Part shown: positions 1-64,000 of the stretch, one piece after another
Numbering within the stretch: position 1 is the first letter of the stretch
Layout: each line of letters starts with the position of its first letter
DNA from: Strigamia acuminata
Taxonomy: Eukaryota; Arthropoda; Chilopoda; Geophilomorpha; Linotaeniidae
Direction of reading: 5' to 3'
Length of the DNA stretch: 64,000 bases
Assembly: GCA_949358305.1 (NCBI GenBank)
Contig: OX442322.1
Coordinates: 4,030,001-4,094,000, forward strand
Notes under the pieces: model-generated
Databases searched by the model: none
Told to the model about the DNA's origin: nothing
The model's input: the letters and a program-made list of their open reading frames with translations, nothing else
Position numbers and translations under genes: made by a program

Positions 1-2
1 TA

Positions 3-647
3 CACGTAAAACAGTCGGAGATTCGATTGTTGAAAAACTGTAAAACCTCAAACGAATTATGGAGAAAATTGGACGAAATTTACGAAGCGAAAGGACCGGC
101 AAATATGGGCATGTTGCTGAAACAAATTTGCGGAAACAAAATGGCTGAGAACGAAAACGTGCGTGACTATCTGAAGGGATTTTTTGAAGCGGTTGATAAG
201 CTACTCGACATGGATATGGAAATCCATCCGACACTTACTGGGACGCTGCTGTTGCAAAGTTTGCCGAAATCATTCGATACGTTCAAGATTACGATGGAAT
301 CGCGAGACACATTGCCGACGCTGGAAGCGCTAAAAGCTAAAATTATAGCCGCAGCAATTTCTCAAGAAAAAGATAAAGAAGAAGTATCCGACGCAATGTT
401 GGCCAAGAAATCGTTCCAAAAACGGAGGCAGCCGAAGAACGGCGACGATGAATCGGATTCTGATGAAAAGCCGACTTTCAAGTTCAAGTGCCACGGTTGC
501 GGAAAAATCGGCCACAAAATCGCCGATTGCCGAAGTAAAAGCAAGAAGGAAAGCGCATCGAGAGCCGAGAAGTCCAAGTACGAATTATTTTTCTGCGAAC
601 AAAACGAGACAGCATTGAAATGCGAGAAGTCACGGCCGAGAAATTAG
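3..647 (+). CDS. gag: Gag of element X (partial, 5' end outside window)
   Basis: The frame is open from the first bases of the window, so the true start lies upstream. The protein resembles the UBN2 type of copia Gag: an alpha-helical region with ELWRKLDEIYEAKG, then the YLKGFFEAVDKL and LLQSLPKSFDTF motifs typical of copia capsids. A CCHC zinc knuckle, CHGCGKIGHKIADC, follows near positions 487-530, as expected for nucleocapsid binding of RNA. The ORF ends at a TAG (645-647) placed just before a protease motif in the same frame. I infer a single substitution broke a longer Gag-protease ORF here. Confident as copia Gag; the family is not identified. Confidence 0.85.
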   Translation, partial: HVKQSEIRLLKNCKTSNELWRKLDEIYEAKGPANMGMLLKQICGNKMAENENVRDYLKGFFEAVDKLLDMDMEIHPTLTGTLLLQSLPKSFDTFKITMESRDTLPTLEALKAKIIAAAISQEKDKEEVSDAMLAKKSFQKRRQPKNGDDESDSDEKPTFKFKCHGCGKIGHKIADCRSKSKKESASRAEKSKYELFFCEQNETALKCEKSRPRN

Positions 648-1070
648 TGTTTGGACAGCGGCGCAAGTTCCCACATGTGCTCGAGCAATTCAACATTTTC
701 AACGATCGAATTCCTGAAGAACCAGAAATTGAATTTGGCCAGTAAAGCGAGTACGAACATCGACGGAAAAGGAACCGCGAAAATCGTCGTCAAAACTGGA
801 GACGGAAATATGAAGTTGGATTTGACGGAGACTCTCTTGGTACGGGATTTGCGAACGAATTTGATGTCAGTCGGAAAGATCACAGAGCGGGGACACAAGG
901 TGATTTTTGACAATAAATCAGCAGAAATAATAAGCCCGAAGGGAGAAATCGTATTCACCGCCGAAAAAAGAAACGGATTATATTACATCGTCGACAAGAC
1001 CGAGGATGCTGCGACCGCAATGGAAATCGAAGTCAGAACCGGGAACATGAAGACCGAAAAAGCAAGTACG

Positions 1071-1234
1071 GAAGTCAAGAAGACGAGAACCGAGAACAAG
1101 AAAACAGCTGCGGAAGTCAAGAAGACGAGAACCGAGAACAAGAAAACAGCTGCGGAAGTCAAGAAGACGAGAGCCGAAAACAAGAAAACAGCTGCGGAAG
1201 TCAAGAAGACTAGAACCGAGAACGTAAAAATTCG
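1071..1234 (+). repeat. 42-bp tandem repeat, about 4 copies, coding
   Basis: Units start at 1071, 1113, 1155 and 1197 and encode a 14-residue Lys/Glu/Thr-rich repeat. The period is a multiple of three, so the frame is kept. Confidence 0.9.
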
Positions 1235-1375
1235 CGAATGGCACGAGAAGCTCGAATACGAATCAATTTTGAAGAAACTGAAAAACGACTTTGCAGAACA
1301 GATAAGTCAAACATTAATGGAAATGGCGCAATATATGATTTTGCAGCCGAGTGAGGAATCAAGTGTGGAACTAGA

Positions 1376-1595
1376 CAAGAACGAGAACGAAGTCAAAATT
1401 TCCGAGAACGTGAACGAAGCCGAAATTTCCGAGAACGAGAGCGAAGCCGAAATTTCCGAGAACGAGAACGAAGTTGAAATTTCCGAGAACGAGAACGAAG
1501 TAGAAATTTTCGAGAACGAGACGGAACAAGGGGAAGTCGAAATCAAGATCAATGATGAAGTCGAGAACGAGACTGAACAAGGGGAAGTCGAAACT
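1376..1595 (+). repeat. Degenerate Asn/Glu-coding repeat
   Basis: Repeated gagaacgagaacgaa units in several variants encode an acidic low-complexity tract (ENENEVEIS type). The units vary in length but stay in frame. Confidence 0.8.
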
Positions 1596-1718
1596 CTCCA
1601 GATCAAAAACGTACGAGCGCCTCCGCGACAATCTTCGAGAACTCGGAGGCTGTATTCAAATCGAAATGGAAAACCACCAGGAAGAATTCGATATGAAGAG
1701 TATTAATTAGTAAAACAA

Positions 1719-1873
1719 AATATTTGAATTGTTTGAGAAAAATATGTTTAATATTTGAATTGTTTGAGAAAAATATGTTTAATATTTGAATTGTTTGAGA
1801 AAAATATGTTTAATATTTGAATTGTTTGAGAAAAATATGTTTAATATTTGAATTGTTTAAGAAAAGTGTTTTT
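1719..1873 (+). repeat. 31-bp tandem repeat, 5 copies, before X 3' LTR
   Basis: Copies start at 1719, 1750, 1781, 1812 and 1843, each beginning aatatttgaattgttt. The array lies after the coding sequence and upstream of the LTR, where a polypurine tract would normally lie. The first four copies look identical and the last has diverged. Confidence 0.95.
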
Positions 1874-1901
1874 AATTATTTTAACTTTTGAGATGTAAAA
1901 A

Positions 1902-2150
1902 TGTTGGAATATGTGGTGACTGGCACTCAGGGGAAGTGTTGGTTTTGAGTGCCCAGTCTTCACGCCAGGTGAACGTTTCACCTGCGCACCCACGACGTCC
2001 AGATGACGTACTTGGCGTAAACCAATCAGGGTTGAGCGCACCTGTATATAATGTGTTAGCAATTAGAATAAAGTTAGTCATTTGCTGTTAAACCTAACCA
2101 CGCGTCTTATCATTGTCCCAACCTTCGACACTAAAAACTACACTTATCTC
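1902..2150 (+). repeat. 3' LTR of element X (end approximate)
   Basis: The LTR starts TGTTGGAATATG. It contains a TATA-like tatataat at 2045-2052 and a polyadenylation signal AATAAA at 2067-2072. The sequence beyond about 2150 aligns with the leader of copia element G read from the other strand, so the LTR must end near 2135-2155. The partner LTR is outside the window, so the exact end cannot be fixed. Confidence 0.7.
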
Positions 2151-3158
2151 ACGATTCAACGTTTAATTTTGTCCGAAATTCCGCGGGATTCGCGAATTTC
2201 GAGACAAATTTTGCTTATTTGTAGGATTCGACGATTTCCGACTTGTTTCCTGTGGATTGCACAATTCGTGCAATATCCCAGACGTGTCACCGACGATTTA
2301 GACAGCTGGGGCTGTTTATTTCGCCATTTTTCGTTTAATTTTGCCCGATTTTGTGCGTTCTTCGCAAATTTCGAGGCAAACGTTATTTATTTGTAGATTA
2401 ATCATCGATTTTTGTTTCAATTACGTTGGCGACGTCCCACCGACGTTCACAGACAACCGGGGTTGTCTGTCTCATCATTATTTCGTTAATGTTCTCTGAA
2501 ATTACGCGGGTTTCGCGAATTTCGAGAGAAATTTCTTTATTTCGCAGATTTCACGCCATTTTCGATTCACGACACTGCTTAGCGAAGAGCGGCAGTTACA
2601 ACGAGAATCGAACACTCGATTGTTCGCCGCTTAGTTCCCCGGTGAACGGCGGTTATCTGCGATCTCTCAAGTGGAAGAAGAGCCTCGATTTATCGAGAAG
2701 AGTTCGGACATTAACGTCCGAACTGCGTTTTCTCCGGCTTTTTGAGAAAGCCGAGCCGTGCCCTCATTTGCACGAGGATTGCAGCCGCAATCGATTCACC
2801 TATTTCGCCTTTTTCGATTTTACTTTGTTAGTTTTAAGAGGGGATTTTGGTGGGTCATTTAGTATCCTTGGTGCCCTACGCTCGATTCCGAGCACCGCGC
2901 CATTGTATTCCGTGATAAGGCTGAGCCCTGCGCCACCTGACACTCCCGCGATCCTAGGCGATCACAAAGGACGTCAGGGGGACACTTATCACGGGTTATC
3001 AGGCAATTGTAGCATTGCCTCCCAATTCTGGTCTTTCCGCTTCGAACCTCAAGTGCTAGTGAAGTGCGCCAGTTCAGTGCTCCGATTCAGTGCCTTTCGA
3101 CAGTGCCATTCTCTGAGCCTTTGTGTTTTCCGCGTCGTGTTTTGTTCTTCGTTCAGCG
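2150..3158 (+). other. 5' leader of copia A with repeated modules
   Basis: There is no real gene here; the open frames are fortuitous. The stretch matches the leader of element G on the other strand, for example around 2640-2740 against 29640-29790. It is built of diverged modules, each containing a version of taattttgtccgaaattccg and each ending in a pyrimidine-rich ttatttgtag or ttatttcgcag, at about 2222, 2396 and 2545. These ends look like 3' splice sites. The Gag start follows at 3159. Confidence 0.7.
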
Positions 3159-5035
3159 ATGCAGAAACCAGCCCATTCTTCGAGTGATTTGATTCCCGAC
3201 ATGAAATCGATTGGACTATTCGGGACAACTCCATCGACGGCTCACGCTTCTGAAAAAGGGCAATTCCGTCAACGCAATAAATCTGGCCCTCGTGATCTGT
3301 CGACTATTAAATGTTTTAATTGCGAACAATTTGGGCACTATGCCAATCGATGTCCGCTCCCACGTCGTCAAAATCCGAATCAGCCAATGGTTTCAGTGCA
3401 ACGCTCGTCACGCAGTAAGAGTCGACAACGAAACAAGAACGCCGCTACGAAATCGAATCCCAACCGGCCCCGCGAAAGTTCCCATCCGCATCGAGAGAGG
3501 ACATTTTTCGTCAATGCACCGCAAGTTATTCATCGTCCAGTCGCCCATTTTATGCAATCCAACGAGTGGATACTGGACTGCGGTGCCACAGACCATGTTT
3601 CGCATGTTCGTGCCTGGTTAACCGATTTCGCCGATTGCATTCCCTTCGATATCGAACTCGGGCAGGGGAAATCCCAAGTAACAGGAAAGGGAACCGTCCG
3701 ACTTCTTTTAGCCATCGATAAGACCCGCTGCACCGTGAACTTGACAAATGTCTTATACGCGCCGAATTTCGAGGCAAACTTGATTTCGGTTTCGAAGATA
3801 GATAAGGCTCGACATCACATTCACATCTTCAACAGTGAAATTCATGTTTATCAAACAGACATTCGTAGCCCTCTCATTCGTGCAAAAGAGAGAGGCGGTT
3901 TATATTACGTGGACGGCTTGTGTTCGACACCGACATTTGCGACGACGATTTCTACGCCAGCTCAACCGATAAATATTGCGGCGACCGAACCGACCACCCC
4001 ACCGGTCCAAACATTCGTAACGACCGAAGAGGATTTTATCAACATCCCAAAACAGAGAAAGGGGAAAAGACCGATCACAGACTTTCAGATGCCACCTGTT
4101 GAGAATGCGAAGCCAATTCCTAACCAACAAGTTCCTATCCCAGTCAATTCTATCCCTCCTCCTGTTCCTACACTCACACACACCCTCACCAACCCGCCTA
4201 TCCTCCCATCCTATGCAACTGCGTTACAATCTATTCCGACCATGAACGCCTTCCCTCCGCTTGGTGGCAATTCTCAATCACAAAAGAAGATCATCGCCAA
4301 TCCGACTTCCGTCAAGGATGCCACCGGTTTATGGCATAGTCGCTTAGGCCATTTACATACCAACGCGATGAAACTTTTGGCCGCTAACAACCAAGTCTAC
4401 GGGATGGAACCGGGAGAAGTTCAACAAGAGCTGGCCTGCAATGACTGTCGTATCGCAAAGTCTACGAGAGCATCACATAAACCCGACCCGAACCCTTCTA
4501 CGTCTAAACCATTGGACCTTCTCCACATGGATGTTTGGGGACCGGCTCCCGCCCCATCATTCGGAGGAGCGCGTTTTGTACTCACTATCATTGACGACGC
4601 CACTCGCTATTGTTGGATCATTCCATTAGCCCAGAAATCGCAGGTTTTCGCATCTTTCAAAGGCTTTGTGGCAAGAGTCGAGCGAATACAAGAAACAAGC
4701 GTCAAAGCGATACGTACCAATCGAGGCGGCGAATTTTTGTCGAATGAGTTTCTCCGCTACCTTCAAGACAAGGGTATTCAGGGACAGCGAACGAACCCGT
4801 CATCGCCACAGATGAATGGCACGGCCGAGCGCATAAATCGGACAATGGCCGACAACTTTCGTGCAGTCCTATCCGAAACCAAATTACCGGAAGCGCTCTG
4901 GGCCGAACTTGCAGTTTCGTTTTCTTAAATCAAAAATCGGAGTCCTCATTCACGGCTAAACAATCAAGTCCCTTACATCCTTTGGCGGCAGAGAGCCTTG
5001 TCATTACGACACCTACGCAAACTAGGATCTAAATG
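3159..5035 (+). pseudogene. gag-pol: Gag-protease-integrase (N part) of copia A
   Basis: The start ATG at 3159 matches the Gag start of element G. After about 13 residues the frame jumps directly to the sequence just upstream of the zinc knuckle, so roughly 190 residues (the whole capsid-like UBN2 region) are missing in frame compared with G. The zinc knuckle CFNCEQFGHYANRC lies at about 3313-3354, followed by protease WILDCGATDHVSH (about 3567-3605), the pre-integrase HHCC region (WHSRLGHLHTNAM, CNDCRIAKS) and the integrase core (LLHMDVWG onward). The second catalytic Asp of integrase is Asn here (IRTNRGGEF, near 4708-4735). An in-frame TAA at 4926-4928 interrupts the core. Element B begins at 5036. 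Confidence 0.88.
5031..5035. other. Target-site duplication AAATG, left (element B)
   Basis: The 5-bp AAATG here is repeated at 11821-11825 on the other side of element B. A 5-bp duplication is normal for copia integrase. Confidence 0.95.
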
Positions 5036-5592
5036 TGTGGCTCTGTGGCGCAATAAATGCACGATAAATCGTGCTGGAAGCGTGAAAATAACGTGCTCAC
5101 GGCAATGCATGAGCTGGAAAAATTGCCGTGATGCGTAAACGCGAGTTCGGGTCTGTATTGGGCCAGAAAACGCGTGTACCACACTTATAAAGACGTGTGG
5201 CACATAAACTAATACTGATAATTAACAAAATACACTTTAATTCGAGAAAACTTACATAATTGATCCAAAAACCATTGGAAAACATAGAGAAACACACTGG
5301 CTGTGTGCGCGGCCATTTGCAATGTGCCAGAGACATCTGGTGGCCGATATTATAAACAATAATAATGAAAAACATAAGAACAAGATAGAGGATGCATGAA
5401 ACCTAATGTATTGAGTACATTTAACCCGGTATCATGCATTCTCTTTACAAACAAGCATGAAAACACTAAATAAACACTGAATAACCCAGGAAAATGGAAA
5501 CAATTACCGATAAATGATAAAATAAACATTTTAAAGCCATTTCACATCGAAAAACGATTTAATTAGGTGAAAAGCGGTTCCAAAGTCCAACA
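5036..5592 (-). repeat. 3' LTR of element B (557 bp)
   Basis: Read on the minus strand it starts TGTTGGACTTTGG and ends GCCACA. It is near-identical to 11264-11820. Confidence 0.95.
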
Positions 5593-5605
5593 ATTCCCTC
5601 CTTCG
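5593..5605 (-). other. Polypurine tract of element B
   Basis: On the minus strand, cgaaggagggaat abuts the 3' LTR, as expected for the plus-strand primer. Confidence 0.8.
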
Positions 5606-5638
5606 ATGTAAAATGTCGGTGTTGAATGATCGAAAAAG

Positions 5639-8600
5639 TTACTTCGAGACGAAAATCCGGGATAATAAATTTCGAAGACGCTCTGAACTGAGCCACTTGG
5701 TGAAAATGTCGGATACATTTATCTCACCCGGAATCTTGCGGAGTTCGAAACAACCGGCAATATGCCACTCACGAAGCCAGTGAAACTTCACTCGAATATG
5801 TTTCGTTTTTGAGTTCTCGATGTCGTTGTTCGTGAACTGAATCGAGGCGAGGGCATCGGAAAATATGATCGGTTTCGATAATCGACGTAAAGGCGGAAAT
5901 ACTTGATAAATACTGTCCAACCAGTATAATTCTTTGACGATTTCAACTAATGCCACAAATTTGGCTTCCATGGTGGAGCAAGCAACACTGGTCTGTTTTT
6001 TGCAGCTCCAGCCAATGGGCACACTTCCGATGTAGACAATGTATCCGCCGAATGATCTCGATGTAGCGATGTCGGAGGCCCAAGAGGCGTCTGTGCAACC
6101 CCACAGTTGACTCGAATCGCATTTCGAAAGTTCGATGGAGTAATCACTCGTATTGGCCACATATCGAAGAACTTGAAGCAAACACTTAATGTGGCTTTGG
6201 TCGTAGCAGTTGTTGTACTGCGAGAGAGCGATGACCGAGTATAAGATATCGGGACGAGTGCGAGAAGCGAGAAAAAGTAATGATCCGATGAGCGACCGAT
6301 ACAGGAAATCCGGGAGATTGTCCAACGAGCCTTTCACGAGCGTGGTTCCCGGTGTGACAGGCACTTTAATAAGTGCATCGGACGAAACATTAAACTTTTT
6401 GAGGAGTTTATCGATGTAATTGCGTTGAGTCATGAAGACTTTCCCGTCACGATGCTCGAATTCCACTCCGAGCAGCTTGGTTATCGGGCCGAGGTTGACG
6501 ATTTCGAACTTGCTCGTGATTAACGCAAGAATACAGTCTCGGATGTTCTCCGACGCGTAAAATAAAACGATGTCGTCAACGTAAACTAACATGATGGCCG
6601 AATGTCCAAATGCGTAAACGCAATTACAAGCCGGAAATTTCTGGAATCCGAGTCCGGTCAACGTCTCGTCAAGTTTTTGGTACCACATGCGCCCCGACTG
6701 ATGAAGACCGTAAAGCGACTTGGTCAACAACCAGACGTTGTCGGGCGAGGAGCATGTGGCACCGGCGGGAATCCGCATGTAGATTTCGTGGTCGAGGTCG
6801 CCGTAGAGGTAGGCACATTTCACGTCGAGATGAGTATCCCTCCATCCCAACAAAACGACCAGAAGACAGAAGAAAAATCGGATGAGCACGAAGTTAACTA
6901 CCGGACTAAAAACTTCATCGAAATCAACGCCCATTGTTTGGCGGAAACCTTGTGCGACAAGTCGGGCACGGTATCGATGAATTGTCCCGGTGGCGTCCGA
7001 TTTTAACTTGAAAATCCACTTGCAACCTAGGACTGTCTTATCCGGTGGACGCGGAACCTCTTTGTAAACCTCGCGCTTCTTGAAAGTAGAAAGCTCCTCG
7101 TTGTTTGCTTCGGTCCATTTCGGTGCTTCGGGCAATTTAACTGCTTCGGCATATGTGGCCGGTTCCCGAAAACACATGAAGACACGATGAGGCGATGGTG
7201 GAACATAGGGCATGTGGTGTTCCAAATTGCCAAAAAAGAAAATAGACTCGTCATACGGTAGCCGATGTGCGAAACAATAAGCGGCGATATCGTTCTGCGA
7301 CCGCAAGCGGACACCGTGTTCCGGATAATAATAAACGTCGACCTTGATCTTTCCCGGGATTTGATCTTTCCGGAGATGTTCCTCTCTCCTCCATCCGCTG
7401 AAGGGCGAAACGCCGCCAATAAAACTCCAAGGGCAATGAAGAGCACGTAAAGGGGCCAAATTAGGCGTACCCGGAGCGGGAATAGGCAAGGCGGCCGCTT
7501 CGTCAAGAAGGTCGTCGTCAAAGTCAGAACCCTGTACAGACATCGCCGTGGTATCGTCAAGACATGGAAGAGTTGGGTAAGAGATCGAACGTCGCAGCTG
7601 GGGTAAACGCGTGGAACGTATGGTTGGAGAAAATTGGCCATGTCCTGCAACGGTCGCTGCAGTAACGGAGTCATCGGCAGCGGTCACGGAGCCATCAGGA
7701 ATAGCCTCACCATCCAGAGGCACGCTTGCAGCGGCGGACGGGGCAAATGAAGCGAAAGACGGAGCTGTCGAAGCGACAGACTGAGCACGACTGATAATTC
7801 CATCATCGTCACTACTGCCGGCGGAAGAATCGTTATCCGAATCGCGACGTCGTCGAGGCCAAGGTTGAGTTGGGAAATTATCATGAAAAGTGACACGCGA
7901 CGGGGTGTGGCCACGAGCAGGCTCCTCCATGGGTGGAGCATTGTCATCCGGATCCGGAACATAAAAGGGCGAGCGTTTAAAGTTCTGCCGTTCATCGATT
8001 TGGACGTGAACAGTTTTGGTGACAGTGTTCGTAGCCGGATTCAAAACACGATATCCTCGAGTTCCTGAAGCATAGCCGACGAGGAATCCCTCCCAAGCTC
8101 GAGGGTCCAGTTTATTGCGTCCAGGTGCGGTAAAGTGCACCCAGCACTTAGAACCGATTTTACGAAAATGTCTGACGGAAAGGGCACGCTGTCGCCACAA
8201 AATGTATGGGATTTCGTCGTTGAGCTTTGAATGCGGACTACGGTTTTTGATGTACACGAATGTCACAGCAAGTTCGGCCCAAAGCGTATGCGGAAATCCG
8301 GTTTCGGATCTAACGGAGCGGAGATAATCGCCCATCGTCCGGTTCAGGCGTTCGGCGACTCCATTCATCTGTGGGCTCGCGGGGTTGGTCCGTTGCGCAA
8401 CAATACCCTTGTCGGCGAGATAACGGTCAAAATCCCTTGAAATGAATTCTCCTTCACGGTCGGTACGAATCGTTTTGATCCGGCAATCGGCTATACGTTC
8501 GACACGGGAAACAAAGTCTTTGAACGTAGCGAAAACATCGGATTTACGGGCAATCGGGAAAAGCCAGGCATACCTGGTGGCGTCGTCGATAATGGTGAAG

Positions 8601-9559
8601 GCGAAATTAGCGCCACCAATGGAAGGCAGTCTCGACGGGCCCCAGACGTCCATGTGAAGCAATTCAAGCGGTTTCGTAGTCGAAGGCGCGGAAATCGACT
8701 TATGCGGAGCACGCGTAGACTTGGCGACACGGCACGTGTTGCATGAAAGTTCCTGTCGAACAGCAGCTGGATCAAGTCCGTAAACCTGGGAGTTAGCAGC
8801 CAAAGTCCGCATGGCTTTGGTGTGCAGGTGACCCAGTCTGCTGTGCCACAATCCCGTGGCATCCGCGACGTTGACCGACGTAGTAACCGGTTTAGGAGGT
8901 GATGTTGCATTTGACTTAGCAACAGGAGGAGGTGATGTTGCGTTTGACTTGGCAACGGGAAGAGGAGAGGTGAGGGCATTGGAATACATCCGGATCTGTT
9001 GAGGTTGGGATCCGGGAATAGGAGCAGGACTGGTAGGAAAAAGTGAAGGGACCAGTAAGGTGTTGGAGGAGACGGGCAAGCGGAAATCGGTCATATTTTC
9101 AGCCGACTTCGTCTTAGCCTTGTTGGAAGGCTTGGGCAATGCGGGAAAGTCTTCTTCCTTCGTCACTAGAGTGGTCGATGTCGGAGTCGGAGACAACGAT
9201 GAAACGGGTGGAGAACTCGAAACATTAGTCGGAGCGGCGAATGGCGAGATAAGCCCATCCACGAAATAAAGTCCAGACTTCTGTTTCGCCCGAAGAACAC
9301 TTAGTTTGTTGTCCGTTTCATACGTATGCAATTCCGAGTTGTGAATGTGGATGTGATGTCCGCATTTATCAATCCGAGAAACCGAGATTAAGTTGGCGCC
9401 GAAGTCAGGTGCGAATAAGACGTCGCGTAGCATTACGGTGCATTCGCAGCCATCGATGAGCGACTTGACCGGAACGTCACCTTTGCCTGTGACCTTCGAA
9501 CTGCCTTGTCCTAACTCGATGTTGAACGGGACAACGGAAACAAAGTTCGTGAACCACGC
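5639..9559 (-). CDS. pol: Pol of element B (protease C part, integrase, MBD-like, RT, RNase H)
   Basis: A long open frame follows an in-frame TAA (9560-9562) in the protease region. Domains in order: protease C-terminal part (LISVSRI), pre-integrase (WHSRLGHLHTKAM with CNTCRVAKS), integrase core with LLHMDVWG, IRTDREGEF and NGVAERLNRT so the three acidic residues are kept, a Ser/Asp-rich linker, an MBD-like domain (7211-7429), RT with YVDD, and RNase H ending near SDIFTKWL. Polyprotein length fits copia once Gag is added. The stop upstream means a full Gag-Pol cannot be made from this copy without readthrough. The enzymatic domains themselves look undamaged. Confidence 0.9.
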   Translation of the reverse strand, partial: AWFTNFVSVVPFNIELGQGSSKVTGKGDVPVKSLIDGCECTVMLRDVLFAPDFGANLISVSRIDKCGHHIHIHNSELHTYETDNKLSVLRAKQKSGLYFVDGLISPFAAPTNVSSSPPVSSLSPTPTSTTLVTKEEDFPALPKPSNKAKTKSAENMTDFRLPVSSNTLLVPSLFPTSPAPIPGSQPQQIRMYSNALTSPLPVAKSNATSPPPVAKSNATSPPKPVTTSVNVADATGLWHSRLGHLHTKAMRTLAANSQVYGLDPAAVRQELSCNTCRVAKSTRAPHKSISAPSTTKPLELLHMDVWGPSRLPSIGGANFAFTIIDDATRYAWLFPIARKSDVFATFKDFVSRVERIADCRIKTIRTDREGEFISRDFDRYLADKGIVAQRTNPASPQMNGVAERLNRTMGDYLRSVRSETGFPHTLWAELAVTFVYIKNRSPHSKLNDEIPYILWRQRALSVRHFRKIGSKCWVHFTAPGRNKLDPRAWEGFLVGYASGTRGYRVLNPATNTVTKTVHVQIDERQNFKRSPFYVPDPDDNAPPMEEPARGHTPSRVTFHDNFPTQPWPRRRRDSDNDSSAGSSDDDGIISRAQSVASTAPSFASFAPSAAASVPLDGEAIPDGSVTAADDSVTAATVAGHGQFSPTIRSTRLPQLRRSISYPTLPCLDDTTAMSVQGSDFDDDLLDEAAALPIPAPGTPNLAPLRALHCPWSFIGGVSPFSGWRREEHLRKDQIPGKIKVDVYYYPEHGVRLRSQNDIAAYCFAHRLPYDESIFFFGNLEHHMPYVPPSPHRVFMCFREPATYAEAVKLPEAPKWTEANNEELSTFKKREVYKEVPRPPDKTVLGCKWIFKLKSDATGTIHRYRARLVAQGFRQTMGVDFDEVFSPVVNFVLIRFFFCLLVVLLGWRDTHLDVKCAYLYGDLDHEIYMRIPAGATCSSPDNVWLLTKSLYGLHQSGRMWYQKLDETLTGLGFQKFPACNCVYAFGHSAIMLVYVDDIVLFYASENIRDCILALITSKFEIVNLGPITKLLGVEFEHRDGKVFMTQRNYIDKLLKKFNVSSDALIKVPVTPGTTLVKGSLDNLPDFLYRSLIGSLLFLASRTRPDILYSVIALSQYNNCYDQSHIKCLLQVLRYVANTSDYSIELSKCDSSQLWGCTDASWASDIATSRSFGGYIVYIGSVPIGWSCKKQTSVACSTMEAKFVALVEIVKELYWLDSIYQVFPPLRRLSKPIIFSDALASIQFTNNDIENSKTKHIRVKFHWLREWHIAGCFELRKIPGEINVSDIFTKWLSSERLRNLLSRIFVSK
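7211..7429 (-). other. MBD-like domain in element B Pol
   Basis: The segment reads WRREEHLRKDQIPG, then VDVYYYPEHGVRLRS, then IFFFGNL. The RK pair, DVYY, the conserved Gly and the RS pair have the spacing of a methyl-CpG-binding domain. Its position between integrase and RT is the same as in elements A and G. Confidence 0.72.
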
Positions 9560-10543
9560 TTAAACGTGCGAGACGTGGTCTGTTGCGCCACAATCAACGA
9601 TCCACTCGTGGCATTGGAGGAAATGTACAGTCGGTGCTGTAACAACTGGTGGCACAGACAAGAGGTACGCAGCATCACGTCTCGGGCGGGAAATTTCACG
9701 GCTTTGACCACCAGGTTGCTGAGAATTGGTTCCCTTCCGTCGTCGGTTTTTGCTGCGAGATCGACCTTGTAGTGCAGCTGCCGGTTGCTGTTCCTTCGAT
9801 TGTCGGCGCGGAAGAGGGCATTTGTTCGCGTAGTGGCCCATCTGATCGCAATTGAAACAACGAATTTGCGATAGTGGACGAGGATTGCGAGATTGACTGC
9901 GGTTGCGATTGTCCGCGGCGAATGCCGACGTCTTCTTCGTATTGTGATCGGATTTCGACTTCAAACGAAGGTATTCCGACAAGAGCTGTTCGGAGACTTT
10001 GGCCGGGGTAAAATTCGCCAACGGCCAATGGTAAATGGAGAACGTTGCCTGGTCGTAATCCGCCGGAAGAAAATCGAGGTACTGGTAGGCCTGATGTCGA
10101 GGGAGAATGTCCTCTCCGATGTCCTTCAATTGACGAACCATCAGGTCTACACGCCCCAGGAAATCGGGCATCTCCTCGTTCGGCTCCAGTTTCAATTGCA
10201 AGAACCGTCGGCGCATAGCTGCCTGACGGGCGAGTGAACTGGGGGCGTAGATCTTGGCGAGCATGTCCCATTGTTCCTTCGGTGTCTCGCAGCCATCGAG
10301 TGCCGACTGTTTGGCTTCGGATACCAAACAATAAATGGTTCCTAGGGCTCGTTGCGACGTTGATATTTGCGTTTCTCCTTGTCATCCGCCGTCTTCAGGA
10401 AATCCTCCTCGCCGTCTTCTGTGACGTGATGCCACAGGCCTTCACTTTTGAGCAACATCTTAACTGTTCGTTGCCATTGTTCGTAGTTGCCGGTAGTCAG
10501 GACCGGTACACGTCCCGACGTCGCTTCGGAAGCCTTTTGCATG
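9560..10543 (-). pseudogene. gag: Gag and protease N-terminus of element B
   Basis: The Gag start (minus-strand ATG at 10543) gives MQKASEATSGRVPVL, then the NYEQW motif of copia Gag. A single-base frameshift near 10343 separates it from the rest of the UBN2-type capsid (ETPKEQWDMLAKIYAPSS onward). The zinc knuckle is CFNCDQMGHYANKC and the protease signature WIVDCGATDHVSH, right before the TAA at 9560-9562. With nearly identical LTRs, these two lesions must be recent or introduced during reverse transcription. Confidence 0.85.
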
Positions 10544-11249
10544 ATTGCGGAGGAAAAATCGTCGAAAAATTTCCGAAAATCGAAGCACAATTGACGAAAT
10601 CGAAGCACTTTTCACTCGAAGCACTCGAAGCACTACCGACGCACACACAAACGTTGTTCGAAGCGGAAAGACCTCGACGGGGAGCCAATGCTAAAATTGG
10701 CTTGAAAACCTTAGACAAGTGTCCCCCTAACGTCCTTTATGACCACCTGGGGCCGCGGGAATGTTAGGTGGCGCAGGGCTCAGCCTTGTCTAAGAATACA
10801 GTGACGCTTGCCCAGATTTGGACGAAGGGCGCCAAGGATTCTAATTGACCCACACCAAAAAAACTTAAAACTAACAAATAAATTCGAAATCTGAAATAAA
10901 AAGGAGAAGTTGATGAATCTGTATGCACAGACGTCCCTGTGCACACCGCGCATAAAAAAATGCGGAATTCTTCAAAAGATTGCCGACCGATTTCGAAAAT
11001 CGGGAAAAAAATCGCCGTCCGATTGTGAAAATCGGGAAAAACTTCTGAAAAAAAATTCGCCGTACACCGGGGTACTAAGCGAGATGAAGTTCTATGTGGC
11101 CACACTGTACTCCGGGGTACAAAGTGTGTCGAGACATCGGAAATTCGGCGAAAAACTGGAAATAAACAAAAATTTCCGCACAAATCGCGAAAAAATTGCG
11201 AAATTTACGGAAAATTAGTGAAAAAACGAGGCACTGGTGTCTTTCCAGG
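10544..11249 (-). other. 5' leader of element B
   Basis: About 700 bp of untranslated leader between the primer-binding site and Gag. It holds cgcgaa/ttcgcg-rich modules related to those in the A and G leaders and a splice-acceptor-like tttatttccag near 11160 (minus strand). No gene was seen. Confidence 0.65.
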
Positions 11250-11261
11250 CCTCTGCTACCA
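11250..11261 (-). other. Primer-binding site of element B (tRNA-iMet)
   Basis: On the minus strand, TGGTAGCAGAGG lies two bases inside the 5' LTR. It is complementary to the 3' end of initiator tRNA-Met, the usual copia-type primer. Confidence 0.85.
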
Positions 11262-11263
11262 CT

Positions 11264-11820
11264 TGTGGCTCTGTGGCGCAATAAATGCACGATAAATTGT
11301 GCTGGAAGCGTGAAAATAACGTGCTCACGGCAATGCATGAGCTAGAAAAATTGCCGTGATGCGTAAACGCGAGTTCGGGTCTGTATTGGGCCAGAAAACG
11401 CGTGTACCACACTTATAAAGACGTGTGGCACATAAACTAATACTGATAATTAACAAAATACACTTTAATTCGAGAAAACTTACATAATTGATCCAAAAAC
11501 CATTGGAAAACATAGAGAAACACACTGGCTGTGTGCGCGGCCATTTGCAATGTGCCAGAGACATCTGGTGGCCGATATTATAAACAATAATAATGAAAAA
11601 CATAAGAACAAGATAGAGGATGCATGAAACCTAATGTATTGAGTACATTTAACCCGGTATCATGCATTCTCTTTACAAACAAGCATGAAAACACTAAATA
11701 AACACTGAATAACCCAGGAAAATGGAAACAATTACCGATAAATGATAAAATAAACATTTTAAAGCCATTTCACATCGAAAAACGATTTAATTAGGTGAAA
11801 AGCGGTTCCAAAGTCCAACA
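11264..11820 (-). repeat. 5' LTR of element B (557 bp)
   Basis: This is the promoter-side LTR for minus-strand transcription. A TATA-like tttataag is present on the minus strand at about 11414-11421. It differs from the other LTR at two positions by eye. Confidence 0.95.
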
Positions 11821-14442
11821 AAATGCTGGGTGCATTTCACCGCACCAGGCCGCAAGAAGCTGGATCCGCGGGCCTGGGAGGGGTATTTAGTTGGCTACGC
11901 CACAGGGACCCGTGGATACAGAGTTTGGAACCCGGTCGATAACAAAGTCTATGAATCTATCCATGTCAAGGTCGACGAACGACAGTCGTATCGTAAATCC
12001 ATCAGAACTTCGACCCAACGACCTGAGGAATCATTTACCAGTCCCGGACAACAGTCAGTTTCATTCAGTGATGATGTCAGGTATCACGCTTGGCCGAGGG
12101 GATCTGACTCCGAAGGATCAAATCGTTCGGATAATGATTCCGATGACAGCAACGGCAACCAGACCTCCACATCTGTGACAATGCACACGCCGCCAATTTT
12201 CCCGCATATTTTCTTGCCACCTCCGACGACACCGGAACAATTATTGTTGGATCTATGTGCAACCCAACCACCAGGTTCAGCAACGTTGCGATATTCTCAA
12301 TCATATCCCAAATTATATGAAGAGGAAAGAGGTGACACGGCAGATGATGTTGAGCCCATTGAGAGTGCATCCATGTATCCGGGCACATCCGAATTTACTG
12401 GCACATCACCCGACCAATCACCACGTCAAACACCTCCATCTACGCCTTTTCCGTCTGCGCCACCGTCACCTCGACGCACAACGCTTCATTCTCCTCCACG
12501 TGATCCGCTAAGATTTGTTACGACACGTCGCCAACAACGTGCTGATGACCCTACATCGCACACGTTACAAGTCTTCGATCCGGCTCCCATGTCACCAGCA
12601 CCTGTATTAGGGACTGAAGTTGCTGCAGCAACTGCTCGCCATACAACTCACATGTGGCGATTCGTCGGTGGCGACGGGGAGTGCAGCGAGTGGGTCCGTG
12701 AAGAACATCTTAGGAAAGATCAGAAACCGGGATCCATTTTAATCGATGTTTATTATTTTCCGACTCCAAAGATTCGACTCAGATCTTACAAGGATATTGA
12801 AGATTACTGCATGTTGAATAACATCGATTATGAACCCGAACTTTTCTTCTTCGGTAACCTCGAACATAAATTGCCGACTCTTCCGGGCGTTCGTCATGCT
12901 GCTCATTTATGCCGAACTGAACCAGCTTCATACGCGGAGATTCCGAAATTCAACGACGCTCCGAAATGGCGTGAAGCCATACAAGAGGAATTAGACACGT
13001 TTAAAGAGAGAGAAATTTATGAAGAGGTACCGAAACCACCGAACACAACGATACTCGGCTGTAAGTGGATTTTCAAACTCAAGACCGATGCAGCTGGAAC
13101 CGTCACCCGATATCGAGCACGCTTAGTAGCGCAAGGTTTTCGTCAAACCCTCGGTGTCGACTTCGATGAAGTGTTTAGCCCGGTGGTCAACTTTATTCTC
13201 ATTCGTCTATTCTTCTGTCTTCTGGTCGTGCTACGTGGGTGGAAGGACGCACACCTCGACGTGAAATGTGCGTACCTATACGGGGAATTAAAGCATAAAG
13301 TCTATATGAAGATCCCCGCAGGTGCCACATGTTCCGATCCAAATAATGTGTGGCTACTCATCAAATCACTCTACGGCCTCCACCAGTCCGGAAGACAGTG
13401 GTTCGAAAAACTCGACGAAACACTTCGGGCCCTCGGATTTCGAAAGATGCCGGCATGCAACTGCGTCTACGTATTCGGCAATACAGCTGTCATGCTGGTT
13501 TACGTGGACGATATCGTTCTGTTTTATGCATCCGACAGTGCTTTTAAACAACTGATTCAACTCATCAGCTCGAAATTCGACATCGTAAATCTTGGCCCGA
13601 TCACGAAGCTCCTGGGCGTCGAATTCATCCGCGACGCCGGACGCACGTTCATCACCCAACGTGCCTATATCGCAAAGATTGTTAAGAAGTTCGGGACGAC
13701 GACTAACAACCTCGTTAAAGTGCCAGTGACCCCTGGAACCACACTCGTCAGAGGGTCAACCGAAAATTTGGAGGATTTTCCTTACCGATCTCTAATCGGC
13801 TCATTACTGTTCCTGGCATCGAGAACACGTCCCGACATTCTATATTCCGTTATCGCTCTAGCACAGTTCAACACGTGCTATAATCGAACCCACATTCGCG
13901 CTTTGTTACAGGTTCTGCAGTACGTGGCAAATACTGCAGATCTTTGCATCGAACTATCCGGTTGTGCTTCCAGCCAACTATCAGCTTACACCGATGCATC
14001 GTGGGCAAGCGACCCAGAAACGTCATTGAGCTTCGGAGGATACATTGTATATGTCGGAAACGTGCCCATCGGCTGGTCATGCCGCAAACAATCGACAGTG
14101 GCATGCTCTACTATGGAAGCGGAATTTATCGCCCTAGTAGAGTGTGTGAAAGAACTTTTCTGGCTCGACCACGTCTACACCGATTTTTCGATTCTCAATC
14201 GACTGTCTCGACCCATCGTATATTCCGACGCCCTGGCCTCTATTCAATTTACGTCCAACGACATCGAAAACGCGAAAACGAAACACATTCGCGTGAAATA
14301 TCATTGGCTCAGGGAGTGGTTTACGGCGGGAGTCTTCGATCTTCGAAAAGTGGCCGGCGAGATTAACATCGCGGACATTTTTACAAAATGGCTCGCATCA
14401 GACCGTTTACGATCACTGACTTCGAAGATCTTCCGAGCATAA
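11821..14442 (+). pseudogene. pol: Integrase C-terminus, MBD-like domain, RT and RNase H of copia A
   Basis: This resumes A's frame directly after B's target-site copy. Domains in order: integrase C-terminal segment (WVHFTAPGRKKLDPRAWEG), a Ser/Pro-rich linker, an MBD-like domain (about 12655-12873), RT starting near PKWREAIQEELDTFKE with catalytic YVDD at about 13501-13512, and RNase H with the ADIFTKWL end typical of copia. The stretch is open to its stop at 14442. It would need the upstream half for expression, which is broken, so I call it a pseudogene. Its intact RT may reflect fairly recent decay of the element. Confidence 0.88.
12655..12873 (+). other. MBD-like domain in copia A Pol
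   Basis: Between integrase and RT, the translated segment contains WVREEHLRKDQKPG, then IDVYYFPTPKIRLRS, then LFFFGNL. This follows the methyl-CpG-binding domain pattern: a W-x-R start, an RK pair, DVYY, an RS pair about 10 residues later, and an aromatic F-x-F close. The two Arg positions and the Asp/Tyr positions that contact methyl-CpG in known MBDs are present. The assignment rests on motif reading by eye. No profile search was possible. Confidence 0.7.
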
Positions 14443-14658
14443 ACTTATCGTGACATTCCTAATTTAGTTTTCACCCGATTTCGAGGATCATCGAGTTTCT
14501 GAGGGAATTTTCGGGCTTCCTTAGAGAAGAGTTCTTCAATCATAGTACCCGGCTCGATGATTCGACTTTATTGTTTAGTTCTCTCGTCAATTATATACTG
14601 TAATTCCAGTATCCGATTGCTTTTATCTCCTGTAAATATTTCCATCGACGAGGGTATT
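14443..14658 (+). other. 3' untranslated segment and PPT of copia A
   Basis: This is non-coding sequence between the Pol stop and the 3' LTR, similar to element G (23978-24192, other strand). It ends in a purine-rich tract, gacgagggtatt (14647-14658), directly before the LTR TG. This fits a plus-strand primer. Confidence 0.7.
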
Positions 14659-15196
14659 TGTTGGTCTAAAGACCACATATTATCGATGAATATATTTATT
14701 TCGTTTATCTTTCACATTGTATTTAGATATTCAGCGTATATTAATTATTATTTGATTGTTTTCAATATTCATGTTTATTTAGCGCTGTCACATATGTAAT
14801 TCCATATAGTGTTTATATTCTCATATGATTTGTTCTTACATTCAATGATTTATCCTATGATAATGTTAATTCCCGGCACTAGGTGCCACTTGATATTGCC
14901 TTTTTCAATCCAAGATGGCAGCCTACATGAAGGTTGGCCACTCATTCCTTTTCCAATGTGTATTTTGCAGTTATGTAAGTTATTATGTTTATAAAAGAGT
15001 TTAATATAGTTTACATATCGTTTGTTTTGTGTATGGCACGGGATATAAGTGCCAAACAAGGCCACACACACGGAGCTGTGCGGAGAAGCACGCCCGTCAA
15101 TATCCGTTATCGGAATTAACCATCGCACATTTGCGACGCCTTGTGCACGCTTCCCATTCGGTATTTCCACCGAATATTGCGCACTCCTCTGCTACA
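14659..15196 (+). repeat. 3' LTR of copia A (538 bp)
   Basis: It starts TGTTGGTCTAAAGACC and ends CTCCTCTGCTACA, matching the reverse complement of the 528-bp LTRs of element G with clear divergence. It includes TATA-like sequence (tttataaaag about 14990, gatataag about 15043). Gypsy E leader sequence follows from 15197. Confidence 0.88.
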
Positions 15197-15263
15197 TCCT
15201 GAACGTTTGCAACTTCATCGTTATCTCTCAGACTTAGGAAATTTTCTTAGTTTAAGTTTAGTT

Positions 15264-17501
15264 ATGACTAGTAACCAGCATCACATGAACACCTGCGGTA
15301 AGGAAAGAACTTGTTTGACCGGTGGAATGAATCTATCCGGGTTTGTACCTGTTCCTAATGGAATGGAAGAAGTGGGAGACCACACGGTCCACAATGGCGT
15401 TTCAAATGAAACAGCCGGACCATCTGGTGAAAATAGGATTCCACGTGAACCTACTCCGCCTGGAGAAGAGGAATGTATTCCTGAAGGTTCTCATTTAGGC
15501 GGAGGCGGTCTACTATTTTGTCAGGATCATGGTTTGAACCCAAACCAATTTAGATCTTTGACCGAAGTATTAGATTTTGTGCACGCGCGTCGTGCTACGT
15601 CGGAGCAACCTAATTCCCCAGCCAGCCAAAGATTAAATAATTTTAGTCCCACTCCTTCGACGCCTATTTCTAGATATAGAAATAAAACTGCACAACCTAC
15701 ACGTAAAAATCAATCGAATTTGACACCAGGAGATTTTAATCGTGCTTTCCAACAACGATTACGAGCGAATAACTTCGCTCGCAACCAACAAAGGGGATTT
15801 ACTAATCCCGGAAACTTTGAGAATACGTTCAACAGAGCGAATATGGGTCCACCTAATATGGCCAACCCCACTCCAAGCTTCCCCAATGGATCAACTAGCT
15901 GTCCGAATCTCGCTGGAAATTTGAATTCAAATTTAAATGCGACAAGAGGTCCAAACAATCGTTTCGACCCGAACTTTAGATTTGCAAACAATTCTAATCC
16001 AGCACATAACATGCAAAAGGGTCACTTAGTTCCTCCGAACTCAAATAACCCGATTGATACGAATGATTTAAATAATCCTTCTAATCCTGAAACGCAAGGA
16101 GATTCCAATAATTATTTGAATCAAGGGACACCAGGTAATTCGAACTACCGTCCGAATTTTGGTGGTCCAGGAAATTCGAACAACCGTCCGAATTTTAACA
16201 ATCGGGGTAATTCTAATAATCACTCGAATTATGGGAACCAAGGTAATTCGAACTTTGGTAACCACAGTAGACAAAATCAGGGAGGGTCGAATAATTTCAA
16301 CCCTAATAATGGTGGCTCAAGTCAAAATAACTCGAGCCAATCAAACACTGGTGGATCGTCGAATGATCATTCGCGTCCTCCAAGTAGCTTTGGAATGACG
16401 GCTGATGACCTCGCGTCAATTGCCACGACCATGCACACTTTGATGCAGGCAGGAAAAAGTTCCGCCATTGTCCCTCAAACTAACTGTTTGAAGCCCCCAG
16501 ATATTCCTGTATTCTCCGGAAAGGCAGATGAAAGCAAACGCTTTCTCACAATTGTAAAAAATGTCGCTTTCCTGCGAAACATGTCACTCGATGACATGCT
16601 TATTAAAGGCGTTGCTGGTTATCTAACCAAGCAAGCGCATGGTTGGTTCCATGAAAGGAGAGGAGATTTCACATCTTGGGATATATTTGAACAAGCGTTC
16701 AAAGAGAGGTTCGTGGCCACTCGACAAGAGCGGACGAACCAACTGACCAAGTTGAGACAACTTGAAACAGAAAGTCTTTACGACTTTATGCACAAATATT
16801 ACCAGTTATGGATATTACAAGACAACCTCGACGCGAAAGGGGCTGGAAGTCTTTTTATCGGGAGTGTAACTCCTGCTAACGATTTGCTTTTGCATATGCA
16901 AGGCCTAGCGGACTTACCTCTAACAGAGATTTATAACGCTGTAACAAAAAGCAAAAGCTTGTACAGTCGTACAGCTAATGGAGTAAAGGAAAATAATTCC
17001 AATCCAATTGTTTTCCCACCTCGGAAAACTGATAATCGTCCTCAACCGAAGACGAATGCTAAATCACTAACTTTGGATTCACAAGAACAACTTAATTTTT
17101 GTGATGAAGAGTTACCCGAGGAATGTGAAGCCGTTTATCTAATAAATGGGGTAGTAGATCAGACCAGACGTGGTCAATTAGTCTGCTATAACTGTAAACA
17201 GCCCGGACATATGCGTCGGGAATGTACAAATCCAAAACCACGTACAAATTTTAACTCTGAAGAGTTACAAAAACGTGGTACTCCGGATTCCCCGACTGTG
17301 GATCCAACTTCTAAACGGCCTAATAATAGGTGGATAACTCAAGAAGTGTTGGATGCAACACTAGATGCTAAACTTGATGCGAAATTAAATACTTTTGAAA
17401 ATAAGTTACAAACTTCGCTGACCAACTCGTTGGCAGAAATGGTCAAAACTTTGATCAAGCCCGAATCAACAGATTCAAGTGCTACTAGTTCAAAAAACTA
17501 G
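15264..17501 (+). CDS. gag: Gag of gypsy E
   Basis: The start is the ATG at 15264; upstream sequence is copia A LTR and a short E leader. The N-terminal 400 residues are low-complexity, rich in Asn, Gly, Pro and Ser (many NSNN and GNSN runs). The retrotransposon Gag domain follows (PDIPVFSGKADESKRFL, GWFHERRGDFTSWDIFEQAFKERF is split here as a landmark only at 16500-16800). A CCHC zinc knuckle CYNCKQPGHMRREC lies at about 17181-17222 for RNA binding. A C-terminal helical segment precedes the stop. The frame is intact for about 745 codons. The last codons form the slippery site for frameshifting into pol. Confidence 0.9.
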   Translation: MTSNQHHMNTCGKERTCLTGGMNLSGFVPVPNGMEEVGDHTVHNGVSNETAGPSGENRIPREPTPPGEEECIPEGSHLGGGGLLFCQDHGLNPNQFRSLTEVLDFVHARRATSEQPNSPASQRLNNFSPTPSTPISRYRNKTAQPTRKNQSNLTPGDFNRAFQQRLRANNFARNQQRGFTNPGNFENTFNRANMGPPNMANPTPSFPNGSTSCPNLAGNLNSNLNATRGPNNRFDPNFRFANNSNPAHNMQKGHLVPPNSNNPIDTNDLNNPSNPETQGDSNNYLNQGTPGNSNYRPNFGGPGNSNNRPNFNNRGNSNNHSNYGNQGNSNFGNHSRQNQGGSNNFNPNNGGSSQNNSSQSNTGGSSNDHSRPPSSFGMTADDLASIATTMHTLMQAGKSSAIVPQTNCLKPPDIPVFSGKADESKRFLTIVKNVAFLRNMSLDDMLIKGVAGYLTKQAHGWFHERRGDFTSWDIFEQAFKERFVATRQERTNQLTKLRQLETESLYDFMHKYYQLWILQDNLDAKGAGSLFIGSVTPANDLLLHMQGLADLPLTEIYNAVTKSKSLYSRTANGVKENNSNPIVFPPRKTDNRPQPKTNAKSLTLDSQEQLNFCDEELPEECEAVYLINGVVDQTRRGQLVCYNCKQPGHMRRECTNPKPRTNFNSEELQKRGTPDSPTVDPTSKRPNNRWITQEVLDATLDAKLDAKLNTFENKLQTSLTNSLAEMVKTLIKPESTDSSATSSKN

Positions 17502-17532
17502 ATCCGGGGGACGAAGGTTTATTCCATCCCCC
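17492..17532 (+). promoter_or_regulatory. -1 ribosomal frameshift signal, gag-pol of E
   Basis: The heptamer A AAA AAC (17492-17498) is in the correct gag phase and is followed at once by the gag TAG. After a 7-nt spacer a hairpin can form between GGGGGA (17506-17511) and TCCCCC (17527-17532). Slipping back one base enters the pol frame, which is open. The same layout occurs in F and, with a different but complementary stem, in D. Confidence 0.88.
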
Positions 17533-20500
17533 AGAAGTGGCTAATGCTACGTCGGAATCTTTATTTATGGATGTAGACACAACTTGTCTTGAAATAGCCA
17601 CTAGTCATAGTGGCGGAGTAGATGAGAACTTGCAAGAAATGACAGAACAATTAAAAAATCTGACATTGTTTCCTCACAAGTGCTACACAAAGAAATTCTG
17701 TAGACTTCGCCGACTCAACAGAGTCATAGGTGGTAATAATTTGCACAATATTACTTTGGGTAATAATAAAGATGATCCTCGAATGAAGATCACAATTGGT
17801 GGGCTCACCTACAACGCGCTCATGGATACAGGAGCATCTCAATGTTACATTGGAGAACAACTTTTGTCTGAAACTCAGGCTCTGCCAGAATTCTTACAAG
17901 AAGCTCCCAGAAACATGCTAGTCAACGCCGTAGGCGTGGCACACAAACCTGTCGGACAAATAACTTTGTGCGTACAGTGGGCCGATGAATTTACGCCGAT
18001 GAATTTCATTGTTTTAGCAAAACGAGTTTGTGGCTTGATATTGGGTCACAATTTCATGCGTAGGCAGAAGATCAGCCCACACCCCCACCTCCAAGAGTTC
18101 TCTTGTGCAGATAAACCTAATTGGTCCGCCCCTTATGAGTCGGAAGAAGCCAATTTGGCCCTTGCCCCGTTGAATCGAATTACTTTCGAGTATTTAGAAA
18201 GTCTAACGACTGCAGTTGACTCAATCGAGCTAACAGACACTCCCGTGTTACCATGGGATGAGAAATTAGTTGAGGAGAGCGACTGCACTCCAGAACAACG
18301 ATTAGCACTTCGCGAAGTGATCAACGCGATACCAAATGTATTTCGTGATCAAGTTGGGTGCACTAACGTGACTCAGCATCGAATCAAGTTCAAAGAAGGG
18401 CATTCATTGCCCAAAATGCAGTATAGAATGTATAACCCGGCCAAAAGAGCCATTATGACCAAACTTGCTGCAGAACTTGAACAGGATGGACTTATTGAAA
18501 AGGCCAAAGGGCCATTTATAAGTCATCCAGTCATTGTTGCGAAGCCTGACGGCTCATATAGGATGTGTATCGACTACCGGTGGCTGAATGCCATCACCGA
18601 AGTCGAAGTAATACAAATGCCAAGCATTGACCTTTTATTGCATAATACTGGTCCTGCTAGGTATTTTACGTCAATTGACCTTGTCAAAGGTTACTACCAA
18701 GTCGAGATGTGTAAAGAAGACCGTCCAAAGACGGCATTTTACACGCCAAATGGTCCATATCAGTTTGTGCGAATGCCGTTTGGCCTTTGCAATGCGCCTT
18801 GTACTTTCCGCCGTCTGATGGAAGGTATTTTAGGCTCAGCTTTGCAAGACTACGCGTTAGTTTATTTGGATGACGTAATTGTGTATTCAGATAATTGGGA
18901 TGATCATCTCAAACACGTTCGAGATGTTCTAGAAAGGCTTAACCAAGCCAACATGACAATAAATAAAGCGAAATCTCGTTTTGGGCGTACAGAATTAAAA
19001 TTCTTGGGCCACTGGATTAAACCCGAAGGTCTCTTTGGTGATCCCGATAAAATATCGGCGATTATGAAATTTCCCACCCCCACGTGTGCTAAAGACATTC
19101 AGCGCTTTCACGGCATGACTAACTTCTTCAGGAAGTTTGTTCCAAATCACGGAACTATTGCCGCACCATACACACGTATGATGAATGAGAAAACTCCATT
19201 TGAATGGGGAGATGAGCAGACAGAAGCGTTTAATAAAATTAAAGAGCTACTTTGTGGCGACAATTGTCTACACAAACCGGACATGACTGCCATTTGTCGT
19301 CATGACTGACGCCTCTCATGAAGGCTTAGGAGCTGTCCTTTGCCAAGACGTCGATATATTCGACGAAAAGAAGCAGAAAAACATTTCTGTACCCAGACCT
19401 GTAGCTTATGCAAGCAGAGTTTTACGTGGAGCGGAGAAGCGTTATACAACGCCGGAACTCGAATGTCTCGCAGTCGTGTGGGCTATCGATCGATTTAAAC
19501 CATATCTCGAATATGGTACGTTCACTTTAGAATCAGATGCTGAAGCACTGAAATGGTTGATGCGAACGCCTGAACCATCTGGGAAATTTGGCCGATGGGC
19601 CTTAAGAATCCAATGTGGAAATTTTAAAATTGTTTTTCGAAAAGGTGCTGCTAATCAAGTTGCAGATGCACTTTCTAGAGCCCCACTAACAGAGGAAGAC
19701 ATTCCTCTTCGTGATCATGTGGAACCTGTTGAAATTAAACAATACTGGCCTGAATGGGACGGAAATCCTTCTGTTTCATTAAATCGTGCCCCAGAAAAAC
19801 GAGAATTTTTGGCTAGTATGCGTTCCTATTTTTCAGAAAATTCTAAAGAATGTTCTGAAGAAAGGGAGGGGGAGGAAGTACAAGAAACCTTGTACAGTGC
19901 GTTGACAGAAGTACTTAAGGAAGTCCCTCCTACAAGGAGAGAAATAATAGATGCTCAGTTGCTAGATACTGAATGCAAACGCATTGGGGAATATTTATTA
20001 AATGACAAGGTTGTTGGGATACCACAATCCAAAATAAAAGAGTGGAAAAACAAAGTCAAAAATTATTGTTTGGACAGAAAAGAAAAAGATGGTGATCAAA
20101 TGATCATCTATTTTAACCCTTCGTTCGAAGAGGAATTAAACGATTCGGGAAATGGCTTTAAAGCCGTTGTACCCAGTGCACTCGTAAAACGAGTACTCTT
20201 CGCTTGTCATGGCCACCCCCTAAGCGGTCACGCTGGGATGAGTAAGACGCTTGAGAAAACTTGTTTAATATATTTCTGGCCTGATATGAGTAGAAGTGTC
20301 AGGAACTACGTTAAAAGCTGCACGCACTGTGCCCAGTACAAGCCTATTCAACAGAAAAGGCACGCAGCTCCTTACACACCCCACAACATGACCAATCCTT
20401 GGGAATGTATTAACATGGACTTGATGGGCCCAAAACCTGCGGGAAGGTCCCAAAACCAGTATATCTTTGTCATTATTGACAATTGTACCAAGTTCGTTGA

Positions 20501-21698
20501 AATTAAGGCTTTGACTAAAGCCACGAGCGCTAATTGCGTTCAGGAATTAAGATCTGTTACAAACAGATGGGGACACCCAAAAAAGATTGTGAGCGATAAC
20601 GGGAAACAATTTGTTTCCGATATTTACAATCAGTATTGCGAAATGTACAACATTCGCCCGGCTCATACGAGCACGTACCATGCCCAGGCGAACCCGACAG
20701 AGCGAGCCAATAGGGACATCAAAACCATGAAGGCTTTGTACACAGATGTGCACACGCAATGGCCACGTTATTTAGACGAATTCGCGTTTGCGATGCGAAA
20801 TAATGTCTCGGCCGCAACGGGCTCAAGCCCGATGTTACTTAACACGGGGAGAATCGTAACATTACTCTTCGACCCAAGGATTATCAAACATGCTAATCCA
20901 TTTGACAAGAACAATCCAGAGAAATATGTCAGAGTACTATTGGATGTATTGCGCAGATCGCATCAAGAGATGCATCGCAGAATTCAATTGAATTTTGAGC
21001 GGCATAGAAAAATACACGAACAAAAATTCGTAATTACGGAGTTTGAAGTTGGAGATTTAGTTTAGAAACAAACTCACATTCTCTCGTGCGCAGATAAAAA
21101 TATTTCTGCTGGTTTCGCAGAGAAGAGAGATGGTCCGTGGGAGATTACTAAAGTACTTCCAGGCGGAGCGTATAAATTACGCAAATTAGCTGATGGTTCG
21201 ATTGAAAAATCAGTGAATATTAAAGCGTTGTATCCCTATACGCCTTCGTACCCGATTGAGACTTGGAAAGTAGGACAAAAGTCCGCCTCTTACTCGCCTC
21301 AAGAAAATCCTAAATGGATGGACGAAAGTAATCAACTTTCGGATGCTGAAGAAATGGAATTAATTCCAGAAACTTCCTCAGAAATTCCAATGGAATTATC
21401 CGACTCAACTTCAGTGCAGATTGACAAATCTGCGCCCATTAAGTCTAAACATAGACATAGACAACGCTTAACAGCTATAGAAAAGAAAGCGGCGTTCAAA
21501 AGAGGAGAAGTTTCAAAGAAACCACCTCGAAAACCCCGCAAACCCCAACCGGTAGTTCCTCGAACTAGCCTTCGTCCTCGACGAGAGCGAAGGCCGAATC
21601 CTAAATATTCGGATGAAAATTTCGTGCGAAATATTTCCGCAGTATTTAAGAAACCGTACCAACAACACGGCAAAGCCGCAAAGTTTTGTTGGAACTGA
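17499..21698 (+). pseudogene. pol: Pol of gypsy E
   Basis: Order is protease (MDTGASQCYIG, about 17823-17855), RT with VYLDDVIVYS (about 18860), RNase H (TDASHEG, about 19305), integrase zinc finger (CHGHPLSGHAG to SCTHCAQYK), integrase core (NMDLMG, VSDNGKQF, ANPTERANR) and a GPF/Y-like module (KRDGPWEI). A 2-bp deletion near 19288, seen against intact F, shifts the frame just before RNase H. A TGG-to-TAG change at about 21063-21065 stops the integrase C-terminus. All else aligns closely with F's Pol, so E and F are sister copies of one family. Confidence 0.92.
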
Positions 21699-22753
21699 TA
21701 AGTTTTATTCAAAACTTGGAGACTGTAATTATTTACAGGGCTAACAGGTGTAGTGATTCATAATCTCAACACCGGGGGACACCTTGATATGAAAAGTATC
21801 GAAATTTATATTAAAATATGAATTTGTGGCGATAAGTCCAAATATTCGTTAGAATATTTTATTATTTGGTCATATTTATATGTATTTTAACTAAAATACG
21901 GAGAAATTACTTTGAAAAGTGATAATCTCGCCTCTTCACGAGAATACGAGATTTACGAGGTGTGATTAAATCTCGAACCCGACAATTAATAGGGAATAAA
22001 ATTCCCAGGGTTCTTTGCACACAAACACTTCGTAACACACGTGGATATAAGTGACTTCGTTCCTTCGTCTCCTCTTCACTTTTCAAAACAGAAAATCAAC
22101 GCTAATTCATTTAGCCAACTTCAAACTAGGAAAACTAGCTTCAACCGTAAGTAGTTTTCAATAATATTCTTTGACCAAAGAATTGAAAAGAATTGTTCGC
22201 AACAATTGGTAAAATATCGGCGTCCCGATAAAAGTTAGAAGTTCACGTGTTGTTATAAGCGTGAATCGGCATTAAATCACTCTGGAAGTTTAGCTATTCA
22301 GTCGAATAGTTGGGTTAAAAATTAATAATGAATTATTAAGATTTAAGTACGTAGGCACTAATTATTTAAATCAAGTCGCGGTCGAGGCTTGTATAAATTA
22401 TTTGGCGATGAATTTTTCGATGTGAGATATTTATTAGACTAAGTGTTAATTAATTAATACGAAAGTTATTTTTGATATTCGGAAGTTAGATTAAATAGTT
22501 TACAAAACTAAGGGGATTTTTTTCTTTAAAAAATCAACAAGTTGCGATTTTCGATGAAAATGCTGTCAGGCGAGTCCATTCTCGTGTCATAAACACAAGG
22601 GGAATGTGACTCATTAGTGTCACGTGTTAAGGGTTATAAATAACTCGAGTTGTGTATTCTTCGTTGCGAACAATACGTTTAAATTCTTTGGACCCAAGGA
22701 ATGATTATTTAGAGTGGAATTATTTTAATAAAATAATTTATTTGCGTCTGCAG
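21699..22753 (+). promoter_or_regulatory. Pol-ORF3 intergenic region of E with candidate intron
   Basis: No ORF of note. A purine tract ACCGGGGGAC (21771-21780) copies the core of the 3' PPT. A consensus donor GTAAGT begins at 22148 and a pyrimidine-flanked CAG ends at 22753, directly before the ORF3 ATG. This defines a 606-nt candidate intron. Element F has the same pair 605 nt apart. TATA-like boxes lie upstream (gatataag near 22053) and inside it (ttataaat at 22634, conserved in F). Many short hairpins are present, for example 21841-21858, 22215-22230 and 22304-22319. Promoter and intron use are inferred. Confidence 0.55.
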
Positions 22754-23449
22754 ATGGGAGGTGGTAAACACCGTTCGAAACGGAGTCATCGACGTCACCG
22801 TCATGAAAGTTCCAGCTCGTCCACCTCGTCTAGTGACGAGCAACGCCGTTCGGCAGAACGAGCATACATGAGGGCCCAATCGATACCAACGGCGCCCGCC
22901 TCGATGTACGCCCTGACTCCGCTGCAACTCGCAACGCTAAATTGGCTCAGTGTCCATCCGGACGGACTTCTGCTCGATTTGAATTCGATGATGCAGGCAC
23001 CGTCCACATCTGCGCAGCCGACCGTTTATGAGTCGGCACAATTGGCCCCGCTGGCCCAGGTGGCATATCCGCCCGCGAACACTATCAACGTCCCGTTGGC
23101 CCCGCATTCACCAGCGTGGCGCCCACCGTCGCCAACACGTCGAATGCGGCTGCACCGACTGTGGCGGGACAATCAACGTCTGTTGTGCGTCTCCCTGCCG
23201 GTGCTGAATCTTCGGCATCAGAGTACGGATGGAATGAGCCGCCACCGGGCGCTTTACGTTTTTCGGAGCCTGTATCTCGCAACCGCGAGTACCGAGCCGC
23301 CAACAAGGCGAAAAAGAAGGACGAGAAGGCCCGCCTGCGCAAAGAACAGTGCTAGCGTGACATGGCAGCCGGAATACCTCACGATAACATCGTGACCGAC
23401 CAGGCCACGGAGACGATCTGCCCGTTTTGCGTCGGCTGCGGGTGGTGCT
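22754..23449 (+). pseudogene. ORF3 of gypsy E, N-terminal part
   Basis: It starts MGGGKHRSKRSHRRHRHES, a basic Arg/His/Ser tract, then YALTPLQLATLNWLSVHPDG and a Pro/Ala-rich region. About 22 bp are missing near 23112 relative to F, shifting the frame, and a TAG at 23353-23355 replaces a Glu codon. The sequence then reaches the first Cys pair of a zinc module (CPFCVGCGW) and is cut by copia G at 23450. The function is unknown. No known domain beyond the Cys-rich module was recognised. Confidence 0.8.
23445..23449. other. Target-site duplication GTGCT, left (element G)
   Basis: GTGCT here and at 30793-30797 flank element G. The uninterrupted site is visible in F's ORF3. Confidence 0.95.
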
Positions 23450-23977
23450 TGTAGCAGAGGAGTGCGCAAAAATATCGGTTGTAACCGATTGGAAGCGTGA
23501 AATGGAGCTGTGCGGCCCGCACAGACATTAACGATACGACGCGTATCGTTTCGGCAAAGCGCGCGACCTAATGTCGCTTATATGCGCTGTGTAAATGCAC
23601 TGAAATGTGCACTAAAAGAACGAGAATACTTAAAATAATAATAACAATTTAATATAAACACAATACGTTACAAATAAGAGTCCTAAAAGATGAAATTCAG
23701 CTAAGCTGCACCAAATCGTGTGCAGCGCCATGTTGGATTGAAAAAGCAATGAGTAGTGGCACCTAGTGCCGTGAATTGACAATAACATAGGATAAATCAT
23801 GTCTCTCAGGACAAATCATGAGGGAAAAACAATACGATGTACGGAATCTCGTACGTAACAATACTAATCGAACATAAATGTGATTAACAACCAAATGATA
23901 GTGAAAACAAGTTAAACATCGAGATATATGATAATCTAAATATATTATATCGACAAAAGATGGTCTTTAGACCAACA
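23450..23977 (-). repeat. 3' LTR of element G (528 bp)
   Basis: On the minus strand it runs TGTTGGTCTAAAG to CTCTGCTACA. The adjoining PPT cgaagaggggatt occupies 23978-23990. Confidence 0.95.
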
Positions 23978-24192
23978 AATCCCCTCTTCGATGTAATATA
24001 ATAAGCAGGGGACGAGAACGGACACTGGAATTACAGTATATAATTATTTGAAAAGATAAACAATAAAGTTTCGAATCACCGAGGCGGGTACTATTATTGA
24101 AGAACTCTTCTCTAAGGAAGCCCGAAAATTCCCTCTATTACTCGATGATCCTCGAAATCGGGTGAAAATAAAATAGGAATGTCACGATCTGT

Positions 24193-27100
24193 TTATACTC
24201 GGAAGATCTTTGAAATCAATGATCGTAAACGTTCCGAAGATAGCCACTTTGTGAATATGTCGGCGGTATTAACTTCGCCGGCTACCTTTCGAAGATCGAA
24301 GACTCCCGCAGTAAACCACTCCCTGAGCCAGTGAAACCTCACGCGAATATGCTTCGTCTTCGCGTTCTCGATGTCATTAGACGTAAATTGAATCGAGGCC
24401 AGGGCGTCGGAATACACGATAGGTCGGGATAGACGATTGAGAATCGGGAATTCGGTGTACACGCTGTCGAGCCAGAAAATCTCCTTCACGCACTCAACCA
24501 GGGCGATGAATTCAGCTTCCATGGTTGAGCACGCTACGGTCGACTGTTTACGACAGGACCAGCCAATAGGTACATTTCCAACGTATACGATGTATCCCCC
24601 GAAGCTCAATGATGTCTCCGGATCGCTTGCCCACGACGCGTCAGTAAATGCAGATAGTTGACTAGAAGAGCAACCGGATAATTCGATGCAAAGCTCTGCA
24701 GTGTTTGTTACGTACTGCAGAACCTGCAACAAGGCGCGGATGTGGGTTCGATTATAGCACGTGTTGTACTGTGCCAAAGCGATGACGGAATAGAGTATGT
24801 CGGGACGAGTTCTCGATGCCAAAAACAGAAGTGAACCGATTAGAGATCGGTATGGAAAATCTTCCAAGTTTTCGGTCGATCCTCTAACGAGTGTCGTTCC
24901 CGGGGTCACTGGTGTCTTGACGAGATTATTGGTCGACGCCCCGAATTTCTTAAGAAGTTTGGCGATATAAGCACGTTGCGTTATGAACGTGCGTCCGGCG
25001 TCGCGGATAAATTCGACGCCTAATAGCTTCGTGATCGGGCCAAGGTTGACTATGTCGAATTTCGAAGAGATGAGACGGATTAGCTGATTGAAAACGCTGT
25101 CGGACGCGTAAAACACGACGATGTCGTCCACGTAGACCAGCATAACAGCTGTATTCCCGAACACGTAAACACAATTACATGCTGGCAGTCTTCGAAATCC
25201 GAGGGCCCGAAGTGTCTCGTCGAGTTTCTCGAACCATTGTCTCCCGGATTGGTGGAGGCCGTAAAGCGATTTGAGAAGAAGCCACACGTTGTTTGGATCG
25301 GTGCATGTGGCACCTGCAGGGATTCTCATGTATACTTTGTGTTTTAACTCGCCATACAGGTACGCACATTTTACGTCGAGGTGTGCGTCTTTCCAGCCTC
25401 GCAACACAACCAGGAGACAGAAAAACAGACGAATCAGCACGAAGTTCACGACCGGGCTAAACACCTCATCGAAGTCCACGCCGAGGGTTTGATAAAATCC
25501 TTGGGCAACCAGGCGAGCACGATGACGAGTGACGGTTCCGGCTGCATCGGTTTTTAACTTGAAAATCCATTTACAACCGAGAATGGTGGTGTCCGGTGGT
25601 CGGGGAACTTCGGTATAAATTTCTCGCTCTTTGAAAGTGTCCAATTCTTCTTGAATGGCTTCCCGCCATTTCGGAGCGTCGTTGAATTTTGGAATTTCGG
25701 CGAATGAAGCCGGTTCGGTTCGGCACAAATGAGCCGCATGACGAACGCCCGGAAGAACTGGTAACTTGTGCTCGAGATTACCGAAGAAAAATAGTCCGGG
25801 GTCATAATCGATGTTGTTTAACATACAATATTCTTCGATATCATTGTATGATCGCAATCGGATTTTCGGAGTCGGAAAATAATAGACATCGATTAAGATT
25901 TTTCCGGGTTTTTGATCCTTTCTCAGATGTTCCTCGCGTACCCATTCACGGCACTCGCTATCTCCACCGACGAATCGCCACTTATGAGTGGTGTGGCGCG
26001 CAGTCGCTGGTGAACTGGGATCGGGGTCGAAGATTTGCAACCCTTGCGTAGCGTGATCGTCGACACGTTGTTGACGACGGGTTGTAATGAACCTTGGCGT
26101 CGGCACCGGTGTTTCGCGAGGAAGAGAAGGCGCTGCCGATCGCTGAGGTGATGGCGGAGCGGATGTACGAGGAGTTATTGGAGGCGATTGTCGAGCCGAT
26201 TGTTCCGCTGATGCGTCAACGCGTTCGGATGTTTCCGGATAAATCGACAATTCGTCCATCTCTCGGATATCAAGGTCCGTATCATGTTCCTCTTCATACG
26301 AAAGGTGATGGGATTGTCGAATGGACGCAGAACCCGGAGGCAACGTCACGCACAAATCCAGCAATTCCCTTTCCGGAGTTGTCGGTGGCGGAATGTGGAT
26401 GTGCGGATATGCGGGAGGCGTGTGCATCGAAGCGGATGCCGTTGACACGTGTTGACTATTGCCATTGTCGGTATCATTCGCGGAATGTTCGGACGCCTCA
26501 GAGTCGGATCCCTTCGGCCACTGTTGATAATGGAGGTTATCATCGAATGTAACTGTTTGTTGTCCGGGACCAGTAAACGATTGTTGCGGCTGCTGCGTCG
26601 AAATTTTTATGGATTTCCGATACGACTGCCGCTCATCGATCTTGACGTGAATAGATTCGTAGACCTTATTGTCCGTCGGATTCCAAATCCTGTATCCACG
26701 GGTCCCAGAAGCGTAGCCGACTAAATACCCCTCCCAGGCCCGCGGATCCAGTTTCTTGCGGCCTGGCGCAGTGTAGTGCACCCAGCACTTAGAACCGACT
26801 TTTCGTAGATGTCGTAATGAAAGGGCTCTCTGGCGCCAAAGGATGTAAGGAACTTGATTGTTCAGTCGAGAATGAGGGCTCCGATTCTTGATGTAGGCAA
26901 ACGTGACCGCCAGCTCGGCCCAGAGCGCCTCCGGCAACTTAGTTTCGGATAAGACTGCACGAAAGTTGTCGGCCATTGTCCGGTTTATGCGCTCAGCCGT
27001 GCCATTCATCTGTGGCGATGATGGATTCGTTCGCTGACCCTGAATGCCTTTGTCTTGAAAATAGCGGAGAAATTCGTTTGACAAAAATTCGCCACCCCGA

Positions 27101-28021
27101 TCCGTAAGGAATTGCCTTGACTTTCGCGTCCTGTATCCGCTCCACCCGGGCAACAAAATCCTTAAAAGTTGCGAAAACTTGTGATTTCTGCGCTAGCGGT
27201 ATGATCCAGCAATAGCGTGTCGCGTCGTCGATGACGGTAAGGACGAAACGCGCTCCTCCAAACGATGGGACAGGGGCGGGCCCCCAAATATCCATGTGGA
27301 GAAGGTCCAAAGGCTTTGTTGTCGAGGGATTCGGATCGGGCTTGTGAGAAGCTCTAGTCGATTTGGCGATCCGACAATCGTTGCAAGCCAATTCCCTGCT
27401 GACTTCCCCTGGTTGCATTCCGTAAACTTGGTCGTTTGCGGCCAACAACTTCATTCCATTGGTGTGAAGGTGGCCGAGACGGCTGTGCCACAAACCAGTG
27501 GCATCCTTGACCGAGGCCGGATTGTCAATGACCTTCTTTTTCGGCTGGGACGGATTGCCGAGGGGAGGAAAGGAATTTGCATTTGGAATTGCAGTAGGAG
27601 TTGCCGTCGGGATTGACTGCAAGGCAGTTGCATAGGGAGGAGGGATGGTCAGGTTATTGTGGATTTGCGTAGGGATAGGAGGAGGAATCGGATTGGTTGG
27701 AATGGGAGCTTGTTGGACGGGAATTTGCTTCGGGGGTTCAACTAGCGGCATTTCAATCCGAAAATCCGTAATTTCTCTTTGCTGTCCTTTTCCCTTTTTC
27801 GGTTTGGGAATTTTAATAAAATCCTCTTCCGTTGTCACGTACATTTGCGGCGGTAGCGTTGGAGTCGGTTGTACAGTGGGAGAAACCGTTGTCGCAAATG
27901 TCGGATTCGTACACAAACCGTCCACATAATAAAGACCTCCTCTCTCCTTTGCACGGATAAGAGGGCTGCGAATGTCCGATTGGTAAACATGAATCTCACT
28001 GTTGAAAACATGAATATGGTG
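24193..28021 (-). pseudogene. pol: Pol of element G (protease end, integrase, MBD-like, RT, RNase H)
   Basis: This lies in the same frame as Gag after the TGA at 28022-28024. A 1-bp insertion near 27108-27113, just before the second integrase Asp, shifts the frame; the rest (24193-27156) is open. Domains: pre-integrase WHSRLGHLHTNGM, integrase core (LLHMDIWG, DRGGEF, NGTAERINRT), Pro/Ser linker, MBD-like domain (25763-25980), RT with YVDD, and RNase H ending at ADIFTKWL. It aligns closely with A. Confidence 0.9.
25763..25980 (-). other. MBD-like domain in element G Pol
   Basis: WVREEHLRKDQKPG, IDVYYFPTPKIRLRS and LFFFGNL occur in this order, matching A. The Arg and Asp/Tyr positions of the MBD pattern are kept. 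Confidence 0.7.
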
Positions 28022-29212
28022 TCAAGCCTTATCAATTTTCGAAACCGAAATCAAGTTGGCCTCGAAATTCGGCGCGTAGAGAACATTGGTCAAATTCACG
28101 GTGCAGCGGGTCTTGTCGATGGCCATTAGCAAACGAACCGTTCCTTTTCCCGTTACTTGGGACTTGCCCTGTCCCAATTCGATATCAAATGGAATGACAT
28201 CGGTAAATTCAACAAATCCAGCTCGCACGTGAGATACATGGTCTGTTGCGCCGCAATCCAGTATCCACTCATTCGATTGCATGAAATGGGCTACCGGACA
28301 TTGGACAACTTGCGGCGCATTGACGAAAAATGTCCCCTCTTGGTGTGGATGCGAGCTTTCTCGGGGACGCGCGTTGTTGGCCTTTGCGGCAGCGTTTTTA
28401 TTGCGCCTGCGACTTTTGCTCCGAGAATTACGTTGGAGTGAAACCGTCGGTTGTCCCTGTTGTTGACGGGGCGGACGTGGACATCGGTTCGCGTAATGTC
28501 CGAGCTGATCACAATTAAAGCATTTCATCGTTGAAATATCACGAGGTTCGGATTTATTTCGGGGTCGGAATTGTCCCTTCACAGACGCGTGAGCTGCTGA
28601 TTGGCTCGTTCCGAGTAACCCGATGGATTTGAGCCGCATGTGCTCGGAAATCAATTGTTCGGCAACATCCTTCGGCGTGAATTGAGGATCCGGCCAATGG
28701 TATATTGCGAAGGTCGCCTGAGCATATTCGGGCGGCAGACACTTCAGATACTGGTACGCGTGGTGAACCGGGCTAATAATCTCGTTGACATCGCTTAATT
28801 GCCGCACGTAATTGTCGACACGGGCAATGAAATCCGGCATATCCTCGCCAGGTTGGAGTTGGTGGCTGAGGAACTCCCAGCGCATTGCCGCTTGACGGGC
28901 TCTAGAGCTGGGCGCGTAGGTTTTCGCCAACTTGTCCCACGCCTCCTTTGGCGTGTTACAGGTTTCCAAAACAGTACGCTTGGCGGGGCTCACATGGATG
29001 TATATGTGGCCTAGGGCCTTGTCCTTCTTCACCATAAAGCAATCAAGTTCTTTGGGCGTCAGCGTGGCAATGTGCTCTGCCTCCTTATCCTCCGTTACGT
29101 GACGCCAAAGTCCTTCCGATTTCAAAAGAAACTGCATCGACAATCGCCATTGTTCATAATTGTCGACACCAAGAACCGGAATCAAACTGTTCGAGTTGGC
29201 CGCTTTCTGCAT
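28022..29212 (-). pseudogene. gag: Gag and protease of element G
   Basis: The start ATG at 29212 gives MQKAANSNSLIPVLGVDNYEQW. The full UBN2-type Gag follows (TPKEAWDKLAKTYAPSS, then a YLKCLPPEY segment), a CCHC knuckle CFNCDQLGHYANRC and protease WILDCGATDHVSH. The frame stops at a TGA replacing the CGA seen in A, a CpG transition. This copy shows what element A lost in its in-frame gag deletion. Confidence 0.92.
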
Positions 29213-30247
29213 CGTAGTTCGATTCGCGAAGAGCGTAACACAACGCGGAAATCACAAAAGCTCAAAGAGTGGCTCAAAATGGGAGCACGAGATTGGAGCA
29301 CTTTTCACAATTCGGAGCACTTCACTGCACGGTTCCCTCGGTGTTCGAGGCGAAAAACCACAAATTGGGCAATTCCTTCTGAAGGAATCAAATAACCTCC
29401 GGTTGCCAGTCTGAAAGGGTCCGATCGGCTTCCTGGAGCCGCAGGAAACCTCACTTGTACCGCGACAAGCACAACCGAAGAATACGTGTAAGCGTGATCG
29501 GACTCGATCGAAGAGCAAACACGATTCTAAAGGAACCCCCAAAAGCCTTAAATTTATCTTAAAGTTAACAATGGTATTTCGAAAAGGAGAAATAGATGAA
29601 TCGATCGCGGTTGCGATCCTCGCGCAAATGAAGGCGCGGCTCGGCTTTCTCGAAAAGCCGGAGAAAACGCAATTCGGACGTAAATGTCCGAATTCTTCTC
29701 GAAAAATCGAAAAATTGAAAATTCGAGGCTCTTCTTCCTCTTGAAAAGTTCGGTGATAACCGCCGTTCACCGGGGAACTAAGCGGCCAATACTCGAGTAT
29801 TGGGTTCTCGTTGTAACTGTCGCCGGAGCTAAACAGTGTCGTACGGTGAAAACGGCGAAAAATCTGAAAATAAATAATATTCGCCTCGAAATCCGCGAAT
29901 CCTGCGTGGTTTCGGACGAAATTAATTGAGGAATCGCTGGAGAAGCAGCCCTGGCTGCTACACAACGTCGAAAAATCCGAAAAACCTGCAAATAACAATT
30001 TTCGCACTGAAATTTGCGAATCCCGCAAAATTTCGTGCAAAATTAGACTCGAAAATGGCTGAATATATTCAGCAAACGATCCAAGACGTTGACGTTGCGT
30101 TTCAGGCAGTGTACGAAACGTACAATGGACGAATATCGGTCGGAGAATCGTCGTAGCCTGAAAATAAATGTTTTCGCACAAAATCGCGAATTTCGCAAAT
30201 TCTGCGACGAAAATAAAACAAATAACGATGGTATTAGGCAACAACAA
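29213..30247 (-). other. 5' leader of element G
   Basis: About 1 kb of leader. Modules end in splice-acceptor-like tattttcag, ttatttgcag and ttattttcag on the minus strand near 30162, 29988 and 29862. No coding potential that I trust; the long open frame on the minus strand is not conserved in A. Confidence 0.65.
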
Positions 30248-30263
30248 CCATCCTCTGCTACCA
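30248..30263 (-). other. Primer-binding site of element G (tRNA-iMet)
   Basis: TGGTAGCAGAGGATGG on the minus strand, one base inside the LTR, is complementary to the initiator tRNA-Met 3' end. Confidence 0.88.
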
Positions 30264-30264
30264 A

Positions 30265-30792
30265 TGTAGCAGAGGAGTGCGCAAAAATATCGGTTGTAAC
30301 CGATTGGAAGCGTGAAATGGAGCTGTGCGGCCCGCACAGACATTAACGATACGACGCGTATCGTTTCGGCAAAGCGCGCGACCTAATGTCGCTTATATGC
30401 GCTGTGTAAATGCACTGAAATGTGCACTAAAAGAACGAGAATACTTAAAATAATAATAACAATTTAATACAAACACAATACGTTACAAATAAGAGTCCTA
30501 AAAGATGAAATTCAGCTAAGCTGCACCAAATCGTGTGCAGCGCCATGTTGGATTGAAAAAGCAATGAGTAGTGGCACCTAGTGCCGTGAATTGACAATAA
30601 CATAGGATAAATCATGTCTCTCAGGACAAATCATGAGGGAAAAACAATACGATGTACGGAATCTCGTACGTAACAATACTAATCGAACATAAATGTGATT
30701 AACAACCAAATGATAGTGAAAACAAGTTAAACATCGAGATATATGATAATCTAAATATATTATATCGACAAAAGATGGTCTTTAGACCAACA
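30265..30792 (-). repeat. 5' LTR of element G (528 bp)
   Basis: This is the promoter-side LTR. It is near-identical to the other copy. Confidence 0.95.
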
Positions 30793-31597
30793 GTGCTGCG
30801 GTGCATCCGCAGGTTCCTCATTGATGCGTTGCCCAAATTGTCGAGGACGGAAGACGCGACCGCGTTTGGAGCCGTGGAGAAAGAAGGTTCAGCCCCATGT
30901 AGTGAAAGGCATTAAGCCTAACGAGAAGCAATGTTGGGCTCACTGCCCAAAGTGTCGATTGTTTTTGAACAGCCGCGGCGAGGCTGTGTATATCGACCCA
31001 CGTTTTCTCACCTGGACCCGCGCTGAAGCCAACGCCGGTGTAAGAGTCGAACTCCTTCGACAATCGCCGCCGCCGTCCGAGAGCTCCGAAGTTTCTACTG
31101 AAACTGTCCAAGCCCTCGAAAGCGTCGGAAGCGAGGTACAAGAGGAATTCGTTCGACCAAGAGCAATGTCGCGTGGCAGAGGCTGCCTCACGCTCGATCG
31201 AGCAAAGGAGATTGCCAAGGTTCAACGAACCAACATCTTGGCACGAGGGCGAGCCCGTAAGCTTCGACAGGCTGTAGAAGGATCGGCTAAACCCGTGGAG
31301 GATCCTCCAGCGGCAGTAACCGACGTGTCTAGCGCCCCTCCCGCGTCTAAGTCTGAAACTTCGGACGAGGCACAGTTCGAAGACGCCGAGGAGATGATCT
31401 CTGTCATCGATTTCGTGGCCGAGCTTCTCGAGGATCTGCCGTCTCCACCTCCGAGTCCGGAAGAGATTGAAGCGCCGGAGGAAGCTGTGTTTTCCGCCGT
31501 CTCGACAGAGGCGACTGAAGAGTCTGATTTTCTGACTTCTGCTGAAGTCGAGAAGAAGGAAGAGAAAGATTCGACTGACGTCGAAAAGAAAGAATAG
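30793..31597 (+). pseudogene. ORF3 of gypsy E, C-terminal part
   Basis: This continues ORF3 after the right GTGCT duplication of element G. It carries the second half of the zinc module (MRCPNCRGRKTR), then a third Cys pair (CWAHCPKCRLFLNS), the conserved AVYIDPRFLTW segment, an Arg-rich stretch (RPRAMSRGRG), and a long acidic C-terminus ending in Glu/Lys repeats. There is no hydrophobic segment that could be a membrane anchor, so this is not an envelope protein. F's copy (35340-36369, minus) aligns along the full length. Confidence 0.82.
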
Positions 31598-32355
31598 AAG
31601 GGACAAATTAACATTCGTTATTTTTCCGAGTGGAGATTTTTATGACTAAAAATGTTCCAAGTGTTTGTTCAGTTTTCTTTTTTTTAAAGTTACTTAAGAA
31701 ATATTCTCATGAGTGTTGTGTTTGTTTGGTTTCAAGATCTTGAACTAATCATTAAATACTCGAACGAGTATAGTTTAATTTTAAAATTGGATTCAATTTA
31801 ATTTGTTTTGTTTTCGAATTCAATTTGAGTGTTATTGAGCTAATCATATTAATATATGTGTGTTTGATTTATTTGCAAATTTCATAATTATTTGTGGAAA
31901 CTTTGTGTTTATTTTGCTTTGATCGAAGCGTTAAAGAATTTCAAGTTGAAATTCGTTAAATTTTTTATGACAATCGTAATAAAAAGTTAGTAGTTTAGAT
32001 TTTCCGATAAATAAAATTTTGCATAAATTTATTTTATTTGATCATCTGGATAATTAATAAGCTGTGAAGAAGTTTATTTGATGGAGAAAATAAAATTTCT
32101 ATCGAAATTAGTTTTCTCGAACATGTATCCATGTTCGGACGAGTTCATTTCCGTCGCTTAGCAACCGAGAGTTGCGCAGTACAGAGAAGCCGATTAGTCT
32201 AATCGGGTGACAAAGTTTCTGAAAGAAATAACGTGATTAAGTTTAATAAAATACTTACCAAGTGGATTAATTCGATAGAATTAGGTGAACATTTCTTATA
32301 CATTAAGAATGACAATTGAAGAGTTAGTAAACTCTATGCTTGTCACCGGGGGATG
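31598..32355 (+). other. 3' tail and PPT of gypsy E
   Basis: AT-rich non-coding DNA between ORF3 and the LTR. It contains perfect hairpins such as 31936-31954, 32118-32137 (8 bp, loop 4) and 32190-32206. The PPT accgggggatg lies at 32345-32355 directly before the LTR. No gene was seen. Confidence 0.75.
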
Positions 32356-32854
32356 TGTGATGATTACAAATCCGTATTTATCAATGTTCACAATAGATGG
32401 CGCTGTTTACCAAACGCGCGTAATTCAAACTCGATAAAACTAAAAAGTGTGATAAATAATTATTTAGACACGGTGAATAAAATATAACTATTTTATTCGA
32501 CATAAACTAAGTATTAATTACTTGATAATGTTGATTCTGTTGAATCAATATCCACGCTACTTACCTGTCGAAGGGAACCAACTGGACCCTTCCGGACCCC
32601 AACTGGGCCCATCTGGACATAGTCATATATTAGGTCCGGACTAGTGACCCACGAATCCGCCGATTCGTATGCTGATTGGCTGTCGCCAATCTAGTAGTTC
32701 TACAGAACTATATAAGCATCAGTTTTTCACTCTTTCATCCCCCTGGCTTGATAACTGTAAATGTCTGTAATTGAATTGTTGTTATCGTTTGATTTCACTT
32801 TCTTATTGACACATCAGGCCACCTCAGCTCTCCACAATCGGTATTCATTACTAT
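32356..32854 (+). repeat. 3' LTR of gypsy E, first 499 bp
   Basis: It starts TGTGATGATTAC. It holds a TAGATGGCGCT motif (32394-32404), a run of hairpins (32475-32498, 32531-32548, 32651-32668, 32674-32691, 32695-32710) and a TATA box TATATAAG at 32709-32716. The likely start site atcagt lies just downstream of the TATA box. Similarity to F's LTR ends at 32854, where F begins. Confidence 0.88.
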
Positions 32855-34594
32855 TGTGACGATTCTACTTTTGGCTGATTTAATAGCCATTTAAGATAGA
32901 TAATTCGGTTTATACAAGACGTTGCTAAGTTTAGCAACAACCTAACCGAGATAAGCTATGGGAGCCTTTACAAACATGAATATGTGATCAAGTAGAAATA
33001 ACTTACAGTTTTAGTGTGACATGACATATTTATTACTGAATAATAACAATAATGGGTTCTTGACGCGTGTAAACGGGCGGCATCAACTGGTTGAGGATCC
33101 GGGCGAAGCCAGAGGGATACGGCTGACTTGCGGCATCGTCACAAATATCGCTACGGAGACGTATTTGGTCCGCAGCATCGATTATCTAAATATGCGAAGA
33201 GTCCTACGCATAAACAGGAATATTCGGCAGAATATTCCATTGTTTCAAATGAATAAAGTGAAGTAATTAAAATAATACAACAAATGAATTGTTATATAAA
33301 TATTAATTGGGCGGGGACCGTCACGACAATTGAGAGAACGTCGCGGGAGTTGTTGAGACTCCATCCGCCAGCATGCCTTACGACGACAAGATCTCGTGAT
33401 CAGGCGCCGAGTATTTAATTGTGTGCTTTAACTCGCTATCGGTGGTACCAACCACCAGGTAAACATTTCTATGGACTTACCGGGTTTAAAAGATATTGCC
33501 AATACAGGATTACCAATGCCCGAGTAATTTGTTTAGCACAGTGTTGTTCAACTCCTGTTCACGGGTTACTAACCCGGAGGGTATGATGGGGCGGGGACCG
33601 TCACGACGGTCGAGAGAACCATCGCGGGAGGATTTGACTCCTCCATCCGCCAGCATGCCTTACGATGGCGGGATCCAATGATCGAGCACCGGGTAAATAT
33701 TACTTGGCCACTGCCGTTGGATTACCATTATCCAGGTAGTTGTTTTATCGCAACATCTTTAGATATTACTCACGGGCTACCAACCCGGCGTGTTACCTGT
33801 ACATTAGGCCTTTACCGACTTTTAACGAGCGGAAGGACCAATCGTAGAAAGACGGGAACCTGCGTGGGCTGTTTACAACAACCATCCTGCAGCGGACTGT
33901 GGCCAGTTAGCTGAGGGACCTACTTTCATTTAGCAAGGTCGTACTGTATACGACCGTTATATTAAGCCACCGTACGAAGTCCTACTGTCCCGTAGAACAG
34001 CTGGCTAACGTTACGGGGCCATTTCATGCGAATGCATGTCTATTACCGGAGTTGGCCTTCCCGAAAAGGCCTTACAACAACAATAACAGATAGTAATGAA
34101 TACTATCTGTGGAGAGCTGAGGTGGCCTGATGTGTCGATAGAGAATAATGAAATCAAACGATAACAATTCAACTACAGACAATATACAAGTTCAGTTATC
34201 AAGCCAAGAGCCTGGGAGAGTGAGAAACTGGAGCTTATATAGTTCTGTAGAACTACTAGATTGGCGACAGCCAATCAGCGTACGAATCGGCGGATTCTTG
34301 GGTCACTAGTCCGGACCTAATATATGACTATGTCCAGATGGGCCCAGTTGGGGTCCGGAAGGGTCCAATTGGTTCCCTTCGACAGGTAAGTAATGTGGAT
34401 ATTGATTCGATGGAATCAACATCATCAAGTAATTAATACTTAATTCATTGAATAAAATAGTTATATTTTATTCATCGTGTCTTAAATAATTATTTATCAC
34501 ACTTTTTAGTTTTAACCGAGTTTGAAATACGCGCGTTGGTTAAACAGCGCCATCTATGGTGAACATTGATAACTATCGATTTGTAATCATCACA
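32855..34594 (-). repeat. 3' LTR of gypsy F (about 1740 bp)
   Basis: It runs from TGTGATGATTAC (minus strand, 34594) to TCGTCACA (32855). The U3 repeats E's motifs: AGATGGCGCT (34546-34556), paired hairpins and a TATA box (34236-34243). Over 1.3 kb of R/U5 follow. A diverged direct duplication (gggcggggaccgtcacgac at 33309 and 33589) and hairpins such as 33217-33238 (9 bp, loop 4), 32921-32938 and 34086-34110 lie there. Small open frames here are not conserved. Confidence 0.85.
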
Positions 34595-35339
34595 CATCCC
34601 CCGGTGACAAGCATAGAGTTTACTAACTCTTGATTGTCATTCTTAATGGATAAGAATGTTCACCTAATTCTATCGAATTAATCCACTTGGTAAGTATTTT
34701 ATTAAACTTAATCACGTTATTTCTTTCAGAAACTTCGTCACCCGATTAGACTAATCGGCTCCTCTGCACTGCGCAACTCCTGGTTGCTAAGCGACGGAAA
34801 TGAACTCGTCCGAACATGGATACATGTTCGAGAAAACTAATTTCGATAGAAATTTTATTTTCTCCGTCAAATAAACTTCTTCACAGCTTATTAATCAACA
34901 AGATAATCAATAAAAATAAACTTATGCAAAATTTTATTTATCGAAAATCTAAACTACTAATTTTTATTACGACTGTCATAAAAATTATCGAATTTCAACT
35001 TGAAATTCTTTTAATACTTCGATCAAAGCAAAATAAACACAAAATTTCCACAAAGAATTATGAAATTTGCAGATAAATCAAACAAACATATATTAATATG
35101 ATTATTTCAAAATAACAACCAAATTGAATTCGGAAACACAAATTAAATTGAATCCAATTTTAAATCAAACTATATTCTTACGAATATTTAAATAATTAGT
35201 TCAAGATTTTGAAACCAAACAAACACAACACTCATGAGAATATTTCGTAATTGCAAAAAACATAACAAACACTTGGAATATTTTTTAGTCAAAAAATATT
35301 TCCACTCAGAAAAAATAACGAATGTTAATTTTGTCCCTT
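34595..35339 (-). other. PPT and 3' tail of gypsy F
   Basis: The PPT accgggggatg (minus strand, 34595-34605) is followed by AT-rich non-coding DNA that aligns with E's tail (31598-32355). Hairpins are kept. No gene was seen. Confidence 0.75.
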
Positions 35340-36369
35340 TTAATCCTCTTTTTCGACGTCAGTCGAAACTTTCTCTTCCTTCTTCTCGACTTCAGCAGAA
35401 GTCAGAAAATCCGACTCTTCAGTCGCCTCTGTCGAGACGGCGGAAAACACAGCTTCCTCCGGAGCTTCAATCTCCTCTGGGCTCGGAGGTGGGAACGGTA
35501 GATCCTCGAGCAATTCCGCCACGAAATCGACGACGGAAAGCAACTCCTCGGCGTCCTCGAACTGTGCGTCGTCCGAAGTCTCAGACTTAGACGCTGGAGG
35601 GGCGCTGGACACGTCGGTTACGGCCGCTGGAGGATCCTCCACTGGTTTAGACGACGTTTCAACAGCCTGTTGCAGCTTACGAGCTCGCCCTCGTGCCAAG
35701 ATATTGGTTCGTTGAACCTTGGCAATTTCCCTCGCTCGGTCGAGCGTAAGACAGCCTCGCCCACGCGACATCGCTCTTGGTCGAACGAATTCTTCCTGCA
35801 CCTCGCTTCCGGCGCTCTCGACGGCCTGGACAGTTTCAGTTGAAACTTCGGAGTCTTCAGACGGCGGCGGCGACTGTCGAAGGAGTTCGACTCTTACGCC
35901 GGCGTTGGCTTCAGCGCGGGCCCAGGTGAGGAAGCGCGGGTCGATGTAAACCGCTTCGCCGCGACTATTCAGGAAAAGTCGGCACTTTGGGCAGTGAGCC
36001 CAACATCGCTTCTCGTTAGCCTTAATGCCTTTCACCACGTGGGGCTGAACCTCCTTGCGCCACGGCTCCGAACGCGGTCGCGTTTTCCTTCCTCGACAGT
36101 TGGGACATCTCATTAATGAGGAACCTGCGGATGCACCGCAGCACCACCCACAACCGACGCAAAAGGGGCAGATCGTCTCAGTTGCCTGGTCCGTCACGAT
36201 GTTATCGTGAGGTATTCCGGCTGCCATGTCTCGTTCGCACTGCTCCTTGCGCAGGCGGGCCTTCTCGTCCTTTTTTCGTGCCTTATTGGCCGCTCGGTAC
36301 TCGCGGTTGCGAGAAACAGGCTCCGAATAACGCAAAGCGCCCGGCGGCGGCTCATTCCATCCATATTCT
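35340..36369 (-). pseudogene. ORF3 of gypsy F, C-terminal part
   Basis: The frame is open from the junction with copia C to the stop. It contains EYGWNEPPPGALRYSEP, a Lys/Arg-rich helix, AAGIPHDN, the zinc module CPFCVGCGW to CPNCRGRK, a third Cys pair CPKC, AVYIDPRFLTW, an Arg-rich stretch and an acidic Glu/Lys tail. Apart from C's insertion it is undamaged, so F preserves the best ORF3 of its family. Full ORF3 would be about 500 residues. The CxxCxGxG spacing resembles the DnaJ zinc module, but no J domain is present. Function unknown. Confidence 0.85.
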
Positions 36370-36853
36370 TGTTGGGTCAAAGCAGTTTTTCATTTCACGT
36401 ATTAACGGCGCACCTTTTCTGGCTAAGTGCGTTAAAGGCGAAATTCGGGTCGCATTGTTTACTGTACTGGAATCGAGAGCCAACTGCATCTGACTGTCGC
36501 AATGCGTGTTAAATACTACAGTTGGCTCATGTTTATCAATGGATTTCGAGTTGTCGTCTGCTATGATTTAGTTTATCTATTATTTCCCCCAGTGCATTAT
36601 CCAGTGTTAATGCTGGCTTTGAGTTATCTTTACTTTGGTTATGTAAAGAACAAATCAACCTTTCCATCAGGATGATTTGTTCTACTTTTAGATCGAGGGC
36701 AAATAGCCTCGACACCTGTACATATTCACTTGCTCACCTGTTCTTGCCTGAATAAAGATGGCCGACGCGTTTGTGCGGTTTTCAGGCACAAAATGACTTT
36801 CGTTTCGTCTCCAGTTTATTTCCCGGCGTTGACAACTTCACTTATCATCGTCA
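36370..36853 (+). repeat. 5' LTR of element C (484 bp)
   Basis: It runs from TGTTGGGTCAAAG to CATCGTCA and contains AATAAA near its end. It matches 54505-54988. Confidence 0.95.
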
Positions 36854-36854
36854 G

Positions 36855-36866
36855 TGGTAGCAGAGG
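36855..36866 (+). other. Primer-binding site of element C (tRNA-iMet)
   Basis: TGGTAGCAGAGG one base after the LTR is complementary to the initiator tRNA-Met 3' end. Confidence 0.87.
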
Positions 36867-37957
36867 GTGGTTGATGGCCGAATCGTGAAGTTTTCCAGCG
36901 GATTTCATAACGAAATCGACGCCGGACACGTCAATTTGGGCGGAACCGTATCCGCGCTTTGACGCGACGAGCGAACGTCGTATTTACGTTCACATCGCCG
37001 ATTCTGTGTTCCAACGAGTGTTTGGGCGTTGGAAAGGACATTTACGAACAGTAAGGAATTTATTTCGAATATTAATTGTGTATTTTTGGCTCATTTCAAG
37101 CGAAAATGGCCATTCGTCGAGCTTCGCTGCCGACCATTTCCAAGATGGCGGCCCCCAGTGCGATGCGAGTTTAAGCAGAGTTTGGGCCGTTTCTTCACGT
37201 CGTGGAGTTTTCCAGCGAAGGAAAACACAACGTGGCGACTAATTATCGTCGTGGGAATCGTCTGGAACAAGCAGGCATTTATTTTGAAGCGGAATTTTGG
37301 CGAAACGAACGGGACGGACATTTTCGAAGCGAGTTACGTGTGCGCTGCATCGTACGAGACGAGCACGCGCAAACGACGTTTATTGTCGGGATCAAGAGCC
37401 ACTATTAGCACGTACGAGTGCAATAGTGAAGACCAGGAAGTTGGTGGAACCAGAATACACGCTAAATTCGTATTCTGGGCGGGTTAGTGCATACGCGCAC
37501 GCCCGTTTGCTACGTTGGAACACCGTACGTCGTCGGTGGATCGCCGTTGGAATTTTGGCGACGAATTTGTCCCGCCAACAACGGAAAACAACGTGCCACC
37601 TTCACAACGTATTATTTATTGCATTTTCGGGGTCGGAATTACTTTGTATAAATTTAAGTTTTTGCTTTTGGGACCTTTTGTTTGTTTGGCACCCTTTAGG
37701 CATTCGCCTAGTGTCATCCTATTCTTGGCCAGGCTTGCTCGAAGCAAGGGGGCGATCCCGCGACCCCAGGTGTGTCGGACGGAAGCCCTTGTAGCGACTG
37801 GTCAAGTTAGTTGTGCTCACTTATTGAGCTGTACCCCGGGAAGAATTGCATATTATTCGCCTTCATTTTGGTAGGAAAGTGTTATTTGTTCGTGTGCAAA
37901 GTGCTGCGAATTGTGCGAATTTTGTGTTTTGTGCTGCATTTTCTCCAAAAATCCGAA
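36867..37957 (+). other. 5' leader of element C
   Basis: About 1.1 kb between PBS and Gag. Open frames overlap here in all phases, but none resembles a known protein and none is shared with the other copia leaders. The leader is rich in cgaa/ttcg, as in A, B and G. Confidence 0.6.
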
Positions 37958-38156
37958 ATGGCAGACGATTCGGATGGCGATGTTTATAAATCGTTTGGAC
38001 AATCGATTAAGAAACTGAATGGATTGAACTATGAAACGTGGAGTGTACAAATTGCCCTCATTCTAAAGCAGCAAGGAGTTTGGGCTCACGTGATGGGCAC
38101 TGAGCCGTGCCTGCCTTCAAGCGCAACGGCGCGTGAAAAACGTGAATACGAGACGA
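37958..38156 (+). pseudogene. gag: Gag N-terminus of element C
   Basis: Starts MADDSDGDVYKSFGQSIKK, then the LNGLNYETWSVQI motif typical of copia Gag (equivalent to NYEQW in A/B/G). It is cut by gypsy D at 38157. The frame resumes at 51307 once D and one ACGA are discounted. Confidence 0.88.
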
Positions 38157-39810
38157 TGTGACAAATTAGCAATAGATGGCGCCACTAGTACTAGCGGCAA
38201 ATTCAACCTCGAGCTTACTATTTCCCATATAAATAGTTCACAAACATATTATTATGTTTGATACGACCAAATGTGATTCACATCGATAATATAAAGGTAT
38301 ATTATCAATACTTAAGAAGATAAAAATAGGCGTTACTGCTTTATCACCGATACATGACGAGGAACACGGTTTTGAATGTATTTCCGTTCTGTGTATCCAT
38401 TTCCTGTCCCCGGTATCCAGTTCCGGTTTATGCTAAAAGATTAACATAATCCCAATTTGCATCTCCGTATCCACTTCCTGCGATACGAGATTGGTGGAAC
38501 CTAATCCCACCGAGTATAAAACTCCCTGACAACAGGAAGTTAAGTTAGTTCTTGATTTCTGGTTATTTGGTATGTTCCGCATGTCAAATAACTGTTTCTT
38601 ACTCAGGGCATGGGCCTACCGGTCCATGCATAGCATGGCTCTGCTGAGCCATGCAACCCCCGTCAACTGAAGGCGAAGTTCGGACTGTTAATGTTTCCGT
38701 CAAACGGTCTTGCCGAGGAGAAAGCCTCCCGCATAAGTATCCTCGTGGTCGGACAATAGAATCACGTGTGATACCAAAGTATTTAGTAACCGTTAGTAGC
38801 ACTGTTACTGAAAGAGATTGACTCCATCACTTGATGGTGCCAAAGCAGTCTGCATGCAAAACATGCAGTTACCGCCAGTAGCACTATGTGTTTGGGAAAG
38901 TTATATCTCTTCGGTGATGGTGCCAAAGCAGTCTACTTATGAGTAGTATCTCGGGTGATTAATTCTGTTGTGCAGAACTGCGGGCTATATCCCCCTGAAT
39001 ACCAGTGCCGTCTCTCACCGCACTGTTATTTAGGGCACGCGCGATACTGTTCTGCTCGGCAAGGCGAACTTTGACGGCAATTGTGTGTTGCGATGTTTAA
39101 CCTTTATTATATTTTGTAGTTGATAAATACACCTTAATTGTTTAAACTTGGCAACAAGTTAACAACCGAAGTAAGTCACGAGACTTATTTCACTGTATGA
39201 CGAATCAAATTCGTAACAATAAATTGAATACAATTTATTGAGTTAATTTATTAAACTCACAACATCGCGAATTAAATATAATTCGCAAGCGGAACCTTGG
39301 CGAATAAATGACTTCATTTATTCATTACCAATTTCCAACCCTAGTTGTGGCGGTGCACATGAGTCAACCGCACCTCTCGGATCGAACCAAGAAGCATTAC
39401 ACGGACCATTACACGATACGGACCTGGAACGCGAACGAAGCAGTTCCACGATTACGAAGCGCCGACGGAAGCCGCGAGGACACAGCCAGCCCGGCTATCG
39501 CAGACGACATCTATAACTCGGTCGAGCGGGCGTTTTGCCGTTCCCGAACCCCGGATCACCAATAACCGTAATCATATTATTTCAGGGCTGTTTTACAGCC
39601 AATTTCATGTATAGTTTAACTTGTATTTAACTTGCCAAATGTCGGCATTAGTCATTTGTATAACTTTAGATTTGTTTATATTGTTTGATAACAATAAATG
39701 TCTTGTTTTGATAACTCTGTTGTATTTATTTATCTCGTTACTATTCACTAATTCACGCGACTTATACCCGGTACTATCATGCGATAGGAGTTGTGGTCGT
39801 CACCGTCACA
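38157..39810 (+). repeat. 5' LTR of element D (1654 bp)
   Basis: The U3 holds TAGATGGCGCC (38173-38183) and the TATA box TATAAAAC (38516-38523); AATAAA lies at 39693-39698. R/U5 is therefore over 1.2 kb. Hairpins with mainly 4-nt loops occur throughout: 38241-38260, 38285-38306, 38525-38536, 38633-38654, 38824-38837, 38933-38946, 39145-39160, 39172-39187, 39217-39240, 39267-39286, 39302-39323. An 85-codon frame (39308-39565) has no visible relatives. Confidence 0.95.
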
Positions 39811-40621
39811 CGTGGAGGTTCCACCGAGATAGGTTGCAAAGTTTAAATTTACCGAATTTAAATAAAAGTGAAAATTGAGATAAATAAAGAGTATAACATT
39901 TCAAAACATTTTATATGTCTCTGCTTTTGCGAAGTAGGGAATCCTCTTTAAGAACGTTGGGATTCGTGAGAACTCTAACATTAAAGGGAAAGTTTCGTTG
40001 TGTTGAAAAAACACTTAAAATCGAAGTAAAATTAATTTTAATTTTCACGAAACAAGGCTTGGTAAAATTCCAATGTTAGTTGAATATTTTCGTAAGAAAT
40101 ATCCAATCAGTAACGAGATTGACCAGGCCAAAGTGCGGACGTAGTAGAAAACTACTAAAATAAAGGATTAGTTTCCATTTTATCATTGGATAAAATAACT
40201 TTCCACCAATAAAGTGTCGAGGGATTAAAGGATTATCGATCCTCGATGCCACGCGGATCCAGACTACAGACGACCATTCGTATCCAGACCAGACCTGCAG
40301 ACACGTGCTCCAGTAGCCATCTTGACCACGCCGTCCCGTTCAGTCCCGATTCGAATTTTCCACGCCGTAAACCAGCTAAAGTTAAGTATATTTCATCTAT
40401 TATTTTAACAAATAGTTTAAAGCGCCTTCTCACCCGACGCTAGTTTACTTGTAGTAGGATTCATTTGATTGTTTAAAATTTATCGATAGTTTAACACGTT
40501 TACCCAGCACGTGGAGTTTAAGCTTAACCTTATCGAAGTGTATTGTTATTTTGAAGTGTATTTTTTTTTATATAAAGTGTGTTATCGTTCTTTAGTAATA
40601 AAGAATTTAAAAACTTTTATC
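39811..40621 (+). other. PBS candidate and leader of element D
   Basis: TGGAGGTTCCACCGAGAT starts two bases after the LTR, at 39813. It is the PBS candidate by position, but I cannot match it to a tRNA. About 800 bp of AT-rich leader with hairpins follows, then Gag at 40622. No gene was seen. Confidence 0.55.
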
Positions 40622-42733
40622 ATGTCTGACGAAAACATTCATATGAATGAACGAGAAGTTGATGACGGAAACTTGGAAAATAGTTACGTCCGACTCGAAG
40701 ACCAAACGGATTTAATTCCGGACGATTTGACAGAGTATTGTCGACTCTATAATCTAAATCGGGCTGATTTCAAAACAATAACCGAAGCGGTTAATCATGT
40801 ACGCGTACTTGAGAAAAGAAATCAGAGAATTAGACCCGATGAAGATGAAAATTCGGAGAACGAAAGTCGGCATTCGCGGACTTCACACCGAACCCCACGA
40901 AAAACGATTCCCACGAATCGTAAGCTGGACTTTCCCTCTCCTAAAAAGAGGTTGGGATATCAAGCCCGGATAGTGTCGACTCCACAGCTAAACGATAGAA
41001 TGGTACGCGAACCATCGTTTAGCCGATCTCGTAGTCAACAAAGTTCTGGACAAAGAACACCCAACTCTAATAGTCCTTTAAATCTAGCCAAACCAAGGTC
41101 TAGATCGACTAGTGTTAATCGAACGATTAACAATAGTAATTCGGGTTTTATCCCCCAAACTTCGGGGAATAGACAAAATGTCTCCCAAAACTCTGGACAT
41201 AGACAGTATGTTACTCCAACATCTGGAAATAGACATTATGTCCCCCCGACACCGGGGAAAGGACAGTTTGTCCCCCCAACGCAGTCAAAAAGAGTGTCAA
41301 ATCGAACTCCAAGGAGATCCGATCCGATCTCACCATCCCCCGTTATTCAAAATTTACCGGTGGGAAAGACTCGTTCAAATCAGACACCCCCAGAACGAGT
41401 ACAAAATGAAAGTAGTGTTCCACATGGACAACATGTACCATCTGGCAATCATACACAGTATGAAAATTATGTTCCTCCAAGGAAAGAAATCCCCCAGGAC
41501 AATCAGGTCCCTAAGGGAAATCTGCCCAATTTTGAACATAATTCTGGTTCGGCATCCTCTGCTGGTAGTTCATCTCAAGCGAGATTTTCCACCGACGACT
41601 TGGGAGCCATCCTTACCCATGTGCGAAATATTCAAACTGATTGTGCACAGCAAGTACAACAATTTATGCAGAATAATGCACAGCAAAATAATAATGCAAA
41701 CAATTCGAGCAAAACCTTTTTCAAAGGTCAGGATATGCCTGTTTTCGATGGAAAACAGAAGGACGTGGCTAAATTTTTAGCTACAGCCAAAACAGTCGCT
41801 GTCGCTAAAGGTTTGACTCTGGATGAGATGGTAAAACGCGGAATACCAACTTATTTATCTGGTATAGCCCACGAATGGCATACCGATAACCTCGACAAAT
41901 TTGTTGACTGGAAAACTTTCGAAAAGTTATTTTTGGCGGAGTTTGACATGATCCCTGTCACTCGAGCCCGAAAGCTTCGAAATTTAATCCAGGGCCCAGA
42001 AGAGCCACTTTATACATTTCTTTTGAGATTTAAACAAGCTCAAGGATCTTATTCAAAAAGAGATGAAGCTCCCACTCTTCTCGAGAATTTGAACTTAGTT
42101 AGTTACAATCGAATAATCGATAGAGGTCTCTATGAAGAATCATTTAATGACATATTTCAATTTGTCCGGCAGAATAGGGCTCTTTTCGAAGCCCAAAATG
42201 CTAGTGTGGACACTATTGCCAATAAAGAAGACGAAACTGCCCCGTCAAATACTCAAAAAGGTAAAGACGCCAGGAGTTCGCGCCCACTCATACGATCTAC
42301 TCAGACGTTGAACGCCGAACCAGAAGTTGTACCTATGGAATCTGACGAGACAGACAATCTTGAAAACGATGTTGGATTCAACAACATGGTATGTGCCCTA
42401 TCGGAGAAAGCAACTGGAAAATGTTTCCATTGCAATCAACCAGGACACTTTAAGAGGGAATGTCCTTTGTTACAAAAAAGAAAATTTGTTCAGGACAAGC
42501 CCCAAGGTACTGGTAATAATACCAATACCAATCCCGCCTCTGATCTTTTTAAACGACAGAGACAAAATTGGGTGACCGCTGAATCCTTGGACCAAAAGCT
42601 TGAAGACTTCAAAACTACTATGCAAACTAGTATGACAAAATCCATGTCGGACTTATTCACTAAATTTTTGGATCCAAAAAATGCGACCACTCCGCCTTTG
42701 GCGATTGAAGGTCCACCGACTCCAAAAAACTAG
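40622..42733 (+). CDS. gag: Gag of gypsy D
   Basis: The start ATG at 40622 (MSDENIHMNEREVDDG) is preferred over the upstream in-frame AT-rich extension, which lies in leader sequence. A charged N-terminus leads into a Ser/Arg/Pro-rich region with repeated TSGNRQ/TPGKGQ units (about 41150-41290), then the retrotransposon Gag domain (DMPVFDGKQKDVAKFL; HEWHTDNLDKFVDWKTFEKLF) and a CCHC knuckle CFHCNQPGHFKREC at about 42422-42463. About 703 codons, intact, and similar in layout to E Gag. Confidence 0.9.
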   Translation: MSDENIHMNEREVDDGNLENSYVRLEDQTDLIPDDLTEYCRLYNLNRADFKTITEAVNHVRVLEKRNQRIRPDEDENSENESRHSRTSHRTPRKTIPTNRKLDFPSPKKRLGYQARIVSTPQLNDRMVREPSFSRSRSQQSSGQRTPNSNSPLNLAKPRSRSTSVNRTINNSNSGFIPQTSGNRQNVSQNSGHRQYVTPTSGNRHYVPPTPGKGQFVPPTQSKRVSNRTPRRSDPISPSPVIQNLPVGKTRSNQTPPERVQNESSVPHGQHVPSGNHTQYENYVPPRKEIPQDNQVPKGNLPNFEHNSGSASSAGSSSQARFSTDDLGAILTHVRNIQTDCAQQVQQFMQNNAQQNNNANNSSKTFFKGQDMPVFDGKQKDVAKFLATAKTVAVAKGLTLDEMVKRGIPTYLSGIAHEWHTDNLDKFVDWKTFEKLFLAEFDMIPVTRARKLRNLIQGPEEPLYTFLLRFKQAQGSYSKRDEAPTLLENLNLVSYNRIIDRGLYEESFNDIFQFVRQNRALFEAQNASVDTIANKEDETAPSNTQKGKDARSSRPLIRSTQTLNAEPEVVPMESDETDNLENDVGFNNMVCALSEKATGKCFHCNQPGHFKRECPLLQKRKFVQDKPQGTGNNTNTNPASDLFKRQRQNWVTAESLDQKLEDFKTTMQTSMTKSMSDLFTKFLDPKNATTPPLAIEGPPTPKN

Positions 42734-42758
42734 TAGAGGGGGTTACCGAAAACCCCCT
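42724..42758 (+). promoter_or_regulatory. -1 ribosomal frameshift signal, gag-pol of D
   Basis: A AAA AAC (42724-42730) is followed by TAG. After 6 nt, AGGGGGTT (42737-42744) pairs with AACCCCCT (42751-42758) around a 6-nt loop. The -1 frame is open into pol. Confidence 0.9.
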
Positions 42759-45700
42759 AAAAAACCAGAGTAATACATTATCCTCAGAAATAGAAAATGT
42801 TCTAAACGAAACGCTGAACAAATTAGTAATTCAAGATGAGGAAATTAAACGACCTAATCGTAGAACTAGGAAAAGGAATCCAAAGTATGTATTTAAGGAA
42901 CCTTATCCCAACACTCCTTTTTCAATGGAAGAGACTGAAAATCCATTTACATCATTCGATGACGACCTCTTTCCTGCGGATAAGGGGGACGAATCTTGGC
43001 GAGAGTCCTTGAATGCAATAATTGAAAGCGCTGTAAATCCTCCTGTTCGAGAGGAAACCACTAGTTCTAGTGGAGGAGTATGCGAAAGTTTGGAGGCAAT
43101 GATGGAAAATTTAGATATCTCCTCGAAATTATCTAGACATCATAGACTTCGTAAATATGTCAAAGAACATCAGCTCAAGAGAGCTGAAGTAGTTGAACGC
43201 ATCAAACGTTTAGGAAACAGTAGCGACGACCCCCGAATGAAAATAACAATAGGTGGACTCACCTATAATGCTTTAATGGATTCAGGAGCCACCCAATGTT
43301 TTATTGGATTACAATTACTTGACAGTACTTGTGCCTCCCCTGACTTCATTCAAGATTGCCCCCGAAATATGAAAGTGTGCCGTCGGCATAACTCATATCC
43401 CACTAGGACAAATAACCCTTTGTGTTCAATGGGCAGATGGAGTAGAATTCACTCCAATGAATTTCATCATTTTAGACCGAAATGTGTGTGGCCTAATTTT
43501 AGGACACAATTTTATGCGTCGTACAACAATTAATTTAAATCCAGCACGAGCTGTATTTGACTGTGACAACAAACCTGGTTGGACTGCGCCTTACGTGGAT
43601 AACGAATTTAATGACAGTCTAGCGAGGTTACGCACACTAAGAGACGACGGAACAGTCACTCATACACCCGACAATTGGGAAGAATTGTTGGTGAAAGATT
43701 GTGATTGTTCCGACGAGGATAAGACCAAATTACTAGAAGTAATTTCTGGAATCAAGCACGTCTTTCGGGACAAAGTTGGTTGTACGAACCTTGCCAAACA
43801 TAAAATTACGTTTAAAAAGGACGCGAAATGGAAAAAACAACCGTTTCGCATGTACAATCCAGCAAAAATTGCGATTATGACCAAACTAGTTGAAGAGCTA
43901 GAAGCAGAGAATCTCATTGAGAAATCTACGGGGCCTTACATAAGTCATCCCGTAATAGTTGCCAAACCAAATGGCACATATAGGTTATGTATTGATTTCC
44001 GATGGTTAAATGCGATCACCGAAATCAATGCAATCCAAATGCCCAGTATTGATTTGCTCATGCACAATACTAATCAGGCAAAATACTTCACCTCACTTGA
44101 CCTTACAAAAGGATATTATCAAGTAGAGATGGAAGAAGAAGATAAGCAGAAAACTGCTTTCTATACTCCGAAAGGCAACTATCAATTTGTACGTATGCCA
44201 TTTGGGTTATGTAACGCGCCTTGTACATTTCAAGCCCTAATGGAACAAGTTATGGGTGACGCGTTATATAAACACGCATTAGTCTATTTAGACGATGTAA
44301 TTATCTTTTCTCAGACTTGGGATCAACATCTCGGTCACATTAAAGATGTATTAGAACGACTAGACAAAGCAAACTTATCCGTAAATAAAGAAAAGTCTAA
44401 GTTCGGCAGAACTACGCTAAAATTTCTGGGACACCTAATCACGCCAAATGGATTGGCCCCGGATCCTGATAAAATCGCGTCAGTACGAAAATTTCCCACC
44501 CCAAAAACATCGAAAGATGTACAAAGGTTTCACGGGTTGGCAAATTTCTTTAGGAAGTTTATTCCTAACCACGGTGAAATTGCTACTCCACTGACTAGCA
44601 TAATGCACGAGAAAGCAACCTTTGTCTGGGGACAAGAGCAAATAGACGCTTTCGAAAGAATTAAAGACATTTTATGCGACGAAACTCAAGTTTTGTTAAT
44701 GCCTAACATGCTCGAACCCTTTGTGATTCTAACAGACGCTTCACATTCAGGATTAGGAGCAGTGTTATGCCAAGATGTGGACTTTCTTGATAAAAACAAG
44801 GACAAATGGATTAAAACTCCAAGACCCGTAGCTTACGCTAGTCGCGTACTTCGAGGAGCCGAGCAACGTTACACTACTCCCGAACTAGAGTGTCTAGCGG
44901 TAGTATGGGCTGTAGAACGTTTCCGCCCTTACATAGAATACACGTCTTTCACCCTGGAGTCAGATGCAGAAGCCTTAAAATGGCTAATGGGGACGCCAGA
45001 ACCTTCTGGTCGTTTTGGCCGATGGGCAATTAAACTGCAATGCGGCGCCTTTAAAATTAAGTATCGTCGTGGTACTCAAAATCAAGTCGCAGACGCATTT
45101 TCAAGAGCTCCTTTGAGTATTGAAGACATTCCGAAGGATGATTATATCGAACCCACAGAAATAACTCAATTCTGGCCCGAGTGGGACGGAAATAAAGAAG
45201 TTACTCGTAGAGAAGAACCAAAACCCTGTCAGTTCTTAACAAACGTGTCAGTAAAGTTTGATTATTCCAAAAAATTAAATAATTCTTTGGAAAAGGGGGA
45301 GAAAGGTCATGTAGAACCAGAAACTTTATTTAGTGCTTTAACCGAAGTACTAAGTATAGTTCCTCCTACCAGAGCAGAAATCATAGAAGCTCAGCTCAAG
45401 GATTATGAATGTAGAAAAATAATAACTCATCTAAAATTAGATGAAGTTGAGCAAAAGAAAAATAAGAAAACTAAGCGATGGATGAAAGACATCAAAGGCT
45501 ACCAACTAGATTTCAAAGAAAATCATGATAATGAAGATGAGAATAGTAATGATTCTGAAATGTTAATCTTCTTCAAACCAACATTTGAAGAAGAATTAAA
45601 TGATTCCGGCAACGGATTTAAAGCGGTGATTCCACCGTCTTTAGTACGACGAGTGTTGTTCGCATGCCACGGACATCCGTTAAGTGGACACGCAGGGATG

Positions 45701-47089
45701 AGTAAAACGCTCGAACGAGCGAAACTCATTTATTATTGGCCTAAAATGAGCAAGGACACGTGTAATTATGTTCGTAGTTGTGTTCATTGCCAACAATACA
45801 AACCTAGTCAACACCGAAAAAACAGAGCGAGTTATACTCCTCACAATATGGCACAGCCATGGGAAGTTCTTTGTTTAGACTTCATGGGTCCCAAACCCGC
45901 TGGTCAATACCAACATAAATATATTTTAGTAGGAATTGATCAATGTACTAAATGGGTAGAATTAGCCCCATTAAGCAAAGCTTCAAGTGAAGCAATTATA
46001 ACAAAGTTAGGTGATATCGTACATAGATGGGGATACCCCAGGAAAATTATCAGTGATAATGGAAAACAGTTCGCATCCACCATCTATGAGGGTTTCTGTA
46101 AAAGGCATAACATTAAAATGACGCATATAAGTCCTTATCATGCCCAGGCCAACCCCACAGAACGGGCAAACAGGGATATCAAAATAATGCTTGCAATTTA
46201 TTCTGATGTGCACTCTCACTGGCCACGTTTTCTGAATGAATTTGCATTTGCATCCAGAACGGCAAAATCCGAAGCAACCGGATCGACGCCATTTTTATTA
46301 AATACGGGAAGAATAGTAACACTACCTTTCGACCCGCGAATTATTCAACACGCGAATAAATTCGATAAAAATAACCCTGAGGAATTCGTGTTTAATTTAC
46401 TCGGGATTTTACGAAGAGCACACCAAGAAATGCACCGTAGGATCCAACTAAATTACGAGAAACACGACAGAATTCACCGTAATAAATTTCATATTTGCAA
46501 ATATGAAGTAGGTGATTTAGTCTGGAAAAATACACATATTCTTTCCAATCAAGACAAAGGCATTACTAAAGGATTTGCTGAAAAACGAGACGGACCGTGG
46601 GAAATCACGGCCGTATTAACAGGAGGTGCATACGCCTTACGAAAATTATTAGATGACTCAATTGAACCATCAATAAATACGGATGATCTCACCCCGTATA
46701 TCCCTTCATACCCGATTGAGACATGGACTCTGGGTCAGAAAAAAAGAAAACTGAAAGATCATCCAAACCCTGATTGGATGTCGGCAAATTCCGAATTTAA
46801 CGAATCTAATTCACAAGAATTGGATAATCAAGATATGGAAGAAACCTCTCGTGAAAATCTTGAAAAAGATATGGAAGAACTTCCTCAAGAAACTCTTGAA
46901 CAAGAAGAAAGAATAATTCCTACCTCAAATGAAAATGGAAACGAGATTATCGATCCGCGAAGTAATAACTCAAATAAACGGAAGCGAACAGCTGACCTTC
47001 CGGAGATAATCTCGAGACCGAAAAGAACTTCGAAGCCAAATCCGAAATATACTACGGATTTTGTGCAGATGATTCAAGAACGTCGTTAA
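42731..47089 (+). pseudogene. pol: Pol of gypsy D
   Basis: Entered from the frameshift site. A long N-terminal acidic region leads to protease MDSGATQCFIG (about 43276-43310). A 1-bp deletion near 43378-43382, seen by comparison with E and F, shifts the frame within protease. The remainder from about 43383 is open: RT with VYLDDVIIFS (about 44282-44311), RNase H TDASHSG, integrase zinc finger (CHGHPLSGHAG, SCVHCQQYK), core (CLDFMGPKPAG, ISDNGKQF, ANPTERANR), a GPF/Y-like KRDGPWEI and a Lys/Arg tail. Apart from the single-base lesion all key residues are present. An assembly error at that base is possible. Confidence 0.9.
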
Positions 47090-47679
47090 AAAAAGATTCT
47101 AAATATAAAAAGAATATTCTAAAAAGATATTGATTCAAATCAGTTATTGAATATTCAAATCGAAATTCGCGAAGTCACCTGGTAACTTATGACCCCGGGT
47201 GGAGAGTAAAAGATTCGTTCTATATTCAGTCTTCTAACACACACGTGAGAGAAGAAGAACTTCGTCGAATTCAACAAAAATCACGAACAATTGCGTCGAT
47301 ATTGTTAGCCATTAAACAAAGAATACAGGTATGATGATCATACATATGAATTAATATATATATCATGACATCTCTTTATATTTAAAGAAATACAAACCAG
47401 CGGAATTCGTTTATTAGCGGCGGAGGATTTGAAAGCCACGTGCTCTAAACTCCAAGTTATCGTCGAAGCGACTATACTTAGAATTCTACAAGCTACGCTT
47501 CTAAAGGAAGCAGGACATTTTCGTAAGTTCGATAAAATTATCAATACACGAAAGTGTAAAGTTGTAACGAATTATAATTATAAAATTCGTAAATTGAGTT
47601 ACGCGTCTTCTCAATAGAGGGCGCGCGCATACAAAAGTATTGCAAATAAAACTAAAACGTTTTCTATATTTGTAGAATT
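47090..47679 (+). promoter_or_regulatory. Pol-ORF3 intergenic region of D with candidate intron
   Basis: A donor-like cag|gtatga (GT at 47329) and an acceptor tttctatatttgtag (AG at 47674-47675) bracket a 347-nt candidate intron ending four bases before the ORF3 ATG. The arrangement is the same as in E and F although the sequences are not alike. No other gene was seen. Confidence 0.5.
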
Positions 47680-49289
47680 ATGGTCAAGAAGATACCAATT
47701 AAAAAGCGGCGAATTGTGATTCAGTCGAGCTCTTCGGAGGAAGACGATACACCCACGGTCAACCCGACCATCGTAACAATCCCGGGAGCGCCAAATACTC
47801 CTATTGTGCTCGACCAAAAAGGATGGGACATATTAACCTGGGCCCGAAACAACCCAGAGGCTCTCCCAAAGGAAATTCGTCCAAAAACGGCTGTACCCAA
47901 AACGGCGATGGAGGTTACCCAAGAAACCTTCATTATACCAAAAAAGGACAGTTTCTCCAAAAGCCATCCTTTACAGCCGGTCCATAAACCAAGTACGAGT
48001 CGAATGAACGATTCATCGACCTCTCATGAGAGAAGTCTGGACGAGATTGTCCAATTAGAGGCGAATCGAAATCCCGAAGGAAATCGCCATCAAGACAACA
48101 AACGTAAACAGCGAGAGTACGTTCATTACGACTCGCCGCCACCCACGACTTCGCGCGAAGTAGTGTATACTCCTAGACATAATATAGCTAGAGGGAAACG
48201 TACGTTTGTGTCTACCAGAGCCCCCAAACTGCAGCCGATGACTGTTCAACAAAGAGCAGCTAATAAGCAAGAAAAGGCACTACGTCGAAAAGCCGCCTGC
48301 GATCGCGACCTGGAATTGGGAATTCCACACGACAATTTGGAGCTCGCGAAGGGCGAAATACCGTGCCCCTTTTGTTTCGGGGTCGGCTGGATGTCCGGCT
48401 CCGGGACAGGATGCCATTTGGCATCGTGCGGGAATTGTTTCGGATCGAAAAGACGATAAAAATCCAACCCTGGAACCCAAAGTTTGTTTCATTCGTGGTT
48501 AAAGGTTTGTTCGATCCAATACCCCGAAAATGGGCAACCTGCCACCTTTGTAAAGCTTTATTATCTAACGATGGCAAAGCTGTATACGAGGATCCCGAAT
48601 TTATGAATTCGCGAAGAACGCCCCTTGGCCTTCAAATGGGTTTGGAAAAAATGCCAAGTGTTGTCTGCGTAGATAACGCGACCCAAACGGAAGAAACCGC
48701 ATTGGTTCCCATGCCAAATATCGCGGAACACGGGATTTCGAACGAATTCTTAATCGAACCCTACCAAGTTCCCCCGAACACCAAGATAGGACAGTTATTC
48801 GTTTGGGAGGTCGAATACTACTATCCCATCGTAGCTCGACTTGCGATAATAATTTCTCGCCAATTGATTACGGGTCTTCCCGATCAAATAACGGTAGGAT
48901 ACGTGACCCGGATCATGCAAATGATCTTGAATCCACGTCGCGTTGAGGGCTTCAACATTTTGGAGCACCTTTGGAATTTGCTCGTGGGAAAAATCGCAGC
49001 TGAGATGAAAAATCAAATATGCGAAGGCTGGATTTTGGTTTTGCCCCCGGTGATTGACATCTACGAAGATCTCAAGAAAATGATCGATGAAGAAGACGGA
49101 TCGACTGATCAGCCTGAAGCAGGGGATAAAGCACCCGAGACTCCCATCGCCACGGAAGTTGTTGCGACCGCTGCATTCTTCATAGATCGGCAACCGGAAG
49201 AACCTCTTCCCGCCAAGAAACGTGGCAAAAGCTCCTCTTCGAAGGATAGGCAAAAGCCCGCCACGGAGACCGAAAAAGGTCAAGAATAA
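47680..49289 (+). pseudogene. ORF3 of gypsy D
   Basis: Starts MVKKIPIKKRRIVIQSSSSEED. It shares with E/F ORF3 a basic start, a Trp-containing helix (GWDILTWARNNPEALP), a Lys/Arg-rich helix, LGIPHDN, the zinc module CPFCFGVGW to CGNCFGSK, then a third Cys pair CHLC and the AVYEDPEF segment. A single-base frameshift near 48440-48460 lies between the second and third Cys pairs; both halves (47680-48459 and about 48450-49289) are otherwise open. The C-terminus differs from E/F and ends in a Lys/Ser-rich tail. No membrane anchor or signal peptide. Function unknown. Confidence 0.82.
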
Positions 49290-49652
49290 GCGGTATTTCG
49301 AATTTAAACAATTAGCAGTTTGTTTGTGTGTTCTGTGATAAAAAGATATAATATGTAACCGAAAAATTCTTTAATTAAGATTTTTGTAAGAAGTGCTTTT
49401 CCGTTATACGAAAATGACTTCATGTTTATTGTTTTAATAATAACCAAATTATTTTTATAACCGTCTCTAAAAAGAGAAAATAAAAACATTTTTGAGCATC
49501 CTAAGGATAAGAACATGTTTATTAAAAACACTCGTGGGCCTTATAAGTATTGGAAATAAAATATTTATTAATATGGATAAATTTGGCACAAATGATATTC
49601 CTAAAGAATAACATAAAATATAAGAGTATATGTTTAGTTATTAAGGGGGATG
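49290..49652 (+). other. 3' tail and PPT of gypsy D
   Basis: Short AT-rich non-coding tail ending in the PPT aagggggatg. Nothing else was recognised. Confidence 0.75.
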
Positions 49653-51306
49653 TGTGACAAATTAGCAATAGATGGCGCCACTAGTACTAGCGGCAAATTC
49701 AACCTCGAGCTTACTATTTCCCATATAAATAGTTCACAAACATATTATTATGTTTGATACGACCAAATGTGATTCACATCGATAATATAAAGGTATATTA
49801 TCAATACTTAAGAAGATAAAAATAGGCGTTACTGCTTTATCACCGATACATGACGAGGAACACGGTTTTGAATGTATTTCCGTTCTGTGTATCCATTTCC
49901 TGTCCCCGGTATCCAGTTCCGGTTTATGCTAAAAGATTAACATAATCCCAATTTGCATCTCCGTATCCACTTCCTGCGATACGAGATTGGTGGAACCTAA
50001 TCCCACCGAGTATAAAACTCCCTGACAACAGGAAGTTAAGTTAGTTCTTGATTTCTGGTTATTTGGTATGTTCCGCATGTCAAATAACTGTTTCTTACTC
50101 AGGGCATGGGCCTACCGGTCCATGCATAGCATGGCTCTGCTGAGCCATGCAACCCCCGTCAACTGAAGGCGAAGTTCGGACTGTTAATGTTTCCGTCAAA
50201 CGGTCTTGCCGAGGAGAAAGCCTCCCGCATAAGTATCCTCGTGGTCGGACAATAGAATCACGTGTGATACCAAAGTATTTAGTAACCGTTAGTAGCACTG
50301 TTACTGAAAGAGATTGACTCCATCACTTGATGGTGCCAAAGCAGTCTGCATGCAAAACATGCAGTTACCGCCAGTAGCACTATGTGTTTGGGAAAGTTAT
50401 ATCTCTTCGGTGATGGTGCCAAAGCAGTCTACTTATGAGTAGTATCTCGGGTGATTAATTCTGTTGTGCAGAACTGCGGGCTATATCCCCCTGAATACCA
50501 GTGCCGTCTCTCACCGCACTGTTATTTAGGGCACGCGCGATACTGTTCTGCTCGGCAAGGCGAACTTTGACGGCAATTGTGTGTTGCGATGTTTAACCTT
50601 TATTATATTTTGTAGTTGATAAATACACCTTAATTGTTTAAACTTGGCAACAAGTTAACAACCGAAGTAAGTCACGAGACTTATTTCACTGTATGACGAA
50701 TCAAATTCGTAACAATAAATTGAATACAATTTATTGAGTTAATTTATTAAACTCACAACATCGCGAATTAAATATAATTCGCAAGCGGAACCTTGGCGAA
50801 TAAATGACTTCATTTATTCATTACCAATTTCCAACCCTAGTTGTGGCGGTGCACATGAGTCAACCGCACCTCTCGGATCGAACCAAGAAGCATTACACGG
50901 ACCATTACACGATACGGACCTGGAACGCGAACGAAGCAGTTCCACGATTACGAAGCGCCGACGGAAGCCGCGAGGACACAGCCAGCCCGGCTATCGCAGA
51001 CGACATCTATAACTCGGTCGAGCGGGCGTTTTGCCGTTCCCGAACCCCGGATCACCAATAACCGTAATCATATTATTTCAGGGCTGTTTTACAGCCAATT
51101 TCATGTATAGTTTAACTTGTATTTAACTTGCCAAATGTCGGCATTAGTCATTTGTATAACTTTAGATTTGTTTATATTGTTTGATAACAATAAATGTCTT
51201 GTTTTGATAACTCTGTTGTATTTATTTATCTCGTTACTATTCACTAATTCACGCGACTTATACCCGGTACTATCATGCGATAGGAGTTGTGGTCGTCACC
51301 GTCACA
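49653..51306 (+). repeat. 3' LTR of element D (1654 bp)
   Basis: Same length as the 5' copy and no difference seen by eye. The PPT aagggggatg abuts it at 49643-49652. Confidence 0.95.
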
Positions 51307-54300
51307 ACGAGAGAGGCAAAAGCACATTCTACGCTTTGCCTGAGCTGCAATGAAGCCCAGCAGTCAGTCGCTGTCGCCAAAGACACCGCGAGCGAGGTGT
51401 GGGAAGCGCTAAAAGAGGCTTATCGACCCACGACCCGGGCTAGGAAAGCCAGACTGCGTCGGGAGTTTCTCCAGCTCAAACTGAATGCTAACGAAGAGAT
51501 GGTCGTATTTACATCTCGCGTCGATCGAAAGGCGCTCGAGTTGAAAGAAGTGCAGATTACACTCACTGATGAGGAGATAGCATTTCAATATCTCGATTTT
51601 TTGGATCCCCAATATGAGAACTTAAAACAGGGACTGTATCATTGGGATGATACGGATTTTACCGTGGTCAAAGTGCGTGAACGTTTACTCGCCGAGTATA
51701 ACCGCATGCACGCGTATGATTCAACGTTTGGGGCCAGCGGACAACCGGATACCAGTGCTTTTACGGCAAAACAACCCTGGAAATTTAACAAACCGGGTTC
51801 TACAACAGCACAACAAGGTGTGTGTTATAATTGCGGCGGTTCGGGTCATTTCTCGAGAGAATGCCCCTCGCAAAAGAAAACGGGACAGAATCCTCAGTCG
51901 TCCAACGCTGGACCAACGTCTCAATTTAGAGGACAGCCACGTGGGAAAAATCGTGGAAAAGGAGGACGTGGTGGGCGTAAAGCCAACTTAGTCGACAATT
52001 GGATTGACGACCCGGACTCACTCTACATGGAAGTGGAGGAGCCACCGCCTCCTGTATCGTCATTTTTGTCAAATGGACCAGTAGACACCGCTTGGTACGT
52101 CGATACCGGTGCTACTGACCATTTTGCCTTTTGCAAAGAGTGGTTTGCAAATTTTAAGCCTCTCAATTACACAGTGCAGTTAGGGGAAGGGACCTCTAAA
52201 ATAGAAGGGATTGGATCTGTGGAGTTAATTTCCACATATGGCAACAGGAGTAGAGTTGTTACTTTGAACAACGTCTATTATGCTCCGAATTTTCGGAAGA
52301 ATCTTATCTCTCTCGGGCGCGCTGATGAGGCTGGCTTACGCACTTACGTTGCAGACGGCAAAATGACTTTATTTCGGAAAAAGATTGAAGACCCATCGAT
52401 AACAGCGGTACGACTTAGTAATCGTCTATATAAAGTTAACGGACATGTGTCTGTCACCTCTGTAAATGCAACTGCCATCCCTGCGCAGAAGGAGGCAGTT
52501 GGCATAAATAATTGTGTAAAACAAACTGTATTAACCATGCCTAAAGTTAAGTGTGAACTAACCACTTCTAATGTGCAATCGAATGGGAAAACGATTGTTG
52601 CAACAAATGGCGCAGTGAATAATGCGAGCAATGCGAACAATGCGCGCACGTTTAGTAATGTGGTACAGGGGGTTAATCAGACGGGAGTGAAACAGACTAA
52701 ACCTACAGTGATGGGACCGATTAAAACGGCTTTAACGGCTAATAATAATACTAATGGGAAGAGATTAGACAATGATAAAGCAATACCGATGGATTTTTGG
52801 CATGGCAGAATGGGCCACCTAAACTCAAAGGGCATTGTGATGATGCAAAAATCCACAGAAATTTTTGGCGTTAAATTAAGCAATGAATTGGCTTCTCCTT
52901 GTGATGCGTGTAATAGGGCCAAGCGGGTTAGAGCAACCTTTTCTCCAATAGCCGAGATCAAATCCAAGGGAATCTTAGATTTAATTCATATGGATCTTTG
53001 GGGGGCCGCATCATGCAAATCCTTAGGGGGGGCTGAGTATTATCTCATTATTGTGGACGACCACTCTAGATATATGTGGATCAGTTTTCTAAAGCATAAA
53101 AGTGAAACTTTTGCCCATTTTAAAGCATGGCAAGCAGAAGTCGAGCGTGCGACTTCTAGAAAGGTTAAAACGATCCGCACAGATAGGGGGGGTGAGTTTG
53201 TGTCCAAAGAATGGGATAATTATACTAAATCTTGCGGAATCAAGTGTGAACGGACCAACGCCTACAGCCCCGAGATGAATTCGGTCGCGGAGCGATCGAA
53301 TCGCACCATCATAGAGGGGGTGCGAGCTATGGAATTGGAAAATGGGTTTCCACACTTCTTATGGGCTGAGTTGGCAAATACCATTGTGTATTTGAAGAAT
53401 AGATACCCTCACTCGAGTTTACAGGGACGGACTCCCTATAATGTATTTTTCGGACGTCGTATGTCGGTGCGACATTTGCGCTGTATTGGGTCGAAAGTGT
53501 ATGTGCACATCCCAGCGCAAACACGGAAAAGCAAATTAGACAGCAGAGCTTGGTCAGGGGCCCTAATTGGTTATGCAATAACCACAGCTGGATACAGGAT
53601 TTGGGACCCACACAAGAACAAAGTCTTTGCATCGAAACATGTGAAAATTGATGAGAATCAATATTGGTACGAGGGAACACAAACAGTTTCAAAAGGATTG
53701 GGAAGTGTTGAGGCTAAGAGGGGGTTTGGATCTGATGATTATATTCATCTAATTAGCGAATCCGAAGCAGAAGAGGAGGAAGTTCCTCAAAGTCCCCCTG
53801 TGTCGACAACACAACAAACTGTTGAACCTCCTACGCAGCAGACTATTCCTGCAACGACGACGGAGCCAGAGGATGAGGCATCTACGTCTCAGCCTGCTCC
53901 ATTACCCCAATTAGACCCTAATTTACCAGAGGATGTCGCTCACACTGCAGGAGATGCTACTCCAAGTGAAGGCAGTGACGATGATGCCAGATATGAAGAG
54001 GCAGTGGCACAGTCTCCTAATGTAAGGGGCAGGCATACTGGGGCAGTTGGGGGAGTTGAATTACAACAAATTGATATCACGAAATGGAAACGAGTAGAAT
54101 ACATTAGGAAATCCGGAGCACAAGCCGGACATGTTTTCATTCACTACATTGCACCAACGGGCACTCGATTTAGAAGTCGTATCGATGTAGTGAGGTGGTG
54201 TGAGGAGGAGGACTACGAATATGATGCAGGGTTATTCGATTTTAAAGCGAAACCGCGGGCACAAGTTCCTCCACCATTTGCGAGTTTTTGTTACTTAAGA

Positions 54301-54450
54301 CAAGATACCTTAGGAGATACCATGACTGGTCTCAGCAATGAGGATTGGGGCAAGGAAATGGTTAAGGGGATTTACATCTTCGATCGGAATAAAGTCCGCG
54401 CTGAACATCGCAGACATTATGACCAAGTGGGTTTCCCGCCCACGTCTTGA
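51307..54450 (+). pseudogene. gag-pol: Gag-protease-integrase-MBD polyprotein of element C (remainder)
   Basis: One open frame of about 1,045 codons. It holds the rest of UBN2-type Gag, a CCHC knuckle CYNCGGSGHFSREC (about 51823-51864), protease WYVDTGATDHFAF, the pre-integrase region (WHGRMGHLNSKGI, CDACNRAKR), an integrase core with LIHMDLWG, IRTDRGGEF and NSVAERSNRT (all three acidic residues present), an acidic linker and a C-terminal MBD-like domain (54082-54246). The ORF then ends at a TGA (54448-54450), 54 bp before the 3' LTR. RT and RNase H are completely absent. Apart from D's insertion, nothing is broken. Confidence 0.9.
54082..54246 (+). other. MBD-like domain at the C-terminus of element C polyprotein
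   Basis: This is the clearest of the four. KWKRVEYIRKSGAQAG is followed by a Y-x-x-P-x-G turn (YIAPTGTRFRSR) and LFDFK. These match the canonical MBD order: W-K-R, RKSG, AG, P-x-G, FRS, FDF. The Asp of the DVYY motif is replaced here, unlike in A, B and G. Confidence 0.82.
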
Positions 54451-54504
54451 CGCATTATGCGATCACATTTTTGATTGAAATGGATAACTGTTTAGAGGGG
54501 GTTC

Positions 54505-54988
54505 TGTTGGGTCAAAGCAGTTTTTCATTTCACGTATTAACGGCGCACCTTTTCTGGCTAAGTGCGTTAAAGGCGAAATTCGGGTCGCATTGTTTACTGT
54601 ACTGGAATCGAGAGCCAACTGCATCTGACTGTCGCAATGCGTGTTAAATACTACAGTTGGCTCATGTTTATCAATGGATTTCGAGTTGTCGTCTGCTATG
54701 ATTTAGTTTATCTATTATTTCCCCCAGTGCATTATCCAGTGTTAATGCTGGCTTTGAGTTATCTTTACTTTGGTTATGTAAAGAACAAATCAACCTTTCC
54801 ATCAGGATGATTTGTTCTACTTTTAGATCGAGGGCAAATAGCCTCGACACCTGTACATATTCACTTGCTCACCTGTTCTTGCCTGAATAAAGATGGCCGA
54901 CGCGTTTGTGCGGTTTTCAGGCACAAAATGACTTTCGTTTCGTCTCCAGTTTATTTCCCGGCGTTGACAACTTCACTTATCATCGTCA
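54505..54988 (+). repeat. 3' LTR of element C (484 bp)
   Basis: No difference from the 5' copy was found by eye. The PPT tagagggggttc precedes it at 54493-54504. Confidence 0.95.
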
Positions 54989-54993
54989 ATTCT

Positions 54994-55484
54994 GATGCAG
55001 AAGACTCAGCACCAGCAGGAAGATGCGTAACATACGCTGATTGTCCCATCACAGTCGGTGCAGCCGCATTCGACGTGTTGGCGACGGTGGGCGCCACGCT
55101 TGCAGTTGGCGGCCGAAATTCTGGCGAATGCGGGGCCAATGGGACGTTGATAACGTTCGCGGGTGGATACGCCACTTGGGCCATCGGGGCCAATTGCGCC
55201 GACTCATAAATAGTTGGCTGCGCAGAAGTGGATGGGGCCTGCATCATCGCATTTAAGTCGAGCGGAAGTCCGTCCGGATGGACGCTTAGCCAATTAAGCG
55301 TTGCGAGTTGCAGCGGCGTCAGGGCGTACATCGAGGCGGGCGCCGTCGGTATCGGTTGGGCCCTCATGTAAGCGCGTTCCGCTGAACGGCGTTGCTCGTC
55401 ACTAGACGAGGTGGACGAGCTGGACGAGCTTTCATGACGGTGTCGTCGATGACTCCGTTTTGAGCGGTGTTTACCACTTCCCAT
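54994..55484 (-). pseudogene. ORF3 of gypsy F, N-terminal part
   Basis: Starts at the ATG at 55484 (MGSGKHRSKRSHRRHRHES), directly after ctacag. It continues through YALTPLQLATLNWLSVHPDG and a Pro/Ala-rich region to the ATTCT where copia C is inserted. The frame is clean up to that point. Confidence 0.85.
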
Positions 55485-56533
55485 CTGTAGAGGCAAATAA
55501 ATTATTTTATTAAAAATAATTCCACTCTAAATAATCATTCCTTGAGTCCAAAGAATTAAAACGTATTGTTTGCAACGAAAATACACAACTCGAGTTATTT
55601 ATAACCCTTAACACGTGACACTAATGAGTCACATTCCCCTTGTGTTTATGACACGAGAATGGACTCGCCTGACAGCGATTTTCATCGAAAATCGCAACTT
55701 GTTGATTTTTCAAAAGAAAAAATCCCTTTAATTTTGTAAACTATTTAATCCATCTTCCGAGTATCAAAGATAACTTTTCGCATTAATTAATTAATACTTA
55801 GTCTAATAAATATCTTACATCGAAAATTCATCGCCAAATAATTTATGCAAGCCTCGACCGCGACTTGATTTAAATAATTAGTGCCTACATACTTAAATCT
55901 TAATAATTCATTATTAATATTTAACTCAACTATTCGACTGAATAGTTTAAACTTCCAGAGTGATTTAATGCCGATTCACGCTTATACTACACGCGAATTT
56001 TTTAACTTTTATCGGGACGCCGATAATTTATCAATTGTTGCGAACAATTTTCAATTCTTTGGTCAAAGAAAAATAACGAAACTACTTACTGTTGGAAGTT
56101 TCGTGTTTGCAGTTGGCTAAATGAATTAGCGTCGAAATTCTCAAGTCGAAAAAGTGAAGAGGAGACGAAGGGACGAAGTCACTGGTATCCACGTGTTTTA
56201 CGAAGTGTTTGTGTGCAATGAACCCTGGGAATTTTATTCCCTATTAATTGTCGGGTTCGAGGTTTAATCACACCTCGTAAGTCTCGTACCTTCGTAATTA
56301 CGCGAGATTATCACTTTTCAAAGTAATTCTCTGTATTTTGGTTAAAATACATGTAAATACAACCAAAAATTAAAATATTCTATCGAATATTTAAGTCTTC
56401 GCAACAAATTCATATTTTTAATATAAATTTCAATAAATATCGTAATATCTGGTCCCCCGGTGTTGAGATTATAAATCACTACACCTGTCAGACATGTAAA
56501 TAATTACAGTCTTCAAGTTTTGAATAAAACTTA
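55485..56533 (-). promoter_or_regulatory. Pol-ORF3 intergenic region of F with candidate intron
   Basis: A donor GTAAGT begins at 56089 (minus strand) and an acceptor ctacag ends at 55485, giving a 605-nt candidate intron. An internal PPT copy, accgggggacc, lies at 56451-56461 and a TATA-like ttataaat near 55600-55607. All have equivalents in E. No ORF was seen. Confidence 0.55.
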
Positions 56534-59500
56534 TCAATTCCAACAGAACTTTGAGGCTTTTCCTCGTTGTTGGTATGGTTTTTTAAATACTGCAGTGATG
56601 TTTCGCACGAAATTTTCATCTGCATATTTAGGATTTGGTTTTCGTTCTCGTCGTGGACGAGTGCTAGTTCGTGGAACTACCGATTGGGGTTTGCGAGGTT
56701 TTCGAGGTGGTTTCTTTGGAATTTCGCCTCTTTTTAACGTTGCTTTCTTTTCTATAGCAGTTAATCGTTGTCTATGTCTATGTTTAGACTTAATGGGCGC
56801 AGATTTGTCAATTTGCACCGAAGTTGAGTCGGATAATTCCATTGGAATTTCTGAAGAAGTTTCAGGAATTAATTCCATTTCTTCAGCATCCGGAAGTTGA
56901 TTACTTTCGTCCATCCATTTAGGATTTTCTTGAGGCGAGTAAGAGGCGGACTTTTGTCCTACTTTCCAAGTCTCAATCGGGTACGAAGGCGTATAGGGGT
57001 ACAACGCTTTAATATTCACTGATTTTTCAATCGAACCATCAGCTAATTTGCGTAATTTATACGCTCCGCCAGGAAGTACTTTAGTAATTTCCCATGGTCC
57101 ATCTCTCTTCTCAGCAAATCCAGCGGAGATATTTTTATCTGCGCACGAAAGAATGTGAGTTTGCTTCCAAACTAAATCTCCAACTTCGAACTCCGTAATT
57201 ACGAACTTTTGTTCGTGTATTTTCCTATGTCGTTCAAAATTCAATTGAATTCTGCGATGCATCTCTTGATGCGATCTGCGCAATACATCCAATAGTACTC
57301 TGACATATTTTTCTGGATTTTCTTTGTCAAATGGATTGGCATGTTTAATAATCCTTGGGTCGAAAGGTAATGTTACGATTCGTCCCGTGTTCAGTAACAT
57401 CGGGCTTGAGCCCGTTGCCGCTGAGACATTATTTCTCATCGCGAACGCGAATTCGTCTAAATATCGTGGCCATTGCGTGTGCACATCTGTGTACACAGCC
57501 AGCATCGTTTTTATATCTCTATTGGCTCGCTCTGTCGGGTTTGCCTGGGCATGATACGTGCTCGTATGAGACGGGCGAATGTTGTACATATCGCAATACT
57601 CATTGTAAATATCAGAAACAAATTGTTTTCCGTTATCGCTCACAATCTTTTTGGGGTGTCCCCATCTGTTTGTAACAGATCTTAATTCTTGAACGCAGTT
57701 AGCGCTCGTGGCTTTTGTCAAAGCCTTAATTTCGACGAATTTGGTACAATTGTCAATAATGACAAAAATATATTGGTTTTGGGACCTTCCCGCGGGTTTC
57801 GGGCCCATCAAGTCCATGTTAATACATTCCCAAGGATTGGTCATGTTGTGTGGTGTGTAAGGAGCTGCGTGCCTTTTCTGTTGAATAGGCTTGTACTGAG
57901 CACAGTGCGTGCAGCTTTTGACGTAGTTCCTGACACTTCTACTCATACCAGGCCAGAAATATATTAAACGCGTTTTCTCAAGCGTCTTACTCATCCCAGC
58001 GTGACCGCTTAGGGGGTGGCCATGACAAGCGAAGAGTACTCGTTTTACGAGTGAACTGGGTACAACGGCTTTAAAGCCGTTTCCCGAATCGTTTAATTCC
58101 TCTTCGAATGAAGGGTTAAAATAGATGATCATTTGATCACCATCAACTTCTTTTTTGTCTAAACAATAGTTTTTGACTTTGTTTTTCCATTCTTTTATTT
58201 CAGATTGTGGTATCCCAACAACCTTGTCATTTAATAAATATTCTCGAATGCGTTTGCATTCAATATCCAGTAACTGAGCATCTATTATTTCTCTCCTTGT
58301 AGGAGGGACTTCTTTAAGTACTTCAGTCAACGCACTGTACAAGGTTTCTTGTACTTCCTCCCCCTCCTTTTCTTCAGAACATTCTTTAGAATTTTCTGAA
58401 AAATAGGAACGCGCACTAGCCAAATATTCTCGTTTTTCTGGGGCACGATTTAATGAAACAGAAGGATTTCCGTCCCACTCAGGCCAATATTGTTTAATTT
58501 CGACAGGTTCCACATGATCACGAAGAGGAATGTCTTCCTCTGTTAGTGGGGCTCTATAAAGTGCGTCCGCAACTTGGTTAGCAGCACCTTTTCGAAAAAT
58601 AATTTTAAAATTTCCACATTGGATTCTTAAGGCCCATCGGCCAAATTTCCCAGATGGTTCAGGCGTTCGCATCAACCATTTCAGTGCTTCTGCATCTGAC
58701 TCTAAAGTGAACGTACCATATTCGAGATATGGTTTAAATCGATCAATAGCCCACACGACTGCGAGACATTCGAGTTCCGGCGTTGTATAACGCTTCTCTG
58801 CTCCACGTAAAACTCTGCTTGCATAAGCTACAGGTCTGGGTACAGAAATGTTTTTCTGCTTCTTTTCATCGAATATATCGACGTCTTGGCAAAGGACAGC
58901 TCCTAAGCCTTCATGAGAAGCGTCAGTCATGACAACAAATGGCAAAGTCATATCTGGTTTGTGTAGACAGTTGTCACCACAAAGTAGCTCTTTAATTTTA
59001 TTAAAAGCTTCTGTCTGCTCCTCTCCCCATTCAAATGGAGTTTTCTCATTCATCATACGTGTGTATGGTGCGGCAATAGTTCCGTGATTTGGAACAAACT
59101 TCCTGAAGAAGTTAGTCATGCCGTGAAAGCGCTGAATGTCTTTAGCACATGTGGGGGTGGGAAATTTCATGATCGCCGATATTTTATCGGGATCACCGAA
59201 GAGACCTTCGGGTTTAATCCAGTGGCCCAAGAATTTTAATTCTGTACGCCCAAAACGAGATTTCGCTTTATTTATTGTCATGTTGGCTTGGTTAAGCCTT
59301 TCCAAAACATCTCGAACATGTTTGAGATGATCATCCCAATTATCTGAATACACAATTACGTCATCCAAATAAACTAACGCGTAGTCTTGCAAAGCTGAGC
59401 CTAAAATGCCTTCCATCAGACGTTGGAAAGTACAAGGCGCATTGCAAAGGCCGAACGGCATTCGCACAAACTGATATGGACCATTTGGCGTGTAAAATGC

Positions 59501-60732
59501 CGTCTTTGGACGATCTTCTTTACACATCTCGACTTGGTAGTAACCTTTGACAAGGTCAATTGACGTAAAATACCTAGCAGGACCAGTATTATGCAATAAA
59601 AGGTCAATACTTGGCATTTGTATTACTTCGACTTCAGTGATGGCATTTAGCCACCGGTAGTCAATGCACATCCTATACGAGCCGTCAGGCTTCGCAACAA
59701 TGACGGGATGACTTATGAAGGGCCCTTTGGCCTTTTCAATGAGTCCATCCTGTTCCAATTCTGCAGCTAGTTTGGTCATAATGGCTCTCTTGGCCGGGTT
59801 ATACATTCTATACTGCATTTTGGGCAATGAATGCCCTTCTTTGAACTTAATACGATGTTGGGTCACGTTAGTGCACCCAACTTGATCACGAAATACATTC
59901 GGTATCGAGTTAACCACTTCGCGAAGTGCTAGTCGTTGTTCTGGAGTGCAGTCGCTCTCCTCAACTAATTTTTCATCCCAAGTCAACACAGGAGTGTCTG
60001 TTAACTCAATTGAGTTGAGAGTGGACGACAGTCCTAAATAATCGAAAGTAATTCGATTCAACGGGGCGAGGGCCAAATTGGCCTCTTCCGATTCATAAGG
60101 AGCGGACCAATTAGGTTTATCTGCACAAGAGAACTCTTGTAAATGTGGATGCGGACTAATTTTCTGTCTGCGCATGAAATTGTGACCAAGTATCAAGCCA
60201 CAAACTCGTTTTGCTAAAACGATGAAATTCATTGGTGTAAATTCATCAGCCCATTGTACGCACAAAGTTATTTGTCCGATAGGCTTGTGTGCTACGCCTA
60301 CAGCGTTAACCAACATATTTCTGGGGGCCTCTTGCAAAAATTCTGGCAAAGCCTGAGTTTCAGACAAGAGTTGTTCCCCAATGTAACATTGAGATGCTCC
60401 TGTATCCATGAGCGCATTGTAGGTGAGCCCACCAATCGTGATCTTCATTCGAGGATCATCTTTATTATTACCTAAAGTAATATTGTGCAAATTATTACCG
60501 CCTAAGACTCTGTTGAGTCGGCGAAGTCTACAGAATTTCTTCGTGTAACACTTGTGTGGAAATAATGTCAGATTTTTTAATTGTTCTGTCATTTCTTGCA
60601 GATTTTCCTCTACTCCGCCACTATGACTAGTGGCTATTTCAAGACAAGTTGTGTCTACACCCATAAATAAAGATTCCGACGTAGCAGTAGCCACTTCTGG
60701 GGGATGGAACAAACCTTCGTCCCCCGGATTTA
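56534..60732 (-). CDS. pol: Pol of gypsy F, intact
   Basis: An undisrupted frame of about 1,390 codons is entered by -1 frameshifting from gag. Numbering from the first residue after 60712: protease MDTGAS at about 102-107; RT with YLDD at 448-451; RNase H TDASHEG from about 596 (the usual DALSR motif reads DALYR); integrase zinc finger with H899, H904, C934 and C937; integrase core D967, D1026, E1061 (spacing 59 and 35, as normal for DDE integrases); a GPF/Y-like module near 1215. A Lys/Arg-rich tail ends it. No chromodomain was seen. All catalytic residues are present. Confidence 0.93.
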
Positions 60733-60739
60733 GTTTTTT
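60699..60739 (-). promoter_or_regulatory. -1 ribosomal frameshift signal, gag-pol of F
   Basis: On the minus strand, A AAA AAC (60739-60733) is followed by TAA. After a short spacer GGGGGA (60725-60720) can pair with TCCCCC (60704-60699). Confidence 0.87.
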
Positions 60740-61650
60740 GAACTAGTCGCACTTGAATCAGCAGATTCTGGCTTGATCAAAGTCTTGACCATTTCTGCCA
60801 ACGAGTTAGTCAGCGAAGTTTGTAACTTATTTTCAAAAGTATTAAGTTTCGCATCAAGTTTAGCATCTAGTGTTGCATCCAACACTTCTTGAGTTATCCA
60901 TCTGTTATTAGGACGTTTAGAAGTAGGATCCACAGTCGGGGAATCCGGGGTACTTCGTTTTTGCAACTCTTCAGAGTTGAAATTTGCACGTGGTTTTAAA
61001 TCTGGACATTCTCGACGCATGTGTCCTGGTTTCTTACAGTGGTAACAAACTAATTGACCACGTCTGGTCTGATCTACTGTTCCATTTATTAAATAGACAG
61101 CTTCGCATTCCTCAGGTAACTCTTCTTCACAAATATTAAGTTGTTCTTGTGAATCCAAAGTTAAAGATTTAGCATTTGCCTTCGACTGAGGACGTGTGTC
61201 AGTTTTCCGAGGTGGGAAAACAACTGGATTGGAAATATTTTCCCTTGCTCCATTAGCTGTACGACTGTACAAGCCTTTATTTTTAGTTATAACGGAATAA
61301 ATCTCTGTCAGAGGCAGATCCGCTATGCCTTGCGTATGCAAAAGCAAATCGTTAGCAGGAGTTACACTCCCGATAAAAAGACAACCAGCTCCTTTTGCAT
61401 CAAGACTGTCTTGTAATATCCATAACTGGTAATATTTGTGCATAAAGTCGTAAAGACTTTCCGTTTCCAGTTGTTTCAACTTAGTTAGTTGGTTCGTCCG
61501 CTCTTGTCGAGTGGCTACAAACCGTTCTTTGAACGCCTGTTCAAATACTTCCCAAGATATGAAATCTTCTCTCCGTTCATGAAACCAACCATGCGCTTGC
61601 TCGGTTAAATAACCGGCCACGCCTTTAACAAGCATGTCATCGAGTGACAT
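60730..61650 (-). pseudogene. gag: Gag of gypsy F, C-terminal half
   Basis: The homology to E Gag begins at MSLDDMLVKGVAGYL and runs through the capsid-like region (HGWFHERREDF), the zinc knuckle CYHCKKPGHMRREC and the C-terminal helix to the stop at 60730. The N-terminal low-complexity half is missing, replaced from about 61650 by a foldback repeat. So this is a 5' truncation of F. Confidence 0.88.
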
Positions 61651-62290
61651 CCCAAGTAACAAAACTATGTTAAATCTAGATAGAATCTATGCAAACCGTC
61701 TATCTTGGTACATAGATTTAACATAGAATAAGGTAGAAACTATGCCGAAACTACATAGCATTGACATGGAATAAGCGCATTTCTGTCACGATTTTGACAT
61801 AGCATCTACATAGAGCTGTAGATCGATGCTACATCAATACAACGTCAAATCGACGTCGAATTCTACGTAGAGTTCTATGTCGATTCAACATAGAATCGAT
61901 CTACCGCTTTATGTAGATTCAATGTCAAAATCGTGACCAAAATGCGCTAATTCCATGTCAATGCTACGCTGTTTCGGCATAGTTTCATCCTTATTTTATG
62001 TTAAATCTATGTAGAATTCTACGTCAAACTCTGCATAGAATTTTACGTCAAACTCAACGTCAAATTCTACGTCTATTTAACGTAGAATAAGGATGAAACT
62101 ATGCCGAAACAACATAGCATTGACATGGAATTAGCGTCGCCCGGTCGCGATTTTAACATAGCATCGACATAGAGCTGTAGATCGATTCTACTTCAAATCG
62201 ACGTAGATTCGATCGAGACTTCTACATCAATTTGAAGTAGATCTGATATTAAAATCGACTTATAGTTCTATGTACTTTTTTTGTATAAAA
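61640..62290. repeat. Foldback (MITE-like) repeat truncating gypsy F
   Basis: Arms at about 61708-61800 and 61912-62007 are inverted copies (sharing aactatgccgaaac, agcattgacatggaat and cacgattttgacat). A third, partial copy lies in direct orientation at about 62083-62165. The spacer is made of shorter palindromes of the tctatgtagaattctacg type. No coding capacity. Class not identified. Confidence 0.8.
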
Positions 62291-62359
62291 AAAACAAAAT
62301 ATTAAAATTTTAAAAAATTTTATTTTTCAAAAAATAACAATATTTTACAAAAAGAACGA

Positions 62360-62806
62360 GTTTTTTCACGCGTGACTTCTTAGCAACAACGGTTTTGAGA
62401 GTTGAGGCCATTGTTGTGCATTCTCATTAAATTTCTCATCTCTATTCGGCCCAGGTTTGCACCATTTTCCCGTTGTTTTTCCGGTTGTAATCGTGTCGGA
62501 GCCGAAATTCGCCGGTCACGTATCGATCTCGGTCGTTGAAGACCAAAATGGAGGTTTTGTAGACTTTGATTGCGTATTCTTCGTCGTTTTTGCCGAGTGC
62601 GTGGTGAAAGTTTGCTTCTTTTCCCGTGCCGACGCAGCCGTTGATTTCTTCAAATTGCGAATTAACTATTTTGAAGACGATCATTCTAGTGCGCACGTCT
62701 AGAACCTGTTAGACTGTTGCACGGTCGAATTTGTCTTTGGTTCGGCGCTCGTTTTCGGTTAGTTTGTTTGTTGTGGAACTGGATAAATCGGGGACGTCGA
62801 ATTGAA
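62360..62806 (-). pseudogene. RIOK1: RIO1-type atypical protein kinase fragment
   Basis: On the minus strand the translation matches the N-lobe of RIO1 kinases: RRTKDKFDRATV, then [12 protein letters not shown], the P-loop-like [28 protein letters not shown] with the catalytic Lys, and [14 protein letters not shown] to VQTWAE. RIO1 is a cytoplasmic ATPase/kinase in 40S ribosome maturation. An in-frame TAA (62709-62711) replaces an expected Glu codon, a TAG lies at 62442-62444, and a frameshift follows before a recognisable MRNLMR relic. A pyrimidine-rich splice acceptor (ending at 62807) precedes the fragment, so this is a decayed exon rather than a processed copy. The C-lobe was not found. 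Confidence 0.82.
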
Positions 62807-62809
62807 CTA

Positions 62810-63530
62810 AAAGGAATGAGAGTAAATTGTCATTTTTGTTTATTCGTTTTAAGCAAGAGGTTTTATTTAATTTCAGAAATTCAATTTTAAATGAAAAAAT
62901 TCAATGTAAACCCAAAATGTTCAATATAAACCCAAAAAATTCAATAAAAACCCCCAAAAAATTAAAACTTTCCCTAAAAATAATCAATTTTAACGTGTAA
63001 CTCACATATCCGACTACGGTAGGTTCGCAAATGGATCTGTAGACCACGCGCGTTTTTTCATCTACAAATTAGTGTTTTTGGTTTGGTTAATCAGTATTAA
63101 GAAAAATGTAAAGTCAAACTACCTTGTTTAATTGTTGAGTTGTGGTCTGTTCGCGGGTTCGCTCCTTATCGCGAAAGACCTGTCCGCTAGTTCGTATTGA
63201 TTCGTTTCGTCTGTTAAAAATAAATTCGTATTAATTTTTAGTTTAGTTTTACGTCGGCATAAAAGATCGTAATAAGTGAAATTTATTTACTTTATATTCG
63301 AATTACGTTATTCGGGCAGTCGGGTCGTTTATTTCCTATCATTTTCCGATTTCCGAGGTTAATTTTATACATTGCGTTTTTGTCATCGCTTCGGCATGTA
63401 TCGATCGTTGATCGATCTACCTGTAAAAATCAAAACACCTACCGGTACCTTCCATACACATGGCTTACATGGTTGTATGGTTTAATTCCAGCAACAAGAT
63501 GTTTGATTAAAACCATTAAAACCATTAACC
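62810..63530. other. AT-rich stretch, nothing recognised
   Basis: Includes a repeated aattcaat...aaaccc motif (62878-62960). Part may be the intron upstream of the RIO1 exon. No ORF, RNA gene or transposon feature was found. Confidence 0.5.
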
Positions 63531-63539
63531 TAACCACGC

Positions 63540-63900
63540 GGTCGCTTAGAGCACACAAACCGGAAGCCGGTACTTTTAAAAATTCGTGTACCGCGGACCG
63601 AACTTGCGGTACATCTCGCGGTCCCCGAGAAAACACCAGAAAACACGAGAATCTCGTGTTTTCTTGCGTTTTCCACTTCCTATTTTAAAAAAAAGTAAAG
63701 AATCATAAAAAAAAAACTGATTAAAAGTGTTATTATGGTTTTTAATATTATTTTTCACTTTTAGTCGTTTTTTTTAATGGTTTTTTATGGTTTTTTTAAA
63801 TGGGAAGTGGAGAAAGCGAGAAAACACGAGATTCTGGAGTGTTCTCGCGTTTTCTCATGGTCCGCGAGACGTACCGCAAATCCCGGTCCCAGTACTGTAC
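63540..63900. repeat. Foldback repeat with GC-rich ends
   Basis: A left arm around 63605-63685 (ttgcggtacatctcgcgg, gaaaacacgag, ttttccacttcc) is matched by an inverted right arm around 63795-63885, with an AT-rich centre. Gtaccgcgg-type palindromes continue to the window end. This looks like a MITE or foldback element. No coding sequence. Confidence 0.75.
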
Positions 63901-64000
63901 CAGGACCGCGGTACTTTACGTGGGAGTGCCGTGTACCGCGCGCCGGGACCGCGGTACACGTTAGCTGTACCGCGCACAACACTGTCCCTACGTTCACAAA

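Follow-up and report, generated by a model that had tools for sequence, protein, structure and literature searches.

The copia elements of the window, a 64,000-nucleotide stretch of the centipede Strigamia acuminata (assembly GCA_949358305.1, contig OX442322.1, positions 4,030,001 to 4,094,000, forward strand), carry beside their integrase a domain whose methyl-CpG-binding (MBD) fold is confirmed by profile scores and predicted structures. These elements quite probably belong to the arthropod-type MBD copia in print since 2019. The MBD would go back to a single capture event, with an MBD2/3-like host transcript as the probable source, and would form a C-terminal extension of the integrase, staying joined to it after processing of the polyprotein and reading 5mC. 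Its most likely action would be to hold the integration complex at chromatin that is dense in CpG and presumably methylated, with new copies landing there and the bias arising at integration. The element labelled C would be a derivative in which gag, protease, integrase and MBD are kept and the reverse transcriptase (RT) is lost, probably served in trans by an RT-bearing relative.

Copia elements of the window and their MBD

Self-comparison for LTR pairs reveals that the window is mostly a stack of nested LTR elements. Element B is nested in A, and G lies inside a gypsy element. Element C itself sits inside a gypsy element and contains another, gypsy3, whose identical LTRs mark it as a very recent insertion. 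The features are as follows.

5036-11821, reverse strand: element B, with LTRs at 5036-5593 and 11264-11821 (558 bp, 99.6% identical)
6356-7072, reverse strand: RVT_2 of element B (Pfam)
7211-7429, reverse strand: MBD of copia element B (Pfam, structure model), pocket residues kept
12655-12873, forward strand: MBD of copia element A, pocket residues kept
13012-13731, forward strand: RVT_2 of element A (Pfam), downstream of its MBD
23450-30792, reverse strand: element G, with LTRs at 23450-23977 and 30265-30792 (528 bp, 99.8% identical)
24904-25623, reverse strand: RVT_2 of element G (Pfam)
25763-25980, reverse strand: MBD of copia element G, pocket residues kept
36366-36853, forward strand: 5' LTR of element C (488 bp, 99.8% identical to the 3' LTR)
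38157-51306, forward strand: gypsy3, inside C, with LTRs at 38157-39810 and 49653-51306 (1654 bp, 100% identical)
51307-54450, forward strand: ORF of element C on the 3' side of gypsy3, consisting of the gag remainder, a CCHC knuckle, the Pol beta-barrel, integrase, an SH3-like domain, a linker, the MBD, a stub like the start of an RT, and a stop; no RVT_2
54082-54246, forward strand: MBD of copia element C (Pfam, PDB, structure model)
54502-54988, forward strand: 3' LTR of element C, with the purine run TAGAGGGGG directly upstream

In A, B and G, the MBD stands immediately before the RT, in the order SH3, MBD, RVT_2. The ORF of C has no RVT_2 match by Pfam and ends in the RT-like stub. An MBD-like domain just downstream of the integrase in all four elements had been proposed in the initial annotation. 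All four segments are open frames, and the domain does follow the integrase and its SH3-like domain, but is separated from the latter by a linker whose length, calculated from the coordinates, is about 139 residues in C, 194 in B, 224 in G and 233 in A. The frame in G is open, although the interval 25763-25980 spans 218 nt and is not a multiple of three. The W-K/R-R start described for the domain is present in C (WKR) and B (WRR), but A and G read WVR.

The window segments 22640-23395 with 30755-31597, and 54951-55526 with 35340-36389, contain a gypsy second ORF after pol with the cysteine motif CCGASAGSSLMRCPNCRG, and a related motif is located at 47656-48459. Positions 1-1706 appear, by eye, to be a decayed copia gag-protease with KTRTENKKTAAEV repeats.

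Taken as isolated segments, C (55 residues) and B reach 41.3 bits (E=1.2e-10) and 30.7 bits (E=2.4e-7) against PF01429, above the curated Pfam gathering score of 21 bits, while G (16.7 bits, E=0.0055) and A (15.5 bits, E=0.013) remain below it. Within the full ORFs, Pfam reports the MBD for C (2.9e-9) and B (1.6e-5), and reports none for A and G at E-values up to 10. The assignment of A and G as MBDs follows from their alignment to B, to which they are 53% and 57% identical. Among PDB sequences, the C segment (P0004) matches MBD1/2/3, MeCP2 and MBD4 with a best E-value of 2e-7, and the A segment (P0001) gives no MBD match. Structures were predicted with AlphaFold for C and B, using the four window segments as the input alignment. 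The C model has a pLDDT of 86.9, and 26 of its 26 PDB structure matches at E<=1e-3 are MBDs. The B model (pLDDT 74.3) has no PDB structure match at that level, and its best nine matches (E 0.011-0.040) are all MBDs. When the MBD regions of C and B were searched against protein databases, 18 and 19 candidates came up, none passing the set E-value. The proposed MBD identity is borne out by the profile for C and B and by the predicted folds of the same two segments, both of which match solved MBDs.

Conservation across diverged families had also been read as a sign of selection. B and C are indeed diverged, but A and G are one family, as their 3' halves are 82% identical in DNA. Between A and G, dN is 0.054 in the MBD (dS saturated), 0.041 in the RT, 0.072 in the SH3 and 0.291 in the linker, so the MBD is conserved about as well as the RT and roughly five times better than the adjoining linker. 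In the comparisons B-A and B-G (dS saturated), the MBD, with dN of 0.410 and 0.344, changes more slowly than the linker (0.766 and 0.968) and faster than the RT (0.202 and 0.191). The A-G pattern supports purifying selection on the MBD between these two elements, with room for divergence, and the MBD's faster change in the B comparisons counts on the other side.

Genome-wide copies and the RT-less sub-family

The Strigamia acuminata genome (G000) comprises 237.5 Mb in 157 contigs, and its TTAGG telomere arrays, with 18501 matches to a 40-mer and 0 for the reversed control, fit an arthropod. A PF01429 search of this genome yields 1092 first-look candidates, of which the best 150 were scored and all pass the cut-off; many lie in open frames of 1500-1700 aa, and at least one is a host exon. 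With 100% identity and the window included, the MBD of C is found at at least 17 places (150 of 1333 candidates scored) and that of B at at least 43 (150 of 1243 scored). At the best RVT_2 places (150 of 2633 scored), frames recur at 1288-1438 aa and many are shorter. Seven of these 150 places, from seven families, were read between SH3 and RT, and an MBD is present in none of the seven. A custom HMM detects the window ORFs at E-values of 3e-27 to 3e-30, a positive side that is circular because the model contains the window's own MBDs; five of the seven score 0.14 or worse and two are not listed. On contig C6, a dense cluster at 15.35-15.62 Mb holds MBDs about 80% identical to that of B in both orientations, perhaps through segmental duplication.

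A tree of integrase, SH3 and RT, with the MBD core removed, separates 13 MBD rows from 7 non-MBD rows on one 100/100 branch. The same split appears in an earlier tree whose MBD columns were filtered by fill only, where A, B and G versus C fall into separate starred groups within the MBD side; several rows in both trees are near-copies. Because the 13 and 7 rows divide on this branch, the trees are consistent with a single capture, which would suffice for the MBD copia.

The host MBD2/3 gene was located through an MBD_C search (C5:5733299-5733592 and upstream). At this locus (L126, G000 C5:5731937-5735092), the MBD is joined to the MBD_C region, and the exons read GWKREEIIRKSGLSAGKIDVFYY and SPSGKKFRSKPQLARYLG, with a GT-AG intron inside the MBD. 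The retroelement MBDs, unlike the intron-split host domain, lie in unbroken frames after the integrase, as would be expected had the capture gone via RNA. Two other candidates were discarded. The exon C3:20309085-20309201 was at first a candidate for the host MBD gene, but its domain resembles the BAZ2/TAM type, and MBD2/3 came out of the MBD_C search in its place. A viral-contig match (L011) was rejected as chance, its ORFs being phage-like and the match confined to a short stretch.

Among the C-type loci L012-L031, the window copy included, an LTR match begins 247-256 bases past the MBD in 19 of 20, leaving no room for an RT in these 19. Loci L062 and L063 are complete C-type copies with 1125-aa frames that end as the window's C does; their domains by Pfam are gag, CCHC, beta-barrel, integrase, SH3 and MBD, with RVT_2 absent. 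As RT-less copies recur in this way, the C sub-family is a multi-copy derivative that has propagated with gag, protease, integrase and MBD kept and the RT lost. A further locus, L064, has LTRs 99.6% identical to those of C and a 1525-aa frame in which the MBD is followed by RVT_2; its tail resembles a copia RNase H by eye, with none in the Pfam output. C is probably reverse-transcribed in trans by such a relative with near-identical LTRs. The identity of C to L064, taken per 60 bases, is 33-67% up to position 51846 and 90-100% from 51847 to 54126, and then falls again over the following segment.

54127-54426, forward strand: C diverged from L064 (58-80% identity per 60 bases; 100% after 54427)

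These steps in identity show C to be a mosaic whose breakpoint falls within the MBD. L062 and L063 differ by 12 synonymous and 1 non-synonymous changes in the integrase, by 1 and 0 in the MBD, by 5 and 6 in the protease region, and by 9 and 11 in the SH3 plus linker. Selection acting on the RT-less ORF itself is not claimed, as these counts are inseparable from recombination with RT-bearing relatives.

The methyl-CpG pocket and the places of insertion

In the structures of MBD1 and MeCP2, the methyl-CpG pocket is built from two arginines, an aspartate and a tyrosine, and the arginines, R22 and R44 in MBD1 numbering, contact the CpG guanines. Residue alignment agrees with the initial annotation that the two arginines are conserved in all four elements and the Asp and Tyr in A, B and G. 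The latter three keep R22, D32, Y34, R44 and S45. The alignment of C to the MBD1 chain is gapless over the pocket, and RKSG and RS are kept in it; R22 and R44-S45 are retained, D32 is changed to F and Y34 to H. A sample of 31 MBDs was assembled from A, B, C, G and 27 others of the genome, hand-picked to span identity classes; L002, with no pattern match and an internal stop, was left out, and L006, which may not be a retroelement, is included. R22, R44 and S45 are found in 31 of the 31, and D32 in 27, with F in its place in C and three relatives. Y34 occurs in 12, being otherwise I (6), V (6), H (4), L (2) or W (1), and the whole pocket is retained by A, B, G and nine other sampled MBDs. With the pocket intact in A, B and G and the Tyr lost in most of the sample, A, B and G could read methyl-CpG in the manner of known MBDs, while in C and many others this ability is probably reduced or absent. 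Methyl-CpG reading is least likely for C.

This drift lends some weight, short of an even balance, to the alternative of an MBD that today chiefly binds DNA generally or by CpG density and in most families no longer distinguishes methylated from unmethylated CpG. Invariant R22, R44 and S45 beside a variable position 34 (and, in a few, position 32, with F and H in C) would be expected of such a binder. Position 34 is Phe even in the host MBD2/3, as it is in mammalian MBD3, and the flanks of C and B copies are not different. Retention of the entire pocket by twelve of the sampled MBDs, A, B and G among them, is at odds with this alternative, as is the title of the 2019 paper, which calls the captured domain functionally active. 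Element C might also be regarded, though this is a doubtful reading of its sequence, as a successful parasite of the MBD-copia parasites, lacking an RT and keeping integrase and MBD nearly unchanged in amino acids. With the break inside the MBD and the pocket Asp and Tyr replaced, the target recognised by its targeting module may differ from symmetric methyl-CpG.

The elements of the window themselves have CpG o/e values from 0.95 to 1.66. None of four element comparisons within the window gives a clear excess of transitions at CpG; between gypsy1 and gypsy2, they amount to 0.124 at CpG versus 0.112 elsewhere, and the CpG value is the lower one in the other three. CpG decay as a sign of methylation is not found in these elements, yet this is not decisive, because Strigamia maritima combines high CpG with reported methylation. 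PMC4244043 describes a high-CpG genome peak for that species, together with four Dnmt1 and one Dnmt3, and PMC8857917 gives 33.18% methylation.

The median CpG density of 3' flanks, measured in 600-base windows, is 65.0 per kb for B (n=20, from 40 listed places) and 62.5 for C (n=18 of the 20 loci L012-L031, without L023, which is the window itself, and L029, and with the flank start of L019 extrapolated, its LTR match spanning 382 of 487 bases), compared with 45.0 for gypsy3 (n=20, the 3' LTR judged by pairing, four without a listed partner) and 34.7 for random windows of 1500 bases (n=20). B and C differ from random (p=5.6e-4 and p=3.4e-4) and from gypsy3 (p=0.022 and p=0.026). The flanks of non-MBD copia, which start 3.5 kb beyond the RT, have 30.0 CpG per kb (n=13) and a CpG o/e of 0.95, and both values differ from those of B (p=0.0018 and p=0.0084), whose flanks start directly at the LTR. 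The CpG o/e of B flanks is not different from that of random windows (p=0.34) or gypsy3 flanks (p=0.73). The groups are separated by GC content no less strongly than by CpG density, and the flank bias could therefore stem from GC or from nesting in other elements. The flanks of C, which is without the pocket Asp and Tyr, do not differ from those of B (p=0.75).

On a larger scale, B-type and other MBD elements, two diverged groups, tend to occur in the same 1-Mb bins (rho 0.30, p=5e-6), whereas B-type and RVT_2 places do not (rho -0.07, p=0.29), and RVT_2 places and other MBD elements show a slight negative association (rho -0.14, p=0.04). These comparisons rest on the best-scoring 150 B-type, 149 PF01429 (the host exon left out) and 150 RVT_2 places; the lack of an MBD was verified for 7 of the RVT_2 places, and one RVT_2 place is no more than 2 kb (rounded) away from an MBD place. 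The median distance to the nearest PF01429-listed MBD element is 0.31 Mb for B-type places and 1.02 Mb for RVT_2 places (p=2.4e-10), with 1.00 Mb for random places, and when places less than 50 kb apart are collapsed, it is 0.41 versus 1.20 Mb (p=8e-8). MBD copies are biased to CpG-dense flanks and to regions of their own, with GC content as a confounder, and this distribution agrees with targeting or with shared survival.

Clustering in CpG-dense places could instead reflect survival in gene-poor, element-rich regions, the MBD serving nuclear retention or escape from silencing, an explanation that appears rather unlikely. GC content tracks CpG density in the flanks as it would predict, and flanks resemble elements of the window in 4 of 20 cases for B and 6 of 19 for C, with 2 of 20 each for gypsy3 and random. 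MBD-less copia (7 of 7 families checked) should survive alike, yet these elements occupy other regions with CpG-poorer flanks. The 99.6% identical LTRs of the window's B copy leave little time for selection to have acted on that copy. Steering of integration by the MBD, as suggested initially, is rated plausible. It is scarcely credible that the likeness arose by chance or that an unrelated domain happens to bear an MBD-like motif: A and G do fall below the Pfam cut-off, but the scores of B and C above it and the MBD-matching predicted fold of C already refute the idea. The predicted fold of B, the constraint on the domain between A and G and its presence in a whole group of elements also speak against it.

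Relation to known systems

The initial annotation knew of no description of an MBD in copia, but the phenomenon is not undescribed: MBD-bearing arthropod elements were published in 2019. The published MBD family is reportedly Copia, with the MBD between integrase and RT. The MBDs of its centipede Strigamia elements are said to have bound methylated CpG-dense DNA, and its spider copies to have favoured methylated gene bodies. The likeness to the window elements, set side by side by description, consists of LTR elements with an MBD in the polyprotein and copies in CpG-dense regions. The order integrase-MBD-RT, as reported for that family, is matched by A, B, G and L064, and C is without the RT. 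The publication (de Mendoza, Pflueger and Lister 2019, Genome Res 29:1277-1286) is cited in the reference lists of PMC11244446 and PMC12344493, and the accumulation of MBD-bearing elements in CpG-dense places is summarised in PMC11721087. The literature search did not find the term 'CopiaMBD', and in its part on non-autonomous elements it found no description of an RT-less MBD copia. The kind of element is already known, and possible new details are a sub-family without RT, the mosaic structure within its MBD and the drift seen in the methyl pocket across families. From the original interpretation, the MBD fold, the integrase neighbourhood, the selection and the plausible steering are retained, and the novelty is given up.

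An element that carries a reader of host methylation is a direct test bed for epigenetic guidance of integration, an idea already in print. This genome offers a natural series: in some families the pocket Tyr is present, in others it is altered or missing, copia lacking the MBD provide an internal control, and one sub-family retains integrase and MBD although it has no RT. Mapping where these families insert could distinguish methyl reading from simple DNA binding.

Gypsy chromoviruses have an epigenome reader, the chromodomain, near the C-terminus of the integrase, where it may direct integration (cf. Gao et al. 2008). The window elements resemble them in the position of the reader and differ in being copia with an MBD fold; Pfam gives no chromodomain match in the four window ORFs. 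Host MBD2/3 and the retroelement MBDs belong to one domain family, the former intron-split and joined to MBD_C, the latter unbroken and placed after the integrase. TR-GAG elements are non-autonomous LTR elements with gag and no reverse transcriptase, presumably served in trans. The C sub-family shares with them a gag without an RT, and in addition keeps the protease region, the integrase and the MBD.
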